In this document: positions 1-64,000 of the stretch, piece by piece
How positions within the stretch are numbered: the first letter of the stretch is position 1
How the letters are laid out: every line of letters begins with the position of its first letter
IMG/VR virus record: IMGVR_UViG_3300007541_000018
Span: 1 to 64,000 of that record
Reading direction: 5' to 3' (one strand)
DNA: 64,000 nt
Origin: a virus
Program-made: the position numbers and the translations under genes
The notes under the pieces: generated by a model
Seen by the model: the letters and a program-made list of their open reading frames with translations, nothing else
Told to the model about the DNA's origin: nothing
Databases searched by the model: none

Positions 1-247
1 CAGCTTTGCTGGCGCTGTCATGATTACCTCGCAAGATGAACACATTTTTCTTTACTCCTTTAAATAGTTCTATTACATCGAGAATACATTCAGGCGAAGG
101 GCTCCGCTTGTCAAACACATCACCGAGAAATACAACATTATCACAAGCATTTCCCTGTACGAGATCTCGAATACACTTGATTTGTTCATGTCGTAGTGCT
201 CTGTTACTGTTGTGGAAGTGTGTGTCTCCGATTACAAGCGTTCTCAT
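1..247 (-). CDS. Metallophosphoesterase, SbcD/gp47-like (partial, C-terminus off window)
   Basis: Translating the minus strand from the ATG at 247 gives 82 residues open to the window edge. They carry the three N-terminal metal-binding motifs of calcineurin-like phosphoesterases: GDTHFH (residues 7-12), GDVFDKR (42-48) and GNHD (74-77). In phages of this type the family includes the SbcD/Mre11-like subunit of the recombination nuclease (T4 gp47), which pairs with an SbcC/gp46 ATPase in end processing. That role is inferred, because the C-terminal capping region is outside the window and a stand-alone phosphatase is possible. The start overlaps the thyX stop as ATGA, so it is probably translationally coupled at the end of the replication operon. 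Confidence 0.85.
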   Translation of the reverse strand, partial: MRTLVIGDTHFHNSNRALRHEQIKCIRDLVQGNACDNVVFLGDVFDKRSPSPECILDVIELFKGVKKNVFILRGNHDSASKA

Positions 248-903
248 AATGTTAAGGCTTCCCAAGATACTGGGAAAAGAGGCTCTACAACTGAGTCTAT
301 AGCCCAAGCGTACTCTTGGGATTCTAACTGAGCGGTTTCTTCAACCCTTTGATTAAATATTCTTGCAGCAGTCGCCAGAGAAACAGTCCAATACCATTCC
401 GTGAACATGCTCTGTGGAAGAACAGCCCTTGCCAATTCTGGCGCTACTCCATTTATTATAGAGTATTCGTATGCGCTGTTGCAAATCTGTATGGCCTTTT
501 TATAAAGTTCTTTAACTTGCTCATGATTGTTGACATTTTTATTAATAGAACCCTGTTTGACGCTGCCTTCTGGTTTTTGTCTCCATATCTCTGGGACATA
601 GAACTGAGGGTCTTCTGAGACATATCTTCTAGAAACCTCGTTCTCTGTAGCACCTACCTTATGCTTAAACATTTGTCGAGCTATAAATATAGGGGCTTTT
701 ATGTGTAGAGTTATTTGAGGGTGAGCGAAAGGAGTCCAATGCTTATGCTTTGCAAGATAGCTAATCAGGTTCTTGTCCTTCTGGTCGAGTTCTGACTTAG
801 ACTTTTTGAATGATACTCTTGCTGCGTTAACCACAGTAAGGTCGGAACCCATATGATCTACATATCTAACAAAACCTTGATTTCCTAAAACGGGTATTTT
901 CAT
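244..903 (-). CDS. thyX: FAD-dependent thymidylate synthase ThyX
   Basis: 219 residues, normal ThyX length. ThyX methylates dUMP to dTMP using methylene-tetrahydrofolate, FAD and NADPH, supplying dTTP for phage replication. The signature is present but altered: the classical RHRx7SxR region reads KHKVGATENEVSRRY at about residues 80-94, with lysines replacing both arginines of RHR. The downstream AQLE...EYA segment, typical of the substrate-binding C-terminal half, is at about 190-200. The NEVSRRYV form occurs in other phage ThyX proteins to my knowledge, so this is probably an active variant. It overlaps the polymerase gene upstream and the phosphoesterase gene downstream by ATGA junctions, which places it in the replication operon. 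Confidence 0.93.
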   Translation of the reverse strand: MKIPVLGNQGFVRYVDHMGSDLTVVNAARVSFKKSKSELDQKDKNLISYLAKHKHWTPFAHPQITLHIKAPIFIARQMFKHKVGATENEVSRRYVSEDPQFYVPEIWRQKPEGSVKQGSINKNVNNHEQVKELYKKAIQICNSAYEYSIINGVAPELARAVLPQSMFTEWYWTVSLATAARIFNQRVEETAQLESQEYAWAIDSVVEPLFPVSWEALTL

Positions 904-2030
904 AGACCTTTACTCTTAATGTAATTTATAAGACTATCAATATTAGTCACCTTACCATCATCTGTAAAGTGAACTTCCTGACCATCCCCAAAAGAAGTGC
1001 CGACCTCTGCGTCAATCTTTAACGGAACATCTGGGTATATTCCAAAACATTCCTTTAAGGTAGGGGTATTTACCATTTCATCGTAACATATCTCTAGGCA
1101 AGATTCAATAGAGTCTTGAGGACATACTATCTCCAATGAGTCATGTACTGTTGAGACTATTCTAGCCCCTGTAGAAGGCAATCTATCTCCTAAACCTTTT
1201 ATAGCACAGAGAATTATATCCGAAGCAGCCGACTGAATAGTAAAATTCAATCCTTGCCGCATAGCTCGCTTCTGTAGCTTAGGATCCTCTGAGAAGACAT
1301 TAGAGAGTCTTCTCTTTCTTCCAAACATAGAGGTGATCTCGCCATCCTGCCTAATCTTAGAATATGTCTCGTCAATGTAAGAACCAATTCCAGGGAAGAC
1401 CTCCATGTAAGTGTTGATAATATGTTCCGCCCTGTCTATTGGAATCCTATTGTTGTTAGATAGGGTGAAGGCCGTGCCTCCATAGACAATGAGGAATGAA
1501 GTGGCCTTTGCAATTTGACGCTCCTCTTTTGATATGCTCTCCTGTGGCTTGTTGAAAAGAAGCGAGGCGGAATAACTGTGTAAGTCTGCTCCTTCGTTAA
1601 ACGCCTTTTGCATTACTTTATCATCGGCAACATGGGCAAGAACCCTCAATTCCATTCCAGCATAATCAATGGTGACAAAACCTTCACCCTTGTTTGCTAC
1701 AAATATATTCCTAATATTATTGTTGGTGTCCCGTGGTAGAGTGTGAAAAGAAACACCCATAGGCTTCTCTGCTGAATAAGCTCCGCACGAAAGTCTTCCA
1801 GTAGCTGTCCCGTCTAGGTTATATGAGCAGAACACCTTATTAGTATTATTATAGTCAGTTGCTTTAGTTATACCTGTAATATATGTCTTGTATAACTTAG
1901 ATGAAGCTCGATAAGCTAGAAGAGATTCAATCCATTGCTTCGCCTCGCGCAAATCCTCAGTAGATTTCTCCTGCAATACACTTCGAGCGACCATCTTGTC
2001 TTGGTCTTGTTTGCGGAATCTGGGTGACAT
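900..2030 (-). CDS. polA: DNA polymerase I (family A) polymerase core, third fragment
   Basis: 376 residues with all polymerase-domain signatures of family A: TATGRLS (75-81), motif A DYAGMELRVLAH with metal-binding D122, motif B RQIAKATSFLIVYG with R171, K175, F179 and Y183, and motif C VHDSLE with D297. These match the E. coli Pol I positions D705, R754/K758/F762/Y766 and D882. The exonuclease and most of the thumb are absent here and lie in the two upstream genes. The ATG at 2030 follows the previous stop by 16 bases. The first 35 residues are charged and have no counterpart in typical Pol I. Fingers and palm are complete, so the peptide should hold the catalytic site, probably needing the 2047-2547 product to complete the thumb. 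Confidence 0.95.
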   Translation of the reverse strand: MSPRFRKQDQDKMVARSVLQEKSTEDLREAKQWIESLLAYRASSKLYKTYITGITKATDYNNTNKVFCSYNLDGTATGRLSCGAYSAEKPMGVSFHTLPRDTNNNIRNIFVANKGEGFVTIDYAGMELRVLAHVADDKVMQKAFNEGADLHSYSASLLFNKPQESISKEERQIAKATSFLIVYGGTAFTLSNNNRIPIDRAEHIINTYMEVFPGIGSYIDETYSKIRQDGEITSMFGRKRRLSNVFSEDPKLQKRAMRQGLNFTIQSAASDIILCAIKGLGDRLPSTGARIVSTVHDSLEIVCPQDSIESCLEICYDEMVNTPTLKECFGIYPDVPLKIDAEVGTSFGDGQEVHFTDDGKVTNIDSLINYIKSKGL

Positions 2031-2046
2031 GTCTGTATAGTAGTCT

Positions 2047-2547
2047 CTATCGTTTCTTCTTAGACTTTTTCTGTCTTTCGGCCAATTCGTCGTTTATAAA
2101 CTCAAGAAGCTCGTCTAAAGTGGCTTTATCCGTGCTAGGTACTCCTTTAGCTGTCTTCTTAGGGGGGTATAATGCAAACCCTTCCTCGTCCGTAAACAGT
2201 ATCTTACGGAGATCAGCCGTTGATTGTACATTAGCTCCCTTGAAAACACTTTTATGCGTAAGCAAGTCGTCCTCTGCAATCATCTGTTGTTTATCAAGAG
2301 ACTTACCTACGATATCCAGTTCTTCTGTAGCTACATCTAGACCGTCATACTCCATCTTTGAGAACACAGGTAGCACCGGAGACAGTAGCTTCTCCATTAC
2401 ATTCCAGCAGCCCTGTTCTATTAGCTTCTCCTCTAATAGATGAAAGAGCTTCAATGTGAAGTGAGTGTCCATAGCGTTGCCTAAAAGGCAATCGCGTAAT
2501 GGGATGTTGGCCCAATCAAACTTCTTATTATCACCTACAGTTAGCAT
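2047..2547 (-). CDS. polA: DNA polymerase I second fragment: end of 3'-5' exonuclease plus thumb
   Basis: 166 residues aligning with the middle of a family-A polymerase. Residues 20-45 carry the ExoIII-type helix GNAMDTHFT, with D27 as the expected metal ligand; the usual YxxxD tyrosine is replaced by G23. The rest (about 45-150) is thumb-like and includes the STDKATLDEL segment that precedes the thumb tip in Pol I. The protein ends in a lysine-rich tail (KKSKKKR). Its ATG overlaps the previous stop as TAATG, so it is likely made by termination-reinitiation. By itself it contains neither a complete exonuclease nor a polymerase, and presumably assembles with its neighbours. A frameshift produced by a sequencing error is the alternative. 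Confidence 0.85.
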   Translation of the reverse strand: MLTVGDNKKFDWANIPLRDCLLGNAMDTHFTLKLFHLLEEKLIEQGCWNVMEKLLSPVLPVFSKMEYDGLDVATEELDIVGKSLDKQQMIAEDDLLTHKSVFKGANVQSTADLRKILFTDEEGFALYPPKKTAKGVPSTDKATLDELLEFINDELAERQKKSKKKR

Positions 2548-3554
2548 TACAGTTCATCTATCTCGTCTGCGAAGAATCTTTTGACAAGCTCCTTCAAACT
2601 CTTTGGATGCTCCTCGTCGAAGAGGTGAGCCATCAGCTTAGTATCATAGACATTCGTTGGGTAGATTCCAACATTGTGTAGGAATTTCAGATCGAACTTG
2701 GCGTTGTGAAACACCTTGCGATTCTTTGGGTTCTCTAGTATAGACTTTACGAGCTTCAAGACCTGATCATGATCATCCCAAGGTGCGTCCTTGTGGAACA
2801 GAGGAACAGCATAGTTCTTGTCCCGTACAGAGAACGCAATAGTGTTGAGCTTATCTTGTAGAAAATTTAAGCCTGTGGTTTCAGTATCGACCGCGATGTC
2901 CTCGTCAGTGTAAACCAACCACTCTAGATGATCGAAATCATCCTCGCACATAATCAGTTCGACAGGGATAGTCTTAGCCTTCTTTCCAAGTATTACCTTG
3001 TCAATAGCTAATTGAATATCCTGTACAAACTGTTCCTGTAGTTTAGGTTCACTTAAAACAGAGTATGGGTGCCATGTAGGTACTGCCGTGTACTCATGGC
3101 CCTCCTCTGTTTTCATATTAAATGCGGTCCCACGCTTATTAGTAATACCTGATTTGCGAATGACCATCTTCATAGCAAGGTTACCACAGGTGATAACTAG
3201 CTTAGGCTTAACCTTGTTGATAGTCTCTCTAAGATGCTGTTCGCACGCATGACGATCAGCAGTTTTCATGTCAGAGTCTTTTACTGTAGGACATTTTACT
3301 GCTGCTGAAATCTCTACCCTGCACCTCGCTCCAGAGCTAATAAGGACCTGCTCAATTAAGTCCATAGCATCTTTAGTAAAAGGGACATACCTACCCATCC
3401 TGGCTGTCATAGAATCAGATAGGATTAGTATCTCTGCCTCAGATAGGTCTGTGTAGTCCGTTATAGCGTAAGCAGGCTTTCTGCACTTAAGCTGTGAACA
3501 GCCTTTACAGAACGGATGAGGGGGAACCTCGTCAAAAATATCGTAAATCGTCAT
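2547..3554 (-). CDS. UDG-like domain fused to 3'-5' exonuclease N-terminal part (polymerase first fragment)
   Basis: 335 residues from the ATG at 3554. A TTG at 3578 would add 8 residues but would overlap the divergent sigma gene. Residues 15-190 resemble family-4 uracil-DNA glycosylase: cysteines C16, C19, C88 and C104 have the Fe-S spacing, and THPxxxL-type WHPYSVL is present. The catalytic GEAPG loop is replaced by LSDSM. Residues about 215-335 are the DnaQ-like exonuclease start: DTETTGL (D223, E225) and NAKFDLKFL (D288). The ExoIII aspartate is missing and lies in the next gene. A UDG-fold domain in front of family-A polymerases is known from SPO1-type phages. The chain stops at TAATG, immediately inside the exonuclease fold. 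Confidence 0.85.
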   Translation of the reverse strand: MTIYDIFDEVPPHPFCKGCSQLKCRKPAYAITDYTDLSEAEILILSDSMTARMGRYVPFTKDAMDLIEQVLISSGARCRVEISAAVKCPTVKDSDMKTADRHACEQHLRETINKVKPKLVITCGNLAMKMVIRKSGITNKRGTAFNMKTEEGHEYTAVPTWHPYSVLSEPKLQEQFVQDIQLAIDKVILGKKAKTIPVELIMCEDDFDHLEWLVYTDEDIAVDTETTGLNFLQDKLNTIAFSVRDKNYAVPLFHKDAPWDDHDQVLKLVKSILENPKNRKVFHNAKFDLKFLHNVGIYPTNVYDTKLMAHLFDEEHPKSLKELVKRFFADEIDEL

Positions 3555-3571
3555 ATCGGCTATAATAGGAT

Positions 3572-3916
3572 GTGGCAAGCAAAAATTATATTGACAATGA
3601 TAGATTTGAAGTATGCATTCGCCTTTACCTAGAGGGAGACGAATCCGTATCCGAAGAGCTATTCGGAATGTTTAACCTTCTTATTGAAAATGTGATGGGC
3701 GCGTTTGGATTTGATGTTGACAAAGAAGATGCAGTTCAGGAATGTTTTTTACTAATAATAAAGGTTCTGAAAAACTTTAACCCTGAGAATGGAAGTGCCT
3801 TCAACTTCTTTACAACTGTTATATTAAATAATTTGAAGCTAATATACACTAAACATAAAAAGTACGCTGAGAAGATTAAGAACTATGAGGATCTTAAATC
3901 TTCTCAGCGTAACTAG
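3572..3916 (+). CDS. T4 gp55-like late sigma factor, short form
   Basis: 114 residues, one of only two plus-strand genes. The core (about residues 50-100: DAVQECFLLIIKVLKNFNPE, then the FNFF and LKLIYTKHKKY segments) matches sigma region 2 as found in T4 gp55, which directs host RNA polymerase to late TATAAATA promoters. T4 gp55 is 185 residues and ends in a sliding-clamp-binding tail (SLDFLYE). Here the chain ends shortly after region 2 (YEDLKSSQRN) and no such tail is seen. The GTG at 3572 is the only possible start upstream of the core, because an in-frame stop lies just before it. The gene diverges from the polymerase operon and its end abuts the convergent gene at 3917. Confidence 0.75.
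   Translation: MASKNYIDNDRFEVCIRLYLEGDESVSEELFGMFNLLIENVMGAFGFDVDKEDAVQECFLLIIKVLKNFNPENGSAFNFFTTVILNNLKLIYTKHKKYAEKIKNYEDLKSSQRN
3863..3911 (-). terminator. Terminator hairpin inside the 3' end of the sigma gene
   Basis: A perfect 15-base-pair inverted repeat: 3863-3877 (TACGCTGAGAAGATT) against 3897-3911, with a 19-base loop whose ends can also pair. Read on the minus strand the stem is followed by CTTTTTATGTTT, a terminator-type U tract, so it should stop transcripts coming leftward from the 3917-4472 genes. On the plus strand the following bases are not U-rich. All of it lies within the last 18 codons of the sigma gene. Confidence 0.7.
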
Positions 3917-4213
3917 TCAGTTTAGTTCGATCTTTACCGCACTAATCCCTGGGTAAATTACTACGGAGTCGTTCTGTAGTCTCACTAGGGTTCCTGGCTG
4001 CACCTTGAAGTTTAGGTACGACTCAGGTACATCAAAGTAAGACACTTCATACACCGTTTCTTGGCTGCCGAGATCCTTGATGTAGTCTTTTACAGCAGAG
4101 GATCCTTTATCCCAGGGTGATGTGAACAAGATATAAGTCTTTGACTTATCTTTTCTAAAATGTCGTAATGCTCTATTTACTGAATTCTCAGTCTTGAGTT
4201 TCTGAATTTTCAT
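3917..4213 (-). CDS. Small thioredoxin-fold-like protein lacking catalytic cysteines
   Basis: 98 residues from the ATG at 4213, which overlaps the upstream gene by 26 bases; a longer reading from 4252 is possible but would overlap by 65. After a basic N-terminus (1-25) the pattern resembles a thioredoxin fold: strand YILFTSPW (27-34), a helix from 38, a second strand VYEVSYFDVPE (54-64), and QPGTLVRL (72-79) at the cis-proline position. In active thioredoxins or glutaredoxins the TSPW would run into CxxC; here it reads WDKGS and the protein contains no cysteine. A redox role is therefore unlikely; a structural or binding role is the inference. Recognition is by pattern only. Confidence 0.6.
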   Translation of the reverse strand: MKIQKLKTENSVNRALRHFRKDKSKTYILFTSPWDKGSSAVKDYIKDLGSQETVYEVSYFDVPESYLNFKVQPGTLVRLQNDSVVIYPGISAVKIELN

Positions 4214-4472
4214 CAGCCGATTCCTCTTCTCTAGAAGCCTCATCTTCGACAAATTCTACATTTTCTTCAGCAGACTCTTGTTGAGCCTTCTCCTGTTCAG
4301 CCGCAACACGCTTTTGCATCTCTGCAATAACACTTTGCTCCATGGCCTGTAGACCGATTACAAATGCTGCTTTCGTGAACTCCTGCTCAGACAGGTTTTG
4401 CACATTTACAGCATTCATAAAGTTGGTGAATGCCTCACCTTCTTCTTTAGTTAAGTTAATATGTAGTTTCAT
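4188..4472 (-). CDS. Small protein of unknown function with acidic tail
   Basis: 94 residues from the ATG at 4472, chosen because an AAGGAG ribosome-binding site lies about 9 bases upstream. A longer in-frame start at 4547 has no such site. Residues 1-50 begin with a beta-strand-like MKLHINL, then two predicted helices (EEGEAFTNFMNAV; SEQEFTKAAFVIGLQAMEQ), an arrangement reminiscent of, but not clearly, a ribbon-helix-helix DNA-binding protein. Residues 60-94 are glutamate-rich and probably disordered. It is divergent from the resolvase-like gene and upstream of the thioredoxin-like gene, with which it overlaps. Function not recognised. Confidence 0.65.
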   Translation of the reverse strand: MKLHINLTKEEGEAFTNFMNAVNVQNLSEQEFTKAAFVIGLQAMEQSVIAEMQKRVAAEQEKAQQESAEENVEFVEDEASREEESADENSETQD

Positions 4473-4541
4473 GCGTCCATTCTCCTTTTTACGAACGCGG
4501 ACCTTGTGAATAGAAATAGACTCAGATAAATACTCTTTTGT

Positions 4542-4560
4542 CTCCATATGGAGTATTATA
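4542..4560 (-). promoter_or_regulatory. Perfect 12-base palindrome beside a TATAAT element in a divergent gap
   Basis: CTCCATATGGAG (4542-4553) is an exact palindrome. On the minus strand it follows TATAAT (4555-4560), where a transcript start would fall. If the gene to the left starts at 4472, this sits in its leader region like an operator. No convincing -35 hexamer is visible, so the promoter call is weak. Confidence 0.3.
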
Positions 4561-4567
4561 GAACATA

Positions 4568-5122
4568 ATGAAGGACACCCTTACAAAAAATCAAGAAAAA
4601 TTACTAAATGAATTAAAACCTAAGAAGAGGAAGAATAGTAGAGCTAAGGGTAATGCTTTTGAAAACCAGATATGTAAACTTTTAAACAAAAGATTCTCGA
4701 CAACCGAGTTTTCACGCTCGCCCGGATCAGGCGCTTTTGCAACTACCCATTCTCTCCCTGACCATCTTAAGCTGCACGGCGATCTTATCACTCCTAAGAA
4801 TTTCAAGTTCATAGTAGAATGCAAGAAGGGATATAACACCTTAGGCCCACATTCCCTACTAGACCATGATAGTAAAATCTGGGAATGGATCACTACCTTA
4901 GAACGGGACTGTGCTGGGGCAAAAAAGCCAGGATTTATTTTGATGGCTCAGGACAGACGACCTAAAATAGTAATAATTAAGGTTAGTAAAGAGCTTACAC
5001 AAGCAATAAGTACTTACACAGTAATAAAGAATAAGAATAGTAATATAGAGTATATTATGCTGTACCTTGAAGATTATCTAAATATGCAAGACAGCTATTT
5101 TATCGACAACCCTCTTTACTAG
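4568..5122 (+). CDS. PD-(D/E)xK nuclease, Holliday-junction-resolvase-like
   Basis: 184 residues on the plus strand. After a lysine-rich start comes KGNAFENQICKLLNKRF (27-43) with E32, then RSPGSGAF (50-57), HGDLI with D72, and IVECKKGY with E84 and K86. This E...GD...ExK arrangement is the catalytic pattern of restriction-endonuclease-fold enzymes, and the SRSPGSGA segment is typical of Hjc-like junction resolvases and related phage nucleases. A role in resolving replication or recombination intermediates (as T4 gp49 does by another fold) is inferred. It diverges from the gene at 4472 and overlaps the convergent gene's 3' end by 23 bases. No Shine-Dalgarno sequence precedes the ATG. Confidence 0.75.
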   Translation: MKDTLTKNQEKLLNELKPKKRKNSRAKGNAFENQICKLLNKRFSTTEFSRSPGSGAFATTHSLPDHLKLHGDLITPKNFKFIVECKKGYNTLGPHSLLDHDSKIWEWITTLERDCAGAKKPGFILMAQDRRPKIVIIKVSKELTQAISTYTVIKNKNSNIEYIMLYLEDYLNMQDSYFIDNPLY

Positions 5123-7268
5123 AGGTCATAGTTGCCATAGATACTCTATTACTTTCGTTGTTTAGATTAAGGTAGATGCATGGACCTACTTTAATTCTAC
5201 CACCTGCTGTAAATGTTACTGGGTGCTTTCCTTCCCTAGCATCGCTTATAGCTTTACGAATCTTGCCGTCTTGGTTGCTGTGGAATGAGTCTCGTTGTTG
5301 CATAAGAACAGTTGAATTCATGACATCTGCTCCCCATTGAGTGTCCAACCCACCTGATCCTGTTGCAAATAGCCAATGCTTTACTCTAGGGTTGTTCACA
5401 TCTAGGTTTCCGTTTTCATCAGCAACTTCTCTTATCCTTCGCATGTTTAATTCTTTCTCCAAGTGAACACTTAACCTTGAAAGATTTACTTGTGACACCT
5501 TCCCACCCCCAGATAAGCCTGCACCCTTACACAAATTTTCTATTTCTTCTCTACCAAAACCTTTAGGCATATCTATTCCTAAATGATCCATTGTACGAAG
5601 TAATTGATCAGTAACTACACCCCTCGCTTGAGCGCCTGTTAGACCTTTTATTTTTAAGGCTTCCCCAGTAGCAATGCTTCGAGCAAAGCTGTTTATTTTA
5701 CCAACCTCCTCGGCCTCTTGGCGTATGTCTCTTACATCTTGAGAATTAAAACCTAGTTGGCTTACAACGCCTTTAGTGTGACTGTCCCATTGAGAAGGAG
5801 GCTTTACCAGTCGTGAGGTAAGGGTTCCTATGCTATGGGTTCCCCCCAGCTTAGTATCCGTTCCGTGCCTACCAGTATATGTTTTAAGAGAAACGCCTAC
5901 AGCCCATTTACCATCCTTCTGTTTGAGTAAGTATTCCTCAGGTATATGTGAAGGTTTTTCGTTATATATGTACAAGCAGTCAGGTTTAAACCCTACACCC
6001 ACATCTCCTGCACCAACTCTTATTACAGAGTCTGGTTTCATCATTCTCATAAACTCAGAGCGTCTTTCTAGTAATGACTGGAGGAATTCTTTAGCTATTC
6101 CAGGGTCATCCCCGCCTAAGAATGCAGCCATATCTAAAGCCTCATCAGCGTATCTATCTAAAGCACCTTGGTTCAATTCCATAGCATCACGGAGAACATC
6201 TCTATATTTTGTGATTAGCTTTTTCATATCTGCTGCCCCTTGAGCTTTTAAATCAGGGTCTTCAGACATTAGATTGAACAAACTTACTTCACCTTCCTCG
6301 GATAGGTTTTTAATCGCCTCCGATAGGTTGCCTCCTCCTATAGAGAGTCCATCAAACCCTACGCTATCTATATTGTATTCATCTTCTCCAATAATACCTT
6401 CTTCCCTCAACGATTGTCGAACCTTATCAATACGATTGACGGACTTTTCCAGCAATAACTGCAAAGGGTTTCTTGGTGGTAAGTTTAACGATACTCCTCT
6501 AAGATTACCGTCAATAGAACTTCTAAAGAACCATTGACCTGTGGTTAGTATAGATTTAGACTTGGATCTTCTTCTTTTATCTATGGGCTCAATAACTTTC
6601 TTTTCTCTGTAGTATACAAGCTCACTAACTGCTCTTAGCGCAGCTATTTGAACTCCTGAATCCACTCCCCCAATACCGTTACCTGTTTTAAGTATGGTAA
6701 ATAATGAAGTTAAAGCTTTGGCATGGTCGTTGTAATCAGTATGGACTGCCTCAACAATGGTCATGTTTTGAGCATCTAACTCAGAGATTATAGGTCTTCT
6801 TCCACTTTGTAGGTGCATAGCTCTCCAAAGAACGGAACCGTCACCTTTTCGTAATGAAAAGATATGTTTTGGTTGTAACATCTGCGCCTCGGAATCAGGT
6901 AAAGTTTTAATCCAAGAATAGATGTTCATCAAAGATCCTCCGAGGCCGGGGTAAAGCTCGTCCGCAACTTGAATACCCTCCTGAATCATTTGCTCTTCAG
7001 GAGTTAACTCCCTTTGGGATATTACTTCACCATCTTCTCCCCTTTCGGTCCCTGCCTCTTCAAACCAACGATCCAAAGCTTCTGCTTGCTCAGGTGTTAG
7101 CTGCCCTCCTGGGCCAAGCTTAACGCCGTTCCACCCTTTAAAAGGTCCACCTTTAGCTATGTAAACCGTCTCACTTCCTTCAGGTCTGGCCTCAACAGAT
7201 ATCTCTGCGCCGTCTGCTCGACTAACACTCTGAACTAGGTGAGAATATTTAGCTTCGTGTAACTTCAT
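5100..7268 (-). CDS. Large protein of unknown function (722 aa), possible nuclease-like segment
   Basis: 722 residues, not recognised with confidence. Residues 1-75 are a compact glycine-containing region (ADGAEISVEA; GPFKGWNGVKL). The middle is helical, with basic RRRSKSKS near residue 235. Around 430-465, KPDCLYIY is followed by GVSLKTYTG, which loosely resembles the PD...(S/E)xK core of restriction-fold proteins, but the acidic residue before the lysine is replaced by serine. The C-terminal region has PVTFTAGGRIKVG. It follows the tube-gene terminator. The only TATAAT-like element ends five bases before the ATG, and no ribosome-binding site is visible. The gene could be a virion protein or a DNA-acting accessory protein. 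Confidence 0.8.
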   Translation of the reverse strand: MKLHEAKYSHLVQSVSRADGAEISVEARPEGSETVYIAKGGPFKGWNGVKLGPGGQLTPEQAEALDRWFEEAGTERGEDGEVISQRELTPEEQMIQEGIQVADELYPGLGGSLMNIYSWIKTLPDSEAQMLQPKHIFSLRKGDGSVLWRAMHLQSGRRPIISELDAQNMTIVEAVHTDYNDHAKALTSLFTILKTGNGIGGVDSGVQIAALRAVSELVYYREKKVIEPIDKRRRSKSKSILTTGQWFFRSSIDGNLRGVSLNLPPRNPLQLLLEKSVNRIDKVRQSLREEGIIGEDEYNIDSVGFDGLSIGGGNLSEAIKNLSEEGEVSLFNLMSEDPDLKAQGAADMKKLITKYRDVLRDAMELNQGALDRYADEALDMAAFLGGDDPGIAKEFLQSLLERRSEFMRMMKPDSVIRVGAGDVGVGFKPDCLYIYNEKPSHIPEEYLLKQKDGKWAVGVSLKTYTGRHGTDTKLGGTHSIGTLTSRLVKPPSQWDSHTKGVVSQLGFNSQDVRDIRQEAEEVGKINSFARSIATGEALKIKGLTGAQARGVVTDQLLRTMDHLGIDMPKGFGREEIENLCKGAGLSGGGKVSQVNLSRLSVHLEKELNMRRIREVADENGNLDVNNPRVKHWLFATGSGGLDTQWGADVMNSTVLMQQRDSFHSNQDGKIRKAISDAREGKHPVTFTAGGRIKVGPCIYLNLNNESNRVSMATMTSSKEGCR

Positions 7269-7283
7269 AGTATATTATACAAT

Positions 7284-7314
7284 AACCCAGCCCAACTTCG
7301 GATTGGACTGGGCT
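7284..7314 (-). terminator. Terminator hairpin after the tail tube gene
   Basis: On the minus strand this reads AGCCCAGTCCAA, a 7-base loop, then TTGGGCTGGGTT: a 12-pair stem with two G-U pairs, followed by ATTGTATAA. On the plus strand the same two positions become C-A mismatches, so the hairpin is built for the leftward transcript of the sheath and tube genes. The U tract is weak. Confidence 0.6.
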
Positions 7315-7335
7315 ATGAAATTTGACTTTTATGTA

Positions 7336-7929
7336 TCAGGCTGTGGGGTTGCCTTCGATTACCATGTAATCCCAACGGAACTTCATGGTGATAGTGTCCA
7401 TATCATTCTGAGCGTAGACCTTCTCAGCCTTGGTGATCTGCTTGGGGTAAACACCTTTGAGCTTGATCACTTGCTGTACTTCGTTGCGACCATTAAGTTC
7501 AATGATCTCTACCTTGGACTTGAATTTACCAGGGTTAGCCTGGAATGAGGTAGCATACTCACCAGTCTCAGGGTCCCATACAGATGTCATGTACTTGTAG
7601 AGTTGGAAACCTGTCTTTGAGTTAAGAAGGTTATCAAACTGTACCTCAAGCTCATCATGCTGTACACGGCCAGGGTAGTAAACCTTATCGTTTACTCTGT
7701 TGACCTCGATGTCTTGAATGGTGTAACCGAATCCACCAACTCTCTTAGCTGCTAATGTAAGTGGCTTTGAGAAGGTAGAAGGAGTCTCGATACCAGTGGG
7801 AGGGAAGAAAGTAATCTCCCACTGATAGACGCGCACGGCATCAAGATCCTGTGAGATAACAGGGAGTCCCTCATTATCATTGAGGTCACGATTTAAATTA
7901 TTAGCGTAGTAAGAACTGCGAAATGGCAT
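7336..7929 (-). CDS. gp19: Tail tube protein (T4 gp19-like)
   Basis: 197 residues (T4 gp19 is 163). The sequence has the typical tube-protein layout: an N-terminal arm, VYQWEITFFPP, PLTLAAKRVGGFGY, the YYPGRVQHDELEVQFDN strand region, the YKYMTSVWDPETGEY segment and a closing MKFRWDYMVIEG strand. The protein stacks as hexameric rings inside the contractile sheath, forming the DNA channel. It lies 6 bases downstream of the sheath gene, the same sheath-tube order as in T4, and is followed by a terminator. Start at the ATG at 7929; the ribosome-binding site is weak, suggesting coupling to sheath translation. Confidence 0.92.
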   Translation of the reverse strand: MPFRSSYYANNLNRDLNDNEGLPVISQDLDAVRVYQWEITFFPPTGIETPSTFSKPLTLAAKRVGGFGYTIQDIEVNRVNDKVYYPGRVQHDELEVQFDNLLNSKTGFQLYKYMTSVWDPETGEYATSFQANPGKFKSKVEIIELNGRNEVQQVIKLKGVYPKQITKAEKVYAQNDMDTITMKFRWDYMVIEGNPTA

Positions 7930-7935
7930 GGCTTA

Positions 7936-10068
7936 TCAGGTTATGTTTGCGGATTGGTTGGTTAGGTTCAACTCAAACACGATGATCTCAGCAGCCTTGG
8001 TAGGCTTAATGAGAACTTTGCACCAGAGTTCGTTACGATCAACGCGGACTGGTGTGTTAGTAGTTTCGTCACAGATCACCTTGAACTCAGTGATACCTCT
8101 TCTTCTGCGAATATCGTCAACAAGAGGCTCGACAACATTGGTTACCTTCTCCCAAGTTACATTGTCGTTTGGCTCAAAGGCGAACTGTCTTGTGGATGCT
8201 AGTAGGATCTTACGAATAACAATCATCATCCTTCTAACATTTACTCTGTCTAGGGCTGTGGGAGCACGCTGAGTGGTGCGCTGACCGAAGATGGTAATAC
8301 CCTGCTGTGGGAAGTTAACGATAGGGTTAACCACATTTCCACCAGAGTACATAGCATCACGATCACCTTGGTTAAGTCTAACCTCTACATCAGTTGGCTT
8401 GGTTAAGCGACCACGGACAAACCCAGCAGGAGCAAACCATGGATCAGCGACCTCATCGGTGTAAGCCATTTGTCTTACAGCAAAGATAGAGGGGTCATAC
8501 CATCTATCAGCACCGTCAAACTGGCTGAAAGTCTTGACCCAAGGCCAGTAGACAGCGGCATAGGAAGAGTTTATTGCAGAGGTTCTGTCTCCTGCAAGGC
8601 CGTTAGTCCAGTCTATAGCGTCTTGAGTGGAGCCTACAGCATAAGGAGGAGCAACAACCGCAAGAAAGTTTTTGGTAGTTTCTGCTAATGTAACTAGAGC
8701 GTTCTGAACAGAAGGGATTGTAATCCCTGGTACGATTGCCATGGAGATGTTTAGTAAATCATCATCAAGGGCTTGCATACCAGTCTTAGGTTCAGCAGCA
8801 CTATCACCTATGATGGCATCAGCTACATCGGTATCTGCGGCGGGTATACCACTGTCACCACCAGCCATGCTGTAAATTCCAGGAAGGGGCTTTACGAATC
8901 TAGGAGAAGCTGTAGTGTAACTTACACCATCATCATTTCCAGGAGCAGGACCGCCTCCGAAGCTACCATCCCAGCTAATAGTATAGGCAGCTACTCCAGG
9001 GCCAGCACCTTCAATAGTTGAAGTAAGACCCATCTCAGTAATCTTCTTAGCAAAGTGAGTTAGAGGAGTAGCATCAAAATCTGTTCCCTCTAGAACAAGG
9101 TTACCCTTAATAACATTAGAAGTGTTATCTACAATACCTGTGTTAATAACATCCTCAACAAATCCTGTGTTTTTTACTAAGGATATTTTGAAGTTCTCTA
9201 CGAGGGCACCTTCATCTTCTATACCTAGAACAACAGACTCACTACCTGTAGAGTTAATAGTTATACCTACACCAGAGTAAGTACCGTCACTCTTAATACC
9301 TCTATTGTATCCTCCTCCGGGCCATAAAGATTCAGCCAAGTAAGCAATAGAACTTGTACCAGTACTCTTAAGAGTAGCACCTCTTACAGTTATTGAACTT
9401 GCCCAAGATCCGTCTCCATCTCCGTTGATACCTACTTTCCTAAGGCAAGTTAGAGGGGTGCTTCCATCAAGCTCATAAGCTGAAACTGCTATTTGAGCGG
9501 ATGATCCTGCGAATCCACCGACAATATAACCCGTGGAAGTGTCAGCAGGATCGAATGTAGCAACTACCTTAGCCCCGTCGAATAAACTTCCTATTGCATG
9601 TATAAGAGCGCGGCCCTGAGAGGAAGCGTCAACTAGTGATGAAGGTACAGTATATGTTTTTGGGCTTCCAAATTGGGTAACCCCAAACTGGTTATAAACT
9701 TGTACTTTAAAGACTGCGCCTGAGGTTGTCCCTAGTCCCATAGCTGAGACTTGGACTGCTGGACAGGAGCCAAGAGCTACAGCGGCAGAAGCCTCAACAG
9801 AGCCAGCACCAGCAGCCCTGACATAGTAAAGGCTGTTAGTAGCCTCAAGCATCTCTAAAGATCCTTCAAGACCCTGGCCGTAAATAGATTCGGAAGGTCT
9901 ACCAAAAGTTTGAAGTAAAGACTCTTGAGATGTTATTAAAGTAGCCTTGTCAACTGGACCGCGATCAGCGAATCCAACGACACCTACTACGGAAGGGTTA
10001 ATAGAGACAGGGTAATCACTAAGATCCTTCTCTATAACATATACGCCGGGGCTTACAAAATTTGCCAT
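7936..10068 (-). CDS. gp18: Tail sheath protein (T4 gp18-like)
   Basis: 710 residues (T4 gp18 is 659). The N-terminus SPGVYVIEKDLS and the following VVGVVGFADRGPVDK, FGRPSES, and the C-terminal RTTQRAPTALDRVNVRR...RKILLASTR and FEPND segments are diagnostic of contractile sheath proteins. The variable middle (about residues 110-400) is a protruding-domain region. The sheath surrounds the tube and contracts on infection. A good AGGAG ribosome-binding site precedes the ATG at 10068. The gene is preceded by a small conserved-looking gene and a TATAAATA-like element, and followed by the tube gene. Confidence 0.95.
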   Translation of the reverse strand: MANFVSPGVYVIEKDLSDYPVSINPSVVGVVGFADRGPVDKATLITSQESLLQTFGRPSESIYGQGLEGSLEMLEATNSLYYVRAAGAGSVEASAAVALGSCPAVQVSAMGLGTTSGAVFKVQVYNQFGVTQFGSPKTYTVPSSLVDASSQGRALIHAIGSLFDGAKVVATFDPADTSTGYIVGGFAGSSAQIAVSAYELDGSTPLTCLRKVGINGDGDGSWASSITVRGATLKSTGTSSIAYLAESLWPGGGYNRGIKSDGTYSGVGITINSTGSESVVLGIEDEGALVENFKISLVKNTGFVEDVINTGIVDNTSNVIKGNLVLEGTDFDATPLTHFAKKITEMGLTSTIEGAGPGVAAYTISWDGSFGGGPAPGNDDGVSYTTASPRFVKPLPGIYSMAGGDSGIPAADTDVADAIIGDSAAEPKTGMQALDDDLLNISMAIVPGITIPSVQNALVTLAETTKNFLAVVAPPYAVGSTQDAIDWTNGLAGDRTSAINSSYAAVYWPWVKTFSQFDGADRWYDPSIFAVRQMAYTDEVADPWFAPAGFVRGRLTKPTDVEVRLNQGDRDAMYSGGNVVNPIVNFPQQGITIFGQRTTQRAPTALDRVNVRRMMIVIRKILLASTRQFAFEPNDNVTWEKVTNVVEPLVDDIRRRRGITEFKVICDETTNTPVRVDRNELWCKVLIKPTKAAEIIVFELNLTNQSANIT

Positions 10069-10080
10069 TATTTACTCCTA

Positions 10081-10257
10081 TCAGGTGGTTTTTATACGAA
10101 GTATTCTTCTGCGAGCCATTAGCAAGCACTGTTGAGATACGGCTGTTTCAGGTACAACTATTGTTTGTTTTGGTTTTAGCCACACCCTACGGGGACCATT
10201 CTGGTAGTTAAACAGTATTTCAAATGATTGCAGGCTATCGTTTGTAATGGACTTCAT
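10081..10257 (-). CDS. Small protein of unknown function upstream of sheath
   Basis: 58 residues, translated by eye from the minus strand: starts MKSITNDSLQSFEILFNY, then a GPRRVWLKP segment, a VVPETAVSQ segment and a basic end (MARRRILRIKTT). A clear AGGAG site lies five bases upstream of the ATG at 10257, and the stop is 12 bases before the sheath start. The position, ribosome-binding site and mixed strand-forming composition make a real gene likely. It is probably a small virion or tail-assembly protein; no function is recognised. Confidence 0.7.
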   Translation of the reverse strand: MKSITNDSLQSFEILFNYQNGPRRVWLKPKQTIVVPETAVSQQCLLMARRRILRIKTT

Positions 10258-10283
10258 ATCAAATCTCCTATTACTATCTAGTC

Positions 10284-10291
10284 TAGTTATA
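10284..10291 (-). promoter_or_regulatory. Late-promoter-like octamer upstream of small gene/sheath/tube
   Basis: TATAACTA on the minus strand, one mismatch to the T4 late promoter TATAAATA, 26 bases before the ATG of the 10081-10257 gene and upstream of its AGGAG site. This is sensible geometry for a gp55-type sigma. It would drive the small gene, sheath and tube. Confidence 0.4.
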
Positions 10292-10309
10292 ATTAATTTT
10301 TGCGATATT

Positions 10310-13300
10310 TTATGGTATAGCTGGTCCGCCTAGGCCTCCCCCTCCGCCTGGGCTTGCCCCTCCGCCTGGGCTTGCCCCTCCGCCTGGGCTTGCCCCTCCG
10401 CCTGGGCTTGCCCCTCCGCCTGGGCTTGCCCCTCCGCCTGGACCATCAGGCTCGGTGAGACCTAATCCTCCTTGGACTGAGTAATCAGGCTCGGTGATTT
10501 CATCGTAACTCACATAGTCTGAGGCTGGGTCCCACCAGTAGTTCTTTGAGGTGGTTACTTCCCCGGAGACTGCTGCGGCGAGTGACCAAGCCTCAGTAGA
10601 ACCAGACTCTTGAGATATTCTGTTATTCTCTATGGTTACGGCAGATAAAGTATAGTCCTGAGAAGGCCATGCGCCGACTCTTATTGATGCATCGGTTCCA
10701 CCTCTTAACCAGTTACCCGACACACTCACTCCGCTAACATCACCAAGCCTAGGTCTTATTCTGACGCAGTTCTGCATTCTATACCCAGAGGTTCCGCTAG
10801 GAGTGGAGATATAATTATCCTTTATCTCGATGCCTGAGCCTGAGTTGACAACTACACCGTAGTAATTTCCATCCTCAGCTAAACCTATTTGGTGTATGTA
10901 ATTGTTTGAAACAACTGCATTACCCTTAATGTTTATACCATTACCTCTACTGTTAATGACTTCACAGTTTCTAACAGTAATATTTTTACCAGTGATGGCT
11001 GCTCTATAAGATCCAGCGATTCTTCCATCTTCTATGACAATTCCTGAGTAGTCTTGGTCAGACTCTATTCCGTGAATCAATGTCTTTCTATCGAATATGT
11101 GGAAGTTTCTTAAGGTTACATCGTTAGCTCTTATCTTTACAGTGGTACTAGCCTTGAAACCCTCGTAGACTCCTGGCTGAGTAATAACATTGTTAATAAC
11201 CGAAGGATATTTTTCAGAAAGATCTCTTCTTACTGTAGGTGAAACCTCTTTTGGTATGAACAACGATCTAGATAATCCATCCCCATTAGGTCTAACCCTT
11301 GCTGGAAATAAGGTATCCTTATGAGTTTTAAACATTTCAGTTAAGAATGAGCTTCCTAGTTCACCTTCTCGTAAGTATCCTTGAGACTGATCATAGGCAG
11401 GGTCACCTTCAACTAAGCCTTCATCCATACTAATTGGTCTAGAGGCTGTTTGATAACCAAAGTAAAGCGTCTCTGGAGATCCGTAATCGCGTATCAGAGA
11501 ATCTATATCTCCACTAAACGCTAAGACGCTCATCGCTTCTGCGGCTGCCCATCGAGTATCCAAAGCTTTGTTTTGTTGATCAGCAGTAGTATCTACAGGG
11601 TTATTTGAATCTATACTTTCAAACTCTCCAGGAAGGGATGGTCTAGTTCTATCAAAAACTAGTTGCTCTACGACAGCTTGAGATAATGTTAAATCTCTAA
11701 CCCATCCAATAGGATCACCATGCCAAGTTCCTCCCTCAGATACTGTAATGTTACTAACCTCTACAGGAGTTACACCTGTAAGAGAAGTATCTAAATCATA
11801 CCTGTTATCATGGGTGTTTAACCAGAACAATCTTCTAGTTAAGTTGGTTGATGTAGCGGTAGAGATATCGCTTCCACTAGTAAGACCTCTAAGCCTTCTC
11901 ATTATTATTCCAGCGGATCTACTGATGTTATCATCAACATTGTAGAGTACGCCAGTAGAAGCTACAGCACCTAACATATCAACACAGTGTTGTGCTACAC
12001 TAACCATAAGATCCTGTTTATCAGAATCAGAAGTATGTAGTAATAGAGCAGCCTCATTGAATACTACTTGAGCATCACTTATAGTCCTTGGCATATTCTT
12101 ATAAGGTCTTGCACCCATGACCTCACCTCTAGGAATACCATAGTACCAAGGTCTACTCAAAAGCTGTCTAGCTCTCTGGACTCTAGTTCCAGAACCTGTT
12201 AGTAAGATATCTTCAGACTCTAATACATCAAGAGACTGGAAGTTATCTAAACTTAGTTCACTAACACTATAGTTTATTTTAGAACCAGGAGATCCGTAAG
12301 GACTGGGGCGTAATGATTCCTCAGGGATGCTAGTTACGCAAGTGAGAATAGACATGTCTCTTACGAAAATGTTTGGAGAGTTATGGCCTAAAACATCAGT
12401 CTCATAGGAAGTACTACTTCTAGTTGATACTAAACTATCGTGATGAACGAGTGTGACTGGATAAGTTACTGCTCCAGTAGCATCATAGTTCTCAACTCGA
12501 TCATCGAATGATTGGGCTGCATCAGGAACAGGGTTAAGAACACTACCGTTTCTCCCATCGGCAGGTGCAGGGGACACTGCTGTTACAGTAACATCAACCT
12601 CTCCATCAGGAACTAGGACCCAAGGGCTTCCATCAGCGAAAGATCCGTGTACTACGGCGTCACCAAACTCCCAAGAGATACCTGTTTCGTCATCAGTTAC
12701 AGTATCACTTACAGACCATTGGAGTTCAGTTACAGTTACAGTTAAGATGCCACTATCCTTTCCGTAAACTGTCATACCATCTTTTATGGCTTTCGCTCTT
12801 ACTACGAAATAGTACTCACCGTTTCCATTTAGGATGGCTGCGTTGGCGCTGGTATCTGAAGTCGTAGTTAATAAAGTATAATCAGCCTTGACCACACCAT
12901 ACTCTTTATCAAAAGAAGGATGTGATCCTTGGAACAAGTTAGTTGTTCCATACTCTCCAGACATTGCATACCCAAATAAAGCATTGTCTAGTCTATAAAC
13001 TTCATACTCTACTGAAGAATGCCCATCTGTAGTCACAGCATCCCAGCTAAGATCTATTGAAGTCTCTCCTGCTGAGTAAGAAGTTGTTGGAGATACAGCC
13101 TCTAATGAAGCTAGAGCGTAGAGAGCTTGGGCGTCAGTAGTTTCATTACCATCATACGCCCCAACGAAAGAAGTGTTGTTGAAATGAGGGTTGTGAGTAT
13201 ACCATTGCATCATAGGGGTGTGGTCATACTCACCTGTTAACCATAGCCATTGCATAGCCGCAGCTATGTAGGAGTTCTCCTCATCTGCGTAGCATGAGCC

Positions 13301-14911
13301 TGCTCCATTAGGAATGCACATATGACCAAAAGGAGAATGAGTTAATCCCCAACAATCCTTAACAGCCCTACCTGCCTGAGGAAGGTATAGGAATTGATCA
13401 ACCTCAGGTGGTAATGTAACTCCAAGTAGTTTTGCAAACCATAGCTTTATTGCCATATCGCCTTGACGGAACTCTCTGGCTGCACGCATGTCAGCTAATG
13501 TCAGTCCTGTAGGGCCTGCACTTACCCCCAACCCTAAGGTATTCCTGTAATAGCTTGCTGTTGCATGGGTGGCTTCAACATCACGAAGACCTAATGTTCC
13601 TTGGTTAGTTTTACCATAACTTATTATGTTAGGGAAACTACTTTTTAGTGTCTGGCAGACTGTAGCCTTGTTATAAAGAGGCTCGAATGTAGGGTTATAA
13701 ATACCATAAGTTTCTATCCCTAAATCCTCCATTCGATCATAAATAGCTGCTATTGCAAACAGCTTCATGGCAGATAGGTTTCTTTTCAAAGATACTGAAT
13801 TTACTCCATGAGAAGCCCATCTTCTTTTTGATACTCCTTGAGCCCAATCACCAGTACCGAATGCGGGTACGCTGCATACAAATTTAAATACATCCCAAAG
13901 CTGTTCTTTGGTTTCTCTATCAAAACCAGTACCGCTAACTGATGCGAATTTAAGAGCAGTGTTATAGAGAATGTCGATTATGTACTCAAATTGATTATGA
14001 TCAGTTAAGGAATTCTGTCGAGTGTCAATAGGTATCCCAGTTATAACCCTTCGATCTACTCTTGTACCTAGATTATCTTCGCTGGATAGATACTCATCAC
14101 AGGAAGTTAATAAAGGTTCGGCGTCTACTTCCTCCGGGTCAACGCATCTTTCCCTAATTATCTCACTAAAAACTTCCTCCCTGTAGACTTCACTATCTGG
14201 TCCAAGAACTAAATCATTATCAAAAGGTACATTAGGAACAACCTCTCCCATCTTGTCTTTGAATTTTTGCCACGCACTTACATCATAGGTTCCATCTGTT
14301 TTACCAAAAGGATACGCTCTATAAGTAGGGTAAGTGGAACAGTGTAAAGTAAATCCTTCACTTCCTCTTTCCAAAGTAGCAGGTAATCCTATACCACTAA
14401 ATGCAAAACCTACTACTAAAGTATCCCCATCCTGTAGAGTAACTGTGTAGCTCGCAAGATCATCTGAGCTATCTTCATAAGAAAACTCTGAAAAACTAGT
14501 CTCTGTACCATCATCACTTTCATCAATAGAAGTGGAGCCAAGGTCTGTAGTATACGATTGCCTAACAATAGGTGGCAGGACCGCCTCAAAGTCCCACCCA
14601 GAGGGAATTTCATTGTTATCATTTGTGAAAGGTAGCTGATTGAATGGTGCTCGTATAACCTTTACAAGCAATGCATGACCTAAGTCACCAGCGTTATCCA
14701 TTCTAAAAGCATCTTTAGTGCCCTTTAAGTTATGATGAAGATTAGGGGTGTTGTAGCTAATAGTGTAGCTTCCTGGGCTTACCCAGCCTCCTGTGGCTTT
14801 ATCAGAACCGCTAGATGCTCTCCAGATTCTTTGTTGAATATTAGATCTAGTTACTTTGATACCTAACTCATTAAATTGAGTTACTTCTTGATAAGGTATA
14901 AGGTCGCTCAT
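10310..14911 (-). CDS. Large tail fibre/adhesin with beta-helix and Gly-Pro-rich C-terminus
   Basis: 1533 residues from the ATG at 14911, directly after the giant gene; an upstream GTG at 14938 would overlap that gene. Residues about 250-600 contain a helical, tryptophan-rich region rather like alpha/alpha-toroid carbohydrate-active proteins. Residues 604-730 look like a fibronectin-III-type domain (IDLSWDAV...YEVYRL...YYFVVRAKA). A WxFG...GSPWVLVP module follows, which is shared with the giant protein. Residues 1244-1457 are a right-handed parallel beta-helix (repeats such as GIVIEDGRIAGS, NITVRNCEVINS, GNAVVSNNYIH). The C-terminus is a GGGASP repeat. Host recognition or surface-glycan binding is inferred from architecture and location; no catalytic residues were assigned. 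Confidence 0.85.
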   Translation of the reverse strand: MSDLIPYQEVTQFNELGIKVTRSNIQQRIWRASSGSDKATGGWVSPGSYTISYNTPNLHHNLKGTKDAFRMDNAGDLGHALLVKVIRAPFNQLPFTNDNNEIPSGWDFEAVLPPIVRQSYTTDLGSTSIDESDDGTETSFSEFSYEDSSDDLASYTVTLQDGDTLVVGFAFSGIGLPATLERGSEGFTLHCSTYPTYRAYPFGKTDGTYDVSAWQKFKDKMGEVVPNVPFDNDLVLGPDSEVYREEVFSEIIRERCVDPEEVDAEPLLTSCDEYLSSEDNLGTRVDRRVITGIPIDTRQNSLTDHNQFEYIIDILYNTALKFASVSGTGFDRETKEQLWDVFKFVCSVPAFGTGDWAQGVSKRRWASHGVNSVSLKRNLSAMKLFAIAAIYDRMEDLGIETYGIYNPTFEPLYNKATVCQTLKSSFPNIISYGKTNQGTLGLRDVEATHATASYYRNTLGLGVSAGPTGLTLADMRAAREFRQGDMAIKLWFAKLLGVTLPPEVDQFLYLPQAGRAVKDCWGLTHSPFGHMCIPNGAGSCYADEENSYIAAAMQWLWLTGEYDHTPMMQWYTHNPHFNNTSFVGAYDGNETTDAQALYALASLEAVSPTTSYSAGETSIDLSWDAVTTDGHSSVEYEVYRLDNALFGYAMSGEYGTTNLFQGSHPSFDKEYGVVKADYTLLTTTSDTSANAAILNGNGEYYFVVRAKAIKDGMTVYGKDSGILTVTVTELQWSVSDTVTDDETGISWEFGDAVVHGSFADGSPWVLVPDGEVDVTVTAVSPAPADGRNGSVLNPVPDAAQSFDDRVENYDATGAVTYPVTLVHHDSLVSTRSSTSYETDVLGHNSPNIFVRDMSILTCVTSIPEESLRPSPYGSPGSKINYSVSELSLDNFQSLDVLESEDILLTGSGTRVQRARQLLSRPWYYGIPRGEVMGARPYKNMPRTISDAQVVFNEAALLLHTSDSDKQDLMVSVAQHCVDMLGAVASTGVLYNVDDNISRSAGIIMRRLRGLTSGSDISTATSTNLTRRLFWLNTHDNRYDLDTSLTGVTPVEVSNITVSEGGTWHGDPIGWVRDLTLSQAVVEQLVFDRTRPSLPGEFESIDSNNPVDTTADQQNKALDTRWAAAEAMSVLAFSGDIDSLIRDYGSPETLYFGYQTASRPISMDEGLVEGDPAYDQSQGYLREGELGSSFLTEMFKTHKDTLFPARVRPNGDGLSRSLFIPKEVSPTVRRDLSEKYPSVINNVITQPGVYEGFKASTTVKIRANDVTLRNFHIFDRKTLIHGIESDQDYSGIVIEDGRIAGSYRAAITGKNITVRNCEVINSRGNGINIKGNAVVSNNYIHQIGLAEDGNYYGVVVNSGSGIEIKDNYISTPSGTSGYRMQNCVRIRPRLGDVSGVSVSGNWLRGGTDASIRVGAWPSQDYTLSAVTIENNRISQESGSTEAWSLAAAVSGEVTTSKNYWWDPASDYVSYDEITEPDYSVQGGLGLTEPDGPGGGASPGGGASPGGGASPGGGASPGGGASPGGGGGLGGPAIP
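10341..10440 (-). repeat. 18-base tandem repeat encoding GGGASP
   Basis: Five exact 18-base units (10341-10430) plus a partial sixth unit, in frame at the C-terminus of the fibre gene. Each unit encodes the six residues GGGASP. Being exact at the DNA level, the array can change length without breaking the frame. It is followed by a short GGLGGPAIP end. Confidence 0.9.
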
Positions 14912-14918
14912 GGTATTA

Positions 14919-17900
14919 TTATTGAGTATCACATTCACATCTAAGCTCAGATGTAGGGTTCTCCACTAATAGATAGGGTTTTGTAACGCCATCCTCATCA
15001 ACTAAAGTACCGTCAATACGCTGATTGTTTGGATAGTTTGAATATCTTTTAAGGATGCTCCATGGATATCCTGGGATAACCTGCCCTCCTTTTTGTAAGA
15101 AATCTTCTACATCTAGAACTGGGTTAGTGGTTCCACCTATCGTGGTCCCGTCAGTTAATCTGATCTTTCTACAGGAAAGACCGTTATCATTAGACCACTT
15201 GTTAGTGTAGTCACTAACAACATCTATCACTGCATAATTATCTGTTATACATGCAGACATGTCTGCATAACCAGCAGCCTCAGTATAACCTAGAGACCTA
15301 TAGTAATCGCAAGAATAGTAGGGAGCGTTTGAATCAACAGCAGAGGGGTCGTATGCATGAATGACCTGATGAGGAATATTTATGTTCTGTCCATCATTCA
15401 AGTTATACATTCCATAGTTAGTTGCCGAGTCTATTTGATTACCTGCAACCCAGTGAATAGTTGGGTTAAATCCAAGAACACCTGAGGTAGCACTACTAGA
15501 ATAACCCGTATCGTTAGAGCAGTTAGTGGCGTTGTAGAGAGGTAATGAGATGCTTTCCCAAGTCTCTGTTGGAGAATTCTCTTCAGCACACGCTCTTAGC
15601 TGCCAGAAATACCTTGTAACGCCTCCTGATGTTCTGCTTGTTTTACTAAATTTGCTACTCTTTGTTATAAAGTTATAGCTTCCAGTTCCTCTAAAGTAGC
15701 ATCCACTTAAGTAAATATTATGCCATATATTACTTCCACCAGTGGTAATTAAGAACTGACTGGTTCCAGTGCCCTTAGCTCTAACGGTATCGCTACCACT
15801 AGGTGCTAAGTAACCATCTATTGTTGGACCGTCATCATTTAAGAAAGATGCTGGGTTTATAAATCCTCTTCTATCTATGAGTAGTTTACTGCCTGGGATG
15901 TTAGCAGTTCCTGAGTCAGACCATTCTGGGCTGCCTGCGCCAGCGAAGGTACATCTTTCAAGGATTATATCAGTAAGCTGTTTCCTATCCTGCTGGAATG
16001 TGTCAGCATGGGGTGCCTTGCTAGGATAGGCTGCGAACCATTGATCATTGGTGGCACCGCACTGAACATGTCTAGTAGGAGTACATCTTTCTACAGCATG
16101 TACAAACCCATTAAAGGTTCTTGTAGCTGGCACACAATCAAATAGCTCAGGTCTATCTCCTGGGTTACAGGAAGCTCCTGCGCGGACACTTCCTGCTGGG
16201 CCTATCCAACATTCAGACATCTTCCAGTCTCTAGTGTTTGGGTAAGTTCCTACAGGTATTATGTTTATAGAATCACCTACATACCAGTCTATGTTAAGCC
16301 TTCTTGCGTTGTAAAGGGGAACATTTATTGTCTTCGATCTGCAACCTCTAAAGGTACACCATTCAAAACTTACTTCTTGAGGATGAACCCCGTTATAACC
16401 GTTAATTATGTAAGAGTTTCCTCCATGTTCTGTAGAAGATCCACCTACATTATCACCGTTATTATTCTGGCTTAGTTGGCTGTCAAGTCCAGAGAATACT
16501 ACCCCATCAGCAAACTTCTCATACCAGTATAGCTGTCCTATGAATAAGCAGTCAACAAAGTTCAGAGGGTTATTAGTTTTTATCTGTAGTATACCGTTAC
16601 TAGCAGCGTTAGCTACATCGTAGTTAGTTCCAGAGAACACTACTCCAGATATAGTAAGACCTGTAACAGGAACCTCAGTGCAGTTTGGAAGTGCTCCGCA
16701 ATCACCAGGGTCTACAAAATAGTAGGGGTCAGTGGTTATTGCAGATATATCCATAGCGGAAGTATAAAGCCTATGCCCAGTATTTTTACCTGTTATTTGA
16801 GCAGTAGGGTCTGCACTATCATCTATGGCAGGTGGGTATAGGTTACCGTCACCGACATCTCCAGCCCCTTGAGTCCAAGAATTGTTGTTTGGGTCAGTAG
16901 ATGGAGGAGATGGGAAAGTTCCAGTAAGAACATCCGATAGGTTTGCGTAAGGAATTGTAGGGAAGAAACCTTCAGCGTATCTGTAAGCGGAAGCTTCACA
17001 GTCCCAACCGTCTCCTGTTGCGAAGTCCCCAGGGGCGCTAAGAGAGAAGTCTGGGTAACGGTACCTGTACTTGTCAAAGTAATAGGCGGGGGCCTGTCTG
17101 CCCCAACCCTCATCATCAGAACCAGTCCAGAGGTTGCCTGTATTAGGCTCTCTTTTCTCATACCCTATTGATTGTCCGTTTGCATCGGTCAGGTAGGGTG
17201 GGTCGTAGTTCAGCAATGCTGCTCTATCAATGTAGTCTAAGAATGGTTTGTGACCAAACTGATCTACTAAACCCATCTCTCTTATCGCTAGTGCCATTCC
17301 GTAGCCAAATCTAGCAAGCTGAGATTTGTACTTTGGAACATAATGCTCATTTGTAAATCCAGAAGAGGATTCTTGTTGCCAAGCTGGGAATCCATAAATG
17401 TTCCATTCAGGCATTCCTATTTGAGTTGTGCTGTAGTTTACACCTGGAACTTGAATATCCAGCTTACATAAGGTTCCATTAGCGTAGTTAAGGTTTAGAT
17501 CTGTACCACAAACCAAACCAGGGTCACTAGAATTAGCAGGAGTACTTTCCCCATCTTCTAAGTAGAGGGTAGTGTTAACCATATAAGTATTACAGACTCC
17601 ACTAGTAGTAGGATCAGTCCTACAGTTAGGACTTTCTGGTGGGCAAGTACCGTCTTGCTCACAAACAAACCAGTTAATGTAGTCTGGTACATGGAAGGTG
17701 TTAAGGTTCTCACTAAACCTACCTGCATTCTCTACTAGATCAGTTAGATCTTCGTTGAACATGATTCTCTTGAACCATATTGGGAAGTAACGACCTTGCT
17801 TATGACCACCTTCAGGAACCCAGTAAGCACCTTCCTTGAACCTTTCATCAAGGTCTATACCTACCTGGAGAAGCCAGTAAAGAATAGGCTTCTTGGTATC

Positions 17901-20900
17901 TAGAGGAACATCTAGGTTAAGCAGCACAGCAAGATGACCTACGATGTTGAACAGACCACCTCCAGTAGTTCCGTATAGAGTTGTTTGTCTCACTGGACCA
18001 AACTGCTGCATCCTCCAGTCGAAGTTATCATTAGCAACTATGTTGTTACACCACATATTACTATTCTTCTGGTGGACAGGGGCATATAGCTTTCCAGTAG
18101 AGTCAGCACCTGGGTAGTTATGAGAAGGATTTATCTGATACCAGACTTCTGCATTACCGTCAGAGCCGTCTTGATGTGTAGGCTTTCTCTCAACAAAACT
18201 AGCAAAGTTGGGGGCAAAGCTTAGTATTGGAAGGTTCTTAAGCTTTCCGTAATCTATAGCAGAAGTGTGGTAAGGAGAGGTCTTGCTGTTACTAAAAGGT
18301 CCTGGGCGGAACCATCCACCATCAGGATTTTCCCAAGGATTAGTCACAGGATTCTGGACAGGGTTGCGATGAGTAGCGAACCAGTTGGTTATGGTTTCGT
18401 TTACAGCCTTTATCATCTCATAAGTACCATCTCCAGAAACATCTACCCCAGGCTTATTTGGGAAGTAGAGTTGGTGAACATTGACATGGTTACCGTTCTC
18501 ATCCAAGATTGGGAACGATTGCCCTTGCGAGTTAGGAGAGGTGCTCCAATATTTTTCTCTCCAAGCCCAAGGCCAAGAACCATCACTGAAAGGCCCAGCA
18601 GCACCGACCTGAACAACTCCAGTACCAGCGTTAGTAGCTCTCCACTTATGAGCGTGCATGAACCATATGAATCCATCTGCACCTGCTTCTAGACAGGAAA
18701 GAACTAAGCTATTTACTTGATCGTAGCTAGGAGTTTCGTTATGGTAGTACTCAAGTGCTCCGTAGTAGGGATTTACACTTTGGTCGTTAACAGAAGATAC
18801 AAATACTGGACTACCTTCTAGTGTTGGGTAGACAGGTTTACCGTTAGGGAATTGAGGTGTAGTAGACCATTCTTTAATTCTATGGACACCGCTAACAACC
18901 CACTTAGCATCATCAAGAACCTTTGGAGTTGAGAAGTAAGGGTTGTCATATAATTCTGGTGGGTCTACACTGCTCGCTGTTACAGCCCCAGTAGGCTTAG
19001 TACAGTGTGGGTAGTAGTCGAACAGGAACCCATCGAACTCAGGGATCTGCGCCACTGCTGAGAAGAATGAAAGCTGATCTTCTTGAACAGTTCCGTCATC
19101 CCATACATGACCAGCGCGTGCCCTTGGATCCAATCCAAACCATCCAGCGATAGATACGCCCTTAGAGAAGAAATAGTAAAGCTTCTTATCAGGGTACTGC
19201 TGTTTGAACTGCTCTGCTCTTTGCTTGATATCATCGTAGCCTGCTCCGTAAGTGTAATATGTTTGGTAGATATCTATAGTCCAACCGTTACCATCAGCAG
19301 GCTCGTAATCATCACCAGAGTCTAGTACATATACTGGAGCTTGACCAGCGGATATAGTTGCACTAGCCTCAAAGACAGTTGTTTTTCCATAAGGAGCCGC
19401 GCCAGCAACACCTCCGTTAGATAGACGATCTATAACATAAACCTTATCGCCTATAGAGTAAGTTTTAGTAGAATCATACTCCTCGTAATGGCCGTACCAA
19501 TCACCGTTTAGTTCAGCCTCATGACCTAACATCCAGAAGTCTACACTTTCAGGAGTACCGTCTCCATCAGGATCGACTACTGTAAAGTTCATAGGCCAAT
19601 CGTCACCTAGATTGCCTCCTCCTGGCTTAAACGCTTCTCCGTATTGGTTTACAAGACCATACTGTCCTACAAAGCGAAGCCCCTTATCTAAAAGGGATTG
19701 AATTTCAGATTGAGTATAAGGTTGATCAAAGTTGGTTGGGAACTTAGAACGGACCAACATGTCGATTCCTAAGTCCTTGTTCTCTTGAGCGATATCTACT
19801 AGCCTGTTAGGAAGTGTAGTGTCGTTTAGATACTTTTGTGTTGGGGCGTACCAGCTTCCGATTCTTCCAGGAAGAAGGTTAGCGTAGTAATCTCCAAACT
19901 GTCTACCGCCTCCATTAAAATCCGCAGGAGCCTGATCTAAACAAGTGAGAGGTTGAATAGTCTTAAGTCGTCCACCAGACTCAGACTTATTTGAATTTAG
20001 ATAAGGAGCATTTATACTGTAAGTCTGTGGGTTTGCTGAAAGACTGTACATTCCTAGACTGACTGGGCCAGTCCCATCATCGCGGAATACTTCATATTTT
20101 TCGTCAGTTCCTATGTTAGGAATCCAAGGCTTTTGAGACTCACACCATGAACTATGCAAAGTATCCCCTGGTTGAAGTGTTATGGGATTGGTTTGAGATA
20201 CAGGGTTTGCACCGCCACCAGTGTTAGAATAAGGTGCTGAAGGCCAAGCTGCATTTAAATTGTGATCGTAAGTGCCATCCATGTAAAGGGTAGTCTCCCA
20301 ACCTTCTAGCCAACCATGTCCTCTTCTAGCTGAGTTGGCTACATCGTAGAAGAACTCCCATCCACTAACAACAGACCAGTCAGTAGAGAATTCATCAGGA
20401 GTTCCTACAGTAGCGTCTATTCTACCTTGACCGTATTTGTCATAGCCTGCATAGGTTTCAGGATTAATCATAGATCCGTTAATGTAACCCCCTAACTCAG
20501 GTCTGTACTCTGGTTTAGGATATATGTCTATAACATTAACAGGACCTACAACCCACCAATCGCCTGTAACATAGCGACCAGCTTCGTAGTCTCCATCGAA
20601 GTACCAAGTAACTCCCTCGTCAGTTGTGATGGAGTTTACCATCTGGCCTCCTCCTGGGCCTTGACCACCAGTACCACCACCAGTACCACCACCAGTACCA
20701 CCACCAGTGCCTCCAGTAGCTCCATCATTGACAACGAATGTGAACTCAGTGTTGCTTCCTAAATCAGAATCAACAGAAGAATCTGCTACAAGCTTAAAGG
20801 TACTGGATAGATCTCCTTGGTTTCCTGTAGCACTTGTAATACCTACTGTAAACTCCCAATCCTGTTCAGCAGCATCAAGACTTATATCAAAGGAATTGGC

Positions 20901-23900
20901 TCCATCTAGGGTTATACCTACAAGAGATAGTCGAGTCTCTTCTGCTGGTATGTTTGCACTTACAGTAAGGGTCGTAGCACTTTGAAGAGGTAAGTTGTAT
21001 CGACCTGTTACAGTAATCTCCTTGTAAGTAGCATCCTCAATAGTTATCTCTTGGCTTCCATTAAAGTTTGCCTTTGGAACAGGTGCTGTAGTTACAATAC
21101 CGTTATCAGCCATGGGACCTGCGTAGAAGTTTGCAGACACATCAGCCGCGTCAAGAGCAGCAGCATAAACTGATACCCTGAATATATCTCCTAACCAATG
21201 TCTGGTAACAGTGTCAGTAGTATCCTTTTCGTTGGCGATTGTGAGAGCGTAATCACCGAAGTTATTAGAGAGGACTCTGGCGTCTTGGAAATTAGTTCTT
21301 TGGAATGGGTCGTCAAGATTTTGGATGTAGAGATTATTCTCAGTACCTCCATTATCGTTGTAAGTGTTGACCCAAATCCTGACACCGCTGGCGGTAGAAC
21401 TTTCTACTGATATTACAAAGTGCTGTAGCTCATCTTCAACAATGTTAAGGGAAGTGTTGGTGTTAGAGTAGGAATAGTTACCACCTCTCCAATTAAACTC
21501 ACCTCCTCGATTCATTCCAAACATAAAGTTTGTTAAACCACCACCTACTTGAGTAGGATTAGAGGGGTTAGACCACGACACTAATCTAGCAGGACCTCCG
21601 AGTGTTGTATCAGAGCATCTAGCCCAAATCTCAATTGTGTAAGATCCTCCAGAGAGTTGGTCGATGAGGAGGTCAGCACCTGCGCTTAGTGTAAATCTAG
21701 ACTCATTGTTTATCTTTGTGAATGTTGCGGCAGGGGTAGTAACCTCAGTAGTGCTACCAAAATCTTTCTTTAGAATGAGACTAGATACTAGATCTGTAAT
21801 TTCGTTACTAGCGTTCATACCGCTAAAGATCCAGTCAGCTTTAAGATCCGTGCTTCTCTTTGAAGTGTCAGGGGGATCAAATACACACCCCGTAGCAGGA
21901 AGACCTACATCTTGACCATAAGCAGTTACGAAATCATTGTAGGCATCAGGAAGATCAGGGTTCCAAGAAAGATTCCAATCAACATGAGCCATCTCTCCAA
22001 CCAATCCTCCAAGGTTTGCTTGGTAATACCCTAAAGTACCTACAGCGTTAGTAGATCCATTAGGAACCTCATTAACCATTATGAAACCAAAAGCCTTGGT
22101 AGCGTTATCGTAGCTGCTAGGAACTACAGAAACATAATCATTACAGTCTGCCCCAGCACCAGTGAGATAATTTGATATTGAGCCTGACTGTAGTGTCATA
22201 CTTACAACATCATTAAATTCACACCCTCTGAAAGCCGTGGCAACTCCCTGTTTACCCCATTTTAGGAATCTTTCATCTCCAGTTAGTCTATAAGAAGTTT
22301 TTAGAGATGTGAAGTTTCTAGCATTCCATAGGGGAGAGGTTGATCCTCCAGTAACACCTACGAAGTCCCATCCTATATGATCCACGGAGGGGATTCTTTG
22401 ACCGTTTACTTTTATAGAGTTTATAACCTGACCAGCGGGGAGCGTATTCTCTAAACCGTGTGCGGAGGTGTTTACGAATAGATCAGGATCATCATAGTCA
22501 TACGCAGAAAGTGCGGGGACAGTATACTCTCTAGCCTTATCTACATATTCCCATTGTCTAAGAGTTGGGTAGGCAACTAAATCTCTCAGTCTAGTTTCAA
22601 GAACAGTAAGATTGTTTGGATCAGTATCATTAAGAGCTTGGGCTACAGAGAACACACCATTGTTCCAAAAAGCTCTCATGTAGTCCTGATAGCCACCGAA
22701 ATCAGCACCGTTAATACCCTTTCTTCTTTGATATTCAGTGATGAAATCAGCTTTAGGCAAGTCTATTAGTTGCTTAAAGCTACTTAATGTACAATCTAAA
22801 TAAGCAGCCTTTCCAAGTTCAGCTACTGGGTACTGTGAAGTTAGTCCTGTATTCTGGCCTAAACTACCATCATTGTAAGGAGTATTTCTTCCAGGACTGA
22901 GGGTTTTCCAACAAGCTTCTGAGAAAACATCTGCCCATGCGGCATAGTCTACCTTATCAGAACCCTTTAATAATCTTCCTAAAAGACCTACGGACTTAAT
23001 ACCCCATCCAGATATTCTAGAACCTTGCTGTGAGAAGTATTGCTGTGCTGGATTACCAGTTACGCCATACAATGTCCAAGTTCCGTTTTGGACGGCTCCA
23101 TAAGCGTTAGTAGCATTATACCAGTAGGAGTTCTTCTGCTGATAGTTAACGCCATTAAGAGTGTAAGTGCCTAAGGTATCATAGTTTGAGAAAGCAGTTT
23201 GGTAGTAGTTTCCGTACTGCTTAGTAAGCCACTTCCCTGAACCTAAGTTAGCGTTCCAAACTAACCCGTCAAGATGGAAAATAGATCTGATGGTCCATGA
23301 GTCTTTGTTAGTATGCCACTTAGACCCAGGCTTCTGGCTGAACTCACCTTCACAAATCCACTGGTTCTGGGTGGTGTTTTGTGCCCTTACAGTGTTATAA
23401 ATACTTTGTCTACTAGAGGGCTTAGTGCTCCACATTCTGTTAGTAGGACAAAGAGGTACAAATTTATTTACATCATTTACAAATGGACCGTTGAAGTGAG
23501 GCCAGTGAGTGTTCTCACCATTGTTGTTACCTATTGCAAAAGGTAGTATTGGCTCAGAGGTTCCCTCAAAAATCTGAGTGGCTTTAGCTATATCATGAAT
23601 TGAAACAGGCTTACCTGTAGGAGAGGTCATGGTTAGCCTGTTTCTCATCATTTGCATCTTCGCAATGGCCCAGGATCTTTCAATCTCAGCGTCATTTAAT
23701 TCTATACCATCTTCGGCTCTGATAGCAAAACCTCCAGGAGCACCCTCGTCTTGCTCTCCGTAAGGTCTGTAGAAGGTATGTACTTTTGGATCAGAAGAGT
23801 TAGTTAGATTAGAGGATATGAAAGAAAGCCCATCGCTTCCAAATCCGAATGGGTTTTGTCTTCCATTAGTAGATCTAGCATTGATCTTGTAGTGTCTAGC

Positions 23901-26900
23901 TATTGCTACCGACCTTGCTTTTAGAGCATCAAACCCAGAGGAGTCGAAGCTACTGTAAATAGATTGTAGGTTTGAATTTGATACAGACGATGGTCTGCTA
24001 GTTTCTACTTGATCCCAATCAGGTATGTAATCTCTAGTGCCACCCCAACCTCTAATTGCGAAGTAGTTGTTTCCGAAAGGCTTTCCTGTAACAGCGTCTC
24101 TATAAAGAGGTAGAGAAGCAGCGTAACCACCGAATCTGTTTACCCAAAGAGCGTGAGCTTTTTGGGTTTCAGACCCTTGAGAGATCGCAACCTTTACTGC
24201 AAAGCAACTTCTTCTTGGAAGTAAGTGCAGTGAGTAGTCACTGGGAGCTAGAACAGAAGGGTTGTAGTTACCAGGGTTAGAGGTTTCAATTGGTCTTACT
24301 AAGTAACCATAAGTATCATCGGTGAATGTTTCTGAAGGAATTTTTTGAATAATATTGTTAACCCCGTTAACAAACTCAGTTCCTTCGTGCATAATTAGAC
24401 CAGCGGGGAGGTTTAGCTTGATGTCATAGAAGAACACATCCCCGTTAACCTCAGGGTGGTCTGCGTAACGATCTCCAATAGTGGGATCATAAATGTCGTT
24501 GTGAATTATAAACTCTACCTGTGCAACATCTAAGTCGGCTCTTTGAGTTACATAAGCGGTTACACCTAAAAGTTTAGGAGAGTAACCTACAGGCTCTTGC
24601 CCAGCAGGCCATACATCAAACTGTGTAAATAGTTGGCGCTCTTTTATGTAACTACCATCCCTTACAACTTCAACTTCTGTCCATGTAGAAAGAGGAGGAG
24701 TGTTTACACCTATAACAGAGTTTACAGAACCATCACCATTATCAAGGTGTATGGTTAAGTAAGCACTATCTAGATTAACATCTGTTATAAAGTTTTGAGA
24801 TGGGCTACCTTGTGCTATTCTCTCAAGAACAGACTCGTTATCAGAGGAGGTAGCAGTAAGGCTATAGTTAGCATAGTCTACTGTGTAAGTTGGATCAGCA
24901 GGACCTACAACTTGTACAGTGTCTACCAGATCACCAACATAGCTTACTGGGAAAACATCTGCAACTGTACCGTCAATCATGAAGGAGGGTAAGTTTGCCT
25001 CATCTACAGGATCAATAGGTACTGTAGTTTGAACTAAGTAGTAAGAAGGATTAGTCTGAATGTAACCACTAAGGGGAGAAGTTACCTTATCAGTGACATA
25101 GTAATTGTCGTTAACTGAAGTCCACTTTAGGATTGAAGGAGGACCTTGAGTACTACCTACAGTAGTATAATCCACCGACACGGTTTTAGCTCCAGTGTGT
25201 GCAGGATCTATGGTAACTAAATCGTTACCAGTTCCAGGGTATGCTGTACTAAAAGCGGTAGGACCGCTATTTACAATTCTTATACTTACATCGCCTTGTG
25301 TACCAGCCTCAATGGTAATAGAGGAAGTTACAGTTGTGGAGTGAGCAGGGATGACAACTGTGTTAGGGAATACAACACTTCCAGCAGCACCAGCAGCAAC
25401 ACTTGCGATTATAGGTACAGTAGTGTCGGCAGATACACCTAGACCTAAATCAAATGTTAGATCTACAGTAACATCTTGATCATAAGGAACAAGAACTGAG
25501 GTGGGGTTTATGGTCCAAGTAAGATTAGTAGCAACATCATCATCAATTAGTTTGAAGATGTGGTTGTGCTGAGTTGGGTCAGATGGGGTTGGACCTGCAA
25601 TCACTGCGTTGTTATCTGTAGAACTAGCATCAACTATAGCGTATCTTACTACAGAACCAGCGTTAGCTGTTGTATCATCACTTACATAAACATTGTAGGT
25701 AAAGTTACTCTGACCAGCGGTCAGGCTAATATCTATAGAAGATACAAATACTCCAGAGCTAAGGCTGACCCTTTGGTCAGTATTACCAGCAACGGATTCT
25801 ATAGTTACATATCCTCCTACAGGCACGGCAGGAGTAATAGTTCCTGAAAGCTCAAAGGTTTCACCGTCCCATTCGTTAGTTGTAATTAGATTGGTAGGAC
25901 CATAATTAGATAGATCGAAAGTGCTTTCTACAGCAGGAACAGCACCATCAACAGCCACAGTATAAAGAGACTGGCCTGCAAGCATTCTTCCATAAGCTGC
26001 GTCAGCTACATCTACACCTGCATTAATATCAAACGACCCTGTAGTAGCTGTTACAGCAACATCGTAAGTAGTAGTTATAGACAATGACCCTGCGGGTAAA
26101 ACTACAGATGCAGGGGCAGTAATGTCTCCACCTAGAGTACCTACAAAGTTATTGTAGAAAAGGTTTACCTGAATATCTTGGCTGGATATTCTCGATGCTG
26201 TGAACTCAATGGTAGCGGTATCACCTGCTGCTGGGTCGCTAGTAGTGTTGCTTCCAAATGATAAGAATATTAGTTGCTCATCATCTAGAATTTCTAGATC
26301 GAAAGTAGTAGGATCAAGTACAGGAGTTATAGTTAGAGGAGTCCCAGGTAGCTCGTTTACAGAATCAATGCTAAAGCTTACAGTAACATCTTGGTTTGTA
26401 ATGTCTTCGTTACCTACGGTAACTGGAATAATTACAGAGCTAGTTCCTTGAAGAATCTGCCCAGTGTATGAGGCATCGAGCCTTCCTGCGGCGGTGTTCT
26501 CAGGGACTATAACAATATCCACTGTCTCAGGAAGAAGAGTGTCCGATACAACTTCAATATCTACTGTCTCGTTACCATACTCAGTAGCAGTAGTGCCTAC
26601 CTCAGCAAAGCTAAAGGTTACTTGGTTCGCATCGCCGTCAATGCTTATATGAATGATCTCGTCTGGATCAGTAGTAGCATTTCCAGTAGATACAACAGCC
26701 TCTAGATAAAGGTTAACATTAGGATATGCGGTATCAAGTATATTAAAGGAAGTACTTACAGGGCTAGTGCTATACGCAGGAATAGTTACGGTGTTGATAG
26801 GAGAGTAATCTCTGTTCAAAACAGCAGTAGTGGTTTGTCCTGTAGAGGTTGTTGATACAGGGCTGATTGTAACCTCTACATCTTCTTTGTAGAAATTACT

Positions 26901-28097
26901 AGTGTTTACAACTATAGTTACAGTATCACCATCAACCTGTTGATTGCTCCCGTTATATGCTTGGTCTGAGGCAATGCTAATTAAGGGCTGCTGATCATCA
27001 CTTATAAGTGATAGGTTGCGTACATCAGTAGAGCCTACCTGACCATTAAAGGTTTGGTTTACCGAAACAAAATCGGTAATGGTTATTTGAATTGTGGTAG
27101 GAGTCTCCTCTGTATCAGTGTCTTTTATGTAAATAGGAATGAATCCCTGTGTAGCACCTGCTGGGAAGTTTCCGTTAAAAGTTAGTGGTAATGGAGTTTG
27201 GAGTTGATCGTCTGCGAATAGTCTAGGATCTGTCTGGCTAATAGAGAAGGAAACCTTTCCTGGGCCTGGGAGAGGGTTGTTAAATACTACCTTAGCTCCA
27301 AGAAGTCCTTGGTTCCACTCCTCGGCTGTTACTATTTGAGGTGATTCATGGTTTACAATTAAAGTAGAACCTACACCAGTTACTTGGTAAGACTGAGCTA
27401 TGTTTCCACCTGTAGCATTTCCTGTAGAAATATTAGCAGTGATGGTGACAATACCTGGAGCAGCTAAAATGTTAGGAATCAGTTCAATACTTTTGACAGT
27501 ATCAGGATCCTCCCCATTAGCCTCTGCGTTTACTGTGCCTACAAAATTAATATCTGTTATGGTGAAGGTGTAGTTCTGGTCCGATTGCCCAGGAGGATAG
27601 TTATCAGTTACAGTAATATCAAGACCCACATCTTCAGAGAAGGCTCTATCTAGAACCACCTCAAAGACCCCAGGCTCGTCTGCCGTAGCGGTATTAGTGG
27701 TGTTAGGACCTAAGGATACTACAGGCTCAATGTCATCATCAACTACAGTTACAGTAAGCTCCTCATCTTCAATTATTGTGGGGAAGCCTCCTTGACCTAT
27801 GACAAAACTAACTATTTCTAGTGAAATCTGGGCGTCACCAATAGGTTCTGAATCATCAGTGAGAACAACAGGGATAGTGAACGAGGTGGACCCTGCTGGA
27901 ACAACTACTGTTATGTTGGCACTGTCAGAATCGCCACCTCCTGTGATGATATCACCATTTGCGTTAGTGAAGCTGACTCTTTCGTCAAGAGAAGTTACAC
28001 TAACAGTAATAACTGCCTGCTCAGGAATAGCAGGGGTGATGACGCCAGAGACGGCATAGCTACCGTCTTCCCATTCAAATAGATTTACATTGGGCAT
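14919..28097 (-). CDS. Giant multidomain tail fibre/adhesin (4392 aa)
   Basis: One uninterrupted frame of 4392 residues, about a fifth of the window. Residues 1-985 are a series of about eight Calx-beta-type units (signatures such as VPAGSTSFTIPVVLTDDSE and repeated TVVDDD ends). Residues 985-2100 are mixed and tryptophan-rich, unassigned. A LamG/concanavalin-like domain lies at about 2100-2320 (SYTIEIWARC...HFVISVES). Another Calx-beta-like unit follows at 2340-2458, then a GGGT-rich linker (2459-2484). A WYFDGDYEAGRY...WWVVGP module (2491-2550) is shared with the next gene. A TIM-barrel-like stretch (FDGFLFDYYPH; GADGFIWF) is near 2900-3080, and a beta-helix at about 3770-4190. It is presumably a very long adhesive fibre that binds or trims surface glycans; this is inference. 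Confidence 0.88.
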   Translation of the reverse strand: MPNVNLFEWEDGSYAVSGVITPAIPEQAVITVSVTSLDERVSFTNANGDIITGGGDSDSANITVVVPAGSTSFTIPVVLTDDSEPIGDAQISLEIVSFVIGQGGFPTIIEDEELTVTVVDDDIEPVVSLGPNTTNTATADEPGVFEVVLDRAFSEDVGLDITVTDNYPPGQSDQNYTFTITDINFVGTVNAEANGEDPDTVKSIELIPNILAAPGIVTITANISTGNATGGNIAQSYQVTGVGSTLIVNHESPQIVTAEEWNQGLLGAKVVFNNPLPGPGKVSFSISQTDPRLFADDQLQTPLPLTFNGNFPAGATQGFIPIYIKDTDTEETPTTIQITITDFVSVNQTFNGQVGSTDVRNLSLISDDQQPLISIASDQAYNGSNQQVDGDTVTIVVNTSNFYKEDVEVTISPVSTTSTGQTTTAVLNRDYSPINTVTIPAYSTSPVSTSFNILDTAYPNVNLYLEAVVSTGNATTDPDEIIHISIDGDANQVTFSFAEVGTTATEYGNETVDIEVVSDTLLPETVDIVIVPENTAAGRLDASYTGQILQGTSSVIIPVTVGNEDITNQDVTVSFSIDSVNELPGTPLTITPVLDPTTFDLEILDDEQLIFLSFGSNTTSDPAAGDTATIEFTASRISSQDIQVNLFYNNFVGTLGGDITAPASVVLPAGSLSITTTYDVAVTATTGSFDINAGVDVADAAYGRMLAGQSLYTVAVDGAVPAVESTFDLSNYGPTNLITTNEWDGETFELSGTITPAVPVGGYVTIESVAGNTDQRVSLSSGVFVSSIDISLTAGQSNFTYNVYVSDDTTANAGSVVRYAIVDASSTDNNAVIAGPTPSDPTQHNHIFKLIDDDVATNLTWTINPTSVLVPYDQDVTVDLTFDLGLGVSADTTVPIIASVAAGAAGSVVFPNTVVIPAHSTTVTSSITIEAGTQGDVSIRIVNSGPTAFSTAYPGTGNDLVTIDPAHTGAKTVSVDYTTVGSTQGPPSILKWTSVNDNYYVTDKVTSPLSGYIQTNPSYYLVQTTVPIDPVDEANLPSFMIDGTVADVFPVSYVGDLVDTVQVVGPADPTYTVDYANYSLTATSSDNESVLERIAQGSPSQNFITDVNLDSAYLTIHLDNGDGSVNSVIGVNTPPLSTWTEVEVVRDGSYIKERQLFTQFDVWPAGQEPVGYSPKLLGVTAYVTQRADLDVAQVEFIIHNDIYDPTIGDRYADHPEVNGDVFFYDIKLNLPAGLIMHEGTEFVNGVNNIIQKIPSETFTDDTYGYLVRPIETSNPGNYNPSVLAPSDYSLHLLPRRSCFAVKVAISQGSETQKAHALWVNRFGGYAASLPLYRDAVTGKPFGNNYFAIRGWGGTRDYIPDWDQVETSRPSSVSNSNLQSIYSSFDSSGFDALKARSVAIARHYKINARSTNGRQNPFGFGSDGLSFISSNLTNSSDPKVHTFYRPYGEQDEGAPGGFAIRAEDGIELNDAEIERSWAIAKMQMMRNRLTMTSPTGKPVSIHDIAKATQIFEGTSEPILPFAIGNNNGENTHWPHFNGPFVNDVNKFVPLCPTNRMWSTKPSSRQSIYNTVRAQNTTQNQWICEGEFSQKPGSKWHTNKDSWTIRSIFHLDGLVWNANLGSGKWLTKQYGNYYQTAFSNYDTLGTYTLNGVNYQQKNSYWYNATNAYGAVQNGTWTLYGVTGNPAQQYFSQQGSRISGWGIKSVGLLGRLLKGSDKVDYAAWADVFSEACWKTLSPGRNTPYNDGSLGQNTGLTSQYPVAELGKAAYLDCTLSSFKQLIDLPKADFITEYQRRKGINGADFGGYQDYMRAFWNNGVFSVAQALNDTDPNNLTVLETRLRDLVAYPTLRQWEYVDKAREYTVPALSAYDYDDPDLFVNTSAHGLENTLPAGQVINSIKVNGQRIPSVDHIGWDFVGVTGGSTSPLWNARNFTSLKTSYRLTGDERFLKWGKQGVATAFRGCEFNDVVSMTLQSGSISNYLTGAGADCNDYVSVVPSSYDNATKAFGFIMVNEVPNGSTNAVGTLGYYQANLGGLVGEMAHVDWNLSWNPDLPDAYNDFVTAYGQDVGLPATGCVFDPPDTSKRSTDLKADWIFSGMNASNEITDLVSSLILKKDFGSTTEVTTPAATFTKINNESRFTLSAGADLLIDQLSGGSYTIEIWARCSDTTLGGPARLVSWSNPSNPTQVGGGLTNFMFGMNRGGEFNWRGGNYSYSNTNTSLNIVEDELQHFVISVESSTASGVRIWVNTYNDNGGTENNLYIQNLDDPFQRTNFQDARVLSNNFGDYALTIANEKDTTDTVTRHWLGDIFRVSVYAAALDAADVSANFYAGPMADNGIVTTAPVPKANFNGSQEITIEDATYKEITVTGRYNLPLQSATTLTVSANIPAEETRLSLVGITLDGANSFDISLDAAEQDWEFTVGITSATGNQGDLSSTFKLVADSSVDSDLGSNTEFTFVVNDGATGGTGGGTGGGTGGGTGGQGPGGGQMVNSITTDEGVTWYFDGDYEAGRYVTGDWWVVGPVNVIDIYPKPEYRPELGGYINGSMINPETYAGYDKYGQGRIDATVGTPDEFSTDWSVVSGWEFFYDVANSARRGHGWLEGWETTLYMDGTYDHNLNAAWPSAPYSNTGGGANPVSQTNPITLQPGDTLHSSWCESQKPWIPNIGTDEKYEVFRDDGTGPVSLGMYSLSANPQTYSINAPYLNSNKSESGGRLKTIQPLTCLDQAPADFNGGGRQFGDYYANLLPGRIGSWYAPTQKYLNDTTLPNRLVDIAQENKDLGIDMLVRSKFPTNFDQPYTQSEIQSLLDKGLRFVGQYGLVNQYGEAFKPGGGNLGDDWPMNFTVVDPDGDGTPESVDFWMLGHEAELNGDWYGHYEEYDSTKTYSIGDKVYVIDRLSNGGVAGAAPYGKTTVFEASATISAGQAPVYVLDSGDDYEPADGNGWTIDIYQTYYTYGAGYDDIKQRAEQFKQQYPDKKLYYFFSKGVSIAGWFGLDPRARAGHVWDDGTVQEDQLSFFSAVAQIPEFDGFLFDYYPHCTKPTGAVTASSVDPPELYDNPYFSTPKVLDDAKWVVSGVHRIKEWSTTPQFPNGKPVYPTLEGSPVFVSSVNDQSVNPYYGALEYYHNETPSYDQVNSLVLSCLEAGADGFIWFMHAHKWRATNAGTGVVQVGAAGPFSDGSWPWAWREKYWSTSPNSQGQSFPILDENGNHVNVHQLYFPNKPGVDVSGDGTYEMIKAVNETITNWFATHRNPVQNPVTNPWENPDGGWFRPGPFSNSKTSPYHTSAIDYGKLKNLPILSFAPNFASFVERKPTHQDGSDGNAEVWYQINPSHNYPGADSTGKLYAPVHQKNSNMWCNNIVANDNFDWRMQQFGPVRQTTLYGTTGGGLFNIVGHLAVLLNLDVPLDTKKPILYWLLQVGIDLDERFKEGAYWVPEGGHKQGRYFPIWFKRIMFNEDLTDLVENAGRFSENLNTFHVPDYINWFVCEQDGTCPPESPNCRTDPTTSGVCNTYMVNTTLYLEDGESTPANSSDPGLVCGTDLNLNYANGTLCKLDIQVPGVNYSTTQIGMPEWNIYGFPAWQQESSSGFTNEHYVPKYKSQLARFGYGMALAIREMGLVDQFGHKPFLDYIDRAALLNYDPPYLTDANGQSIGYEKREPNTGNLWTGSDDEGWGRQAPAYYFDKYRYRYPDFSLSAPGDFATGDGWDCEASAYRYAEGFFPTIPYANLSDVLTGTFPSPPSTDPNNNSWTQGAGDVGDGNLYPPAIDDSADPTAQITGKNTGHRLYTSAMDISAITTDPYYFVDPGDCGALPNCTEVPVTGLTISGVVFSGTNYDVANAASNGILQIKTNNPLNFVDCLFIGQLYWYEKFADGVVFSGLDSQLSQNNNGDNVGGSSTEHGGNSYIINGYNGVHPQEVSFEWCTFRGCRSKTINVPLYNARRLNIDWYVGDSINIIPVGTYPNTRDWKMSECWIGPAGSVRAGASCNPGDRPELFDCVPATRTFNGFVHAVERCTPTRHVQCGATNDQWFAAYPSKAPHADTFQQDRKQLTDIILERCTFAGAGSPEWSDSGTANIPGSKLLIDRRGFINPASFLNDDGPTIDGYLAPSGSDTVRAKGTGTSQFLITTGGSNIWHNIYLSGCYFRGTGSYNFITKSSKFSKTSRTSGGVTRYFWQLRACAEENSPTETWESISLPLYNATNCSNDTGYSSSATSGVLGFNPTIHWVAGNQIDSATNYGMYNLNDGQNINIPHQVIHAYDPSAVDSNAPYYSCDYYRSLGYTEAAGYADMSACITDNYAVIDVVSDYTNKWSNDNGLSCRKIRLTDGTTIGGTTNPVLDVEDFLQKGGQVIPGYPWSILKRYSNYPNNQRIDGTLVDEDGVTKPYLLVENPTSELRCECDTQ
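20664..20711 (-). repeat. 12-base tandem repeat encoding a Gly-Thr linker
   Basis: Four 12-base units (the fourth differs at one base) in frame in the giant fibre gene. They encode GGTG-type repeats between the Calx-beta/LamG half and the glycan-binding-like half. Probably a flexible hinge whose length can vary. Confidence 0.85.
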
Positions 28098-28117
28098 GAT
28101 GAATTCTCTCTTTATAT

Positions 28118-28855
28118 TTAGTCTTTTATTTTTACATCAGAGTATAGTTTTAGTATCTTTCCTGTATTTGTCACTAAGAATTTTGGTTGAGGAATATAAG
28201 CCTCAATATTAATTGTGAAGTCTTTTCTTATTAACCTATCTTCCCTATCCCTAGCCTCCACCTGACCATCATCTGTTTCTTGAGTTAGGAAAGCTTTACA
28301 TACCTTGCTTTGTGGAATCTTTAAGATTAGATCAGGATTAAACTTTGATCTTAATGAAGCAGATAGCTGGTCGATATCGGACACAAATTTCGACCAAATA
28401 CTTAAACTATATGACATTACTACGGGGACATCTGCAAGATGAACCACCCGTTCGGCTCTTTGCTCCTTATCATTCCAGGCTTTCGCGTATACAAGATTTT
28501 GAGATGTTCTTCTTTTCCTAGAATCTTCCTCAACCCCTGTCTGGTATACGGTTGAGTAAGGAAGGACTATGTTATTTTCTTGAAACTTTTTGGCAACAAG
28601 TCTGTCCTGACGACCGTGATGAATTTTAACAGACACTAACTCATTTTGATCATTAATATAGTACATGTCCATCTGTGACAGTAAGGCTCTTAAGATATCC
28701 TTATAGAAATCTTGCTTATAGTTACTGTCCTTGGTTGATAGATCAACTATTGTGCTCATTAAAGTTCTAGAAGACCTTCCAGGAGTATCATCTAGATCTC
28801 CTGCGATCTCATTAATGTAACCTTTAAGATCACCAAAATATAAATACTCAGACAT
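28118..28855 (-). CDS. gp15: Tail sheath stabiliser/tail completion protein (T4 gp15-like)
   Basis: 245 residues (T4 gp15 is 272). The central PVVMSYSLSIWSKFVSDIDQ segment followed by LRSKFNPDLIL corresponds to the MIYELSIFTRYEDDMFQIVE...PYFQPHF region of gp15, and the FTINIEAYIPQP end fits the same family. The protein caps the head-proximal end of the tail and is the joining surface for the neck. It follows the gp14-like gene with an 8-base overlap, so the neck genes are in the T4 order 13-14-15. Twenty bases separate its stop from the start of the giant fibre gene. Confidence 0.8.
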   Translation of the reverse strand: MSEYLYFGDLKGYINEIAGDLDDTPGRSSRTLMSTIVDLSTKDSNYKQDFYKDILRALLSQMDMYYINDQNELVSVKIHHGRQDRLVAKKFQENNIVLPYSTVYQTGVEEDSRKRRTSQNLVYAKAWNDKEQRAERVVHLADVPVVMSYSLSIWSKFVSDIDQLSASLRSKFNPDLILKIPQSKVCKAFLTQETDDGQVEARDREDRLIRKDFTINIEAYIPQPKFLVTNTGKILKLYSDVKIKD

Positions 28856-29414
28856 CTAAATCAGGGTAGCCTCCTACATCATCGCTAATGTCGGTTAAGG
28901 GCTCATTAACCGTATCTTGGCTGTCGCGGAGAATCTTAGCGGTAACTACTGTATGGTAAACTCCATACAATTCAAAACTGTCTTCTTGAACTTCCGTAAC
29001 CTCGTACTTTATATTTTGAAAGTAGGGTTTTATTTGATCACCTATCTGAGGCGAATCATTGAGAGCCGATTCAATATAAGATTTATTGAATACAAACATC
29101 TGATCGTTGGTTACTTCAATTCCAAACTTGGATAAAGTCTCCTCTACAACAGAGGGTTCATAGTGACCATGAACAGTTATTGGATCAGACATTACAGTCT
29201 TATTACGGGCCTCTAAATAAACATCATCAAAATCTTCTTTAACAAGTTGCTTAAAATAATATAAAGGAGATCCTGAAATTCTAATAATCTCGTCATCTAT
29301 AAGATTGAATAGATTAACATCTGGATTGTTAGGGTCATAGAATGATAGAGGAGTTGCCCCATCAATACGAGGCAACCCGTCCATAGGTCTAGATACTTTG
29401 AATTTCTTATTCAT
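28848..29414 (-). CDS. gp14: Neck protein (T4 gp14-like)
   Basis: 188 residues (T4 gp14 is 256). The order of features matches gp14: an N-terminal NPDVNLFNLIDDEIIRISG segment, YYFKQLVKEDFDDVYLEA, a LSKFGIEVTNDQMFVFN core, PQIGDQIKPY and a final YGVYHTVVTAKIL strand. In T4 gp14 forms a ring in the neck with gp13 and connects the filled head to the tail. The start overlaps the gp13-like stop and the end overlaps the gp15-like start, consistent with a coupled neck operon. The C-terminal part of T4 gp14 is missing. Confidence 0.75.
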   Translation of the reverse strand: MNKKFKVSRPMDGLPRIDGATPLSFYDPNNPDVNLFNLIDDEIIRISGSPLYYFKQLVKEDFDDVYLEARNKTVMSDPITVHGHYEPSVVEETLSKFGIEVTNDQMFVFNKSYIESALNDSPQIGDQIKPYFQNIKYEVTEVQEDSFELYGVYHTVVTAKILRDSQDTVNEPLTDISDDVGGYPDLDV

Positions 29415-30283
29415 CAGCCTGTAGTAAACATTGGAGGTTCTTCAATCTCTGACATAAGCTCTTGTCTGAGAAGGTCTTTTTCCTGTTGAGCCTGTTGCAT
29501 GAGAAGTTGGCCGTTCATTTGCGTTCCTCCACCAGGACCAGGAACGATTGTAAACTTGCCTCTTACTTGACCTAGAATTTCTTTTGCACAAGCAGTCGCA
29601 TATCTTTGTACCCAGCTTCTAAGTTTAGGGCTTAATGTGGCAGAGTTGAGACCTCTGTACTCAACTATGGCATAGTCTGATACGCTAGGTACTGGGTAGA
29701 TTTGTAGGAATTGTCCATCTAATATATCAAACCCCCCTTCCTGACCAAGGATTCTTCTAGTAGTTTCCATGGTGGACTGAAGTAGATAGAAATCACCTAT
29801 ACCAAAGCCCTCTAGGAAGTTACCACCTCCTTGGAACCAACTAAGAAGGAAGTCGAACTCTAGAGTGCCTGCCTGAGCCTGTAATGCTAGAAGGTTCTTC
29901 TTGTAGGTTAGGTAGGTTATATTTCTGATGATGTATTGAGGAAGTTTATAGACTCCGACTCTAGCTGTTGTTTCAAAAACTGCCATCTGTCGAGTAAGGT
30001 GAGGAGCATGATACTCTAACTCAGTGATTGCTTGATCTATGCAAACCTTAAACTGATGATCAACTAGTTCTACTCTAACCACAGGGTGACCTAGTGAGGC
30101 AAGCATATAGTCTCTAATTTGCTCCTCTATATCACTAAACTCTACAATGTCAGATAACTTAGTTTTGTTTAAGTTATCGACATCTATTTCTCCGTATGGT
30201 TTGTGGTCCCCTATGTTCTGGCTCGCCACATTTGTAAAACTATTTCCATAAATTGAAACATTAGGACTTACTATCGTTGCCAT
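29414..30283 (-). CDS. gp13: Neck protein (T4 gp13-like)
   Basis: 289 residues (T4 gp13 is 309). Recognised by IRDYMLASLGHPVVRVELVD, the helix KVCIDQAITELEYHAP, VGVYKLPQYIIRNITYLTY, the FLQIYPVPS segment, and the C-terminal RYATACAKEILGQVRGKF helix, which follow the layout of gp13-type connector proteins. It binds the portal vertex after DNA packaging and recruits gp14. Proline-rich and methionine-rich residues follow at the end. It overlaps the small upstream gene by 23 bases. Confidence 0.82.
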   Translation of the reverse strand: MATIVSPNVSIYGNSFTNVASQNIGDHKPYGEIDVDNLNKTKLSDIVEFSDIEEQIRDYMLASLGHPVVRVELVDHQFKVCIDQAITELEYHAPHLTRQMAVFETTARVGVYKLPQYIIRNITYLTYKKNLLALQAQAGTLEFDFLLSWFQGGGNFLEGFGIGDFYLLQSTMETTRRILGQEGGFDILDGQFLQIYPVPSVSDYAIVEYRGLNSATLSPKLRSWVQRYATACAKEILGQVRGKFTIVPGPGGGTQMNGQLLMQQAQQEKDLLRQELMSEIEEPPMFTTG

Positions 30284-30434
30284 CAGACTTATTCCTCCTA
30301 GCTCTTCTTGGAGCTTTAGTAACTTTCTTAGGTGTTACTATTTTTTTAAGATGCGTATAGAATAGCTCATCAGCAGATTCTATCACTTGATTAGGTTTCA
30401 CATGCATAATTTTCCCATCAACTAGAATGAGCAT
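30261..30434 (-). CDS. Small basic protein of unknown function before the neck genes
   Basis: 57 residues from the ATG at 30434, or 68 from the ATG at 30467. The shorter start is preferred because a TATATATA promoter-like element ends only five bases before 30467. A short strand-turn-strand (MLILVDGKIMHVKPNQ) is followed by a helix and a lysine/arginine-rich tail (KVTKAPRRARRNKS). Neither start has a good ribosome-binding site. It is the first gene after the capsid terminator and overlaps gp13. The basic tail could bind nucleic acid or an acidic partner; function not recognised. Confidence 0.65.
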   Translation of the reverse strand: MLILVDGKIMHVKPNQVIESADELFYTHLKKIVTPKKVTKAPRRARRNKSDGNDSKS

Positions 30435-30472
30435 GGTGAATCTACAAATACTTCTATACTTATGCATCTGCT

Positions 30473-30480
30473 TATATATA
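30473..30480 (-). promoter_or_regulatory. Late-promoter-like octamer after the capsid terminator
   Basis: TATATATA on the minus strand, one mismatch to TATAAATA, placed just downstream of the capsid-gene terminator and 38 bases before the ATG at 30434. A new promoter is needed here if the terminator is effective. AT-rich context makes chance occurrence possible. Confidence 0.35.
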
Positions 30481-30492
30481 GCCTTCTAATAA

Positions 30493-30534
30493 TAAAAGAA
30501 AAGCACTCTCCAAAAGAAGAGTGCTTTTCTTTTA
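30493..30534 (-). terminator. Strong terminator after the major capsid gene
   Basis: A perfect 17-base-pair inverted repeat (30493-30509 against 30518-30534) with an 8-base loop, starting 15 bases after the capsid stop. The stem has a GC-containing core (AGCACTCT) and A/T-rich outer arms, giving U tracts for both directions. It separates the highly expressed capsid gene from the neck genes. Confidence 0.88.
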
Positions 30535-30548
30535 CTTAATCACCTCTA

Positions 30549-32099
30549 TCAGATGTTTTTACCAGCGATTTTCTGGAAGGGGCTGTAGAGACCAGAGGGG
30601 CCGACAATGCGGATCACGCGATAGAATCGGCTGGTTGGTGCTATAGCTACCTTACCGTAACGGGTAAGGATACCCTTCCTGGGCTGGAAGCTCTCAGGAT
30701 CGGTGATGGTGGGTAGAGCCTGGAATGGGATGTAAGGTGCGTAGATGAAACCACCGTCCATGGTGGAACCGCCCTTGTAACCCATGAGGATCTCACCCTC
30801 GGGGTAAAGAGGATCAACAAAGAGATCGTAGCGACCCATGAACTTACCACGGAACTGGATGGTGCCAGGACCGAAGTTAGTGGGGCCATCGGCCCTCTCG
30901 ATACCACCCTGGAGGCGAGCAGCGGACTCAAGAAGAGTAGCTACTGCGGGGGCGCAAATGATCCAGTTACCAGCACCACGCTGGGTGGTGGTGTAGATGT
31001 CCTGTGAGGCGAAGTTGATTACAGCAAGAAGGTTGCTGTAGACATCGCCAATATGACGAGGAGCGAAGTTAAGGCCACTGGCAGTGAGGTCAACAAGCCA
31101 GATGTTCTTGTTGCCACCAACAGCGGTAGTAACGCCTGGAAGGCCAAGGTCACCACCGGAGAAGTCGAACTGGAACTGGCCGAAGTTGGAGTCACCGTTC
31201 ACACCGTTGAAGTCCATGACATTGGTCTTCTTGTTGTGCTGATCAAGCATTGCGTAGTCGAATATACCAGCCTGACCGGAGATGTCGTAGGCGATGCCAC
31301 GAAGATCTTCGATAAGCTCACGGTCTACCTCAAGGCGAATCTCTTTGCCAAGAAGGTCGGTAAGCTCACGCTCTAGGTCAAGGTTGTGGTAAGCCTTAAG
31401 ATCCTGAGAAGCCTCAAGAGTCCAAAGGGCACGCATCTTCTTGGTACGAGCAATAACAGGTGACTGCTCGATCTGAAGGCTGACCTCTGGAATATCGGTT
31501 CCAGCAAGGCGCTCACCAGCAGAAACTGACCAACCATGACCGTTAGTAGCATTAGGCCACTTAGCAATTAGTTGGTTGTAGTTGACAGCATTGGCATCAA
31601 AACCAGCGGCATCGCCACCTAACTGTCCAGAAAGAGCGTGAACAGCCATACTGGAAGTAGCGGAGGCGGCGTAGGTCGCAGCAAGATCAAGATCAATGCT
31701 AGAAGAATCAGTGAACTCGCCAGTACGGCCACCACGGTAGGTAAGCTGATACTTGCTGTATAGAGTTTGACGATCTGCGCCGTAAGATCTAGCAGAACCA
31801 AGGTAGAAGACCTGTGATACAGGGCCGCTCATGGGCTGAACGCTAACAAGGTTGTTGGCGATAAGCTCAGGGAAGACTCTACGAACGAGAGGGAAGGCAA
31901 ATTTTTGGAAAGTGCCAAGTTGACCGACAGTGGTTGTACCCATTCCGACAGCCGCCTCATCAACGCGCTCGGTAGCCTTTAATTGGTTTTCAAGAAGCTG
32001 TGCAGTAACACGCTTCGTATAATCATTTTCGATGCCATCAAGAGCAGGACCCCACTTGGAGACTAGCTCATCAGATGCACCCATTTCCATGATATCCAT
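30549..32099 (-). CDS. gp23: Major capsid protein (T4 gp23-like)
   Basis: 516 residues (T4 gp23 is 521). FQKFAFPLVRRVFPELIANN, VSVQPMSGPVSQVFYL, the ELTDLLGKEIRLEVDREL helix, the ANWIIC-like GNWIICAPAVATLLESA and the ILTRYGKVAIAP end are characteristic of the T4-type HK97-fold capsid. The first 48 residues are a probable propeptide: RVDE48|A49AVG resembles the gp21 cleavage site of T4 gp23, so the mature chain would start at A49 (inferred). A TAGGAG site lies just upstream of the ATG at 32099. It follows the scaffold gene and ends at a strong terminator. Codon choice here looks more GC-rich than in neighbouring genes, consistent with high expression. Confidence 0.95.
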   Translation of the reverse strand: MDIMEMGASDELVSKWGPALDGIENDYTKRVTAQLLENQLKATERVDEAAVGMGTTTVGQLGTFQKFAFPLVRRVFPELIANNLVSVQPMSGPVSQVFYLGSARSYGADRQTLYSKYQLTYRGGRTGEFTDSSSIDLDLAATYAASATSSMAVHALSGQLGGDAAGFDANAVNYNQLIAKWPNATNGHGWSVSAGERLAGTDIPEVSLQIEQSPVIARTKKMRALWTLEASQDLKAYHNLDLERELTDLLGKEIRLEVDRELIEDLRGIAYDISGQAGIFDYAMLDQHNKKTNVMDFNGVNGDSNFGQFQFDFSGGDLGLPGVTTAVGGNKNIWLVDLTASGLNFAPRHIGDVYSNLLAVINFASQDIYTTTQRGAGNWIICAPAVATLLESAARLQGGIERADGPTNFGPGTIQFRGKFMGRYDLFVDPLYPEGEILMGYKGGSTMDGGFIYAPYIPFQALPTITDPESFQPRKGILTRYGKVAIAPTSRFYRVIRIVGPSGLYSPFQKIAGKNI

Positions 32100-32123
32100 A
32101 GTAAGTACTCCTAAAATTTAAGC

Positions 32124-32744
32124 TCAACGCATTAGTTTGAGCATTTCTTCGGTCAAGAAGGCGTTTCCAAGTGATTCAATTTCTTCCTCGACCTCTTCGT
32201 CCACATTGTTAGTAATAACTACAGCCTGCTCTGTAGACTCAAACAGGGTAGCTTCCTTTTCAGCCTCTAGATATTGAACACTCTCAGTTAGAGTAGCAAC
32301 CTCAGTGTCACGCTTGGCGACCTGAGCCTCTAGAAGTTGTACTTTGTCTAATAATCTCTTCTGCTCCTTTAGAGCTAGAGAAAGTTCACTGGCAAGAACT
32401 TCGTTATCTTCAGCAACTTCCGTAGCCTCAGACAATCTTTTTTCGCTCTCTGCATCAATATACTCTGGGCGATATTCAATTGCCATGTAACCCATAAGCT
32501 CACGGAACTTGGCTGCGTCACGATAAATTGCGCTAGACTCATGAAGCTCCTCAAGGGCTGCTTCTTGAATCTGCTGACGCTTCATTGAAAGATAAGCATA
32601 AACCTTATCAGTAAGAGCTTCGACTTCCTCTTGGACTCTAGTCTCAACCATCTCTCTCATAGCTTCTGCTAGTTGAGATACAGTCTCCTCTGAGATACCT
32701 TCAGGAAGTAGGTCTGCGATGTTGTCAGTCTTGTTTTCATCCAT
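32124..32744 (-). CDS. gp22: Prohead core scaffolding protein (T4 gp22-like)
   Basis: 206 residues (T4 gp22 is 269). Acidic, almost entirely helical and coiled-coil, with RELMGYMAIEYRPEYID and the C-terminal LGNAFLTEEMLKLMR, both typical of gp22-type scaffolds. It forms the inner core on which the capsid assembles and is then degraded by the gp21 protease. The position between protease and capsid genes is the T4 order 21-22-23. A TTGGAG ribosome-binding site precedes the ATG at 32744, and the 57-base gap upstream carries promoter-like elements. Confidence 0.9.
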   Translation of the reverse strand: MDENKTDNIADLLPEGISEETVSQLAEAMREMVETRVQEEVEALTDKVYAYLSMKRQQIQEAALEELHESSAIYRDAAKFRELMGYMAIEYRPEYIDAESEKRLSEATEVAEDNEVLASELSLALKEQKRLLDKVQLLEAQVAKRDTEVATLTESVQYLEAEKEATLFESTEQAVVITNNVDEEVEEEIESLGNAFLTEEMLKLMR

Positions 32745-32765
32745 GATTGTACTCCAATCTATTGT

Positions 32766-32784
32766 TATCTATATGATTATTATA
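32766..32784 (-). promoter_or_regulatory. Late-promoter-like elements upstream of scaffold/capsid
   Basis: On the minus strand TATAATAA (32777-32784) and TATAGATA (32766-32773) both approximate TATAAATA. The second has one mismatch and ends 21 bases before the gp22 ATG, upstream of its GGAG site. They are in the only substantial gap between gp21 and gp22, where extra transcription of scaffold and capsid would be expected. Confidence 0.4.
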
Positions 32785-32801
32785 CAGTTATTCGTTTTTT
32801 A

Positions 32802-33878
32802 CTATCTTTTTCTTGCTCGCTCGGCCTGCTTGTTCCGCAGCATTCCACTGTATCGTCCTGGCTTTTTAGTAGCCAGCGTATCAGGTTTCATGAAAGAATC
32901 TGGTTTGACACCCTGCTTTCTAAGTGCGCCCTCACCTTCCTTTCTTCCAAGCTTCTTCACTGCCGTTAAATCCTGAGGAGAAGCCATGCCAGTTGTCTTT
33001 TGAATCGCCTTCTGAACTCTTGCTAATCTCTTAACTCCGCGAGAGCCTTCTCGTAAAAGAAGATCTCCTATGCGAGCGAACACTGAGGACTCTTTTTTCA
33101 TAGTCTTCTTCATTTTCTTACCCATGGCAGAGGCTATTGCGTTTCTTCTGTTCTTAAGATACCCATCAGTGCTATCAACTTTACCATCGTTGTTGACATC
33201 CTTATCCTCTTTTCCAACAGGGTCAAGCTTCTTACCCTTCTTAGCCTTCTTAGCCTTCTTCTTTTTCTTACCTTCGTTGAGTCTTTCTTCTAGAAGAACT
33301 GTGAAGACTTTCTCTGCTGCGACCTTAGGAATAAGGCTTTCGCAAATCTCATTAGCAAGGGCTACGCTAGACTCAGAAAGGCCAGGGTATGCGCCACGGG
33401 TGCTTGGATCAGCAACAAGGTCCCAGGTGATGAGGCGGAAGTCCTCGTTGACATACTTTTTACCATCAGCTTCCTCAGATAGTGTGCCCATACCGCGAGA
33501 AGAAATCCCTACCTGAACTCCTCCCTTAATTAGAGCTTGGGCAACCTTACCCATAGGAGTGTCAAGAATTTCAGCCTCACCAATAAGCTCATTGCCATTC
33601 ATCTCAAGTTTGGTGATAAGGTGAGATACCTGAGACAACTTAACGCTATCGTGTTGAGGGTGATCAAGCTCACCTACTAAGCGACGATTCTTAATTGATT
33701 CACTTAGCTTAGTCATCTCTCTTTCGAGAAGAGGCTTTCTGTAAACTCTTCCGTTGTTATTCTCCTCGTTGGCTCTTTGAAAGACCCCTCGAATCTTCAT
33801 AACCTTACCATGATCCTTATCCTCATTAAGGATCTGTAGTCGTTCTACAATAAAAACATCTTCAATTAGGTTGCTCAT
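32802..33878 (-). CDS. gp21: Prohead maturation protease (T4 gp21-like) with lysine-rich, EF-hand-like C-terminal extension
   Basis: 358 residues, against 212 in T4. Residues 1-200 are the protease: GELDHPQH (H73), GISSRGMGT (S126/S127) and LVADPST (D157) supply the His-Ser-Asp catalytic set of the phage prohead protease family. The extra 160 residues contain a lysine-rich block (204-217), an EF-hand-type calcium loop DVNNDGKVDSTD (227-238) followed by GYLKNRRNAIASAMGKK, then a basic tail. A gp21-type site (LLE, about 195-197) lies between the two parts, so the tail could be released as a core component; this is inference. The ATG overlaps the previous gene's stop. The protein should cleave scaffold, capsid and itself inside the prohead. 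Confidence 0.92.
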   Translation of the reverse strand: MSNLIEDVFIVERLQILNEDKDHGKVMKIRGVFQRANEENNNGRVYRKPLLEREMTKLSESIKNRRLVGELDHPQHDSVKLSQVSHLITKLEMNGNELIGEAEILDTPMGKVAQALIKGGVQVGISSRGMGTLSEEADGKKYVNEDFRLITWDLVADPSTRGAYPGLSESSVALANEICESLIPKVAAEKVFTVLLEERLNEGKKKKKAKKAKKGKKLDPVGKEDKDVNNDGKVDSTDGYLKNRRNAIASAMGKKMKKTMKKESSVFARIGDLLLREGSRGVKRLARVQKAIQKTTGMASPQDLTAVKKLGRKEGEGALRKQGVKPDSFMKPDTLATKKPGRYSGMLRNKQAERARKR

Positions 33879-34258
33879 TTCTTGTCCTTTTTGGTTTCAA
33901 CATCAGAACCTGAACCAGTTCCGTATTTCTTTCTAAGCCTTTTGGAAACGCCTTCAACATCTTCCTTAGATGCTCCAGGTGTAGTATGCTCGCTGCCAGC
34001 AGTAAAGCCTTTGGCCGTTTTACCACCAGTAGTTTGTTGCTTGCTCTTTCCCCACTTTTGTTTAGTGGTTACATATCTTCTTCCTGACCCCTCAGTAGAC
34101 CAAACAGCACCCACCTTAGTTTTACGAAGAGCTTGCATTATAGATCTATAAACTTTTACAGTCCCTTTAAGGGATTTAGACTTAGTTCTAGATCTATATG
34201 ATCCTCTCTCACCAGTCTTACCCTCATTTAGACTTTTTATTACATCTACAAGGTCCAT
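33875..34258 (-). CDS. Small basic protein of unknown function in the prohead operon
   Basis: 127 residues, strongly basic, rich in Lys, Ser, Thr and Gly. N-terminus MDLVDVIKSLNEGKTGERGS, then a KVYRSIMQALRKTKVGAVW helix, and a low-complexity C-terminal half ending KKDKK. No domain was recognised. It overlaps the upstream gene by 35 bases and the protease gene by 4, so it is expressed with the prohead set. A core or internal protein, like the small T4 core proteins gp67 and gp68, is a reasonable guess from position and charge only. Confidence 0.7.
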   Translation of the reverse strand: MDLVDVIKSLNEGKTGERGSYRSRTKSKSLKGTVKVYRSIMQALRKTKVGAVWSTEGSGRRYVTTKQKWGKSKQQTTGGKTAKGFTAGSEHTTPGASKEDVEGVSKRLRKKYGTGSGSDVETKKDKK

Positions 34259-34628
34259 TGCACTTCCTACAGTTTAGTTTGAGTTTTCTCTGAACTCCCG
34301 TCCCCAGGTTCCCTACAGAGGTCATACCCATTGAAGCCATTTCAGCCATCAACTCTTTTAACTTAGCAGAGGTAGCTAAAAACTCTTCCTTGAGTTCCTG
34401 TTTTCTTTTCTCTAGAATTTCCTGTTCATCTACCTTCTTAGGTTGTGGCTTGGAAATTCCAAAGGATTGCTCAAGAATTATATTTCTTTGAGCCTGTGAC
34501 ACCTCTATTTCTGAAATGTCAACTTGATTATTTTGGGTTTTCTTAACAGAAGAGGTTGAGGACTGTTGCTCCATCATAGACAGAGCAAAGTCCCCAATCC
34601 CCATTCCTGAATCGTTAAGAGATCCCAT
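34224..34628 (-). CDS. Small protein with C-terminal cysteine cluster, prohead operon
   Basis: 134 residues. Residues 1-60 are polar and probably disordered; 65-100 form a charged helix (EILEKRKQELKEEFLATSAK). The last 20 residues contain CRKCNGPCRC, a CxxCxxxCxC cluster followed by basic residues, which looks like a small metal-binding or nucleic-acid-binding knuckle. No family was recognised. It lies 8 bases after the acidic gene at 34637 and overlaps the basic gene at 34258, between the baseplate genes and the protease, suggesting a head-assembly role. Confidence 0.7.
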   Translation of the reverse strand: MGSLNDSGMGIGDFALSMMEQQSSTSSVKKTQNNQVDISEIEVSQAQRNIILEQSFGISKPQPKKVDEQEILEKRKQELKEEFLATSAKLKELMAEMASMGMTSVGNLGTGVQRKLKLNCRKCNGPCRCNKKSK

Positions 34629-34636
34629 GTTTAAAA

Positions 34637-35050
34637 TCAGTAAGGTTTCTTAGAAGGCTTAGCCTTCTTCTTAGCAGGAACCATCTTGGGCTTTTCTTCA
34701 ACCATCTTGGACTCATCGTCGCAGGAAGCTTTCTCTTCGATGGCTTCGGCCTCGTCATCATCGTCTTCTTCCTCTGCCTCCTCTAGAAGGCCAGCCTCAG
34801 TAAGGGCTTCGATGAAATCATGGGCGTGCTCAAGAAGGCGCTCGTCAGTGATAGCTTCCTCTAAAAGAGCGTGGCAGAGAGGGCAGGCGTGGCCTTCCTC
34901 TAAACCTTCTTCAAGAAGCTCCTCAGTCTCCTGAGCGGCTTCCTCGATGACCTCCTGTGCGGGGGCTTCTACAGACTCGTTTAGTTTGATGCCTGCTTTG
35001 TTCCAAGCACCTGCGCCAAGTACGGCTTCTCTTAATTGATCTCGATTCAT
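34637..35050 (-). CDS. Acidic protein with CxxC/HxH motif, putative prohead core protein
   Basis: 137 residues, very glutamate-rich (EEAEEEDDDDEAEAIEE) with a lysine-rich end (AKKKAKPSKKPY). Residues about 54-80 hold HACPLCHALLEEAITDERLL followed by EHAHDF, so two cysteines and two to three histidines could bind zinc. The acidic body with basic tail recalls T4 core proteins such as gp67, but no homology can be claimed. It is the first gene of the prohead block: the ATG at 35050 has an AGGAG site, a small hairpin just upstream, and a CATAAATA element further up. Confidence 0.75.
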   Translation of the reverse strand: MNRDQLREAVLGAGAWNKAGIKLNESVEAPAQEVIEEAAQETEELLEEGLEEGHACPLCHALLEEAITDERLLEHAHDFIEALTEAGLLEEAEEEDDDDEAEAIEEKASCDDESKMVEEKPKMVPAKKKAKPSKKPY

Positions 35051-35061
35051 TTTATTCTCCT

Positions 35062-35075
35062 GACGGTATTCCGTC
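35062..35075 (-). promoter_or_regulatory. Small hairpin next to a ribosome-binding site
   Basis: On the minus strand GACGGAATACCGTC forms a 5-pair stem with a 4-base loop immediately before AGGAG, in the leader of the 34637-35050 gene. It could stabilise the mRNA end or influence translation; it is too short to be sure. Confidence 0.3.
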
Positions 35076-35081
35076 TATTGG

Positions 35082-35089
35082 TATTTATG
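35082..35089 (-). promoter_or_regulatory. Late-promoter-like octamer before the prohead operon
   Basis: CATAAATA on the minus strand, one mismatch to T4 late TATAAATA, 31 bases before the ATG at 35050. It lies in a 74-base gap after the PAAR-like gene, a natural place to start a head-gene transcript. Confidence 0.45.
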
Positions 35090-35124
35090 TATGATTATAC
35101 TCTATGCAAGATTATTTTTAATTT

Positions 35125-35487
35125 TCACAACCCAATATAAACAAATACAGAGGCGATTCCTAAAGGATCTACAGGCTGTGATTTATGTGTCGTTAGATGA
35201 CCAGAAGCCCTGGCTTGACCTATACCATGTGCCATCCCTGTAGGGAACTCTACAGCAATGTTAGGATTACCCACAGCAGGGTGAGCAGGAGGAAATACAG
35301 GTGGCAGTGGATGAACCAGTCCTGTAGGTAATGGGGCCGGGTTAGGAGCCGCTATCAGAACTTTAGCCATAGGTATACCTTGAACAAAAACATTTAAAGC
35401 GCACTCCGCAGGCGTAAGAGGGGCGAGTGGGAGGTTTGGTGGAACTGGAATTGGAGTAAGATCTCCTAATGTCGCTGTAGGTATCAT
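35125..35487 (-). CDS. Putative PAAR-like baseplate spike-tip protein
   Basis: 120 residues, proline- and glycine-rich. The segments LNVFVQGIPMAKV and GMAHGIGQARASGHLTTHKS, repeated short strand-turn units with conserved G, H and C, and the closing SVFVYIGL resemble PAAR-type proteins, which form a metal-stabilised cone at the tip of the central spike (T4 gp5.4 is 97 residues). The assignment is moderate because the classical PAAR tripeptide is not present. The ATG at 35487 overlaps the stop of the cysteine-rich 1333-residue gene by 4 bases. A gap of 74 bases follows. Confidence 0.5.
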   Translation of the reverse strand: MIPTATLGDLTPIPVPPNLPLAPLTPAECALNVFVQGIPMAKVLIAAPNPAPLPTGLVHPLPPVFPPAHPAVGNPNIAVEFPTGMAHGIGQARASGHLTTHKSQPVDPLGIASVFVYIGL

Positions 35488-38400
35488 GTTAATATGGGTC
35501 CGTCAGGAATATCAGGATCTATGGTAATCTTTCTTTTAGTAACAACAGGTTTCACAAACTCATCAATTGTATTTATATCTTGAGGAGGCACATTTGTTAG
35601 TCTAGGAAGCTCTGAGTTTATAATCTCACTTGGAGTAGGCGTACCTGCAAGGAATTTTCCTCTAAGAGCATTGAACTCTTTTACCTCATAAGATTTTATG
35701 GCATTTTTTACATCTAAGTCCATTCTCTGATAAACAGTTCCCCAAGCCATAGTCTTAGTATCTTGATCAATATATTCTCCTTCGTCTATGGCTTCTCTTA
35801 TAGCTGACATAAATTTTCTAAATGCAGAAGGTCTTCTAGGTAGAGGTTCAGATTCGTTTACATAAGGTTTTACTCTTGTGGATATATCATTTATATTGGT
35901 TGAAGCTTCTACACCACCAACTCTTGAAGTATTCCTATCTACATCTTCGCCTAGCTCTGGTAACGATATAGTTGCTCCAGGAGGAGTCCACCTTCCATAC
36001 TTGGTAGAAGTATTCTCTATAAGATTGAACATGGGTACGGTCACTTCCCTGGTGCTGTAGTCTACTGACCTAGATCCTACTGATTTAATTGTTCTTCTAA
36101 TATCATCTGTAGGAATTATCACCATATAGAATGGTATTCTTCTAGGTATTGTTGGGAAATCTTCTTCATAACCTATGAAGGAGTCGAACGATATGTCCTT
36201 GAATTCTGCTGTTATTGATTTTCTTTTTTCCAGGTGATCTAGGAAGGGATCCTCATGATCTAAGTATACGGTTAAGTAAGGCCATGGCTTAAACTTAATC
36301 CATTCATCCATTACAGCAAAATCCTGTTCCCACCTGTAAGTACATAGAGTTTTTCTTATAAGAGGCTTGTCCCTATTTAAATCTTCTATCTCATCTAGAT
36401 CAAGTTTCATATAATAAGCATCTTGTCTAGGAGCGGATAGGTCAGCCTCTTCTTCAATTCTAGCTATTGGTACTGAAGTCGCTGTGAGCTTAGTGGAGTA
36501 CTTGTCCCCTAAAAGAGATACCGCCTTAGCTGCATCAACAAGATCCAACATAACGGCCTTTGCAATATCAGAAAATACTCCTGCGTATCCTGGAGTTCCA
36601 TCACGCTTTGTGTATAGCCAGAAGTCTCCATCTAATATACTTTTTGTTTCAATACCCCCACTTGCCTCAAAGAACCATTGATCTTGTATAGATACTGGGT
36701 GCTCTAATGCGGTTCCGTCCCTTTCAACAAGCAATATATGCTTGTTTAAATCAGGGGCTAGAGTCTTCCATACTCGCATACGGTCTCTAGTTTTCTCACT
36801 TAAATACTTATCGTAATACAAAGGCTTTGCCTTCTCATCAATAATGGATAACACATTATTTTCAGATGCAATGCCTTTAGGGAATGAGTTGTATATGTTT
36901 TCACCATGATTAGATATAGATCTTATATCCCCTAGAGTAATCTCATGCAAACGGTTAAGCCTGATTAAATATATAAGCTTATCTAGAATAACTCCCGTTA
37001 TGGAGTTACCTGCGGTATCAGTAGCTTTTTGTATTATTTTTCTAGCTTCAGGATTCAAGCTCTGTAAAAGGTTTGCTTGATTTATATCATCGTAGGCCGC
37101 GTCTGGGACGGTCCTATTGGTAGTGAACCCTTCTAGTGCGTAGTATAGACTTACATGGATATGAGATCCTAACAAGTTCTGGTGATACCCTGGATTTATT
37201 ATTGGTGTGAATGTTCTAGATCGACCACTTAAACCAAATCTTCTAGTGTCTGCTAAAGTATCAAATACCTTATCATTTCTTCTAAGACCTTTAAGCCTTT
37301 CCGTGTATGTATTAACTTCTTTATAAGAAAATGTACCTTGAGCAACAGAGGTGTTCAACCCATATGTTCTTAACTGCCCTGTACATTGTGAAGGACAAGA
37401 GTTACCTGCTATTCCTAGAATGCTTGTAGGACTTCCATTTATGTCTAGAGTAAATCGTATTTGAGTTCCTTCTGCTGGACATTCTGAGAAAGGATCAAAG
37501 TTCAAATCAGTTATATCTCTTAGAAGAACAAAAGTCCTTACGCAAGTATTGGTCTCATCACAATAAGCTACTGGACAATATTCAGGACCGTTTACAGGAG
37601 GATCGGTTATATCTGGTTCTGAAGTACTGCACAGGGTTGTAAATGGAGGTAGCTTACGAGCTATGTCTATAAGTAAAACTTCTATAGCGCCCACAGGCTC
37701 GTTATCACAGCAGTTTCTGTCTACACTAATTTTAAAGAATGCTCCGGGCTGCTCTAAAGCCTCAGGTCCTATTAGAATATTGCCTGTGTCTATGCTGAAT
37801 GCTATGTTAGCATTACTCTCAAAGGAAAGATCAAAATCCTCAGAAAGTGCGGCTATGGCTGCTGCATCAGCACACTGTATTTGAACAGAATCACCCTCAC
37901 AATAATATATAGGAATTCCTGAATCAGGCTGACCATTAGCGTCAAAAGGATACTGTGATGCTATTGTGTTTACTGCACCCCCCGTACTAGGATCTCCTGA
38001 ATCAGGCTTACAGCATTCAGTATTTGCATAACACTCGTCTTCTGTAAGGAATGTACCTTCAGGTATATCGTCAAAATCGCATGAAGGATTAGTTAAAGAA
38101 GTTACACATAGGCAAGTGTCGCCTCCTGGGCTTGAACTTTTATTACACGACCACACTGTCTTAGATGTTTCTACACAACAACGCTCTGCTGTCCTACATC
38201 CTGCTGCGTCTGGGTAAACCTGAGTTCCGTCTGGAAGAACATTACCTGGGCCTATTGTAGCTGGATCAACTATCTTTAAAGTACAACCATCATTAGCAGG
38301 GTCCTCACAATAGAAGACCCCTGACCCGTCTGGGTCTCCCTGCTCACACTTATTATTACAGTTAGGATCACGATACCATCCCTGTGCTGGTATTAAGTGA

Positions 38401-39485
38401 TCGCATATAGTTGGTGGTTGAGGGTCCTGTGTGTTTCCAAAACTTGTGGGAGGGAACACCCATTTTTGTATGGGTTTTGTTTTTGGAGTACAGATCTCAG
38501 TACCTGTACCATCATCTTTACAGAAATAGAATGTACAGTTACCCGCAGCTTGATCCGCAACAGGATCAATAAGGATGTCATCACAGTTAGCCTCACATAA
38601 AGGAGAACTTCCATAATATCCACCAAGTCCTGCTGCCCCTACAGAGGACTGTATATTAGCACAGTTACACCCACCAACGCAAGTTATACCTAATTGTGTA
38701 GACCAAGTTTCAGCAGTAGCAACTACTCTAGTACAATCTCTAATTATCCGTATCCTTTCAGGTGTGGTTGTTGTAGTACCAGGAGAGCTAGATCCAGGCT
38801 CTACGACAGTTCCTACTATTTCACACTTCCATAAAGGACACGGACCTCCTTTTGGTGGCCTAGGCGCTGGTGTAGTAGGACCTAATCCTCTAAAACAACC
38901 TTCTAAAATAAGACACTCGTTCTTAGTAGGGTGTAAGGTTTCGTTATTACCTGAAATAGGTTCTTTGTCTGGGCAAACATCTCCTACAACCGTGAAAGTT
39001 ATAAAACTAGCACAGCCTCCCTGTTGATATGTAAAAGGACACGCAAGCCCCCTCGCACTACAGACCCATCCACTACAGGAGGTAATAGTAGGAGGAACTA
39101 CTGGACAACAATCTACACATTTGGATGGAGGGAATCCTAAGGAACAATCCTCGCATCCAAATGCAGGAGGAGTTTGGCAGTCAGGGATACACCCTGCGTC
39201 TACTAACTGCCCTAATGTGTACACTCTATTGTTTATGTCACAATCAGGTATACCGTCACCGTCTTGGTCGTTCTGAGCAGGGTCCTCGCTTATACATTTA
39301 GTTAGAACTACAATACCATCACAGCCGTCATCACCATCATCACAATCCGTACAACCGCAATCACTAGGATCATCACACCCTCCTCCGCAATCTGGACATC
39401 CTGGATCTGGGCCACAATCATCCCCAACGCAATCGTCAGGAGGCCCAAAGATCTTAAGAAAGCAGTTCTTAAATACGGATGTCAT
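35484..39485 (-). CDS. Large structural protein with cysteine-rich N-terminal half (1333 aa)
   Basis: 1333 residues. The first 690 or so contain 63 cysteines by my count, many in CxxC or CC pairs with Asp/Gly/Pro (DCGCTDCDDGDDGCDG), plus DQDGDGIPDCD, which looks like a thrombospondin-type-3 calcium loop. The C-terminal half has almost no cysteine and looks like an ordinary phage structural protein (FSYKEVNTYTERLKGLRRND; MRVWKTLAPDLNKHILLVER). It lies between baseplate/fibre genes and the PAAR-like gene. A baseplate-associated fibre or spike with a disulphide- or metal-rich N-terminal region is inferred. The family is not recognised. Confidence 0.8.
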   Translation of the reverse strand: MTSVFKNCFLKIFGPPDDCVGDDCGPDPGCPDCGGGCDDPSDCGCTDCDDGDDGCDGIVVLTKCISEDPAQNDQDGDGIPDCDINNRVYTLGQLVDAGCIPDCQTPPAFGCEDCSLGFPPSKCVDCCPVVPPTITSCSGWVCSARGLACPFTYQQGGCASFITFTVVGDVCPDKEPISGNNETLHPTKNECLILEGCFRGLGPTTPAPRPPKGGPCPLWKCEIVGTVVEPGSSSPGTTTTTPERIRIIRDCTRVVATAETWSTQLGITCVGGCNCANIQSSVGAAGLGGYYGSSPLCEANCDDILIDPVADQAAGNCTFYFCKDDGTGTEICTPKTKPIQKWVFPPTSFGNTQDPQPPTICDHLIPAQGWYRDPNCNNKCEQGDPDGSGVFYCEDPANDGCTLKIVDPATIGPGNVLPDGTQVYPDAAGCRTAERCCVETSKTVWSCNKSSSPGGDTCLCVTSLTNPSCDFDDIPEGTFLTEDECYANTECCKPDSGDPSTGGAVNTIASQYPFDANGQPDSGIPIYYCEGDSVQIQCADAAAIAALSEDFDLSFESNANIAFSIDTGNILIGPEALEQPGAFFKISVDRNCCDNEPVGAIEVLLIDIARKLPPFTTLCSTSEPDITDPPVNGPEYCPVAYCDETNTCVRTFVLLRDITDLNFDPFSECPAEGTQIRFTLDINGSPTSILGIAGNSCPSQCTGQLRTYGLNTSVAQGTFSYKEVNTYTERLKGLRRNDKVFDTLADTRRFGLSGRSRTFTPIINPGYHQNLLGSHIHVSLYYALEGFTTNRTVPDAAYDDINQANLLQSLNPEARKIIQKATDTAGNSITGVILDKLIYLIRLNRLHEITLGDIRSISNHGENIYNSFPKGIASENNVLSIIDEKAKPLYYDKYLSEKTRDRMRVWKTLAPDLNKHILLVERDGTALEHPVSIQDQWFFEASGGIETKSILDGDFWLYTKRDGTPGYAGVFSDIAKAVMLDLVDAAKAVSLLGDKYSTKLTATSVPIARIEEEADLSAPRQDAYYMKLDLDEIEDLNRDKPLIRKTLCTYRWEQDFAVMDEWIKFKPWPYLTVYLDHEDPFLDHLEKRKSITAEFKDISFDSFIGYEEDFPTIPRRIPFYMVIIPTDDIRRTIKSVGSRSVDYSTREVTVPMFNLIENTSTKYGRWTPPGATISLPELGEDVDRNTSRVGGVEASTNINDISTRVKPYVNESEPLPRRPSAFRKFMSAIREAIDEGEYIDQDTKTMAWGTVYQRMDLDVKNAIKSYEVKEFNALRGKFLAGTPTPSEIINSELPRLTNVPPQDINTIDEFVKPVVTKRKITIDPDIPDGPILT

Positions 39486-39487
39486 TA

Positions 39488-41977
39488 TTAAGATAGACCT
39501 GATTTGAATGTAAAGGATCCAGAAGCGCCATCAGTTGAGTAGAAGTTGTTTATAAAGTTGCTATTCTTATAACCTATAACAGTAAATTCTACTGTGGGGT
39601 AGGTAACTAGTATTGGGCTAAATGTAGCCATATCATATGTTTGGCCTCGGTAAGGACCACCACTCTCATTAAGGCCCTGCTTTCCGTCAAGGTTAGCTCC
39701 TCTCGTAATTAAGGCGTGATTCAATACCAGTACCCTGTTCATACCTGGGCCATCTCTAAAGGCATTGTAATCTAAACTATCATCGGCATAGCTGTTATAG
39801 TAGGGTAAGATATAACCTGCTGGTTTTCCGAAGTATTGAAGTCCTTCATGAGGACAAGTTGTTCCTAAAGCTACAATTATAGTAAAGCCTGTCTTACCTC
39901 TTTTCTGAACACTTATTCCTGTGTAGGTTTGGCCCTTCGCTACATCAGACTGGCCTCCTGCATCAAAAAGACCTGTCTCACTATTTAAAGCACACCCTAC
40001 TAAGTTAGCCTGAACATCATAATCAGAATATCCAGCCAAGGCTCCCTCTTCAAAATCAATGTCCTTCTTAATGAAGAGGCATCCGTAAGTAGCCACTGCC
40101 CTCTTACCTCCTTGAGCTACGGATGCTCCCATGCCTCTTGATTGAATATCTACAATATTCTGATCTATGTTTCCTACGCTTACTGATGTAGAGGCGTTTC
40201 CATGAATAACAGTAGAAAACAGCCTATCGTACCTTCTAGATCCTGCGTCATCTAAGGTTTCAAAGTAGTTGAAGTTAACATCCCAACCAGGGTATAATGG
40301 AAGTTCTTCCATATTACTTGGAAGATGTCCGTTAAGCTTTAATCCAGCGAGAAGACCTTCGCTGGTAGTGTTATCAATACCTTGCGTTGAATCTAAAAGA
40401 GCGGCTAGTCCACCCTCGACCCCCCACTTAGTACCTCCATAGATTGTACCAGTTCCTAGAAGCTGTCCTCTACCAGCGAGGTCATTTGCTAGTGTAGTCG
40501 TTGCTCCTAGGTTGGTTGTTAAGGTATTAATTTGAGAGTTAGTATGTCTTTTGCTCTTCCATACTGTGTCTCTTAATTCGTGCTTTCCTACGGCTGGGTT
40601 TGCAAAAGACAAGGGTGGGTTAGCGGCGGCGATTCCTGCTCTTTCGTTATAGGCTAATTCTGTAGTTCTAAAGAAAGGTCTTATATCTAGAACATCGCTA
40701 GGCTCAATTAATTCCTTACCCTTCCTAACAAATACATACGCTAAAGGCAGTATGGTTTGTCCTATCAAAGCTTTTTTACTATCCCCTGCCTCGAACTCTT
40801 GAACCAGCAGAGGGGCTAAGTTCATAAGGTCATCAGGAGATGGGAAGTTAGTATAAGCATTCTCTATACCAATATCGTTCTGATAGTTATCTGCTATAGG
40901 AGAGGTTATTCCATAGGTGCCGTCTGGTAGCGTGGCGTACTCTCCTTTTAAATAGTTTGTTGATTTATCAGAGTTTACTATGTACTCCTGATCTTCTAAG
41001 AATCCTGAAGTATCTAATAAAGAGTCCTGCCAATCTTCACCTAGAGCAGAAAGACTAACAAGTCCTGCTCCCTTTACAACTCCAAGTTGGGGAGCGTAAA
41101 TGGTAGTAGGATCGTCTCCATTAGGCTTGGCAATAGTAGTGTAGCTTGCATCTACTGGATGAGCGTACATGAAAACTAAATCAACTCTAACGGTAGGTAC
41201 GAAGTTAGACTTATTGTTGTAGTCTGCGTCACTGAATGCAGGAATTTCTACTTCTAGTTTAGAAGCGGAATTTACAAGAGCAGTTCTTGCCGTGGCTCCC
41301 CAGGCTCTTGTAAATTCTACAGCGCCCTGCTGTAAGTCTATTCTACTAAAATCTCCATTCAATACAGAAGTACCTCTCTGCTTCCACAGAGCGGGTTTAT
41401 TTTTTGGAATATTGTAGATATTATTTATTCCTTCATAGTTTTGAAGGAAATAAGTATAACCGTGTCTCCAATCTAAGGCAAAATCTACTAATGCCCTAGC
41501 TTCTGAGTTGTGATGTTGTAGATACTCGTATAGACCATTATTACCAAGTGCGTTATCTATAGACTCTCCTATTAAAGTATTTATAACATCATCACTGATA
41601 TTAAAATCATACCTCTCTCTGGTGAGAGTTTCTAGTGCTGCTCTTGTGAATGAGAACGCACTTATGCCTTTATTATAAGCATCGTTTATTCTGGCTATGA
41701 ATCGACCAGGGTTTACATAAACAGTTCTACTTGCACCATTAGCATATGGCCTAAGCTCACCAAAGCTCTGTCTACCTATTCCTGACAATGACTCGCTGGC
41801 GCTAATCTGATCCTTTAGCCATAGAATATTCTCCTCTAGCTGCTTTACTGGAATATTATCAACTTCCCAGTAGTAAGGATCATTAGCTTTAAAGTACCTT
41901 ACAGGTTGAGTAAATTTATAAGGACTATTAATCCATGCGTAGCTTTCTTCTACAATTTGATTATCTCCAGTAGCCAT
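39488..41977 (-). CDS. Baseplate/fibre structural protein, 829 aa
   Basis: 829 residues. Residues about 28-58 hold a short module (PYYWEVDNIPVKQLEENILW) shared with the next upstream gene. I associate this kind of segment with virion proteins of marine T4-like phages, but no function is assigned. The middle is mixed alpha/beta (SPDDLMNLAPLLVQEF; YVFVRKGKELIEPSDVLDIR). The region about 600-800 looks like a compact receptor-binding or collar domain (GFTIIVALGTT; NRVLVLNHALITRG). It is translated from an ATG that overlaps the previous stop (TGATG). A perfect TATAAATA on the minus strand at 41578-41585 is inside the coding sequence. A baseplate wedge or short-fibre role is inferred from context. 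Confidence 0.75.
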   Translation of the reverse strand: MATGDNQIVEESYAWINSPYKFTQPVRYFKANDPYYWEVDNIPVKQLEENILWLKDQISASESLSGIGRQSFGELRPYANGASRTVYVNPGRFIARINDAYNKGISAFSFTRAALETLTRERYDFNISDDVINTLIGESIDNALGNNGLYEYLQHHNSEARALVDFALDWRHGYTYFLQNYEGINNIYNIPKNKPALWKQRGTSVLNGDFSRIDLQQGAVEFTRAWGATARTALVNSASKLEVEIPAFSDADYNNKSNFVPTVRVDLVFMYAHPVDASYTTIAKPNGDDPTTIYAPQLGVVKGAGLVSLSALGEDWQDSLLDTSGFLEDQEYIVNSDKSTNYLKGEYATLPDGTYGITSPIADNYQNDIGIENAYTNFPSPDDLMNLAPLLVQEFEAGDSKKALIGQTILPLAYVFVRKGKELIEPSDVLDIRPFFRTTELAYNERAGIAAANPPLSFANPAVGKHELRDTVWKSKRHTNSQINTLTTNLGATTTLANDLAGRGQLLGTGTIYGGTKWGVEGGLAALLDSTQGIDNTTSEGLLAGLKLNGHLPSNMEELPLYPGWDVNFNYFETLDDAGSRRYDRLFSTVIHGNASTSVSVGNIDQNIVDIQSRGMGASVAQGGKRAVATYGCLFIKKDIDFEEGALAGYSDYDVQANLVGCALNSETGLFDAGGQSDVAKGQTYTGISVQKRGKTGFTIIVALGTTCPHEGLQYFGKPAGYILPYYNSYADDSLDYNAFRDGPGMNRVLVLNHALITRGANLDGKQGLNESGGPYRGQTYDMATFSPILVTYPTVEFTVIGYKNSNFINNFYSTDGASGSFTFKSGLS

Positions 41978-44900
41978 CAGTTTCTCCTAAGATCAAACAT
42001 TGTTGTTCCTTTAAATCCTACACCTAGCTTATCAGTATTTATGGAGTCGGACATTCCGTAAGGTGCGTTCGTAGCCTTGTATATATCTACTAATTTTGGT
42101 CTTCCTAAAAATTCCAAAGAGTTATGTTTTGCATTTGCAAAAGTATTAGCGGCAGACTCATCCAGTCTAATGGTCTGCCTAGACGAATCTAAGAATCTTT
42201 GAGGCAGGTAGTACCCTGAGGTAGAGAACTCATCATTATAGCTATTAAATAGATATAGACTTGGGAATTGAGATTGTGCCGTGACTGGGCTCGTAGAGCA
42301 GTCTGCCGATAAGAAATACCCTTGGGCTATTGTTTGATACGGCCTACTGTCCTCCTCAGGATAGACTCCCCCTGACGCATACGATAATGCCATAGCAGCA
42401 GAATCTACATCAAAGAATATTCTAAATGGCCCTTGGTTAGCGTATGTTCCTGAAACTCCAAAGGTATCAGCATTTGCATTTCTAACAGTACCCCACCCAG
42501 AAAACTCCGCGTTTAAACACCCTGCGCTTACATAAACAGCACTTCCGTAGAAATCTAGAATAGACAGAGTACTAGTTTCAATAGAACCTGAACCATTGTA
42601 AGGATTGTCTACGAAGGATCCATAAGCTACGGAAGAAGGGTCTGAAGGATCAACTCCACTTAGGTATGCTGCTCTAGGTCCGTGATGACCTGCAAGCCCA
42701 GGCCAAGTCCCACCCACAGAACAGTAACTAGCGTTGAGTGTAGACTGCCCTGTGATGGCCCATATTCTAAGATCATTACATCCTCCTGGAATTGAAGTAT
42801 CGTAATATACTTCATCTGCGACGACAGGTCCTACATAGAAGTTAACATTATCAACATCTACAGTACTGTTATTATGAGCCCTTACGACAATACCTCCATT
42901 AGAAATATTTTCTCTAAAGGATGCGTCTGTCATACCTCCTTCAATGTTAGCTAAGTACCAAAGATTAGGAATACCTCCTGTGGTATTCTTTGTAAACTTG
43001 AAGAAAGATCCTGGTTGGGAAGTGTAGTTATACTTTTGTTCGTATGCAGCTAGAATGTGGGGTCTAATAGAATCTTCCTTGTTAGTACAAAGAAGTTTCA
43101 TTGAACCTCCGTATCTTAATGAGGATGCATCCCCATCTAGCCTTGCAGGACTAGTAACTACCTCACCGCCAATTGGGTCCCATATATTTAAGGAATCTCC
43201 CAAATCTTTCATGGAGATTCTAGATCCGTTCATAGCTACTAGATTAGACTTTATAGCGTGTAGTTCTACTGCTGTGTGGTTTCCAGAAGCCCCTAGATTC
43301 CACTCGTATCTATCCTGATGGGCAAATTCTATTACAGAGTTGTTCTCTGCGTAGCAATCCACCGAAGCTGCTCCAATGAAGGTAGGTCCTTGGAATTTTA
43401 ATGTTGCGGAGTTTAGGGCTGCTAGTGCAGCGCCGTCTGCATCTCCATTAACAAACCCTGTGATTATGCTTGCTATGGTTTCACTACCTATAAAATTCAA
43501 TGTGGATCCAACTGATCTCGCTAGGTAACCTTTTGTTCCATATCCAGTAGCAAGAGAACCTGCGCCATCAGAAGTACCCCCGTTAACAGAAATACCTGTA
43601 CCTAGTCTGGTGTGAGCTAGGATAACATCAGACTCTACTAGGTCAACTGCGGGTTCAATGCTTCCATCTGAAGAAGATAAGAAGTGGTCAGCAATCAAAG
43701 TCGCTGCGATACCTGATACTGAATTATCTTTTTCAAATGGATACCAGTTGCAGTTATTAAATACAAGATGCTGTCCATTAGCATGTAGTAAATATGTATA
43801 GTCTTTATCTATTTTAGTTCCATTACCCACACCAGCTAAGGTATTTTGTGGATTTACATCGGGTCTTCCATATGTAAAAGAAGTATTGTGACCTCTAATA
43901 CCTACAGTATCATTGTACTGTACGGCATACTCATCAAAATCAAAGAATGACCCGTTGGAGTTTATTCCAACATTGTTATTGAATATATCTAACTGACCTT
44001 GGAACTGCACATCACTCTCTGCTACCTCCATACCTGTAGCACAGAACGATATATGCAACTCACCTGCATTCTCAGAAGTCACTTGTGAGTTCTTTAGGAT
44101 CATGCCATAATCTTGATCAGATATGGAGAAAAGAACATCATTACCGCTAAGAACACTGTCTCCAACAAAATTTATTTTTGAGTTTAGTGCATTAATTCCT
44201 ACAGTGCGGACATCCTTTCTGGTTGTTGAGGTAAGAGGCTCGTAGTTTCTAGAAACTACGAATCTTCTTCTAAGGTTAACTTGAGAATTTAAAACCTCAA
44301 CACCTTTATCAGAGGCTCTCGTTACAAAACAATCTTCTAAAGTTATGTTGTCTGTATTTTGGATATCAATTCCTATTGCAGACCTTGTAGTATAAGGGAT
44401 CGTCTTTCCTTCTGCGCCAACTACATTAAATCTTCTTATCCAAATGGGTCCGTTACAGTTTCTAACTTTTATAGATCTTAAGAAATTGTTTGAAGCAAAT
44501 CCGTTTGCACCTAATGAATTTAAGCCTACACCATTTGATCTAAGTAATGGATTTCCTAATGCATTTAGTGAAGATATGTCTAAAACATCTACGGTATCAT
44601 CTACAATAACAGAAAGAGCATTTTTAATGTCTCTTACTCTAAACAGATCTCCTGAAATCCAATCGTTAGCTCCTAAGTCGGTGGCCGTATTCTGAGCTAA
44701 TGTAGTGGACAACCTTTGAGATCTCATAGAACGGGTTGCACCATAGTTAGTCATCTGTGCTACAGCTATGAAATCTAAAGGGTTAGTCCATAGAGAAGAT
44801 GTATTAGCACTTAAAGATAGGGCAGAAGTGGTTTCAATTACATCAACTGCTTCCGAAGAACTAACTTCTAATATTGCGTAACTATCACCATCTTCATCAG

Positions 44901-45342
44901 TATACTTAGCAGAGCTTGGCTTGAAATCAGTCCAAACTCTGTTTACAATCTCTAAGGAACCTCCGTCCTCACATGTAATATTATTTAAAGTTAGATCTCC
45001 TAGATCACCTGTATCTGCTACTTCAATAATTACAGGCATTCTTATTATCTCAGGAAGGGCTTCTACAGCCTCCTGAACAGTAGTGAATACATTAGCACTT
45101 AACTCTATACCAGTGGGGATTGTAGAAGATACTACGAGGGCTAGTCCTGGTAACGAGGAGGTGGCCCATCCAGTAGCCTTCTCCCATAAGTAGTAAGTTC
45201 TCTCCTCTAAGTCGTGTAAAGGGAGGTTATCTTGCTCCCAGTTATAGAATGCAGAGCTATCAAACTTGGTTACTAAAGGGTTCCAGTAGTTGTAAAGAAC
45301 TACACCACTAGATACTGTATAAATGTCGTTGGAATCAAACAT
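41977..45342 (-). CDS. Beta-helical tail fibre/baseplate protein, 1121 aa
   Basis: 1121 residues. The N-terminal module FYNWEQDNLPLHDLEERTYY (about 36-55) matches that of the neighbouring 829-residue protein and probably anchors both at the same site. The rest is dominated by a long right-handed beta-helix (about 90-900), with short repeats such as SIKVRNCNGPIWIRR, NTDNITLEDCFVTRA and SDVQFQGQLDIFNNN, characteristic of glycan-binding or glycan-degrading phage fibres. The C-terminus is non-repetitive (LDSSRQTIRLDESAAN). No catalytic residues were assigned. It starts 4 bases after the 193-residue gene's stop. Confidence 0.78.
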   Translation of the reverse strand: MFDSNDIYTVSSGVVLYNYWNPLVTKFDSSAFYNWEQDNLPLHDLEERTYYLWEKATGWATSSLPGLALVVSSTIPTGIELSANVFTTVQEAVEALPEIIRMPVIIEVADTGDLGDLTLNNITCEDGGSLEIVNRVWTDFKPSSAKYTDEDGDSYAILEVSSSEAVDVIETTSALSLSANTSSLWTNPLDFIAVAQMTNYGATRSMRSQRLSTTLAQNTATDLGANDWISGDLFRVRDIKNALSVIVDDTVDVLDISSLNALGNPLLRSNGVGLNSLGANGFASNNFLRSIKVRNCNGPIWIRRFNVVGAEGKTIPYTTRSAIGIDIQNTDNITLEDCFVTRASDKGVEVLNSQVNLRRRFVVSRNYEPLTSTTRKDVRTVGINALNSKINFVGDSVLSGNDVLFSISDQDYGMILKNSQVTSENAGELHISFCATGMEVAESDVQFQGQLDIFNNNVGINSNGSFFDFDEYAVQYNDTVGIRGHNTSFTYGRPDVNPQNTLAGVGNGTKIDKDYTYLLHANGQHLVFNNCNWYPFEKDNSVSGIAATLIADHFLSSSDGSIEPAVDLVESDVILAHTRLGTGISVNGGTSDGAGSLATGYGTKGYLARSVGSTLNFIGSETIASIITGFVNGDADGAALAALNSATLKFQGPTFIGAASVDCYAENNSVIEFAHQDRYEWNLGASGNHTAVELHAIKSNLVAMNGSRISMKDLGDSLNIWDPIGGEVVTSPARLDGDASSLRYGGSMKLLCTNKEDSIRPHILAAYEQKYNYTSQPGSFFKFTKNTTGGIPNLWYLANIEGGMTDASFRENISNGGIVVRAHNNSTVDVDNVNFYVGPVVADEVYYDTSIPGGCNDLRIWAITGQSTLNASYCSVGGTWPGLAGHHGPRAAYLSGVDPSDPSSVAYGSFVDNPYNGSGSIETSTLSILDFYGSAVYVSAGCLNAEFSGWGTVRNANADTFGVSGTYANQGPFRIFFDVDSAAMALSYASGGVYPEEDSRPYQTIAQGYFLSADCSTSPVTAQSQFPSLYLFNSYNDEFSTSGYYLPQRFLDSSRQTIRLDESAANTFANAKHNSLEFLGRPKLVDIYKATNAPYGMSDSINTDKLGVGFKGTTMFDLRRN

Positions 45343-45345
45343 GGT

Positions 45346-45927
45346 TTAAAATTGGAGGGTCCAGAGGAAAACCAAAGAGAAAGCATCTGTTTTAGTTATT
45401 CCCGTAAAAGGTCTATAGGCTACAAGAATAGGTGAGGGAGTTATTAATCCTTGAGGATTCTTCATAAACAACCCTACCTCAGACAGGTCTGTAGATAAAT
45501 TAGCCGTCTGGTTATCAAGAACTAAAGTATACCTTACAGATGTTTTGGAAAGTCTGTGTACATTACTATACCGTATTTGAGCAAATGTTTTAGGAGATGC
45601 AAGAACCCCGTTCTCTATAGGACTAAGTGAATCTAAAACTAGATCAGTGTTTGGGCCATAGTCAGAGTACCCATCTAAGGCAGAAGTTAGTGAAAAGGTA
45701 GATGCTCCGTAATCCTCAGTATCCCCAGAAACACCTACCTGAAAATGGGTAATCTGAAATCCTTCTATCGTTTCAGATCCAGAGGCTGAGAACAAGTGTG
45801 ATAACGCTACGCCCATACCTGAAGTAATGACATTATGATCATCCCACACCTGCTCTCTAGATCCGTCAGGATATACCTTATAAATCTCTAAATGGCCCGT
45901 TGGGGTAAATTTGCTTTTTTTAGACAT
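45346..45927 (-). CDS. Structural protein, smallest of three paralogues (193 aa)
   Basis: 193 residues. N-terminus GHLEIYKVYPDGSREQVW followed by DHNVITSGMGVALSHLFS and FQITHFQVG, and C-terminus SEVGLFMKNP...VAYRPF...FLWTLQF. Both ends are also found, diverged, in the next two genes (45949-48339, 48336-49991), so this looks like the basic unit of a repeated family. The family resembles small beta-rich tail/baseplate proteins but no function is recognised. The 21-base gap upstream contains AATAAATA, which I consider too close to the ATG to be a promoter. Confidence 0.75.
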   Translation of the reverse strand: MSKKSKFTPTGHLEIYKVYPDGSREQVWDDHNVITSGMGVALSHLFSASGSETIEGFQITHFQVGVSGDTEDYGASTFSLTSALDGYSDYGPNTDLVLDSLSPIENGVLASPKTFAQIRYSNVHRLSKTSVRYTLVLDNQTANLSTDLSEVGLFMKNPQGLITPSPILVAYRPFTGITKTDAFSLVFLWTLQF

Positions 45928-45948
45928 AGCTAACCTTATTTATTATAC

Positions 45949-48339
45949 TCAGAATGTGAAAAGAGTTTTCTGATTTCCCGTATCTGTTATCACACAATTA
46001 CCCTCTCTCTCAGTACTTATAATACTGTTTCTAGACTGATAAGGTCTTGGGACAGTCTGATCATGGGAATCTGATGAATATGAGTTTTCATATTGTAAAT
46101 AGGCGAATTGAGAGCCTGACACATCCTGAGGTATTGAAGCGTAAGAAGGTGTCTCTAGCGAGCTAGTTACACAAGGGTAAAGCTTATAATACTGTTGGGC
46201 ACCTAGGCCATTCTCAGATAAGCTATGGCCTAAAGTGCCCTCACATACAGAGGCAGGTACGCTTACCACTAACCAAGCTCTATACCAACCATCACCTACA
46301 TCCTCGAAATTGGCCGAGGCAGTAAAATCCCCACCTTCAACCAAAGACTCCACATCCAAAATAGAGCCATCCCATTTGAATATAGCTTTACAACTAGCCA
46401 CAGTCTCTTCTCCAACTATGCTAAGTGGAAGATCTCCGTAACCGGAGGATCCTATCTCTAATGCAAAATACTTAGATGACATTACTATATCATCTCCATC
46501 AGGAGCAGCCTCCATTTGGATTGAGCTAAAGTTTTTACAGTAAACCGATAGGGCTACTGTGCTCATACTGGATGTAAAGTATTTTTCTTGAGGAACTGAC
46601 CCGTTACTCCTGCTGGCAGCATCCTCCTCTGACCCAGCGTAGCTCTCTGTTATGTACACTGGGGCTCTACTAGGGGTTGGGTAGGCGTAAAATTCTTTAG
46701 GTATGTAGACTATATCTGATCTCCTTTGAAGGTCAGGGGATTCATCTACCTCATAAGTTTTAAGTAATATATTCTGTTGAGGAGGTGCCGAATAGTATGA
46801 ATCCACCTTGTAATCATGGTTAGATATTATACCTGGGTAAAAATGGGATGGACCTCCTACAGTAAGTCTATACGCCCTATCATTTAAAGAATTAAAATTT
46901 TCAGGATAAGCGTCGATATAGTTGTAGTCCACAGTAGGGTTTGGGACTTCCATACTTCTAAAGTAATTAGGGAATGCTACTGTGTTATAATAAGGCTCTG
47001 TGTAAACTAGGTTAGTAGAACTTACATAGTAATCATACCCAGTGGACCCTATAAGGATAAAGTCTCCACTAGTCTCACCCGCAGGTATGGTTAGAATATT
47101 TCCTCCTGCTATAGCAGCCAACCCGTCTCCAGAAATATCTAAGAAAATATGTACATCATCTAAACTTGCTTTGTTCAATACAACTGATCCTAGTGCAGAG
47201 GCTGCCCCAGAGCCCCAAGACGCAACATAGGTCCCTGGAGGTATGTCTAAATCTGTTACAACTCCTTGTGCGGCTACCGTAACAGCACTAAACTCTGCTA
47301 TAGGCATGGCTAGGTTACTTCTTATGTTAACCTGAAGCTTGTTGGGTTTTCCGTATTTAAAGTACTCCGTAATATCCTTATCTCCTGTGAACTCTTTTAG
47401 ATGTATATCTAAAGTTTTGTTACCGTAGTATAAAGGATTTCCAAGAGCCTGTATTCTTAGCTCAACGCTCTCATCCCCTGTAGGTATAAACACAGGAGAT
47501 GAAGGTGTTATGTTATAGTGTACGCCTTGCTCCGCATCTCCTGATAAATCAAAATAGAGATACCCTCCTTCTTTGATTGGGTTCATAGTTTCTACTAGAG
47601 CGGTGAACACTTGGCCTGAGCGAATGTATTTTGTGTATTGATCTCCTGAAGGTACTTCCTTTACTGTAGGGTAGAAGTACATTGCCTCGCCTAGTCGATC
47701 TGAGTAGAAGTCCCCTTTTGAGAAATCAATAGACCATTCTAAATCAATTGCAAACTCGTTAGTTTTATAAATAGGAGTTTCTAAACTTTTATACGCAGCC
47801 AGTACTATCTTGTCTTCATCTAGATGCCTCTCTGGATTTGCTATGAACAGTCCAAACTCTTTAATGTTATTACCTACAGCGGCTTCCTTATCTATATTAA
47901 TCTTTATATTAAGTATACCGTCATTAAATGTAGAAACCCACTCAGGCTGTAATACAGCAGCTACAACGGAACTTGTAGTAAATACTGTGTCGATCTCCTT
48001 CTTCCATTTTTCTTTTACTGTTATAGCATCTCTCTGTACAACTTCTAGCGTTGATTCTATACCATACGAATCAACTAAAGGATAGGCCCTAGCTAAACTG
48101 TATAAAGATTTTTTTACAGAGTCTGGCTGTGCGGAAGAATAGTTTTCGTTTAAATTATGTGCAGCGTCTCCGATCTGGAAATAGCCTAACTGAAAATCTC
48201 GTACATGAGCAGAAGGTGGAGATGTCATCAAATTAGTTAATGACATACTCAAACCATCGGTAAGAGTATTATCTCTTTCGATGTATACAACTTCCTCACG
48301 GTCGTCGTATACCTTTTTAACTGTAACATAGCCTATCAT
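45949..48339 (-). CDS. Structural protein, paralogue with Calx-beta-like and carbohydrate-binding-like inserts (796 aa)
   Basis: 796 residues. Residues 1-210 match the 193-residue protein (VTVKKVYDDREEVVYIERDN; FQLGYFQIGD; IKEFGLFIANP; FAIDLEWSIDF). About residues 215-340 then look like a Calx-beta unit (GVHYNITPSSPVFIPTGDES...NKTLDIHLKEF), the same type that fills the giant fibre. A region near 560-720 with WYRAWLVVS resembles phage carbohydrate-binding jelly-roll domains. It starts with ATGA overlap to the following gene. A multi-domain baseplate or fibre component is inferred. Confidence 0.75.
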   Translation of the reverse strand: MIGYVTVKKVYDDREEVVYIERDNTLTDGLSMSLTNLMTSPPSAHVRDFQLGYFQIGDAAHNLNENYSSAQPDSVKKSLYSLARAYPLVDSYGIESTLEVVQRDAITVKEKWKKEIDTVFTTSSVVAAVLQPEWVSTFNDGILNIKINIDKEAAVGNNIKEFGLFIANPERHLDEDKIVLAAYKSLETPIYKTNEFAIDLEWSIDFSKGDFYSDRLGEAMYFYPTVKEVPSGDQYTKYIRSGQVFTALVETMNPIKEGGYLYFDLSGDAEQGVHYNITPSSPVFIPTGDESVELRIQALGNPLYYGNKTLDIHLKEFTGDKDITEYFKYGKPNKLQVNIRSNLAMPIAEFSAVTVAAQGVVTDLDIPPGTYVASWGSGAASALGSVVLNKASLDDVHIFLDISGDGLAAIAGGNILTIPAGETSGDFILIGSTGYDYYVSSTNLVYTEPYYNTVAFPNYFRSMEVPNPTVDYNYIDAYPENFNSLNDRAYRLTVGGPSHFYPGIISNHDYKVDSYYSAPPQQNILLKTYEVDESPDLQRRSDIVYIPKEFYAYPTPSRAPVYITESYAGSEEDAASRSNGSVPQEKYFTSSMSTVALSVYCKNFSSIQMEAAPDGDDIVMSSKYFALEIGSSGYGDLPLSIVGEETVASCKAIFKWDGSILDVESLVEGGDFTASANFEDVGDGWYRAWLVVSVPASVCEGTLGHSLSENGLGAQQYYKLYPCVTSSLETPSYASIPQDVSGSQFAYLQYENSYSSDSHDQTVPRPYQSRNSIISTEREGNCVITDTGNQKTLFTF

Positions 48340-49991
48340 TCATGCACCTTTAATGTCCAAGTTATTTTGAGTCTTTGTTGGTCTTCTGCTCCAGGATCAG
48401 CCCCTGAATCAGGGAGGTAAGTTATAGGGAAGTTAAATACTTTTTTAGCTGCTAGTCTAAACTCCGGTTGGTCTAAATCTACATCTAATGAGTAGGGTCC
48501 TTTTCTTATATCTAAAGCATGAAGACCTATACAAAATACTCCTCCCATTAAATCCATCCACCTACGATCATCATATGCTAAATCAATCTCATACTGAATT
48601 TCTCCTGTAGAGGAGAAGTCGTTAGGAACATACTTAACAAGAACCCTTTCGTCCGCGCCATATGCATGACTTACGCCCGTACCTCCTCCTGTAGATCCTG
48701 TTGGATATGCAATTCTAGTGTATCCAAGCATGTCTACTGCTCTATGTATGTTTAAGCAGTTCGCAGATCCTGCTAGGGAAGTCATAGGATCGTCGTAGGC
48801 AGACATAGCACTGGTCATGTAGTAAGTCATTGAACCTACAGATGATGGCGCAAATCCTGAAGCCCATCTTAGGTCAGACATTACAACTTGAGAGCTAAGG
48901 TCATTACCTGCCGTCCAGTCCTTAACAAAATTACTTATGCTTACGGGCGGAACGGAACCTTCAAATCCAGCAAAGTTAAAGTTATGAGTAGCGTCAAGCT
49001 CTAACCATGTATTATCCTCGTAGGATGTGGTCGCATCACTTTGTAAGTAGGTATCCTTTGGATGAGGGTTCTCAGGGTATCCTGTTATTACATTAAATGC
49101 GGAAGTATCCGAAGTTAATGTCCCATCACCTTTTAAAAAGAATACTGAATCAGGAGAAGGTAACGAGGATCCTATTAAAGGAAATTCTTCTTCATCTAAA
49201 CTTCTAGTAAACCCGTCTTCGTCTGACGCAGTGTAATAATTTATAGGAACTGATCCTACGAAGATACTAGGATTTCTCATGAGAAGACCTCCTGACCTCC
49301 CTCCTGTGCTTATAAGACTATTGCCGTCAGCATCACCAGCCATAGTTATAGAATACGATAAGTCTGGTGAGGTATATGTTTGAGACGAGGGAACCAAGCA
49401 CACACTATACCAGTCATTTTCTATCTTCTTAATGTAACCGTACTGCTTGTCAACGAGGGTAGCGAATCCAGACGCATCCCATTGTATATTCAATACTGTG
49501 CTGTGACCCCAAACATTTCCAGACACTGTAGTATAAAAGTTACCGTCATCTGACGATACTATAGGATTTAAAGTATCATACTTTACATCAAATGAAAAGC
49601 TAATAGGATATCCTTCTAGAGACGATAATAGATAAGAATTTAAAGAAGGAGTTATTACTTTAGCGCCTACGGTATTTCCAAATAGCTCAAACCTGTCTGG
49701 ATACTCATCCATATATGTACCAGTACCTACCAAGGTCCAGAATTGATTAGTCTCAGAGTCTCTTAGTAGATTATGTTTTTTATAAGAATGTAGGTTTGTT
49801 TTGTAGCCCAAGCTAGTCTTTCCAAAAGTGAAACCCTGAATTACATAACTAGAAGTATCTAAAAGGTAACTTGGTGCATGTGGAGGGGTAGTTAAAATAT
49901 CCGCTATAATCTCTCCTGCTCCATCTACTACCAGATTATCCTCTTTAAATATAACCTGATCGCCTTGCGTAATTTTAACTTCCCCTTTCAT
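48336..49991 (-). CDS. Structural protein, third paralogue (551 aa)
   Basis: 551 residues. The N-terminus GEVKITQGDQVIFKEDNLVV with DGAGEIIADILTTPP and the C-terminus QRLKITWTLKVHE match the two neighbours. The middle (about 80-280) contains a DWYSVCLV-type jelly-roll segment similar to the inserted domain in the 796-residue protein, but no Calx-beta unit was seen. The ATG at 49991 shares bases with the stop of the gp7-like gene (TGATG), so the three paralogues are translated as part of the baseplate operon. Function not assigned beyond structural. Confidence 0.75.
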   Translation of the reverse strand: MKGEVKITQGDQVIFKEDNLVVDGAGEIIADILTTPPHAPSYLLDTSSYVIQGFTFGKTSLGYKTNLHSYKKHNLLRDSETNQFWTLVGTGTYMDEYPDRFELFGNTVGAKVITPSLNSYLLSSLEGYPISFSFDVKYDTLNPIVSSDDGNFYTTVSGNVWGHSTVLNIQWDASGFATLVDKQYGYIKKIENDWYSVCLVPSSQTYTSPDLSYSITMAGDADGNSLISTGGRSGGLLMRNPSIFVGSVPINYYTASDEDGFTRSLDEEEFPLIGSSLPSPDSVFFLKGDGTLTSDTSAFNVITGYPENPHPKDTYLQSDATTSYEDNTWLELDATHNFNFAGFEGSVPPVSISNFVKDWTAGNDLSSQVVMSDLRWASGFAPSSVGSMTYYMTSAMSAYDDPMTSLAGSANCLNIHRAVDMLGYTRIAYPTGSTGGGTGVSHAYGADERVLVKYVPNDFSSTGEIQYEIDLAYDDRRWMDLMGGVFCIGLHALDIRKGPYSLDVDLDQPEFRLAAKKVFNFPITYLPDSGADPGAEDQQRLKITWTLKVHE

Positions 49992-52900
49992 CAGTTCCTC
50001 ACTTCAATATTCATTGGTAGTTTATCAGAAGCCCACGGAATTGGATCAAATGATCCGTCCGCATATGTCCTGTAGTTCATCCTAGATCCTCCGCTAAGTT
50101 CAAAAGATTCCTCAGATAAAAGATGGTTTCTGCTGTGTTCTGTGTCAGCAGCATCCTTAAATAGTCTTAAAACCTTGAGAACCTCTAGTGGGGATAACTG
50201 ATAGTCTGCCTTAGCATTATACACAACATTGGAACCTAAATCCTTTCCTTCAATATAAAGGTTATCAAAATTAAAACCAAATCTAGCGTTAGATATTTGA
50301 TAACAATCTCCTACAAAAGGTCTTTTAGGTTCTAAGTAACCCTCCGTATTTATTTTTTCTTTTAGAATAGCATTCAAAGTTTTGAAAAGGAAAGGCTTCA
50401 ATATAAGCTGTCCATTTGAAGCAACCCCCAGCTTTAATGTCAGTAGCTTACCATCACTAAATGCTTGATTATCTTTTATGGTAATAGTGGAACTTAGAGG
50501 TACTATAGTCCCGTCTGGGTATAAGAATTCTACAGGATTCTCTGCCCCGTCCTTTAGTGAATTAAAATCATTACAAGAAAGATCAAGCTCTAAGCTGGTC
50601 ATCCTGTGAATGGTCTCATTCCTCATCTTTATACCATTTGTGGCCCAATAAATTTCGTTGTCCAGTTGAGTTGATGGGAATATCTCAACGACATACTTCT
50701 GATCGTCTCTATGTACCTGCTGATACCTTTGATAGTAATGAAGAGGTACAGCTATAGGTTGATTCTTAGTGCTTATGTTTAGCTTGTTTACCTGGAAGTC
50801 TGAGTCCCGTAGTCCTAGTAAAGATTGCTTAGGTAAATTTACAATATGACATGGGGTTGGTGTAGGTATCTCAGAAAAATCATCATGCGAAAACTTATGT
50901 GCTAACTTACTCTTCACATAGTTAGGAGTAAATACATCTGCTTTTATCTGCTCCCATTTTCCATTAGGCATCAAGTTCCAAAATACCCAAGTCCCGTGAT
51001 AGTCCTGTTCAGGCTCTGTGTGTACCCAAACATAACTAGCCCCCAGAGCCTTTTTGAATGAGCCTTCTCTTAAGAAGATTGACGATAATTCAAAAGTATA
51101 ATCATGTTCTTTGAAAAGTAAATTCTCATCACCGTAGTTGAAGGTATATCTTAGCCTAGGCATTCCTTGGAAAGATTTCATAGTAACCACAGTATTATCA
51201 AGCATAGGGCTTTCTGGATCTAATAAGGTCTCTGTGGCTGATAGCTCGTAAATTGATATCTTATTGTTTACTCGTTTAACTCCGTCTGTAATCTCTACAC
51301 CGCTTATTACAGTAAAATCTCTCTTCTCTTCTCCATCTACAGTAAGAGCAGATAAATGCTCTACCGTATACCCCCCTACTGACGCGGACGCTGTAGTAAG
51401 AACAGTTTCTTCAAACAGGGATTGTGTTTTATTTGCGTTAGGACCATCTACATTTAAAAAGGCATTGTAGTACACTGGTCCAAAGGCGTGAGATAGGACA
51501 GACAATCCTCCGACCTTCATCTCTTCTAAGGTTGAATTAGATATACCTTCCGATCCTATTGGAAGATAGACATTCTCGTATAAGTATGCCATTCCTCCAA
51601 AGACCCCTCTATTTATCTTAAACTTATCAAACTTATAGTTGTAAATCTCATCCTGCTCAAGATTGTAGCTATCCCAAAACTCATTCTTTAAACTCTCTAC
51701 TTCATTCCTCCATGGAACTTGATACAAGAATTTGTTTAATTCGTATTCTAGTTCTGCGTTAGACTCAACTCTTTTTCTTATCAAAGAGTAGATGAGTTCT
51801 TTTGCTTCTGAGAAATCATCTCTAAATGTGTACAGGTGACACGACGATGGAGTTATCTCTTCAAGACCTCTTGTTGGGAATGTTTGATATGAAGATACTC
51901 CATAATACTCATTGAAAGAGTTATAACCCTCACACTTATCCCACACATCTGGTAGGTGAGTATGGCTTGTTACTGGAGTGTACTCCATGGTGGAGGGGTT
52001 TAGTCCAAGTACTGCGTAATCGAAACCGTCACCTGATGTAGAAATATTTTTAAACATAGGCTGGTTATGACCAGTCCTATTAAACATTTCACCTCTATGG
52101 ATTACATTTTCAAAGTTTCTTCTTCTCTTGGAGTTTCTTCCTCCACCCATGGCGGCTACTGGTCCTGAGGCATCCAGTATATTATTATCTAACCCCCAAG
52201 TAATTCTATCTCTTTTGAAAGCTACTTTTCCATCTGTAACTAGTCCTAATGAACTATCTCTCATGTTCAGGCTGGATAGCTGGTATGAGGCGAGGGCTCC
52301 ATAAGACATTATGTCTTTAATGTCATATACTACTCTAGGGCATAGTTTGACAGAAGCTACAATAAAATCGTCACCTTGAAGATCAACATGTACCCTCTCT
52401 ATAACCTTTGCAGGAACAAAGTCTTTAATACCCCTTAAGGCATCAAAGAACTCATACTTAGAAAATGATCCAAATTTGAAAAACTCGTCTGTAAAGTTTC
52501 CTGATGATACAGCTAAGTTCATGTGAGAACTTTTTCCAGACCACAGAGGCATGTAATCTATAACATCTCTGTCGTAGTTACTAAATACACTTTCGTAGTT
52601 AGGAGGAAGGCTAAGTTTTTCAGTAAGTATTAGCCATGCATTGTTGTAGTACTTTGCTGGCCTTGGGCCTCGTACTGTATTATCAAGTACATAATCCTTA
52701 AAGGAGGAGGCATACTCCTCTTGTACTCCGAAACATATAAGCTTATCTTCTAAAAACTCTACTAGGTCGTGATTGATATCACAGTCCTTATAGAATCTCT
52801 CATCTTCAAATGGAGGTATGGGTAAAACTCTTTGTCTATACCCAAATCTAAAGTAGCCTGGGTTATAGTCTGAGAACTTATTACCCTTAAGTGTAAATAG

Positions 52901-54343
52901 CTCAGGAAACTTATGAACCGCTTCCAGCAATATAGCATCTACTGCATACCTTACATTTAAATCAATAGAGCTATATGAGAACTCACCTCTTGTATAAGAT
53001 ATGGCGTCTTCAAATGTCCAAGTATCAAAATCCTTTATGTTGGACTCAGTTCTAAGAAGATAATAGAGTAAGTTAGGTATGTAGCTTTCAAAGTGCTCTG
53101 AGTATTTTGCGTCGAAATCTAATGAAAGTCCTGGAAGTATCACGCGGATGAGTTGCTTTAAACCCTCCGCAGTTCCTTTCATTTGATAAAGCCTTAACGC
53201 TTCTCTCAATTGTCTTCTATGAGAATCACTATTATTGGTATACAAAGTCCATCCTACAGAATCAGCTAAGTAGGATAGAAGTTCAGGAGGACACTCTTCT
53301 ATTGAATGTAGGGTTTCTAAAGAAAGAACCTGATCATCTATATCACTTACAAAGAATGAAAAAGCTCTCATAAACTTTAGAAGATTACCTTCTAATGACC
53401 TTGAAGTTATTACAGTTATAACATCGCTATCAAGATCGCTTTGAGTCTGTATCGAAGCCCCTCCTAAGGCAGTCCAGGATATTGTAAACACTGGAGTTGC
53501 AGTATTGATATCTGCCATGGAGAAGTAAGTCTCAATCGAGTCTCTAACATAAGGATCATCCACTTGTCCATAACGAGACGAGTGAAGGACTCTTGTAAGG
53601 GTGGATAATTTTTCTATTTGTAGGGTTCCGCTAGTGCTCTCGTCTTGACCTGAAAGCCACAAGCCTCCTCCAAACATATTAACGAAGGTTGACCCTAAGG
53701 CTTCTTGATTGTCCCAAACATATCTCTTTAAAGCTACTAAAGCATCTGCTTCAGAAACAGGCTCGCCATCCCACAATCTAGACAACTCTTCAGCAACATA
53801 ATCACATAAAGGCTTATTAAGCCCATCCTGATCATAGTTAAATATCTGGAACAGGCCCATTGAGTTTATTAGATAAACTAATGTATCATTTAATGTTTCA
53901 CCAAATAAGTAATTAGTTGCAACATCTACAGGAACAACAGACGATCCTTTACCTATTCTAATCTTTCTTAATAGAGTATTTTTTAGGAAGTCCTCAAAAT
54001 CTTCTCTTGAACGATAATCCCTAATATCATATCCTAGTGGACTTAGTATCTCTAAAGAAAATGATTCTTGTGTTATATAAGATACTTTATTGTTCTTTAT
54101 AAAGTAAGAGGGTAGGTTGGTTAAGTATTTACCATCCCATCCAAGTAAACTTGCTACTGGCTCTATATCATGTATAGGAAATAATCTAGAGTAGCCTTGT
54201 ATTAATTCTATATCACCTAAGAGAATTACAGACATTAAGTCTAAAGACTCGCTCTCCCCAGTAATATCAACTTCTTGATAGTACTCAGGTAAGAGGTTCT
54301 TTATAACCTCTATATAATTTCTTTGATAAAATCTCTTAGACAT
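49991..54343 (-). CDS. Baseplate wedge protein (gp7-like) carrying a P2 gpI-like tail-protein segment (1450 aa)
   Basis: 1450 residues (T4 gp7 is 1032). It directly follows gp6, as gp7 does in baseplates of this type. Residues about 335-420 contain ECPPELLSYLADSVGWTLYT followed by HRRQLREALRLYQMKGTAEG, the signature of tail protein I of P2-like baseplates, in which the KGT motif is conserved. The C-terminal half is beta-rich and looks like peripheral domains. Wedge gpI/gp7 proteins link gp6/gp25 to the fibre network, so fibres and the three paralogues downstream probably attach through it. The start overlaps gp6 by 8 bases. The gp7 name rests on synteny plus this motif. Confidence 0.8.
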   Translation of the reverse strand: MSKRFYQRNYIEVIKNLLPEYYQEVDITGESESLDLMSVILLGDIELIQGYSRLFPIHDIEPVASLLGWDGKYLTNLPSYFIKNNKVSYITQESFSLEILSPLGYDIRDYRSREDFEDFLKNTLLRKIRIGKGSSVVPVDVATNYLFGETLNDTLVYLINSMGLFQIFNYDQDGLNKPLCDYVAEELSRLWDGEPVSEADALVALKRYVWDNQEALGSTFVNMFGGGLWLSGQDESTSGTLQIEKLSTLTRVLHSSRYGQVDDPYVRDSIETYFSMADINTATPVFTISWTALGGASIQTQSDLDSDVITVITSRSLEGNLLKFMRAFSFFVSDIDDQVLSLETLHSIEECPPELLSYLADSVGWTLYTNNSDSHRRQLREALRLYQMKGTAEGLKQLIRVILPGLSLDFDAKYSEHFESYIPNLLYYLLRTESNIKDFDTWTFEDAISYTRGEFSYSSIDLNVRYAVDAILLEAVHKFPELFTLKGNKFSDYNPGYFRFGYRQRVLPIPPFEDERFYKDCDINHDLVEFLEDKLICFGVQEEYASSFKDYVLDNTVRGPRPAKYYNNAWLILTEKLSLPPNYESVFSNYDRDVIDYMPLWSGKSSHMNLAVSSGNFTDEFFKFGSFSKYEFFDALRGIKDFVPAKVIERVHVDLQGDDFIVASVKLCPRVVYDIKDIMSYGALASYQLSSLNMRDSSLGLVTDGKVAFKRDRITWGLDNNILDASGPVAAMGGGRNSKRRRNFENVIHRGEMFNRTGHNQPMFKNISTSGDGFDYAVLGLNPSTMEYTPVTSHTHLPDVWDKCEGYNSFNEYYGVSSYQTFPTRGLEEITPSSCHLYTFRDDFSEAKELIYSLIRKRVESNAELEYELNKFLYQVPWRNEVESLKNEFWDSYNLEQDEIYNYKFDKFKINRGVFGGMAYLYENVYLPIGSEGISNSTLEEMKVGGLSVLSHAFGPVYYNAFLNVDGPNANKTQSLFEETVLTTASASVGGYTVEHLSALTVDGEEKRDFTVISGVEITDGVKRVNNKISIYELSATETLLDPESPMLDNTVVTMKSFQGMPRLRYTFNYGDENLLFKEHDYTFELSSIFLREGSFKKALGASYVWVHTEPEQDYHGTWVFWNLMPNGKWEQIKADVFTPNYVKSKLAHKFSHDDFSEIPTPTPCHIVNLPKQSLLGLRDSDFQVNKLNISTKNQPIAVPLHYYQRYQQVHRDDQKYVVEIFPSTQLDNEIYWATNGIKMRNETIHRMTSLELDLSCNDFNSLKDGAENPVEFLYPDGTIVPLSSTITIKDNQAFSDGKLLTLKLGVASNGQLILKPFLFKTLNAILKEKINTEGYLEPKRPFVGDCYQISNARFGFNFDNLYIEGKDLGSNVVYNAKADYQLSPLEVLKVLRLFKDAADTEHSRNHLLSEESFELSGGSRMNYRTYADGSFDPIPWASDKLPMNIEVRN

Positions 54344-55934
54344 AGTTGAAGTTTAATATGAAGTTGTTAAGCTGAATGATCTCATTGAAGTCTAATATTA
54401 TTGGCTCTTTATAGTTATCAATTACAGCTAATCTTACTTGGGGTACTTGAGTAAATATTTCCTTACCGAGATCGTCTGGGTAGAAAGTTTCTCCAAACTC
54501 TCTGTTATCTAGATTGAAGTATTCTGTGACAACTCTACTTACAGCGTTGGCTATGTTAGACTCTATGGATTTATATTTTGCGTCCACGGATAAATTAAGG
54601 GTTATATCTAATGTTCTTGCTAACCCATCTACCAATACAATCTCATCAGTCATCATTTTCTTAGAGTTCATGGCCTCTAACAAAGCATTCTTAAAAGAAA
54701 TACTTGCCTTCTGCAATTGTAGATTAGAGGCTCTTTCAAGAAGATACACATCAATAATATTACCTGAGGAGAACGCTTTTCTCGTAACAGCATTCCCTTT
54801 TCCTGTAGTTCCTATAGGACCAGAGAATGTATTTACAAACGAGTTGTAATCATCACTAGACACTAGTCTCTGCTGTTGCCTAAAAACAAGCTTTCCATAC
54901 TTCTTGGCGTGCTTAACAGTTTCCGCGTCTGCGCCTCCTGTAAATGGTGTTATGTTTGTTATGTCTAAAACATTTCCATCTGTAGTTGGAATTTCTTTTG
55001 ATAGATAAGCGGACTTAGCATTTCCCCTGCTGCCGCCACCTACTCTATACATTATTTTGTAGTAAGCCCCAGCAGGAGGAAGCACCCCTGCCACACCATC
55101 TCCAAACAAAACTTTAGCTGAGAAATCATCTCCGTATACTATGGAGAATACTTTATCTTCACCGGAGGATGCTGTTACAAGGCTTTGAAGTTCTGTGTAT
55201 ACTCCACTAACTGCGGTATCAAAAGAGCTAACAAATACTTGAACTGATCCGTCGATTACTGGTTTTTGTGAAAGGCTAATTTCTTTTAAAATATCTACAT
55301 CAGTGAAAGTACCTTCGTCTATAGCAAAAGCCCCTTCTACTAAGACCAAGTTGTTCCAGTTTTTTCCATCAGGACCTACTCCATTATCTGAGTCTTCATA
55401 AAGTAGCTCTATGGTCCCATCATATGCTGGGTCAGCGATAGCCCCATTATCTACTGTGTATAAGGTATATGTAATAGCCTGACCATCTTCAGGTGAGGTT
55501 GTAACTATTACCCTATCCTCTGGATTCACTAAAAGGCTTTGACCAGGGGCTATTATATTTCTTGAAGAAACAGACGCTTGGCCTACTGCTGAGGAAGGCC
55601 CCCTCATTCTAACTCCAATTATCTCTAGAAGCTTTCTAACATTGTTTATATTTCTAGATGTTTTTAGAAACCCTTCGTGTGCAAGCATGTCAGCCTTCAT
55701 GCTCATAACTGCTCCCATATAAGCAACTAATTCTATAAACATTACTCCTAGATCTGACTCAGCAAAGTTGTTATAATCTAAAGGGTATACAGCCTTTACA
55801 TAGTTTACTAGAGCGTTTTTTAGTTCATCGAAGTCTGTGGCTGCGAAATCTATTAAACTAGATTTCTCGTCTTCCTTAAACTTCACGAATTTCATGAAGT
55901 CTGATCCTGCGTTTGTATAAGGGATATCGTTCAT
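54336..55934 (-). CDS. gp6: Baseplate wedge protein (T4 gp6/P2 gpJ-like)
   Basis: 532 residues (T4 gp6 is 660). Diagnostic segments are FAESDLGVMFIELVAYMG and LLEIIGVRMRGPSSA near the N-terminus, VLFGDGVAGVLPPAGAYYKI, YRVGGGSRGNAKSA, QQQRLVSSDDYNSFV, and the C-terminal NLDNREFGETFYPDDLGKEI. These are shared by gp6 and baseplate J proteins. gp6 forms the continuous inner ring of the baseplate and drives sheath contraction signalling. The ATGA overlap with gp25 upstream and an 8-base overlap with the gp7-like gene give the conserved 25-6-7 cluster. Confidence 0.93.
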   Translation of the reverse strand: MNDIPYTNAGSDFMKFVKFKEDEKSSLIDFAATDFDELKNALVNYVKAVYPLDYNNFAESDLGVMFIELVAYMGAVMSMKADMLAHEGFLKTSRNINNVRKLLEIIGVRMRGPSSAVGQASVSSRNIIAPGQSLLVNPEDRVIVTTSPEDGQAITYTLYTVDNGAIADPAYDGTIELLYEDSDNGVGPDGKNWNNLVLVEGAFAIDEGTFTDVDILKEISLSQKPVIDGSVQVFVSSFDTAVSGVYTELQSLVTASSGEDKVFSIVYGDDFSAKVLFGDGVAGVLPPAGAYYKIMYRVGGGSRGNAKSAYLSKEIPTTDGNVLDITNITPFTGGADAETVKHAKKYGKLVFRQQQRLVSSDDYNSFVNTFSGPIGTTGKGNAVTRKAFSSGNIIDVYLLERASNLQLQKASISFKNALLEAMNSKKMMTDEIVLVDGLARTLDITLNLSVDAKYKSIESNIANAVSRVVTEYFNLDNREFGETFYPDDLGKEIFTQVPQVRLAVIDNYKEPIILDFNEIIQLNNFILNFNYV

Positions 55935-56374
55935 TTCACCAATGTTATTTCAAGGTTGTCTTCCTGCTCTTTATCTCTAACCAGTAGTGTTATTGTTAAA
56001 GTTTCTGCTCCTAACTCATTTTCAGAAATAGAAGCAGACATATCAATAAGTTTTGCTTGAGGCACATAACTATCTATCTGGTCTGATAGCTCTGTTCGTA
56101 ATTGATCTAATACATCAGGAGTAACTTGATCGAATAAAAATCCATTTATATCTATACCAAATCGAGGAAACATAACTCTCTCCCCTGGCCTAGTAAAAAC
56201 TATCTGTTGGATCTGGGATGATAGAAGCCTGTTTCTACTAGCCTTTGATAAAAAGTTATTTTCATCAAAAATCATAGATACTCCAATCCTCTCACTCCTT
56301 TTAGTATCAGATACTCTAAGAAGAGTTTTTGGAGTAGGTACTTTACCGTAAACTGTCGATTGTGATATGCTCAT
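55931..56374 (-). CDS. gp25: Baseplate wedge protein (T4 gp25-like)
   Basis: 147 residues (T4 gp25 is 132). The segment VFTRPGERVMFPRFGIDING with FLFDQVTPDVLDQLRTEL is the gp25/GpW lysozyme-like fold signature, including the EPR-like loop (here ERVMFPRFG) that locks the wedge to the sheath. The gene lies four bases after the LamG protein and overlaps gp6. gp25 is the conserved contact between baseplate and first sheath ring. Confidence 0.93.
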   Translation of the reverse strand: MSISQSTVYGKVPTPKTLLRVSDTKRSERIGVSMIFDENNFLSKASRNRLLSSQIQQIVFTRPGERVMFPRFGIDINGFLFDQVTPDVLDQLRTELSDQIDSYVPQAKLIDMSASISENELGAETLTITLLVRDKEQEDNLEITLVK

Positions 56375-56378
56375 GGTA

Positions 56379-59075
56379 TTAATCTAGACAAGTGTCTATG
56401 TTTGTAAAGAAGACTCTATGAGCTTCGTAGTTGTGCTTAACTTCTGTTTGTGTCAGTGGTTTTTTGTAGAACTTAAGACTTCCTATATGCCCACTTAATC
56501 CACTGTAGAATCCACGGCTCTCTCCCATGAAGCCTCCCTTCCTAGAGGTGGAGTCGATTGGTAATCCGTCTGTCCATCCACCTCCTACGATCCAAGGAGT
56601 GAAGAATATATCGTTATCAGGACCGTCTACGAAATCTAATGTGTAGTTAACATCAATAGTTTTCTTATTGTAAGCAAAACTTTGATTAATCTTCTCGTCG
56701 GTTACCTTAAATGTTGGGATCCTTAAGGAGGACTTCTTTGTAAGTTCAAAGGTTTCTGAGTACTTAGCAGACTTTAAAAGCTCTCCATTAAGATAAACTG
56801 ATATGTCGTCCATCTCTGGATTCATCGTGATACTTAGGTGAACAAACTCGGCAGAGCAATCATTTATAGAGAACCCTGATTTAGTTGTAGTTGAAGTATC
56901 CACTGTAAATCCTATAAGAGGGCTTCCTTCATCAGAACAATCACCTTGTCTTAAGAATTCTACATCAGATCCATTTAAAGATTGCGTAGGAGCTATAATC
57001 AAATAACTCTTAAGTATGGTATCTGCTGTGTCTAATGAACCAAACTCCGATGCTATATCGGTATCTAACCCTCTATCCGCAGCATTATCCATAGTCCACT
57101 GAGGATCTCTTGTAAGGGCTATCATCAAACCTCTAACCGTGTCGGAACTGTAATTTGCATACATCCTATTTGGATTAGCAGAAAGATCACCACCTATGTT
57201 CTCATTAGAAAGTAGTACCTTGTAGTAGTGATAATCTGTCCAAGCCCCATAGTTTTCTCCAGACGCTTCTAAGGTAGGTCTTGAAGATCTTCCTGCCTCT
57301 AAATCGTTTTGTCCCATTCCAAATCCAGGAATGTGAAGCCAAGTATCTATAGATGTTCCGTTCTTTTTATAAAGAAGGTTATTGAAATCCGCTGTAGGTG
57401 GTAATTTTACATAGCTTCCTACTGAGTAAGGTTTCAGGAATGTCGTGCCATCTATGTAGTTGTAGCGCATTATACCATCTAATCTAGGTATAGCTAATCC
57501 TTTATTGAAAACTTTACTTATAGTCTTGCCTACCAATTGTGCATTCTGCTCGGAATCTCCTGTGCTGTTGTAAACTGAATATGCACTTGAGTCTGTGGTT
57601 TTAATCTTAGCATCTAAGAAACTATAACATGCTATTAAGTTGTCAGTTATAACCGAGTCAGTTATTGGAAGAGCGGGTAGTAATGTAGAGGATGGGCTAG
57701 GAGAGTCTACCAGAGCGCCTGTACCGATCCTAGTCATCTTCAAGGGTAGAACCTTAGCCGCCGTGTCAGCGTCCTTGTATCTCACATATATCGGCTTTAC
57801 AGGCAATATTACCCCACTGACCTCTCCATGATCTAGTGATAGCTTTCTTTGCTTTTCAACATCAACAGCTATATTAAACTTCCCTAGATAGGAGAAATCG
57901 TTAATAGGAACCTCACCTACACCGAACATGGATGAAACTCCGTATAGTTGAGGAGCTTTTATAGCTAGTTCGATCTGCTTCTTTCTTTTCCTTATCTTAT
58001 TATCGAAGGACTGTAGCTCTGAGAATATTTGCTGCTGGTAGTTGGATACTATAGCTGAATCCTCTTCATAGCCTGAAGCAATCAAACACTTCTTATGGTC
58101 CTCCATATCTGTAAGGACCTTCATCTTCTGACCCTCTATTACTTGTAAAGTAGCATCTCCTGTATAATGTCTGGTTAGAGATATTGAGGAATCAATCTGA
58201 TTTATATCTAGTATTGTGTCAAAATACTTATCTAAATCCTTTATGGTTATAGAAGTACCTTTTCCTCCTAATGAAGGCGCTCTCTCGGATCTCCACCTTT
58301 CATGGATAGGTAACTCTAAGTTATGGAAATTTATAATTGATTGCTGATCAGGAATTTCCTTCGTTCCATCGTAAAGGCGTGTTTGTGAATCGTAGTAAAG
58401 TCCATCCTCAGATAACAGGAACTGACCTTTCTTAGCTTTAGGTGGACCATAAACTAATCTAAATATAGCCCCTTCTTCCTCTGGATCCTCCTGCTCTGGT
58501 TCACCTACTGCGGCTCTTTGCTGAAGAACAGTATTGATGTTCTCCAAAGCAGTTCTCGCTCTATCTTGGAAATCCTCGACCGACTGTACTGATCTTTCAA
58601 CTAAAAGTTTTGTTGCCGTATCAGGGAACATCCCTGAGATTGGAGTCCTTCCACTTGGATCATCAGGGTCTAGTCCTCTCTTAAGCATCTGGTCCTTTCT
58701 AAAGGACTCTAAGCAGTTTTTAATAGATTCAAACTGATCTGCTATTGATTGATAAAGCTGACCTAGAGCCTGTAAAGATGCTAAACCTAAAGCTAAAGTG
58801 AACAGGCTAATGTCCATAAATACCGACATAGAGCCTAGAATACTGTTAATTTCTTTTAACCCTAGCTTGCTCCACAGCATCTGTAGAAGCTCGTCTAAGA
58901 AAGCATACGCAACAGCCATAGCCTCCTGAATAGCTATCAGCATAGACAACAAAGCTTCAGTAGGTATTGGTATTAAATTTAGCAAGCTCGCAGCTAAGTC
59001 TAGAATACATGAAGGTATTCCAAACTCAGAGGCCGCGAAGGCTGTAGGGTTCTGTATTGCTGCTAAAACATTCAT
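56379..59075 (-). CDS. LamG-domain structural protein with hydrophobic N-terminus (898 aa)
   Basis: 898 residues. Residues 1-115 contain four hydrophobic helices (LDLAASLLNLIPIPTEALLS; SLFTLALGLASLQALG), unusual for a baseplate protein. Residues about 320-470 are mixed. Residues about 480-890 are a LamG/concanavalin-type jelly roll (DNLIACYSFLDA; FVHLSITMNPEMDDISVYLN; GHIGSLKFYKKPLTQTEV), usually sugar- or cell-surface-binding. It sits between the spike gene and gp25, inside the baseplate operon, starting with ATGA. A baseplate-attached receptor-binding or membrane-contact protein is a possible role; no function is established. Confidence 0.78.
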   Translation of the reverse strand: MNVLAAIQNPTAFAASEFGIPSCILDLAASLLNLIPIPTEALLSMLIAIQEAMAVAYAFLDELLQMLWSKLGLKEINSILGSMSVFMDISLFTLALGLASLQALGQLYQSIADQFESIKNCLESFRKDQMLKRGLDPDDPSGRTPISGMFPDTATKLLVERSVQSVEDFQDRARTALENINTVLQQRAAVGEPEQEDPEEEGAIFRLVYGPPKAKKGQFLLSEDGLYYDSQTRLYDGTKEIPDQQSIINFHNLELPIHERWRSERAPSLGGKGTSITIKDLDKYFDTILDINQIDSSISLTRHYTGDATLQVIEGQKMKVLTDMEDHKKCLIASGYEEDSAIVSNYQQQIFSELQSFDNKIRKRKKQIELAIKAPQLYGVSSMFGVGEVPINDFSYLGKFNIAVDVEKQRKLSLDHGEVSGVILPVKPIYVRYKDADTAAKVLPLKMTRIGTGALVDSPSPSSTLLPALPITDSVITDNLIACYSFLDAKIKTTDSSAYSVYNSTGDSEQNAQLVGKTISKVFNKGLAIPRLDGIMRYNYIDGTTFLKPYSVGSYVKLPPTADFNNLLYKKNGTSIDTWLHIPGFGMGQNDLEAGRSSRPTLEASGENYGAWTDYHYYKVLLSNENIGGDLSANPNRMYANYSSDTVRGLMIALTRDPQWTMDNAADRGLDTDIASEFGSLDTADTILKSYLIIAPTQSLNGSDVEFLRQGDCSDEGSPLIGFTVDTSTTTKSGFSINDCSAEFVHLSITMNPEMDDISVYLNGELLKSAKYSETFELTKKSSLRIPTFKVTDEKINQSFAYNKKTIDVNYTLDFVDGPDNDIFFTPWIVGGGWTDGLPIDSTSRKGGFMGESRGFYSGLSGHIGSLKFYKKPLTQTEVKHNYEAHRVFFTNIDTCLD

Positions 59076-60151
59076 GTTGGTAGAGTTCCTCGTTTAAATG
59101 AGAGCGGCATTAATGGGATAAGAGGTTCCACTGTAGTAGGCGTCGTTGGCTGTAAATTCACACCACCTAGAGGTGGGGGAGCAGGCGCTCCTTTTATATT
59201 TACACATCCTGTCAATGCTTGTATGTTTATGTCTCCGACTGGTGTAACTATATCTATACCTGTTGCCGCGTATATTACGACCTTTCCAGCACTATTAAGA
59301 CCTATTTCGGCCAGAGGATTTGGTACTCCTGGAGTTCCTGCTGTTAAAGTAATCCCTGGTCCTAGAGGTGATTGGAGTGGAAGCGTGGTTGGATCTGTAC
59401 AGGATCTAATATCTATGCAGTTATTTTCACTATCTATCTTAATATCTCCTGTAAATGCTGCAAAGGGCGTAGTAATCCTTAAAGGATTTGGGAACATAGC
59501 GTTATTTACAAGAGAAATCATACCACCCAATAATCCTGTATCAATAAGAGTAGACCCCATTCTAGTTCTTATTACAGTGTTGGACTTGGCGTCCATCTGT
59601 ATCTTATTTCCACCACTTTGAAAATTAAAAGGTCCAGTAAGTTTTATGCTGCTTTCTTTGCCTGGAGCCTCGATATTGACCGCCTCTGCCTCTGGGTTAT
59701 TTGTTATCATAACTGATCCAGAACCTCCGTGGCCTCGAAGCTCCGCTACCATCTTAGTAACGCTGTCTCCTATTTCTGTAGTTAACTCTAGGGCTGCTCC
59801 TTCAGCATTGGACATGCCTGTAGAGGTAAGACGATCTCCTTCAGTGGAGTAACTCTCTCGGTTACCATGAGGTCTTGTTTCAACAATAGTTGACATATAG
59901 TAAAGACGATTCTCATTCTCGGGTAGACATACTAATACCCTATCGCCTACCTCTATAGGAGCCGAAAACCCTGCACCTTTGATAGTGGAGTTTTCAGGTC
60001 CATTGTTAGAATGAAAAGGAGATGTATATACTACAGGAACTGTAAACATCTTTTTTTCATTGCTATCGGTAGCTATTTCTATGGAGCATTCAATAAGATT
60101 AGTTTTTTTATTATCTGTATTGTCTACTACTTGTGCTGTAAATATCTTCAT
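59072..60151 (-). CDS. Baseplate central spike (gp5/VgrG-like), no lysozyme domain
   Basis: 359 residues from the ATG at 60151, which forms TAATG with the hub stop; an upstream start would overlap the hub by 36 bases. The first 100 residues fit the OB-fold of gp5/VgrG (APIEVGDRVLVCLPENENRL). The rest is beta-prism-like, with short repeats (SNTVIRTRMGSTLIDTG; GIDIVTPVGDINIQALTG), the triple-stranded spike. The T4 gp5 lysozyme domain between them is absent, so cell-wall digestion must come from another protein. It follows the hub gene, as expected for hub-spike assembly. The PAAR-like gene at 35125 may supply the tip. Confidence 0.8.
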   Translation of the reverse strand: MKIFTAQVVDNTDNKKTNLIECSIEIATDSNEKKMFTVPVVYTSPFHSNNGPENSTIKGAGFSAPIEVGDRVLVCLPENENRLYYMSTIVETRPHGNRESYSTEGDRLTSTGMSNAEGAALELTTEIGDSVTKMVAELRGHGGSGSVMITNNPEAEAVNIEAPGKESSIKLTGPFNFQSGGNKIQMDAKSNTVIRTRMGSTLIDTGLLGGMISLVNNAMFPNPLRITTPFAAFTGDIKIDSENNCIDIRSCTDPTTLPLQSPLGPGITLTAGTPGVPNPLAEIGLNSAGKVVIYAATGIDIVTPVGDINIQALTGCVNIKGAPAPPPLGGVNLQPTTPTTVEPLIPLMPLSFKRGTLPT

Positions 60152-62271
60152 TAAAACCCACCTATTCCTGGAAGAAAGTCTTGCCAACTAACACTCGGGG
60201 CTGACCATGTTGCATTATCAAACTGACCCGCCCATCCAGGATCTATTGAAGGTGGAGTAGGGTTGGAAGCTTCCTCGTTTGCCTGAGCGGCGTCTTCGTC
60301 TACTTTCTTTGTTATCATAGAGTCTAATCCAGTTTTTACTAAAGAAAATTCTGTGAACGCGCCCCCTTCGGTTGCTGAATGTTTAATTCCTAATATTACA
60401 TAAACTCCTGAAATAAAGGATTGTGATAATCCGTTAGGAGCATATCCGTGCTGGCTGCTTTTAAGATTAAAAGAATTTAGTACGACAGGAAATCCTCTTA
60501 AAGCCATGGAGGTATTGAACATAGGAGTTGTTCTTACTAATAATTTGTATCCACCCGTAGCTTGCATTTTTCTAAGATATCCTAAATATCCTGAAATCTC
60601 TGCTAAGTCAGGTACTGATAAACCTCTAGCTATATCATCATTATTTTCTAAATATTCCATAACATGTTCCAGTATTCTTTGATCCGCAGGTGATTCAAAT
60701 ACAAAGCCTTTCCCTTCTAAGCTGGATTTAAGCTGCTGCACATTTGCAAACCTCCCTCTTATATTTCCTAATGCAGACTCAAGATTGTTCCTAATTTCAG
60801 ATAACGATTTCGCTGGTTCTCCTGTAGCTCCTATAGCTGCTTGCCTTAAGAATATTCCATTGTCTATAAGAACCCCGTAATCAATCCCTGCATTATTTCT
60901 TCCACTGGTTATGTTTACGACATTTCCTTTTTCGACATTATGCCTAAGCTCTAATGCGTTTGAACTTTGATATGCTGCCCTAGCGTCCTCATAACTAAGT
61001 TGATTGAACTGAGCGGCTTGATGTGCATGAACAAGCCCCGCTATTTGTTGAACCAACTCAGAATTACTTCCACTGCCTAACCCTACAACACTTCCTGCCG
61101 CAAACCCGTCCAAGAAAGAATCGTCTGCAACTATAATGAACGCTACATCAGTAAGTCCTCCTGGAAAATTAATTGGTAAAAGAGATGTCACCTTTGAAGT
61201 TAGACTCGATTCTGAATAAACAGCGTAACCATATAAGTCGTCACTAACTCCAAACACACTTGCTAAATTTTGAAGAGCTTGTACTACCTCTTGGGGGCTT
61301 AATACAGGATCTGGTCCTACCACCATTTCATCTACGGTGTTCCTGACATTTCCAGAGCCCATTTTAAAGTACCTTAGAGTCATGTCTCCAGTGGGTATCA
61401 TGTCCTGAAAATCTTCTACTTCGTAGTTGCAGTAGAAATCGGCTTCATTTAAAAGTTTTTCAAATCGGTCAGGGTCCTCTTTACTATTGTTAGCTTCTTT
61501 AGTTATTGCAGCACTTAACTTATCACTTAGTGCAACTATACCAGCACATCCTGTAGTCTGGCCTGCTTCAACTTCAGATGAATAAATACTTGTCATTCTT
61601 TTTGAAAGTATCAACTCTATTGCATCTATTATCGCGGCTGCGTAAAAAACTTTTTTACAATTCTTGGGACTGTACTTATCTTTTTTTTCACACTCTTTTT
61701 TACCTATTGTTATCTTATCTTCTCTGAGAGAGTCTACAGACATATCTGATGATCTACCCCAAACATCACTTCTTCTAGATGCATAATCTACCCCAGTCAT
61801 CACTCCTGGGACAACAAATTTAACTTCTATAAATTGATTTCTATCCGTATCATCTATTTTAGTGAATGCTCTTATTTCACAAAGCAGCCAGTCAGACCAA
61901 TGTTTACCATCGGTTAATTTTGCGTATAATGGCCCTCCGTATCTTTGAGTCGTATAATCGTAAGACTCGTAAGGATCGGAGACTCCAGAATCAACATCAC
62001 TACCTTTAGGTAATCCATGTTGCTCCTGCTCCTGAGAAGATGCCAAACATTCCATATACCTTTGAGAGAACGCTGCTATATCAAAAGCAGATATTCTTTT
62101 TATAAAGTCTCCGTCAGGATCAATCAATGTTACTGTAAGCTCGTAGTTATCTGAGTCATAAATATACGATATTAGATTGCCAAATTCAGGGTGAACTAGG
62201 CAATCTACGGTACTGAAACTCTTGTTTCTAGATACCCATAGTTGTGGACTGTAAATGTTGTAATCACTCAT
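60151..62271 (-). CDS. Baseplate hub protein (gp27/gpD-like), 706 aa
   Basis: 706 residues (T4 gp27 is 391). The C-terminal MALRGFPVVLNSFNL, SFISGVYVILGIKHSA and GAFTEFSLVKTGLDS match the hub/late-control fold, in which the second tube-like domain ends in a G-x-Y-x(3)-G-x-x-H segment. The N-terminal PQLWVSRNKSFSTVDCLVH and LYAKLTDGKHWSDWLLCEIR look like the first tube-like domains. The middle (about 190-400) is an extra domain with five cysteines. It sits between the gp53-like and spike genes. A gp27-type trimeric hub that adapts the sixfold tail to the threefold spike is inferred. Confidence 0.75.
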   Translation of the reverse strand: MSDYNIYSPQLWVSRNKSFSTVDCLVHPEFGNLISYIYDSDNYELTVTLIDPDGDFIKRISAFDIAAFSQRYMECLASSQEQEQHGLPKGSDVDSGVSDPYESYDYTTQRYGGPLYAKLTDGKHWSDWLLCEIRAFTKIDDTDRNQFIEVKFVVPGVMTGVDYASRRSDVWGRSSDMSVDSLREDKITIGKKECEKKDKYSPKNCKKVFYAAAIIDAIELILSKRMTSIYSSEVEAGQTTGCAGIVALSDKLSAAITKEANNSKEDPDRFEKLLNEADFYCNYEVEDFQDMIPTGDMTLRYFKMGSGNVRNTVDEMVVGPDPVLSPQEVVQALQNLASVFGVSDDLYGYAVYSESSLTSKVTSLLPINFPGGLTDVAFIIVADDSFLDGFAAGSVVGLGSGSNSELVQQIAGLVHAHQAAQFNQLSYEDARAAYQSSNALELRHNVEKGNVVNITSGRNNAGIDYGVLIDNGIFLRQAAIGATGEPAKSLSEIRNNLESALGNIRGRFANVQQLKSSLEGKGFVFESPADQRILEHVMEYLENNDDIARGLSVPDLAEISGYLGYLRKMQATGGYKLLVRTTPMFNTSMALRGFPVVLNSFNLKSSQHGYAPNGLSQSFISGVYVILGIKHSATEGGAFTEFSLVKTGLDSMITKKVDEDAAQANEEASNPTPPSIDPGWAGQFDNATWSAPSVSWQDFLPGIGGF

Positions 62272-62551
62272 TTGGAACTCTTACAAATCTACCTGCTTGC
62301 ATATCTTGGAAAGGATCCCATATGTTGTTAGTATGCATGAATACCCACCAAGCATAAGGAGTATCCGTAAACACATAACTAACAAGATCAGGTCTTCCTT
62401 CATGCTGTAGTGGAAGCTGTCCTATTCTAAGTTTAACTTCATCTACAAGGACTAAAGAATCATCAAATGCTGTTCCAACATTGGTAGTAACATCGACTCC
62501 TTTATGCTTGATAGTTGTAACTCCTGTAGTATACCTGCTGCGTGCATTCAT
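62264..62551 (-). CDS. gp53: Baseplate wedge protein (T4 gp53/LysM-like)
   Basis: 95 residues (T4 gp53 is 196). EGRPDLVSYVFTDTPYAWWV and NNIWDPFQDMQAGRFVRVPN match the RPDLISY...YWW...N.I.DPF...G..I.IP pattern of gp53-type wedge proteins and related LysM-like tail proteins. In T4 it joins neighbouring wedges to complete the baseplate. It overlaps both neighbours by 4-8 bases, consistent with coupled translation. Only the LysM-like core is present. Confidence 0.82.
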   Translation of the reverse strand: MNARSRYTTGVTTIKHKGVDVTTNVGTAFDDSLVLVDEVKLRIGQLPLQHEGRPDLVSYVFTDTPYAWWVFMHTNNIWDPFQDMQAGRFVRVPNE

Positions 62552-63435
62552 TTTTTATTCTCCGACCGTGGATTACCCATTCTTACGCTGTTTGTTGATA
62601 TAAAGGATATGCTGGAATCCCATCCAGCCTCAAAGTCCGCAGAGCCTCCCTCTCGTCCAACAGGATTAAAGGAACCTTGCCCTTTAGGTGTTATTCTAAC
62701 CTCTTTTAATTCCATAGTTACTTTTATAACATTTGGAAGAAGGGTTTTGGCATCGTAACCAGCATCCCCATCAAAATCTATAGAATACCCATCACAGATA
62801 CATGGAACATTTCCAATACCTATACCATGGTTTAACCTCACTATAGGGGGTCCATAATGAGGCTGCTTTTGGTGGGTTAAGGTGCTAGATCTAATCATAC
62901 ATAAATAGTTCACTACGGTTTTAACAGCATCTTTTCTTGGAGTCTCCGCAGTGGGAGGTATGGCTCCTCCTTCTAAAACTTTTTTTATTAGTTCTAGAAT
63001 CTCCTGCTGGCTCAGGTAAGAAGAGTATCTTCTATCAAAATACTCAACAAGAGCCCCTACATCTTTTCCATTTCCAGGACTACCTCCTGTAAATCTTGTT
63101 CCGCTTCCTAAGTATGTGAAATATGATGCCTTAGCTTTAGCTTTAGATGCGAGTCTACCAAAGAAAGAGTCAGAAGGTTCTATGTAGCTATGCTCTAATA
63201 TATGAGGTAAGGTCATATTAAACTGAACTCTAAAAGATCTAGATTCAGTTCCCATGTACACAAAGACACTGCTATTTCTCCCTATAGGGGACTGTGTTGA
63301 GTATCTAGTTTTACCTCGTTCGCTAACCTTTATATTCTCCCAAAACTTCATAGACTGTTGGAAAGGAGTTCCGTCGTTACCGTAATACTTCCAAATCAAA
63401 AACGAATTCCTTTCTAGTTGCTGATCTATTTTCAT
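62548..63435 (-). CDS. Baseplate tail-tube initiator-like protein (gp48/gp54-like)
   Basis: 295 residues. HYGPPIVRLNHGIGIG, VPCICDGYSIDFDGDAGYDA and the ending VIKVTMELKEVR fit the tube-like domain of proteins that cap the baseplate and nucleate tube polymerisation (T4 gp48/gp54, or gpU-like in P2 systems). The first 90 residues (KFWENIKVSERGKTRYSTQS; ESRSFRVQFNMTLP) continue the beta-sandwich. The gene lies between the tape measure and the gp53-like gene, the usual place. Naming it gp48 or gp54 specifically is not possible from sequence reading. Confidence 0.7.
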   Translation of the reverse strand: MKIDQQLERNSFLIWKYYGNDGTPFQQSMKFWENIKVSERGKTRYSTQSPIGRNSSVFVYMGTESRSFRVQFNMTLPHILEHSYIEPSDSFFGRLASKAKAKASYFTYLGSGTRFTGGSPGNGKDVGALVEYFDRRYSSYLSQQEILELIKKVLEGGAIPPTAETPRKDAVKTVVNYLCMIRSSTLTHQKQPHYGPPIVRLNHGIGIGNVPCICDGYSIDFDGDAGYDAKTLLPNVIKVTMELKEVRITPKGQGSFNPVGREGGSADFEAGWDSSISFISTNSVRMGNPRSENKK

Positions 63436-64000
63436 CGTCCTCTCCCCCTTCCTCTACGAAGCTGTTCTTCCGCACTTAAATTTCCAAGTCTTCGTCCATT
63501 AGCAGCATTAATGTCATTGCCTTCTCTCATGTAAGTTACTAGCTCCGCAACACTCCCAATAAGCCTTTCATCTACATTATACCTGAAGGCATTTTCTAAT
63601 CTAATCCTATTGTAGGCATTTGTAGCCTCTAATTCTGAAGCTCTTCTTTCTGCATCAGCAGCGGCTGCTCTGTCATTAGCAGTCCTAGTATTATCTTCAA
63701 CTCCCCTCAAAGAGTCCCACATCATAGATAAACTATTAGATAGTTCTTCAGTCCACGCGGATTGATAAGGTTGATCTAAAGTAAGCAAACCAAAGTCTTG
63801 TAAAAGCTCTACCGTCTTATCAATCATTTTTGCAATCAAAAATCCAACACCCATGAACACTACACCCATAAATGTCAGTGTTTTCTCTACGCCAGTAAAC
63901 AACAACTTAGTAACAGGTTCAAATACAGCTATCATATTCTTAAATCCAGCGATCATATTTGTTAGTCCTTCTTGCATCCTCATCTGCCGCTCTGCTTTAT
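63432..64000 (-). CDS. Tape measure protein, C-terminal part (partial, N-terminus off window)
   Basis: The frame stays open beyond the right edge, so only the last 189 residues or so are visible. They include two hydrophobic stretches (FEPVTKLLFTGVEK; TFMGVVFMGVGFLIAKMI), a helical coiled-coil-like section (DRAAAADAERRASELEATNA) and a basic GRGRGR end. This composition and the position just upstream of the tube-initiator gene suggest the tail length tape measure, which is ejected and can line the inner membrane. The ATG often read as the start (63983) is an internal methionine. It overlaps the next gene by ATGA. Confidence 0.65.
   Translation of the reverse strand, partial: KAERQMRMQEGLTNMIAGFKNMIAVFEPVTKLLFTGVEKTLTFMGVVFMGVGFLIAKMIDKTVELLQDFGLLTLDQPYQSAWTEELSNSLSMMWDSLRGVEDNTRTANDRAAAADAERRASELEATNAYNRIRLENAFRYNVDERLIGSVAELVTYMREGNDINAANGRRLGNLSAEEQLRRGRGRGR

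Follow-up and report, generated by a model that had tools for sequence, protein, structure and literature searches.

A family-A DNA polymerase very likely encoded by three genes in a phage lineage, with one chain break inside the exonuclease fold

The window analysed here, positions 1 to 64,000 of the viral record IMGVR_UViG_3300007541_000018 (64,000 nt), carries three successive genes on the minus strand which between them hold the parts of a DNA polymerase I. The first, P1 (2547-3554, 335 amino acids), encodes a UDG-like N-terminal domain and the first part of an exonuclease, with ExoI and ExoII; the second, P2 (2047-2547, 166 amino acids), supplies the last part of the exonuclease, with the ExoIII helix, and the thumb; and the third, P3 (900-2030, 376 amino acids), is the polymerase core, comprising the thumb end, palm and fingers. 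P1 is taken from the ATG at 3554, which aligns with the starts in relatives, the listed open reading frame extending to a TTG at 3578. At junction 1 (J1, 2545-2549, minus strand) the stop of P1 and the start of P2 overlap by 1 nt in TAATG, with the frame at -1, inside the exonuclease fold; at junction 2 (J2, 2028-2049, minus strand) the TAG of P2 is followed by 16 nt and the ATG of P3, with the frame at +1, within a run of charged residues in the thumb. Overlaps of 1 nt are an ordinary junction style in this genome (four tabulated junctions, J1 among them). P3 is followed, with a 4-nt overlap, by thyX, encoding a flavin-dependent thymidylate synthase (244-903, minus strand; PF02511, E=6.2e-45). 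Family-A polymerases are normally single-chain, and the initial annotation had read the locus as one Pol I spread over three genes, with both junctions as given here; the frames, the Pfam matches across 900-3554 and the sequence at the two junctions bear this out.

Residues 40-178 of P1 (3021-3437, minus strand) match the UDG family PF03167 (E=5.4e-11) and residues 202-332 match the 3'-5' exonuclease family PF01612 (E=6.4e-21), while a phmmer search with P1 matched both family-4 UDGs and Pol I exonuclease chains. The cysteines C16, C19, C88 and C104 align with the Fe-S cysteine positions in a family-4 UDG (4zbx) and are invariant in the relatives. Judged from its sequence, the N-terminal domain is of the family-4 UDG type in its predicted fold and its four cysteines, the Fe-S cluster being putative. 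At the place of the family-4 catalytic motif the alignment reads LSDSMT, and the family motif was not seen in this alignment reading. In most records the PF01612 match ends near model position 128-136, out of 173, which places the ExoIII part outside P1.

P2 matches Klenow from Y497 onward, including ExoIII and the thumb (E=2.5e-7), as well as the thumb end of PF00476 (E=3.4e-4). The four carboxylates of the exonuclease, D, E, D and D, are all kept, with D223 and E225 of ExoI (2880-2888, minus strand) and D288 of ExoII (2691-2693, minus strand) in P1 and D27 of ExoIII (GNAMD, 2467-2481, minus strand) in P2, and these motifs are present in all 105 of the non-identical split loci described below. 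From a conserved serine before J1 to ExoIII, P1 and P2 together have about the residue count of Klenow (compared by eye, with the Klenow sequence taken from general knowledge), and the exonuclease fold seems to be complete, with none of its residues missing across the break. ExoIII reads GNxxD in 105/105 split members, with glycine (Gly23 of P2) at the place of the catalytic tyrosine, Klenow Y497; the intact relatives have tyrosine at ExoIII in all six that align there. The predicted site would thus carry the carboxylates of the DEDDy class without the tyrosine that precedes the final aspartate by four positions. The earlier statement that all catalytic residues remain has to be revised at this position, and also at motif C of P3, which is HDS and not HDE. 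As the tyrosine has been lost clade-wide, standard DEDDy proofreading chemistry cannot be assumed; its loss accompanies the chain break, and the exonuclease may be altered.

P3 matches PF00476 with E=9.8e-76, and phmmer matched it to Taq and other Pol I enzymes. Motif A is at D122, motif B at R171-K175-F179-Y183 and motif C at H296-D297-S298, the HDS form of the latter being found also in most intact phage relatives. On these three motifs P3 is predicted to be the palm and fingers of a family-A DNA polymerase. J2 interrupts the single chain that would normally run from thumb to palm, both in the window and in 100 of the 105 split relatives; the chain is joined in the remaining five (L421-L425); the J2 break is a departure in gene structure, with the fold unaffected. 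Among the relatives J2 varies in geometry: the two genes overlap by 1-52 nt, are 14-21 nt apart or have another gene between them, and the start codon varies as well. At one locus (L144) P2 and P3 are re-joined via a 2-nt change on a contig that ends inside P3, and we take this re-joined chain as support only.

A scan of viral contigs with P3 returned ten loci of 69-100% identity, all with both breaks. Profile scans then yielded 343 locus records, with contigs often represented more than once, among which 112 non-identical loci have a full P1 and P3: 100 with three separate genes, five with P1 separate and P2 joined to P3 (L421-L425), and seven intact single chains, among them the polymerases annotated in Lysinibacillus phage LysYB1 and in phage ctfzr933. 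J1, which the initial annotation had placed between ExoII and ExoIII, lies at the same place in every split locus, at identities down to roughly 40%, and the gene order P1-P2-P3 is kept in each one counted. No close relative with an intact chain turned up in the collections searched, scanning genome_contigs for cellular copies with a P2 profile gave no relative, and isolated phages contributed only distant relatives of about 27-33% identity. In close pairs where it could be computed, dN/dS was 0.02-0.05 in P1, P2 and P3. Ten records of 39-131 kb, the window's own included, have one PF00476 match each, and no match in the same ten to the family-B (PF00136) or PolIII-alpha (PF07733) profiles. 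The case that the split polymerase is the only polymerase of these phages is strong but not final, the completeness of the ten records not being reported.

All of the sequences compared are assembled contigs, and frame changes of -1 and +1 are what indels would produce, as expected if the breaks were sequencing or assembly errors or marks of a decaying pseudogene. The same breaks, however, recur in 105 (J1) and 100 (J2) non-identical loci, the geometry of J2 differs between lineages while the break remains, and the low dN/dS and the lack of a second polymerase in the ten records speak against decay. We consider that an origin in error or decay is already refuted by the relatives and retains essentially no chance of being correct; the same two cuts, kept family-wide, point to a real multi-part enzyme. 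The initial annotation had proposed a search of related genomes for both breaks, and had named single-base indels, or intact relatives with unchanged flanks, as signs of a false split; the relatives gave the breaks in the numbers above and neither of these signs.

In a tree computed with IQ-TREE (LG+C20, quick search, SH-aLRT support only), the split loci group as a single clade apart from the intact polymerases (SH-aLRT 100), and the five loci with P2 and P3 joined are sister to the 100 three-gene loci (SH-aLRT 99 and 97). One change suffices for J1 and one for J2. Because the loci with P2 and P3 joined branch first, the exonuclease break would be the earlier of the two and the thumb break the later, and each would have occurred only once. 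The rooting is the least secure element of this proposed order, given the long branches to the intact rows.

How the pieces are expressed can be judged from what lies between them. J1 is an exact 1-nt overlap of stop and start in 63 of the 105 split loci, and it persists though the stop codon switches among TAA (53 loci), TGA (eight) and TAG (two). In 37/105 loci P1 and P2 lie more than 100 nt apart, mostly with whole genes between them; this pattern takes about 20 changes on the tree, and the distances reach 2.3-2.4 kb. Pfam identifies thyX (L421), a glutamine synthetase (L424), a 2OG-Fe(II) oxygenase (L103) and a glycosyltransferase (L137) among the inserts, a small membrane protein lies there in L037 and others, and opposite-strand genes do so in L033, L044, L068, L129 and others. 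Between P2 and P3, a deoxynucleotide kinase is present in L325 and L337. With unrelated genes inside the breaks, the chains must be made separately in those phages. This bears directly on whether a programmed frameshift or stop read-through could rejoin the chains into a single polypeptide. The frames at the 1-nt overlap differ by -1, so that a -1 shift could fuse the two chains, yet no slippery heptamer was seen at TAATG, the P2 frame has a stop three codons ahead of the P2 ATG, and the stop codon at J1 varies among relatives. The insertions of more than 100 nt, some of them with genes on the opposite strand, rule out such rejoining in about a third of the loci, and we hold it to be very improbable overall.

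Rejoining by RNA or protein splicing has to be weighed on the same evidence, since introns and split inteins do interrupt other phage polymerases (PMC6892783), and the possibility of an intron has been raised for a related arrangement (PMC10580990). Rfam gave no match, and thus no intron, among 13 insert-bearing loci; there is no intein-like extension at the end of P1 or the start of P2; most members have no extra sequence at J1, and the inserts matched by Pfam are ordinary genes. Splicing accordingly has a negligible chance of explaining the pieces. A split caused by homing-endonuclease insertion, of the gp43A/gp43B type discussed below, was also considered and rejected: most members have the bare 1-nt overlap, and the inserts scanned at J1 were other genes or had no match, none being a homing endonuclease. 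An ancient homing endonuclease at the break, since lost, is possible.

We modelled the junctions as tethered single chains. In L147, P1 and P2 share a frame and are separated only by TAA-GAC, and the stop was read as Gln for folding, with an unpaired alignment of 72 P1 rows and 12 P2 rows as the AlphaFold input. The resulting model has a mean pLDDT of 85.1, with a pTM of only 0.65, and J1 falls in a low-confidence loop (block mean 59) of the exonuclease fold, flanked by helices 332-339 and 357-382. Foldseek matches of this model include the family-A polymerase of phiLo (9qhs, E=4.5e-11), Klenow (8oo6, E=3.7e-10), NrnC, which is an exonuclease of one domain (TM 0.68 on the target), and family-4 UDG (4zby/4zbx); the named matches of the model in a viral library are mostly DNA polymerases. 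In a similarly tethered model of the re-joined L144 chain, J2 lies where a disordered loop links two helices of the thumb. Tethered single-chain models of this kind do not prove subunit assembly.

A more serious alternative is that P1 is an independent UDG-like/nuclease protein, with P2 and P3 forming an exonuclease-free polymerase in which the ExoIII helix is a leftover. Exonuclease-dead Pol I enzymes such as Taq and Bst are known, the change from tyrosine to glycine at ExoIII in 105/105 members could mean that the exonuclease is weak or dead, and P1 can lie as far from P2 as the longest inserts allow. Against this, the ExoIII aspartate in P2 is kept together with the three P1 carboxylates in all 105 loci, P1 alone lacks the fourth ligand, the order of the three genes is constant and dN/dS is equally low in all three. 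We judge a free-standing P1 to be unlikely. Our preferred reading, to which we give a probability of about 0.82, is that P1, P2 and P3 are separately translated subunits of one family-A replicative polymerase, held together non-covalently and with a proofreading site built from two chains. Its parts differ in strength: a genuine three-gene polymerase is very likely, as is polymerase activity of the assembled subunits; non-covalent reassembly is likely; and the chances that the proofreading site is active across two chains are somewhat better than even. A working split enzyme, the reading offered at the outset, remains the best one, with breaks conserved clade-wide and activity inferred.

We propose the following account of how this arrangement arose and might work. 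An ancestral single chain would have broken first at a surface loop that connects the final helix of the ExoII part to the helix of ExoIII, and one lineage would then have broken again in the thumb, just ahead of its last long helix. The three chains would fold together without covalent bonds, P1 giving the UDG-like domain with ExoI and ExoII, P2 the aspartate of ExoIII together with the greater part of the thumb, and P3 the polymerase core. Two polypeptides would thereby complete the proofreading site, with four metal-binding carboxylates and a glycine in place of the tyrosine, and this replacement may have altered or slowed the exonuclease chemistry. It is more speculative, and in our view rather doubtful, that the three subunits form an obligate polymerase whose tyrosine-less DEDD proofreading, shared by two chains, arose with the break and could be added to the polymerase or taken away from it by subunit exchange.

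The cut between the catalytic residues of proofreading is old and has been retained throughout a large clade, whose searched records gave no other polymerase. The loci form a natural series, with an intact outgroup, two-gene and three-gene forms and one re-joined chain, which lets one ask when and why an essential enzyme tolerates cutting, whether two chains can carry out proofreading and what effect the loss of the tyrosine has. As activity would depend on bringing the subunits together, a naturally split family-A polymerase could also have practical use.

Split phage polymerases are known already, and it is the three-gene family-A form with its break between ExoII and ExoIII that appears to be new, no report of either having been found in a word search of the open-licence literature. 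The initial annotation cited RM378 as the precedent; nearer ones are the split gp43 of Aeromonas phages and a PolA that OM43 phages encode in two genes. The T4-related Aeromonas phages 25 and 44RR encode their family-B polymerase in two genes, gp43A and gp43B, and the phage 25 pair co-purifies and is polymerase-active (PMC2988022). These share with the present locus a phage replicative polymerase split over genes; the gp43 polymerase, however, is in two pieces, accompanied either by a seg homing endonuclease or by an intercistronic sequence (PMC2988022), whereas here a family-A enzyme is in three pieces, with a break in the exonuclease, mostly without an insert, and no homing endonuclease was seen. 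The OM43 phages MEP401 and MEP402 and related marine viral genomes carry PolA in two open reading frames with a small one between (PMC10580990), and are alike in having a phage family-A polymerase in separate frames. Their break lies inside PF00476 and their first frame carries the exonuclease domain, while here the breaks lie in the exonuclease and the thumb. Further afield, the catalytic unit of PolIII alpha in jumbo phages is made as separate proteins from distant genes, beside a PolB (PMC7824862); this is an extra polymerase of an unrelated family, the likeness being a catalytic unit in separate proteins. A split PolB with an intein has also been described in phage (PMC6892783). In phage Aeh1 the ribonucleotide reductase NrdA is in pieces, its gene split by a homing endonuclease, and still works (PMC2988022), which parallels our case as an essential phage enzyme cut in a functionally critical region, although the enzyme is a different one. 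Among the nearest annotated relatives, finally, are the intact chains of LysYB1 and ctfzr933, at about 30-33% identity to P3: they have the same order of UDG, exonuclease and polymerase, but keep it on a single chain with the ExoIII tyrosine, where the present polymerase is split and has glycine.

In three of the related viral loci (L147, L146 and L148), the first polymerase gene, P1, which encodes the UDG-like domain and the first part of the 3'-5' exonuclease, and the second, P2, which encodes the end of the exonuclease and the thumb, lie in the same frame, with only a stop and one codon between them before the ATG of P2. When the chain of L147 was modelled with AlphaFold as a joined P1-P2 protein, the stop being read as Gln, its top viral structural match in BFVD was the UniProt entry A0A7D3UIE5, an unnamed protein that, at 641 aa, is short for a UDG-exonuclease-polymerase chain; it may be another split polymerase. 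Some further PolA genes of phages are apparently split too, though at different positions. The match to the profile of P3, the polymerase core, is spread over two ORFs in L439, L457 and L467, and the exonuclease and polymerase parts of L447 occupy separate ORFs; these breaks could represent introns or further fissions.

Several other genes of the window deserve mention. A small ORF divergent from P1 (3572-3916, plus strand) gives a sub-threshold match to sigma-70 region 2, at 23.1 bits against a cut-off of 24. On the minus strand, a 1542-aa protein with a C-terminal GGGASP repeat tail is encoded close to the tail genes (10310-14938), and the structural region contains a single 13 kb reading frame of 4392 aa (14919-28097). 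Two adjoining minus-strand genes (45346-45927 and 45949-48339) each match phrog_5417 and perhaps reflect a tandem duplication.

The gap between P1 and P2, termed junction 1, is an insertion hot spot. A recurrent protein of ~160 aa with a lipobox-like start is found there in L033, L044, L055, L077 and L129, and its gene runs in the opposite direction to those of the polymerase; the L044 copy has no match in Pfam. Opposite-strand inserts are also present in L016, L042, L068, L080, L099, L129, L274 and L311. Many of the junction 1 inserts are basic proteins encoded on the opposite strand and share an N-terminal motif like MNxYxxI...(L/I)xE, and those carrying it are possibly a store of injected proteins. 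The window itself encodes an S77 prohead protease (32802-33878), and the motif resembles the capsid-targeting sequences of the internal head proteins of T4.

Follow-up and report, generated by a model that had tools for sequence, protein, structure and literature searches.

The giant protein encoded in the window, a stretch of 64,000 nucleotides that is part of a 67,075-base IMG/VR record, is probably a virion-borne adsorption protein of a T4-superfamily phage which recognises, and possibly degrades, polysaccharide together with a tailspike-like partner. Its gene (14919..28097, minus strand) starts with ATG and codes for 4,392 aa in one frame, as originally predicted. No report on its protein family was found in the literature. 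Among phage proteins, long modular fibres, beta-helix spikes and Ig-like adhesins are already familiar; unusual in the giant are its size, its combination of domains and a domain nested within a phage-only surface module. The proposed role as adhesin or fibre was supported by the context, namely by the late tail operon, the tailspike-type partner, the slot that holds another long tail protein in relatives and the signs of exchange at the C-terminus.

With the whole giant as query against viral contigs, nothing was retrieved via its seed patterns. Relatives were found through the sheath gene as query instead, which yielded 285 sheath relatives in IMG/VR from an uncultivated T4-superfamily lineage. 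Two of these loci (L003 and L004) code for full-length giant homologues in a single frame, G001 with 4,410 aa and G002 with 4,420 aa. They are 38-39% identical to the window giant, and the sheath proteins encoded next to them are 70-71% identical to the window sheath. G001 and G002 are 90% identical to each other. The dN/dS calculated between them is 0.156 for the giant, lower for the sheath (0.059) and somewhat higher for the partner gene (0.187). The giant is under strong purifying selection between G001 and G002 (dN/dS 0.16). Given this value and the intact full-length homologues, it is a selected gene, and the pseudogene for which the original prediction had left room is excluded. The idea of a pseudogene or assembly artefact has nothing but the unusual length in its favour and, as the gene junctions are conserved and intact homologues occur in two other contigs, its probability is practically negligible.

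The giant starts 20 bp behind the gene for a gp15-like tail sheath stabiliser (28118..28855, minus strand; matched by Pfam PF16724 and weakly by phrog_227) and abuts the gene for its tailspike-like partner. The partner comprises 1,542 aa when read from a GTG at 14938 (10310..14938, minus strand), but 1,533 aa from an ATG at 14911 (10310..14911) are more likely since this start aligns with those of the homologues (MNILYHQVSK). An ORF of 58 aa (10081..10257, minus strand) and the gp18-like tail sheath gene (7936..10068, minus strand; identified by family matches) complete the order gp15-like gene, giant, partner, 58-aa ORF and sheath. The giant and its partner of 1,533-1,542 aa form a cassette between sheath stabiliser and sheath, with the 58-aa ORF at its downstream edge. 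The cassette is free of any chaperone-like extra gene, in agreement with the original prediction, and no lysis gene was recognised beside the giant in the tail operon. The 58-aa ORF resembles an ORF of the relatives and has no function on record.

Relatives without the cassette still keep the 58-aa ORF and the sheath. In 36 of the 65 relatives having both flanks, only 227-273 bp separate gp15 from the sheath, which is just enough room for the 58-aa ORF. In others the gaps are somewhat longer, and a few have a PAAR-like gene (phrog_281) in the same slot (9492-9758 in L044 and 5715-6620 in L081). A single gene for 1,506-1,521 aa occupies the slot in five of the 65 (L036-L038, L049 and L059). In the two of them that were tested, L036 (5242-9762) and L049 (5200-9744), this different gene matches phrog_5417, and so do two proteins from the baseplate region of the window (45346-45927 and 45949-48339). 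Five contigs (the window, L002, L003, L004 and L106) turned out to carry the partner gene, which adjoins the sheath in all of them. From these slot contents across relatives, giant and partner can be described as a cassette of two genes whose slot takes different tail genes. The slot is a defined place in the tail operon where whole host-recognition cassettes would come and go in this uncultivated T4-superfamily lineage. LR756511, which has the highest identity in the major capsid protein, lacks a sheath region in synteny within the stretch that was read.

The N-terminal fifth of the giant is a repeated shaft. A repeat test and profile matches delimited eight beta-sandwich units of ~120 aa at residues 5-980 (25158..28085, minus strand). 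With HMMs built by leaving out one unit at a time, seven of the eight units scored above all shuffles, and unit 5 was indistinguishable from shuffles. A profile built from the units retrieved the Calx-beta domains of NCX1 with E-values of 0.02-0.06 and a domain of 9xg1 with 1.4e-6. The Pfam model for Calx-beta (PF03160) matched none of the window record, G001 and G002 at E ≤ 10. The data allow the units to be called Calx-beta-like, short of membership in the Calx-beta family. Of the roughly eight Calx-beta units originally predicted, the eight repeats are hence supported but the family is not, and the long repeated shaft that was said to be missing is present in this part of the protein. No signal-peptide-like stretch was seen by eye at the N-terminus. 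Family searches recognised no domain for virion attachment at the N- or C-terminus, and the giant has no sequence in common with the remaining tail proteins of this phage, in agreement with the originally noted lack of an obvious baseplate-binding N-terminus.

A conserved central region follows at residues 985-2090 (21828..25145, minus strand), as delimited by alignment A2 and by the identity per 100 residues. Its overall identity in alignment A2 is 35%, with residues 985-1300 as the best conserved part, and it had no match in Pfam, PHROG or PDB. AlphaFold was run on residues 960-2095 with a three-row alignment and gave a mean pLDDT of 25.4, so that the model was of no use. At residues 2147-2264 (21306..21659, minus strand), a LamG_3-like domain with the concanavalin-A lectin fold was matched by Pfam PF13385 with an E-value of 5.5e-6. 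The LamG domain had been predicted, but with 27.0 bits it is marginal and lies below the Pfam gathering cut-off of 27.6. The LamG domains of two other phage proteins, from the Mycobacterium Omegavirus Redno2 and from L096, score well above the cut-off and precede the phrog_34846 module as in the giant. Between the LamG_3 match and the hinge lies another sandwich-like stretch. The glycine hinge itself (residues 2459-2485; 20643..20723, minus strand) consists of TGG/TGGG repeats; it was correctly predicted and is kept in both G001 and G002.

Behind the hinge, sequence matches identified a phrog_34846 module in two halves, the first at residues 2486-2735 (19893..20642, minus strand; DEGVTWYFD...VTGDWWVVGP) and the second, alpha-rich one at residues 3263-3735 (16893..18311, minus strand). 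The phrog_34846 profile matched collinearly, with E-values of 1.2e-10 and 6.2e-8 for the first and the second half and of 2.2e-10 for the partner. The segment directly behind the hinge is 53-56% identical over 41-47 residues to Mycobacterium Omegavirus proteins, and residues 3361-3450 match the same proteins further along. The two matched segments are spaced by 160 residues in Redno2 compared to 829 in the giant, and by 129 residues in the L096 protein compared to 740 in the giant. The extra sequence at residues ~2740-3258 (18324..19880, minus strand) does not occur between the module halves of Omegavirus gp43 or of the L096 protein. It is conserved across four contigs, among them the more distant L106, and glycine-rich linkers border it upstream in the homologues. 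Because of the widened spacing, these linkers and the conservation, it is regarded as a domain of ~500 aa inserted into the module.

The inserted domain may be a (beta/alpha)8 barrel. Its conserved motifs WMLGHE-E, DGFLFDYYP and KPVY contain acidic residues and would possibly suit a glycosidase-like barrel. The TIM-barrel-like region of the original prediction corresponds to a core that is conserved four ways, but the fold was not borne out as no family matched in Pfam, NCBIfam or PHROG searches. A second AlphaFold run on residues 2486-3685, again with a three-row alignment, reached a mean pLDDT of 26.5 and was of no use either. Since both structure predictions failed, the TIM-like and the beta-helix assignments are based on sequence signatures only. 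A CBM5/12 domain suspected by eye at residues 2875-2950 was rejected as PF02839 did not match, and no catalytic enzyme family of the CAZy type matched the giant in Pfam or NCBIfam. Judging by the matches obtained, the phrog_34846 module is found only in phages and is the only module of the giant with outside homologues. The cassette widens this family, to which no function is assigned, by a form that encloses an inserted domain and by its close linkage in the genome to a tailspike.

The C-terminal tip comprises residues 3750-4392 (14922..16850, minus strand). Four rungs of the 'CxFxG' type were found, all in the last 650 residues and none in the other 3,740, and this count was reached in none of 5,000 shuffles. 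The rungs are suggestive of a parallel beta-helix. Pfam and PHROG searches gave no beta-helix family match for the giant; the original beta-helix claim is therefore backed by the rung signature, while the true family match (PF13229) is in the neighbouring gene. The homologue in L106 ends without a recognisable counterpart of the tip. Synonymous differences between G001 and G002, determined in windows of 150 codons, were 0.04-0.44 over residues 1-3750 of the giant, 0.57-0.74 from residue 3751 to its end and over residues 1-450 of the partner, and 0.22-0.36 past partner residue 450. The sheath showed 0.14-0.47 and the gp15-like gene 0.44-0.53. The last 650 residues of the giant and the first 450 of the partner seem to form one raised block, as would be expected for an exchanged receptor-binding tip. 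The step could partly come from rate variation rather than exchange. A block spanning both genes may mean that the two adjoining ends, C-terminal in the giant and N-terminal in the partner, work together, but plain adjacency explains it equally well.

The partner contains an uninterrupted phrog_34846 module at residues 743-1000 (11939..12712, minus strand), without the insert of the giant. A right-handed beta-helix was assigned to partner residues 1300-1445 (10604..11041, minus strand) by Pfam PF13229 with an E-value of 3.9e-7, and the tail spike family phrog_2234 matched residues 1246-1468 with 3.8e-9. Profile-profile comparison of the partner with the central, C-terminal and hinge-to-barrel regions of the giant revealed the short phrog_34846 stretch as the only duplicated part. 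A GGGASP repeat closes the partner (10310-10430 of the window, minus strand) and is missing in both homologues.

Among known proteins, the Omegavirus proteins Redno2 gp43 and Halley gp45, annotated as minor tail protein or lysin A, resemble the giant in having the phrog_34846 module after LamG and in their location in a tail and lysis gene block. They differ in their size of 706 aa compared to 4,392 aa, and they have neither the sandwich shaft nor the insert between the module halves. Redno2 gp43 (L090, 4293-6413) is a LamG and phrog_34846 protein annotated as 'lysin A'. The same protein is called a minor tail protein in Halley, where lysin A is another gene, and the label in Redno2 is probably a misannotation. 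The L096 protein (1,163 aa; from an uncultivated phage contig) likewise has LamG and then the phrog_34846 module, but a different genome neighbourhood and neither inserted domain nor shaft. Beta-helix tailspikes and capsule depolymerases (phrog_2234, PF13229) share their domain with the partner and similar rung motifs with the C-terminus of the giant, which however matches none of these families and has no identified catalytic residues. Klebsiella phage RaK2, which like the phage of the window is contractile-tailed and has a gp23-type capsid, encodes a very large single-ORF virion protein as well (ORF070w; 9,981 bp, ~3,326 aa), a likeness judged from size and setting alone and not from sequence. 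Tail spikes and fibres of RaK2 were detected in the virion by MS/MS (PMC3622015). ORF098 of RaK2 was ruled out as its giant fibre, being only 1.8 kb long. Phage Ig-like adhesins (Hoc of T4 and the BACON/PKD adhesins of gut phages; PMC10385173, PMC13370021) are also modular chains of beta-sandwiches for sticking to surfaces. They have fewer domains, and the repeats of the giant are Calx-beta-like rather than Ig or BACON, with no capsid-binding domain seen.

As an adsorption protein, the giant would be a late-expressed part of the adsorption apparatus, made together with its tailspike-like partner, whose gene is the next one downstream. Its eight Calx-beta-like sandwiches in a chain would form a long shaft. 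The central region, the LamG-like lectin domain and the phrog_34846 module with its insert may bind, and perhaps cut, cell-surface polysaccharide, and the beta-helix-like C-terminal end would serve as an exchangeable host-specific tip. The partner would contribute a second phrog_34846 module and a beta-helix of the depolymerase type. We infer the presence of the giant in the virion, its attachment point (baseplate or neck), its ligand, its enzyme activity and the exchange of its tip. A more far-reaching proposal, which we consider rather doubtful, is a multi-enzyme arm in one polypeptide, whose repeat shaft carries two or three different glycan-acting modules (the central region, the barrel nested in the phrog_34846 module and the beta-helix tip) that cut a composite polysaccharide sequentially and which, with the paired depolymerase, forms one exchangeable cassette. 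Provided that the enzyme modules are active, new glycan-degrading activities would be available from the cassette, and it would point to the surface polysaccharides that the lineage targets.

Three other explanations were weighed against the adsorption protein. The order of neck gene, a gene for 188 aa, gp15 and giant would fit an appendage of the neck or collar (whisker or head-tail fibre) instead of a baseplate fibre, the more so as the baseplate cluster (~49-60 kb) and the phrog_5417 baseplate-region proteins of the window are located elsewhere. However, the slot is not specific to the neck, since it is filled by a phrog_5417 member in L036 and L049, and gene order is weak evidence for the place of assembly; this location is unlikely. 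Just as unlikely is a soluble enzyme that is freed at lysis and degrades exopolysaccharide around the burst cell, outside the virion. The homologues of the module in mycobacteriophages sit near lysis genes (lysin A, lysin B and holin; one is itself annotated as lysin A), which would be compatible with a role at lysis time, and an attachment domain was not found in the giant. Yet its gene is inside the tail operon with no recognised lysis gene alongside, it has a tailspike-like partner and its C-terminus shows apparent allele exchange.

Calx-beta-like, LamG and beta-helix domains are common among secreted bacterial enzymes. These domain types would suit a secreted polysaccharide-degrading multidomain protein of bacteria that was captured by the phage, and the original prediction had seen the giant as a secreted marine polysaccharide-degrading protein adapted as a fibre. 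Such a capture is very improbable, and it was not supported by the searches. Plasmids yielded no relative, and neither did 84,980 genomes of bacteria and archaea, in pattern-seeded scans of limited reach which distant relatives could escape; the phrog_34846 module was found only in phages, and the start of the giant does not resemble a signal peptide.

The window also contains a DNA polymerase (phrog_17; 900-3578, minus strand) in three adjacent ORFs of different frames (2547-3578, 2047-2547 and 900-2030). The same pieces and break points were found side by side by tblastn in more than 12 related loci (e.g. L005, L008, L015, L055 and L061), in some of which the first two pieces lie 270-700 bp further apart. 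The arrangement seems to be a conserved split polymerase rather than a sequencing error.
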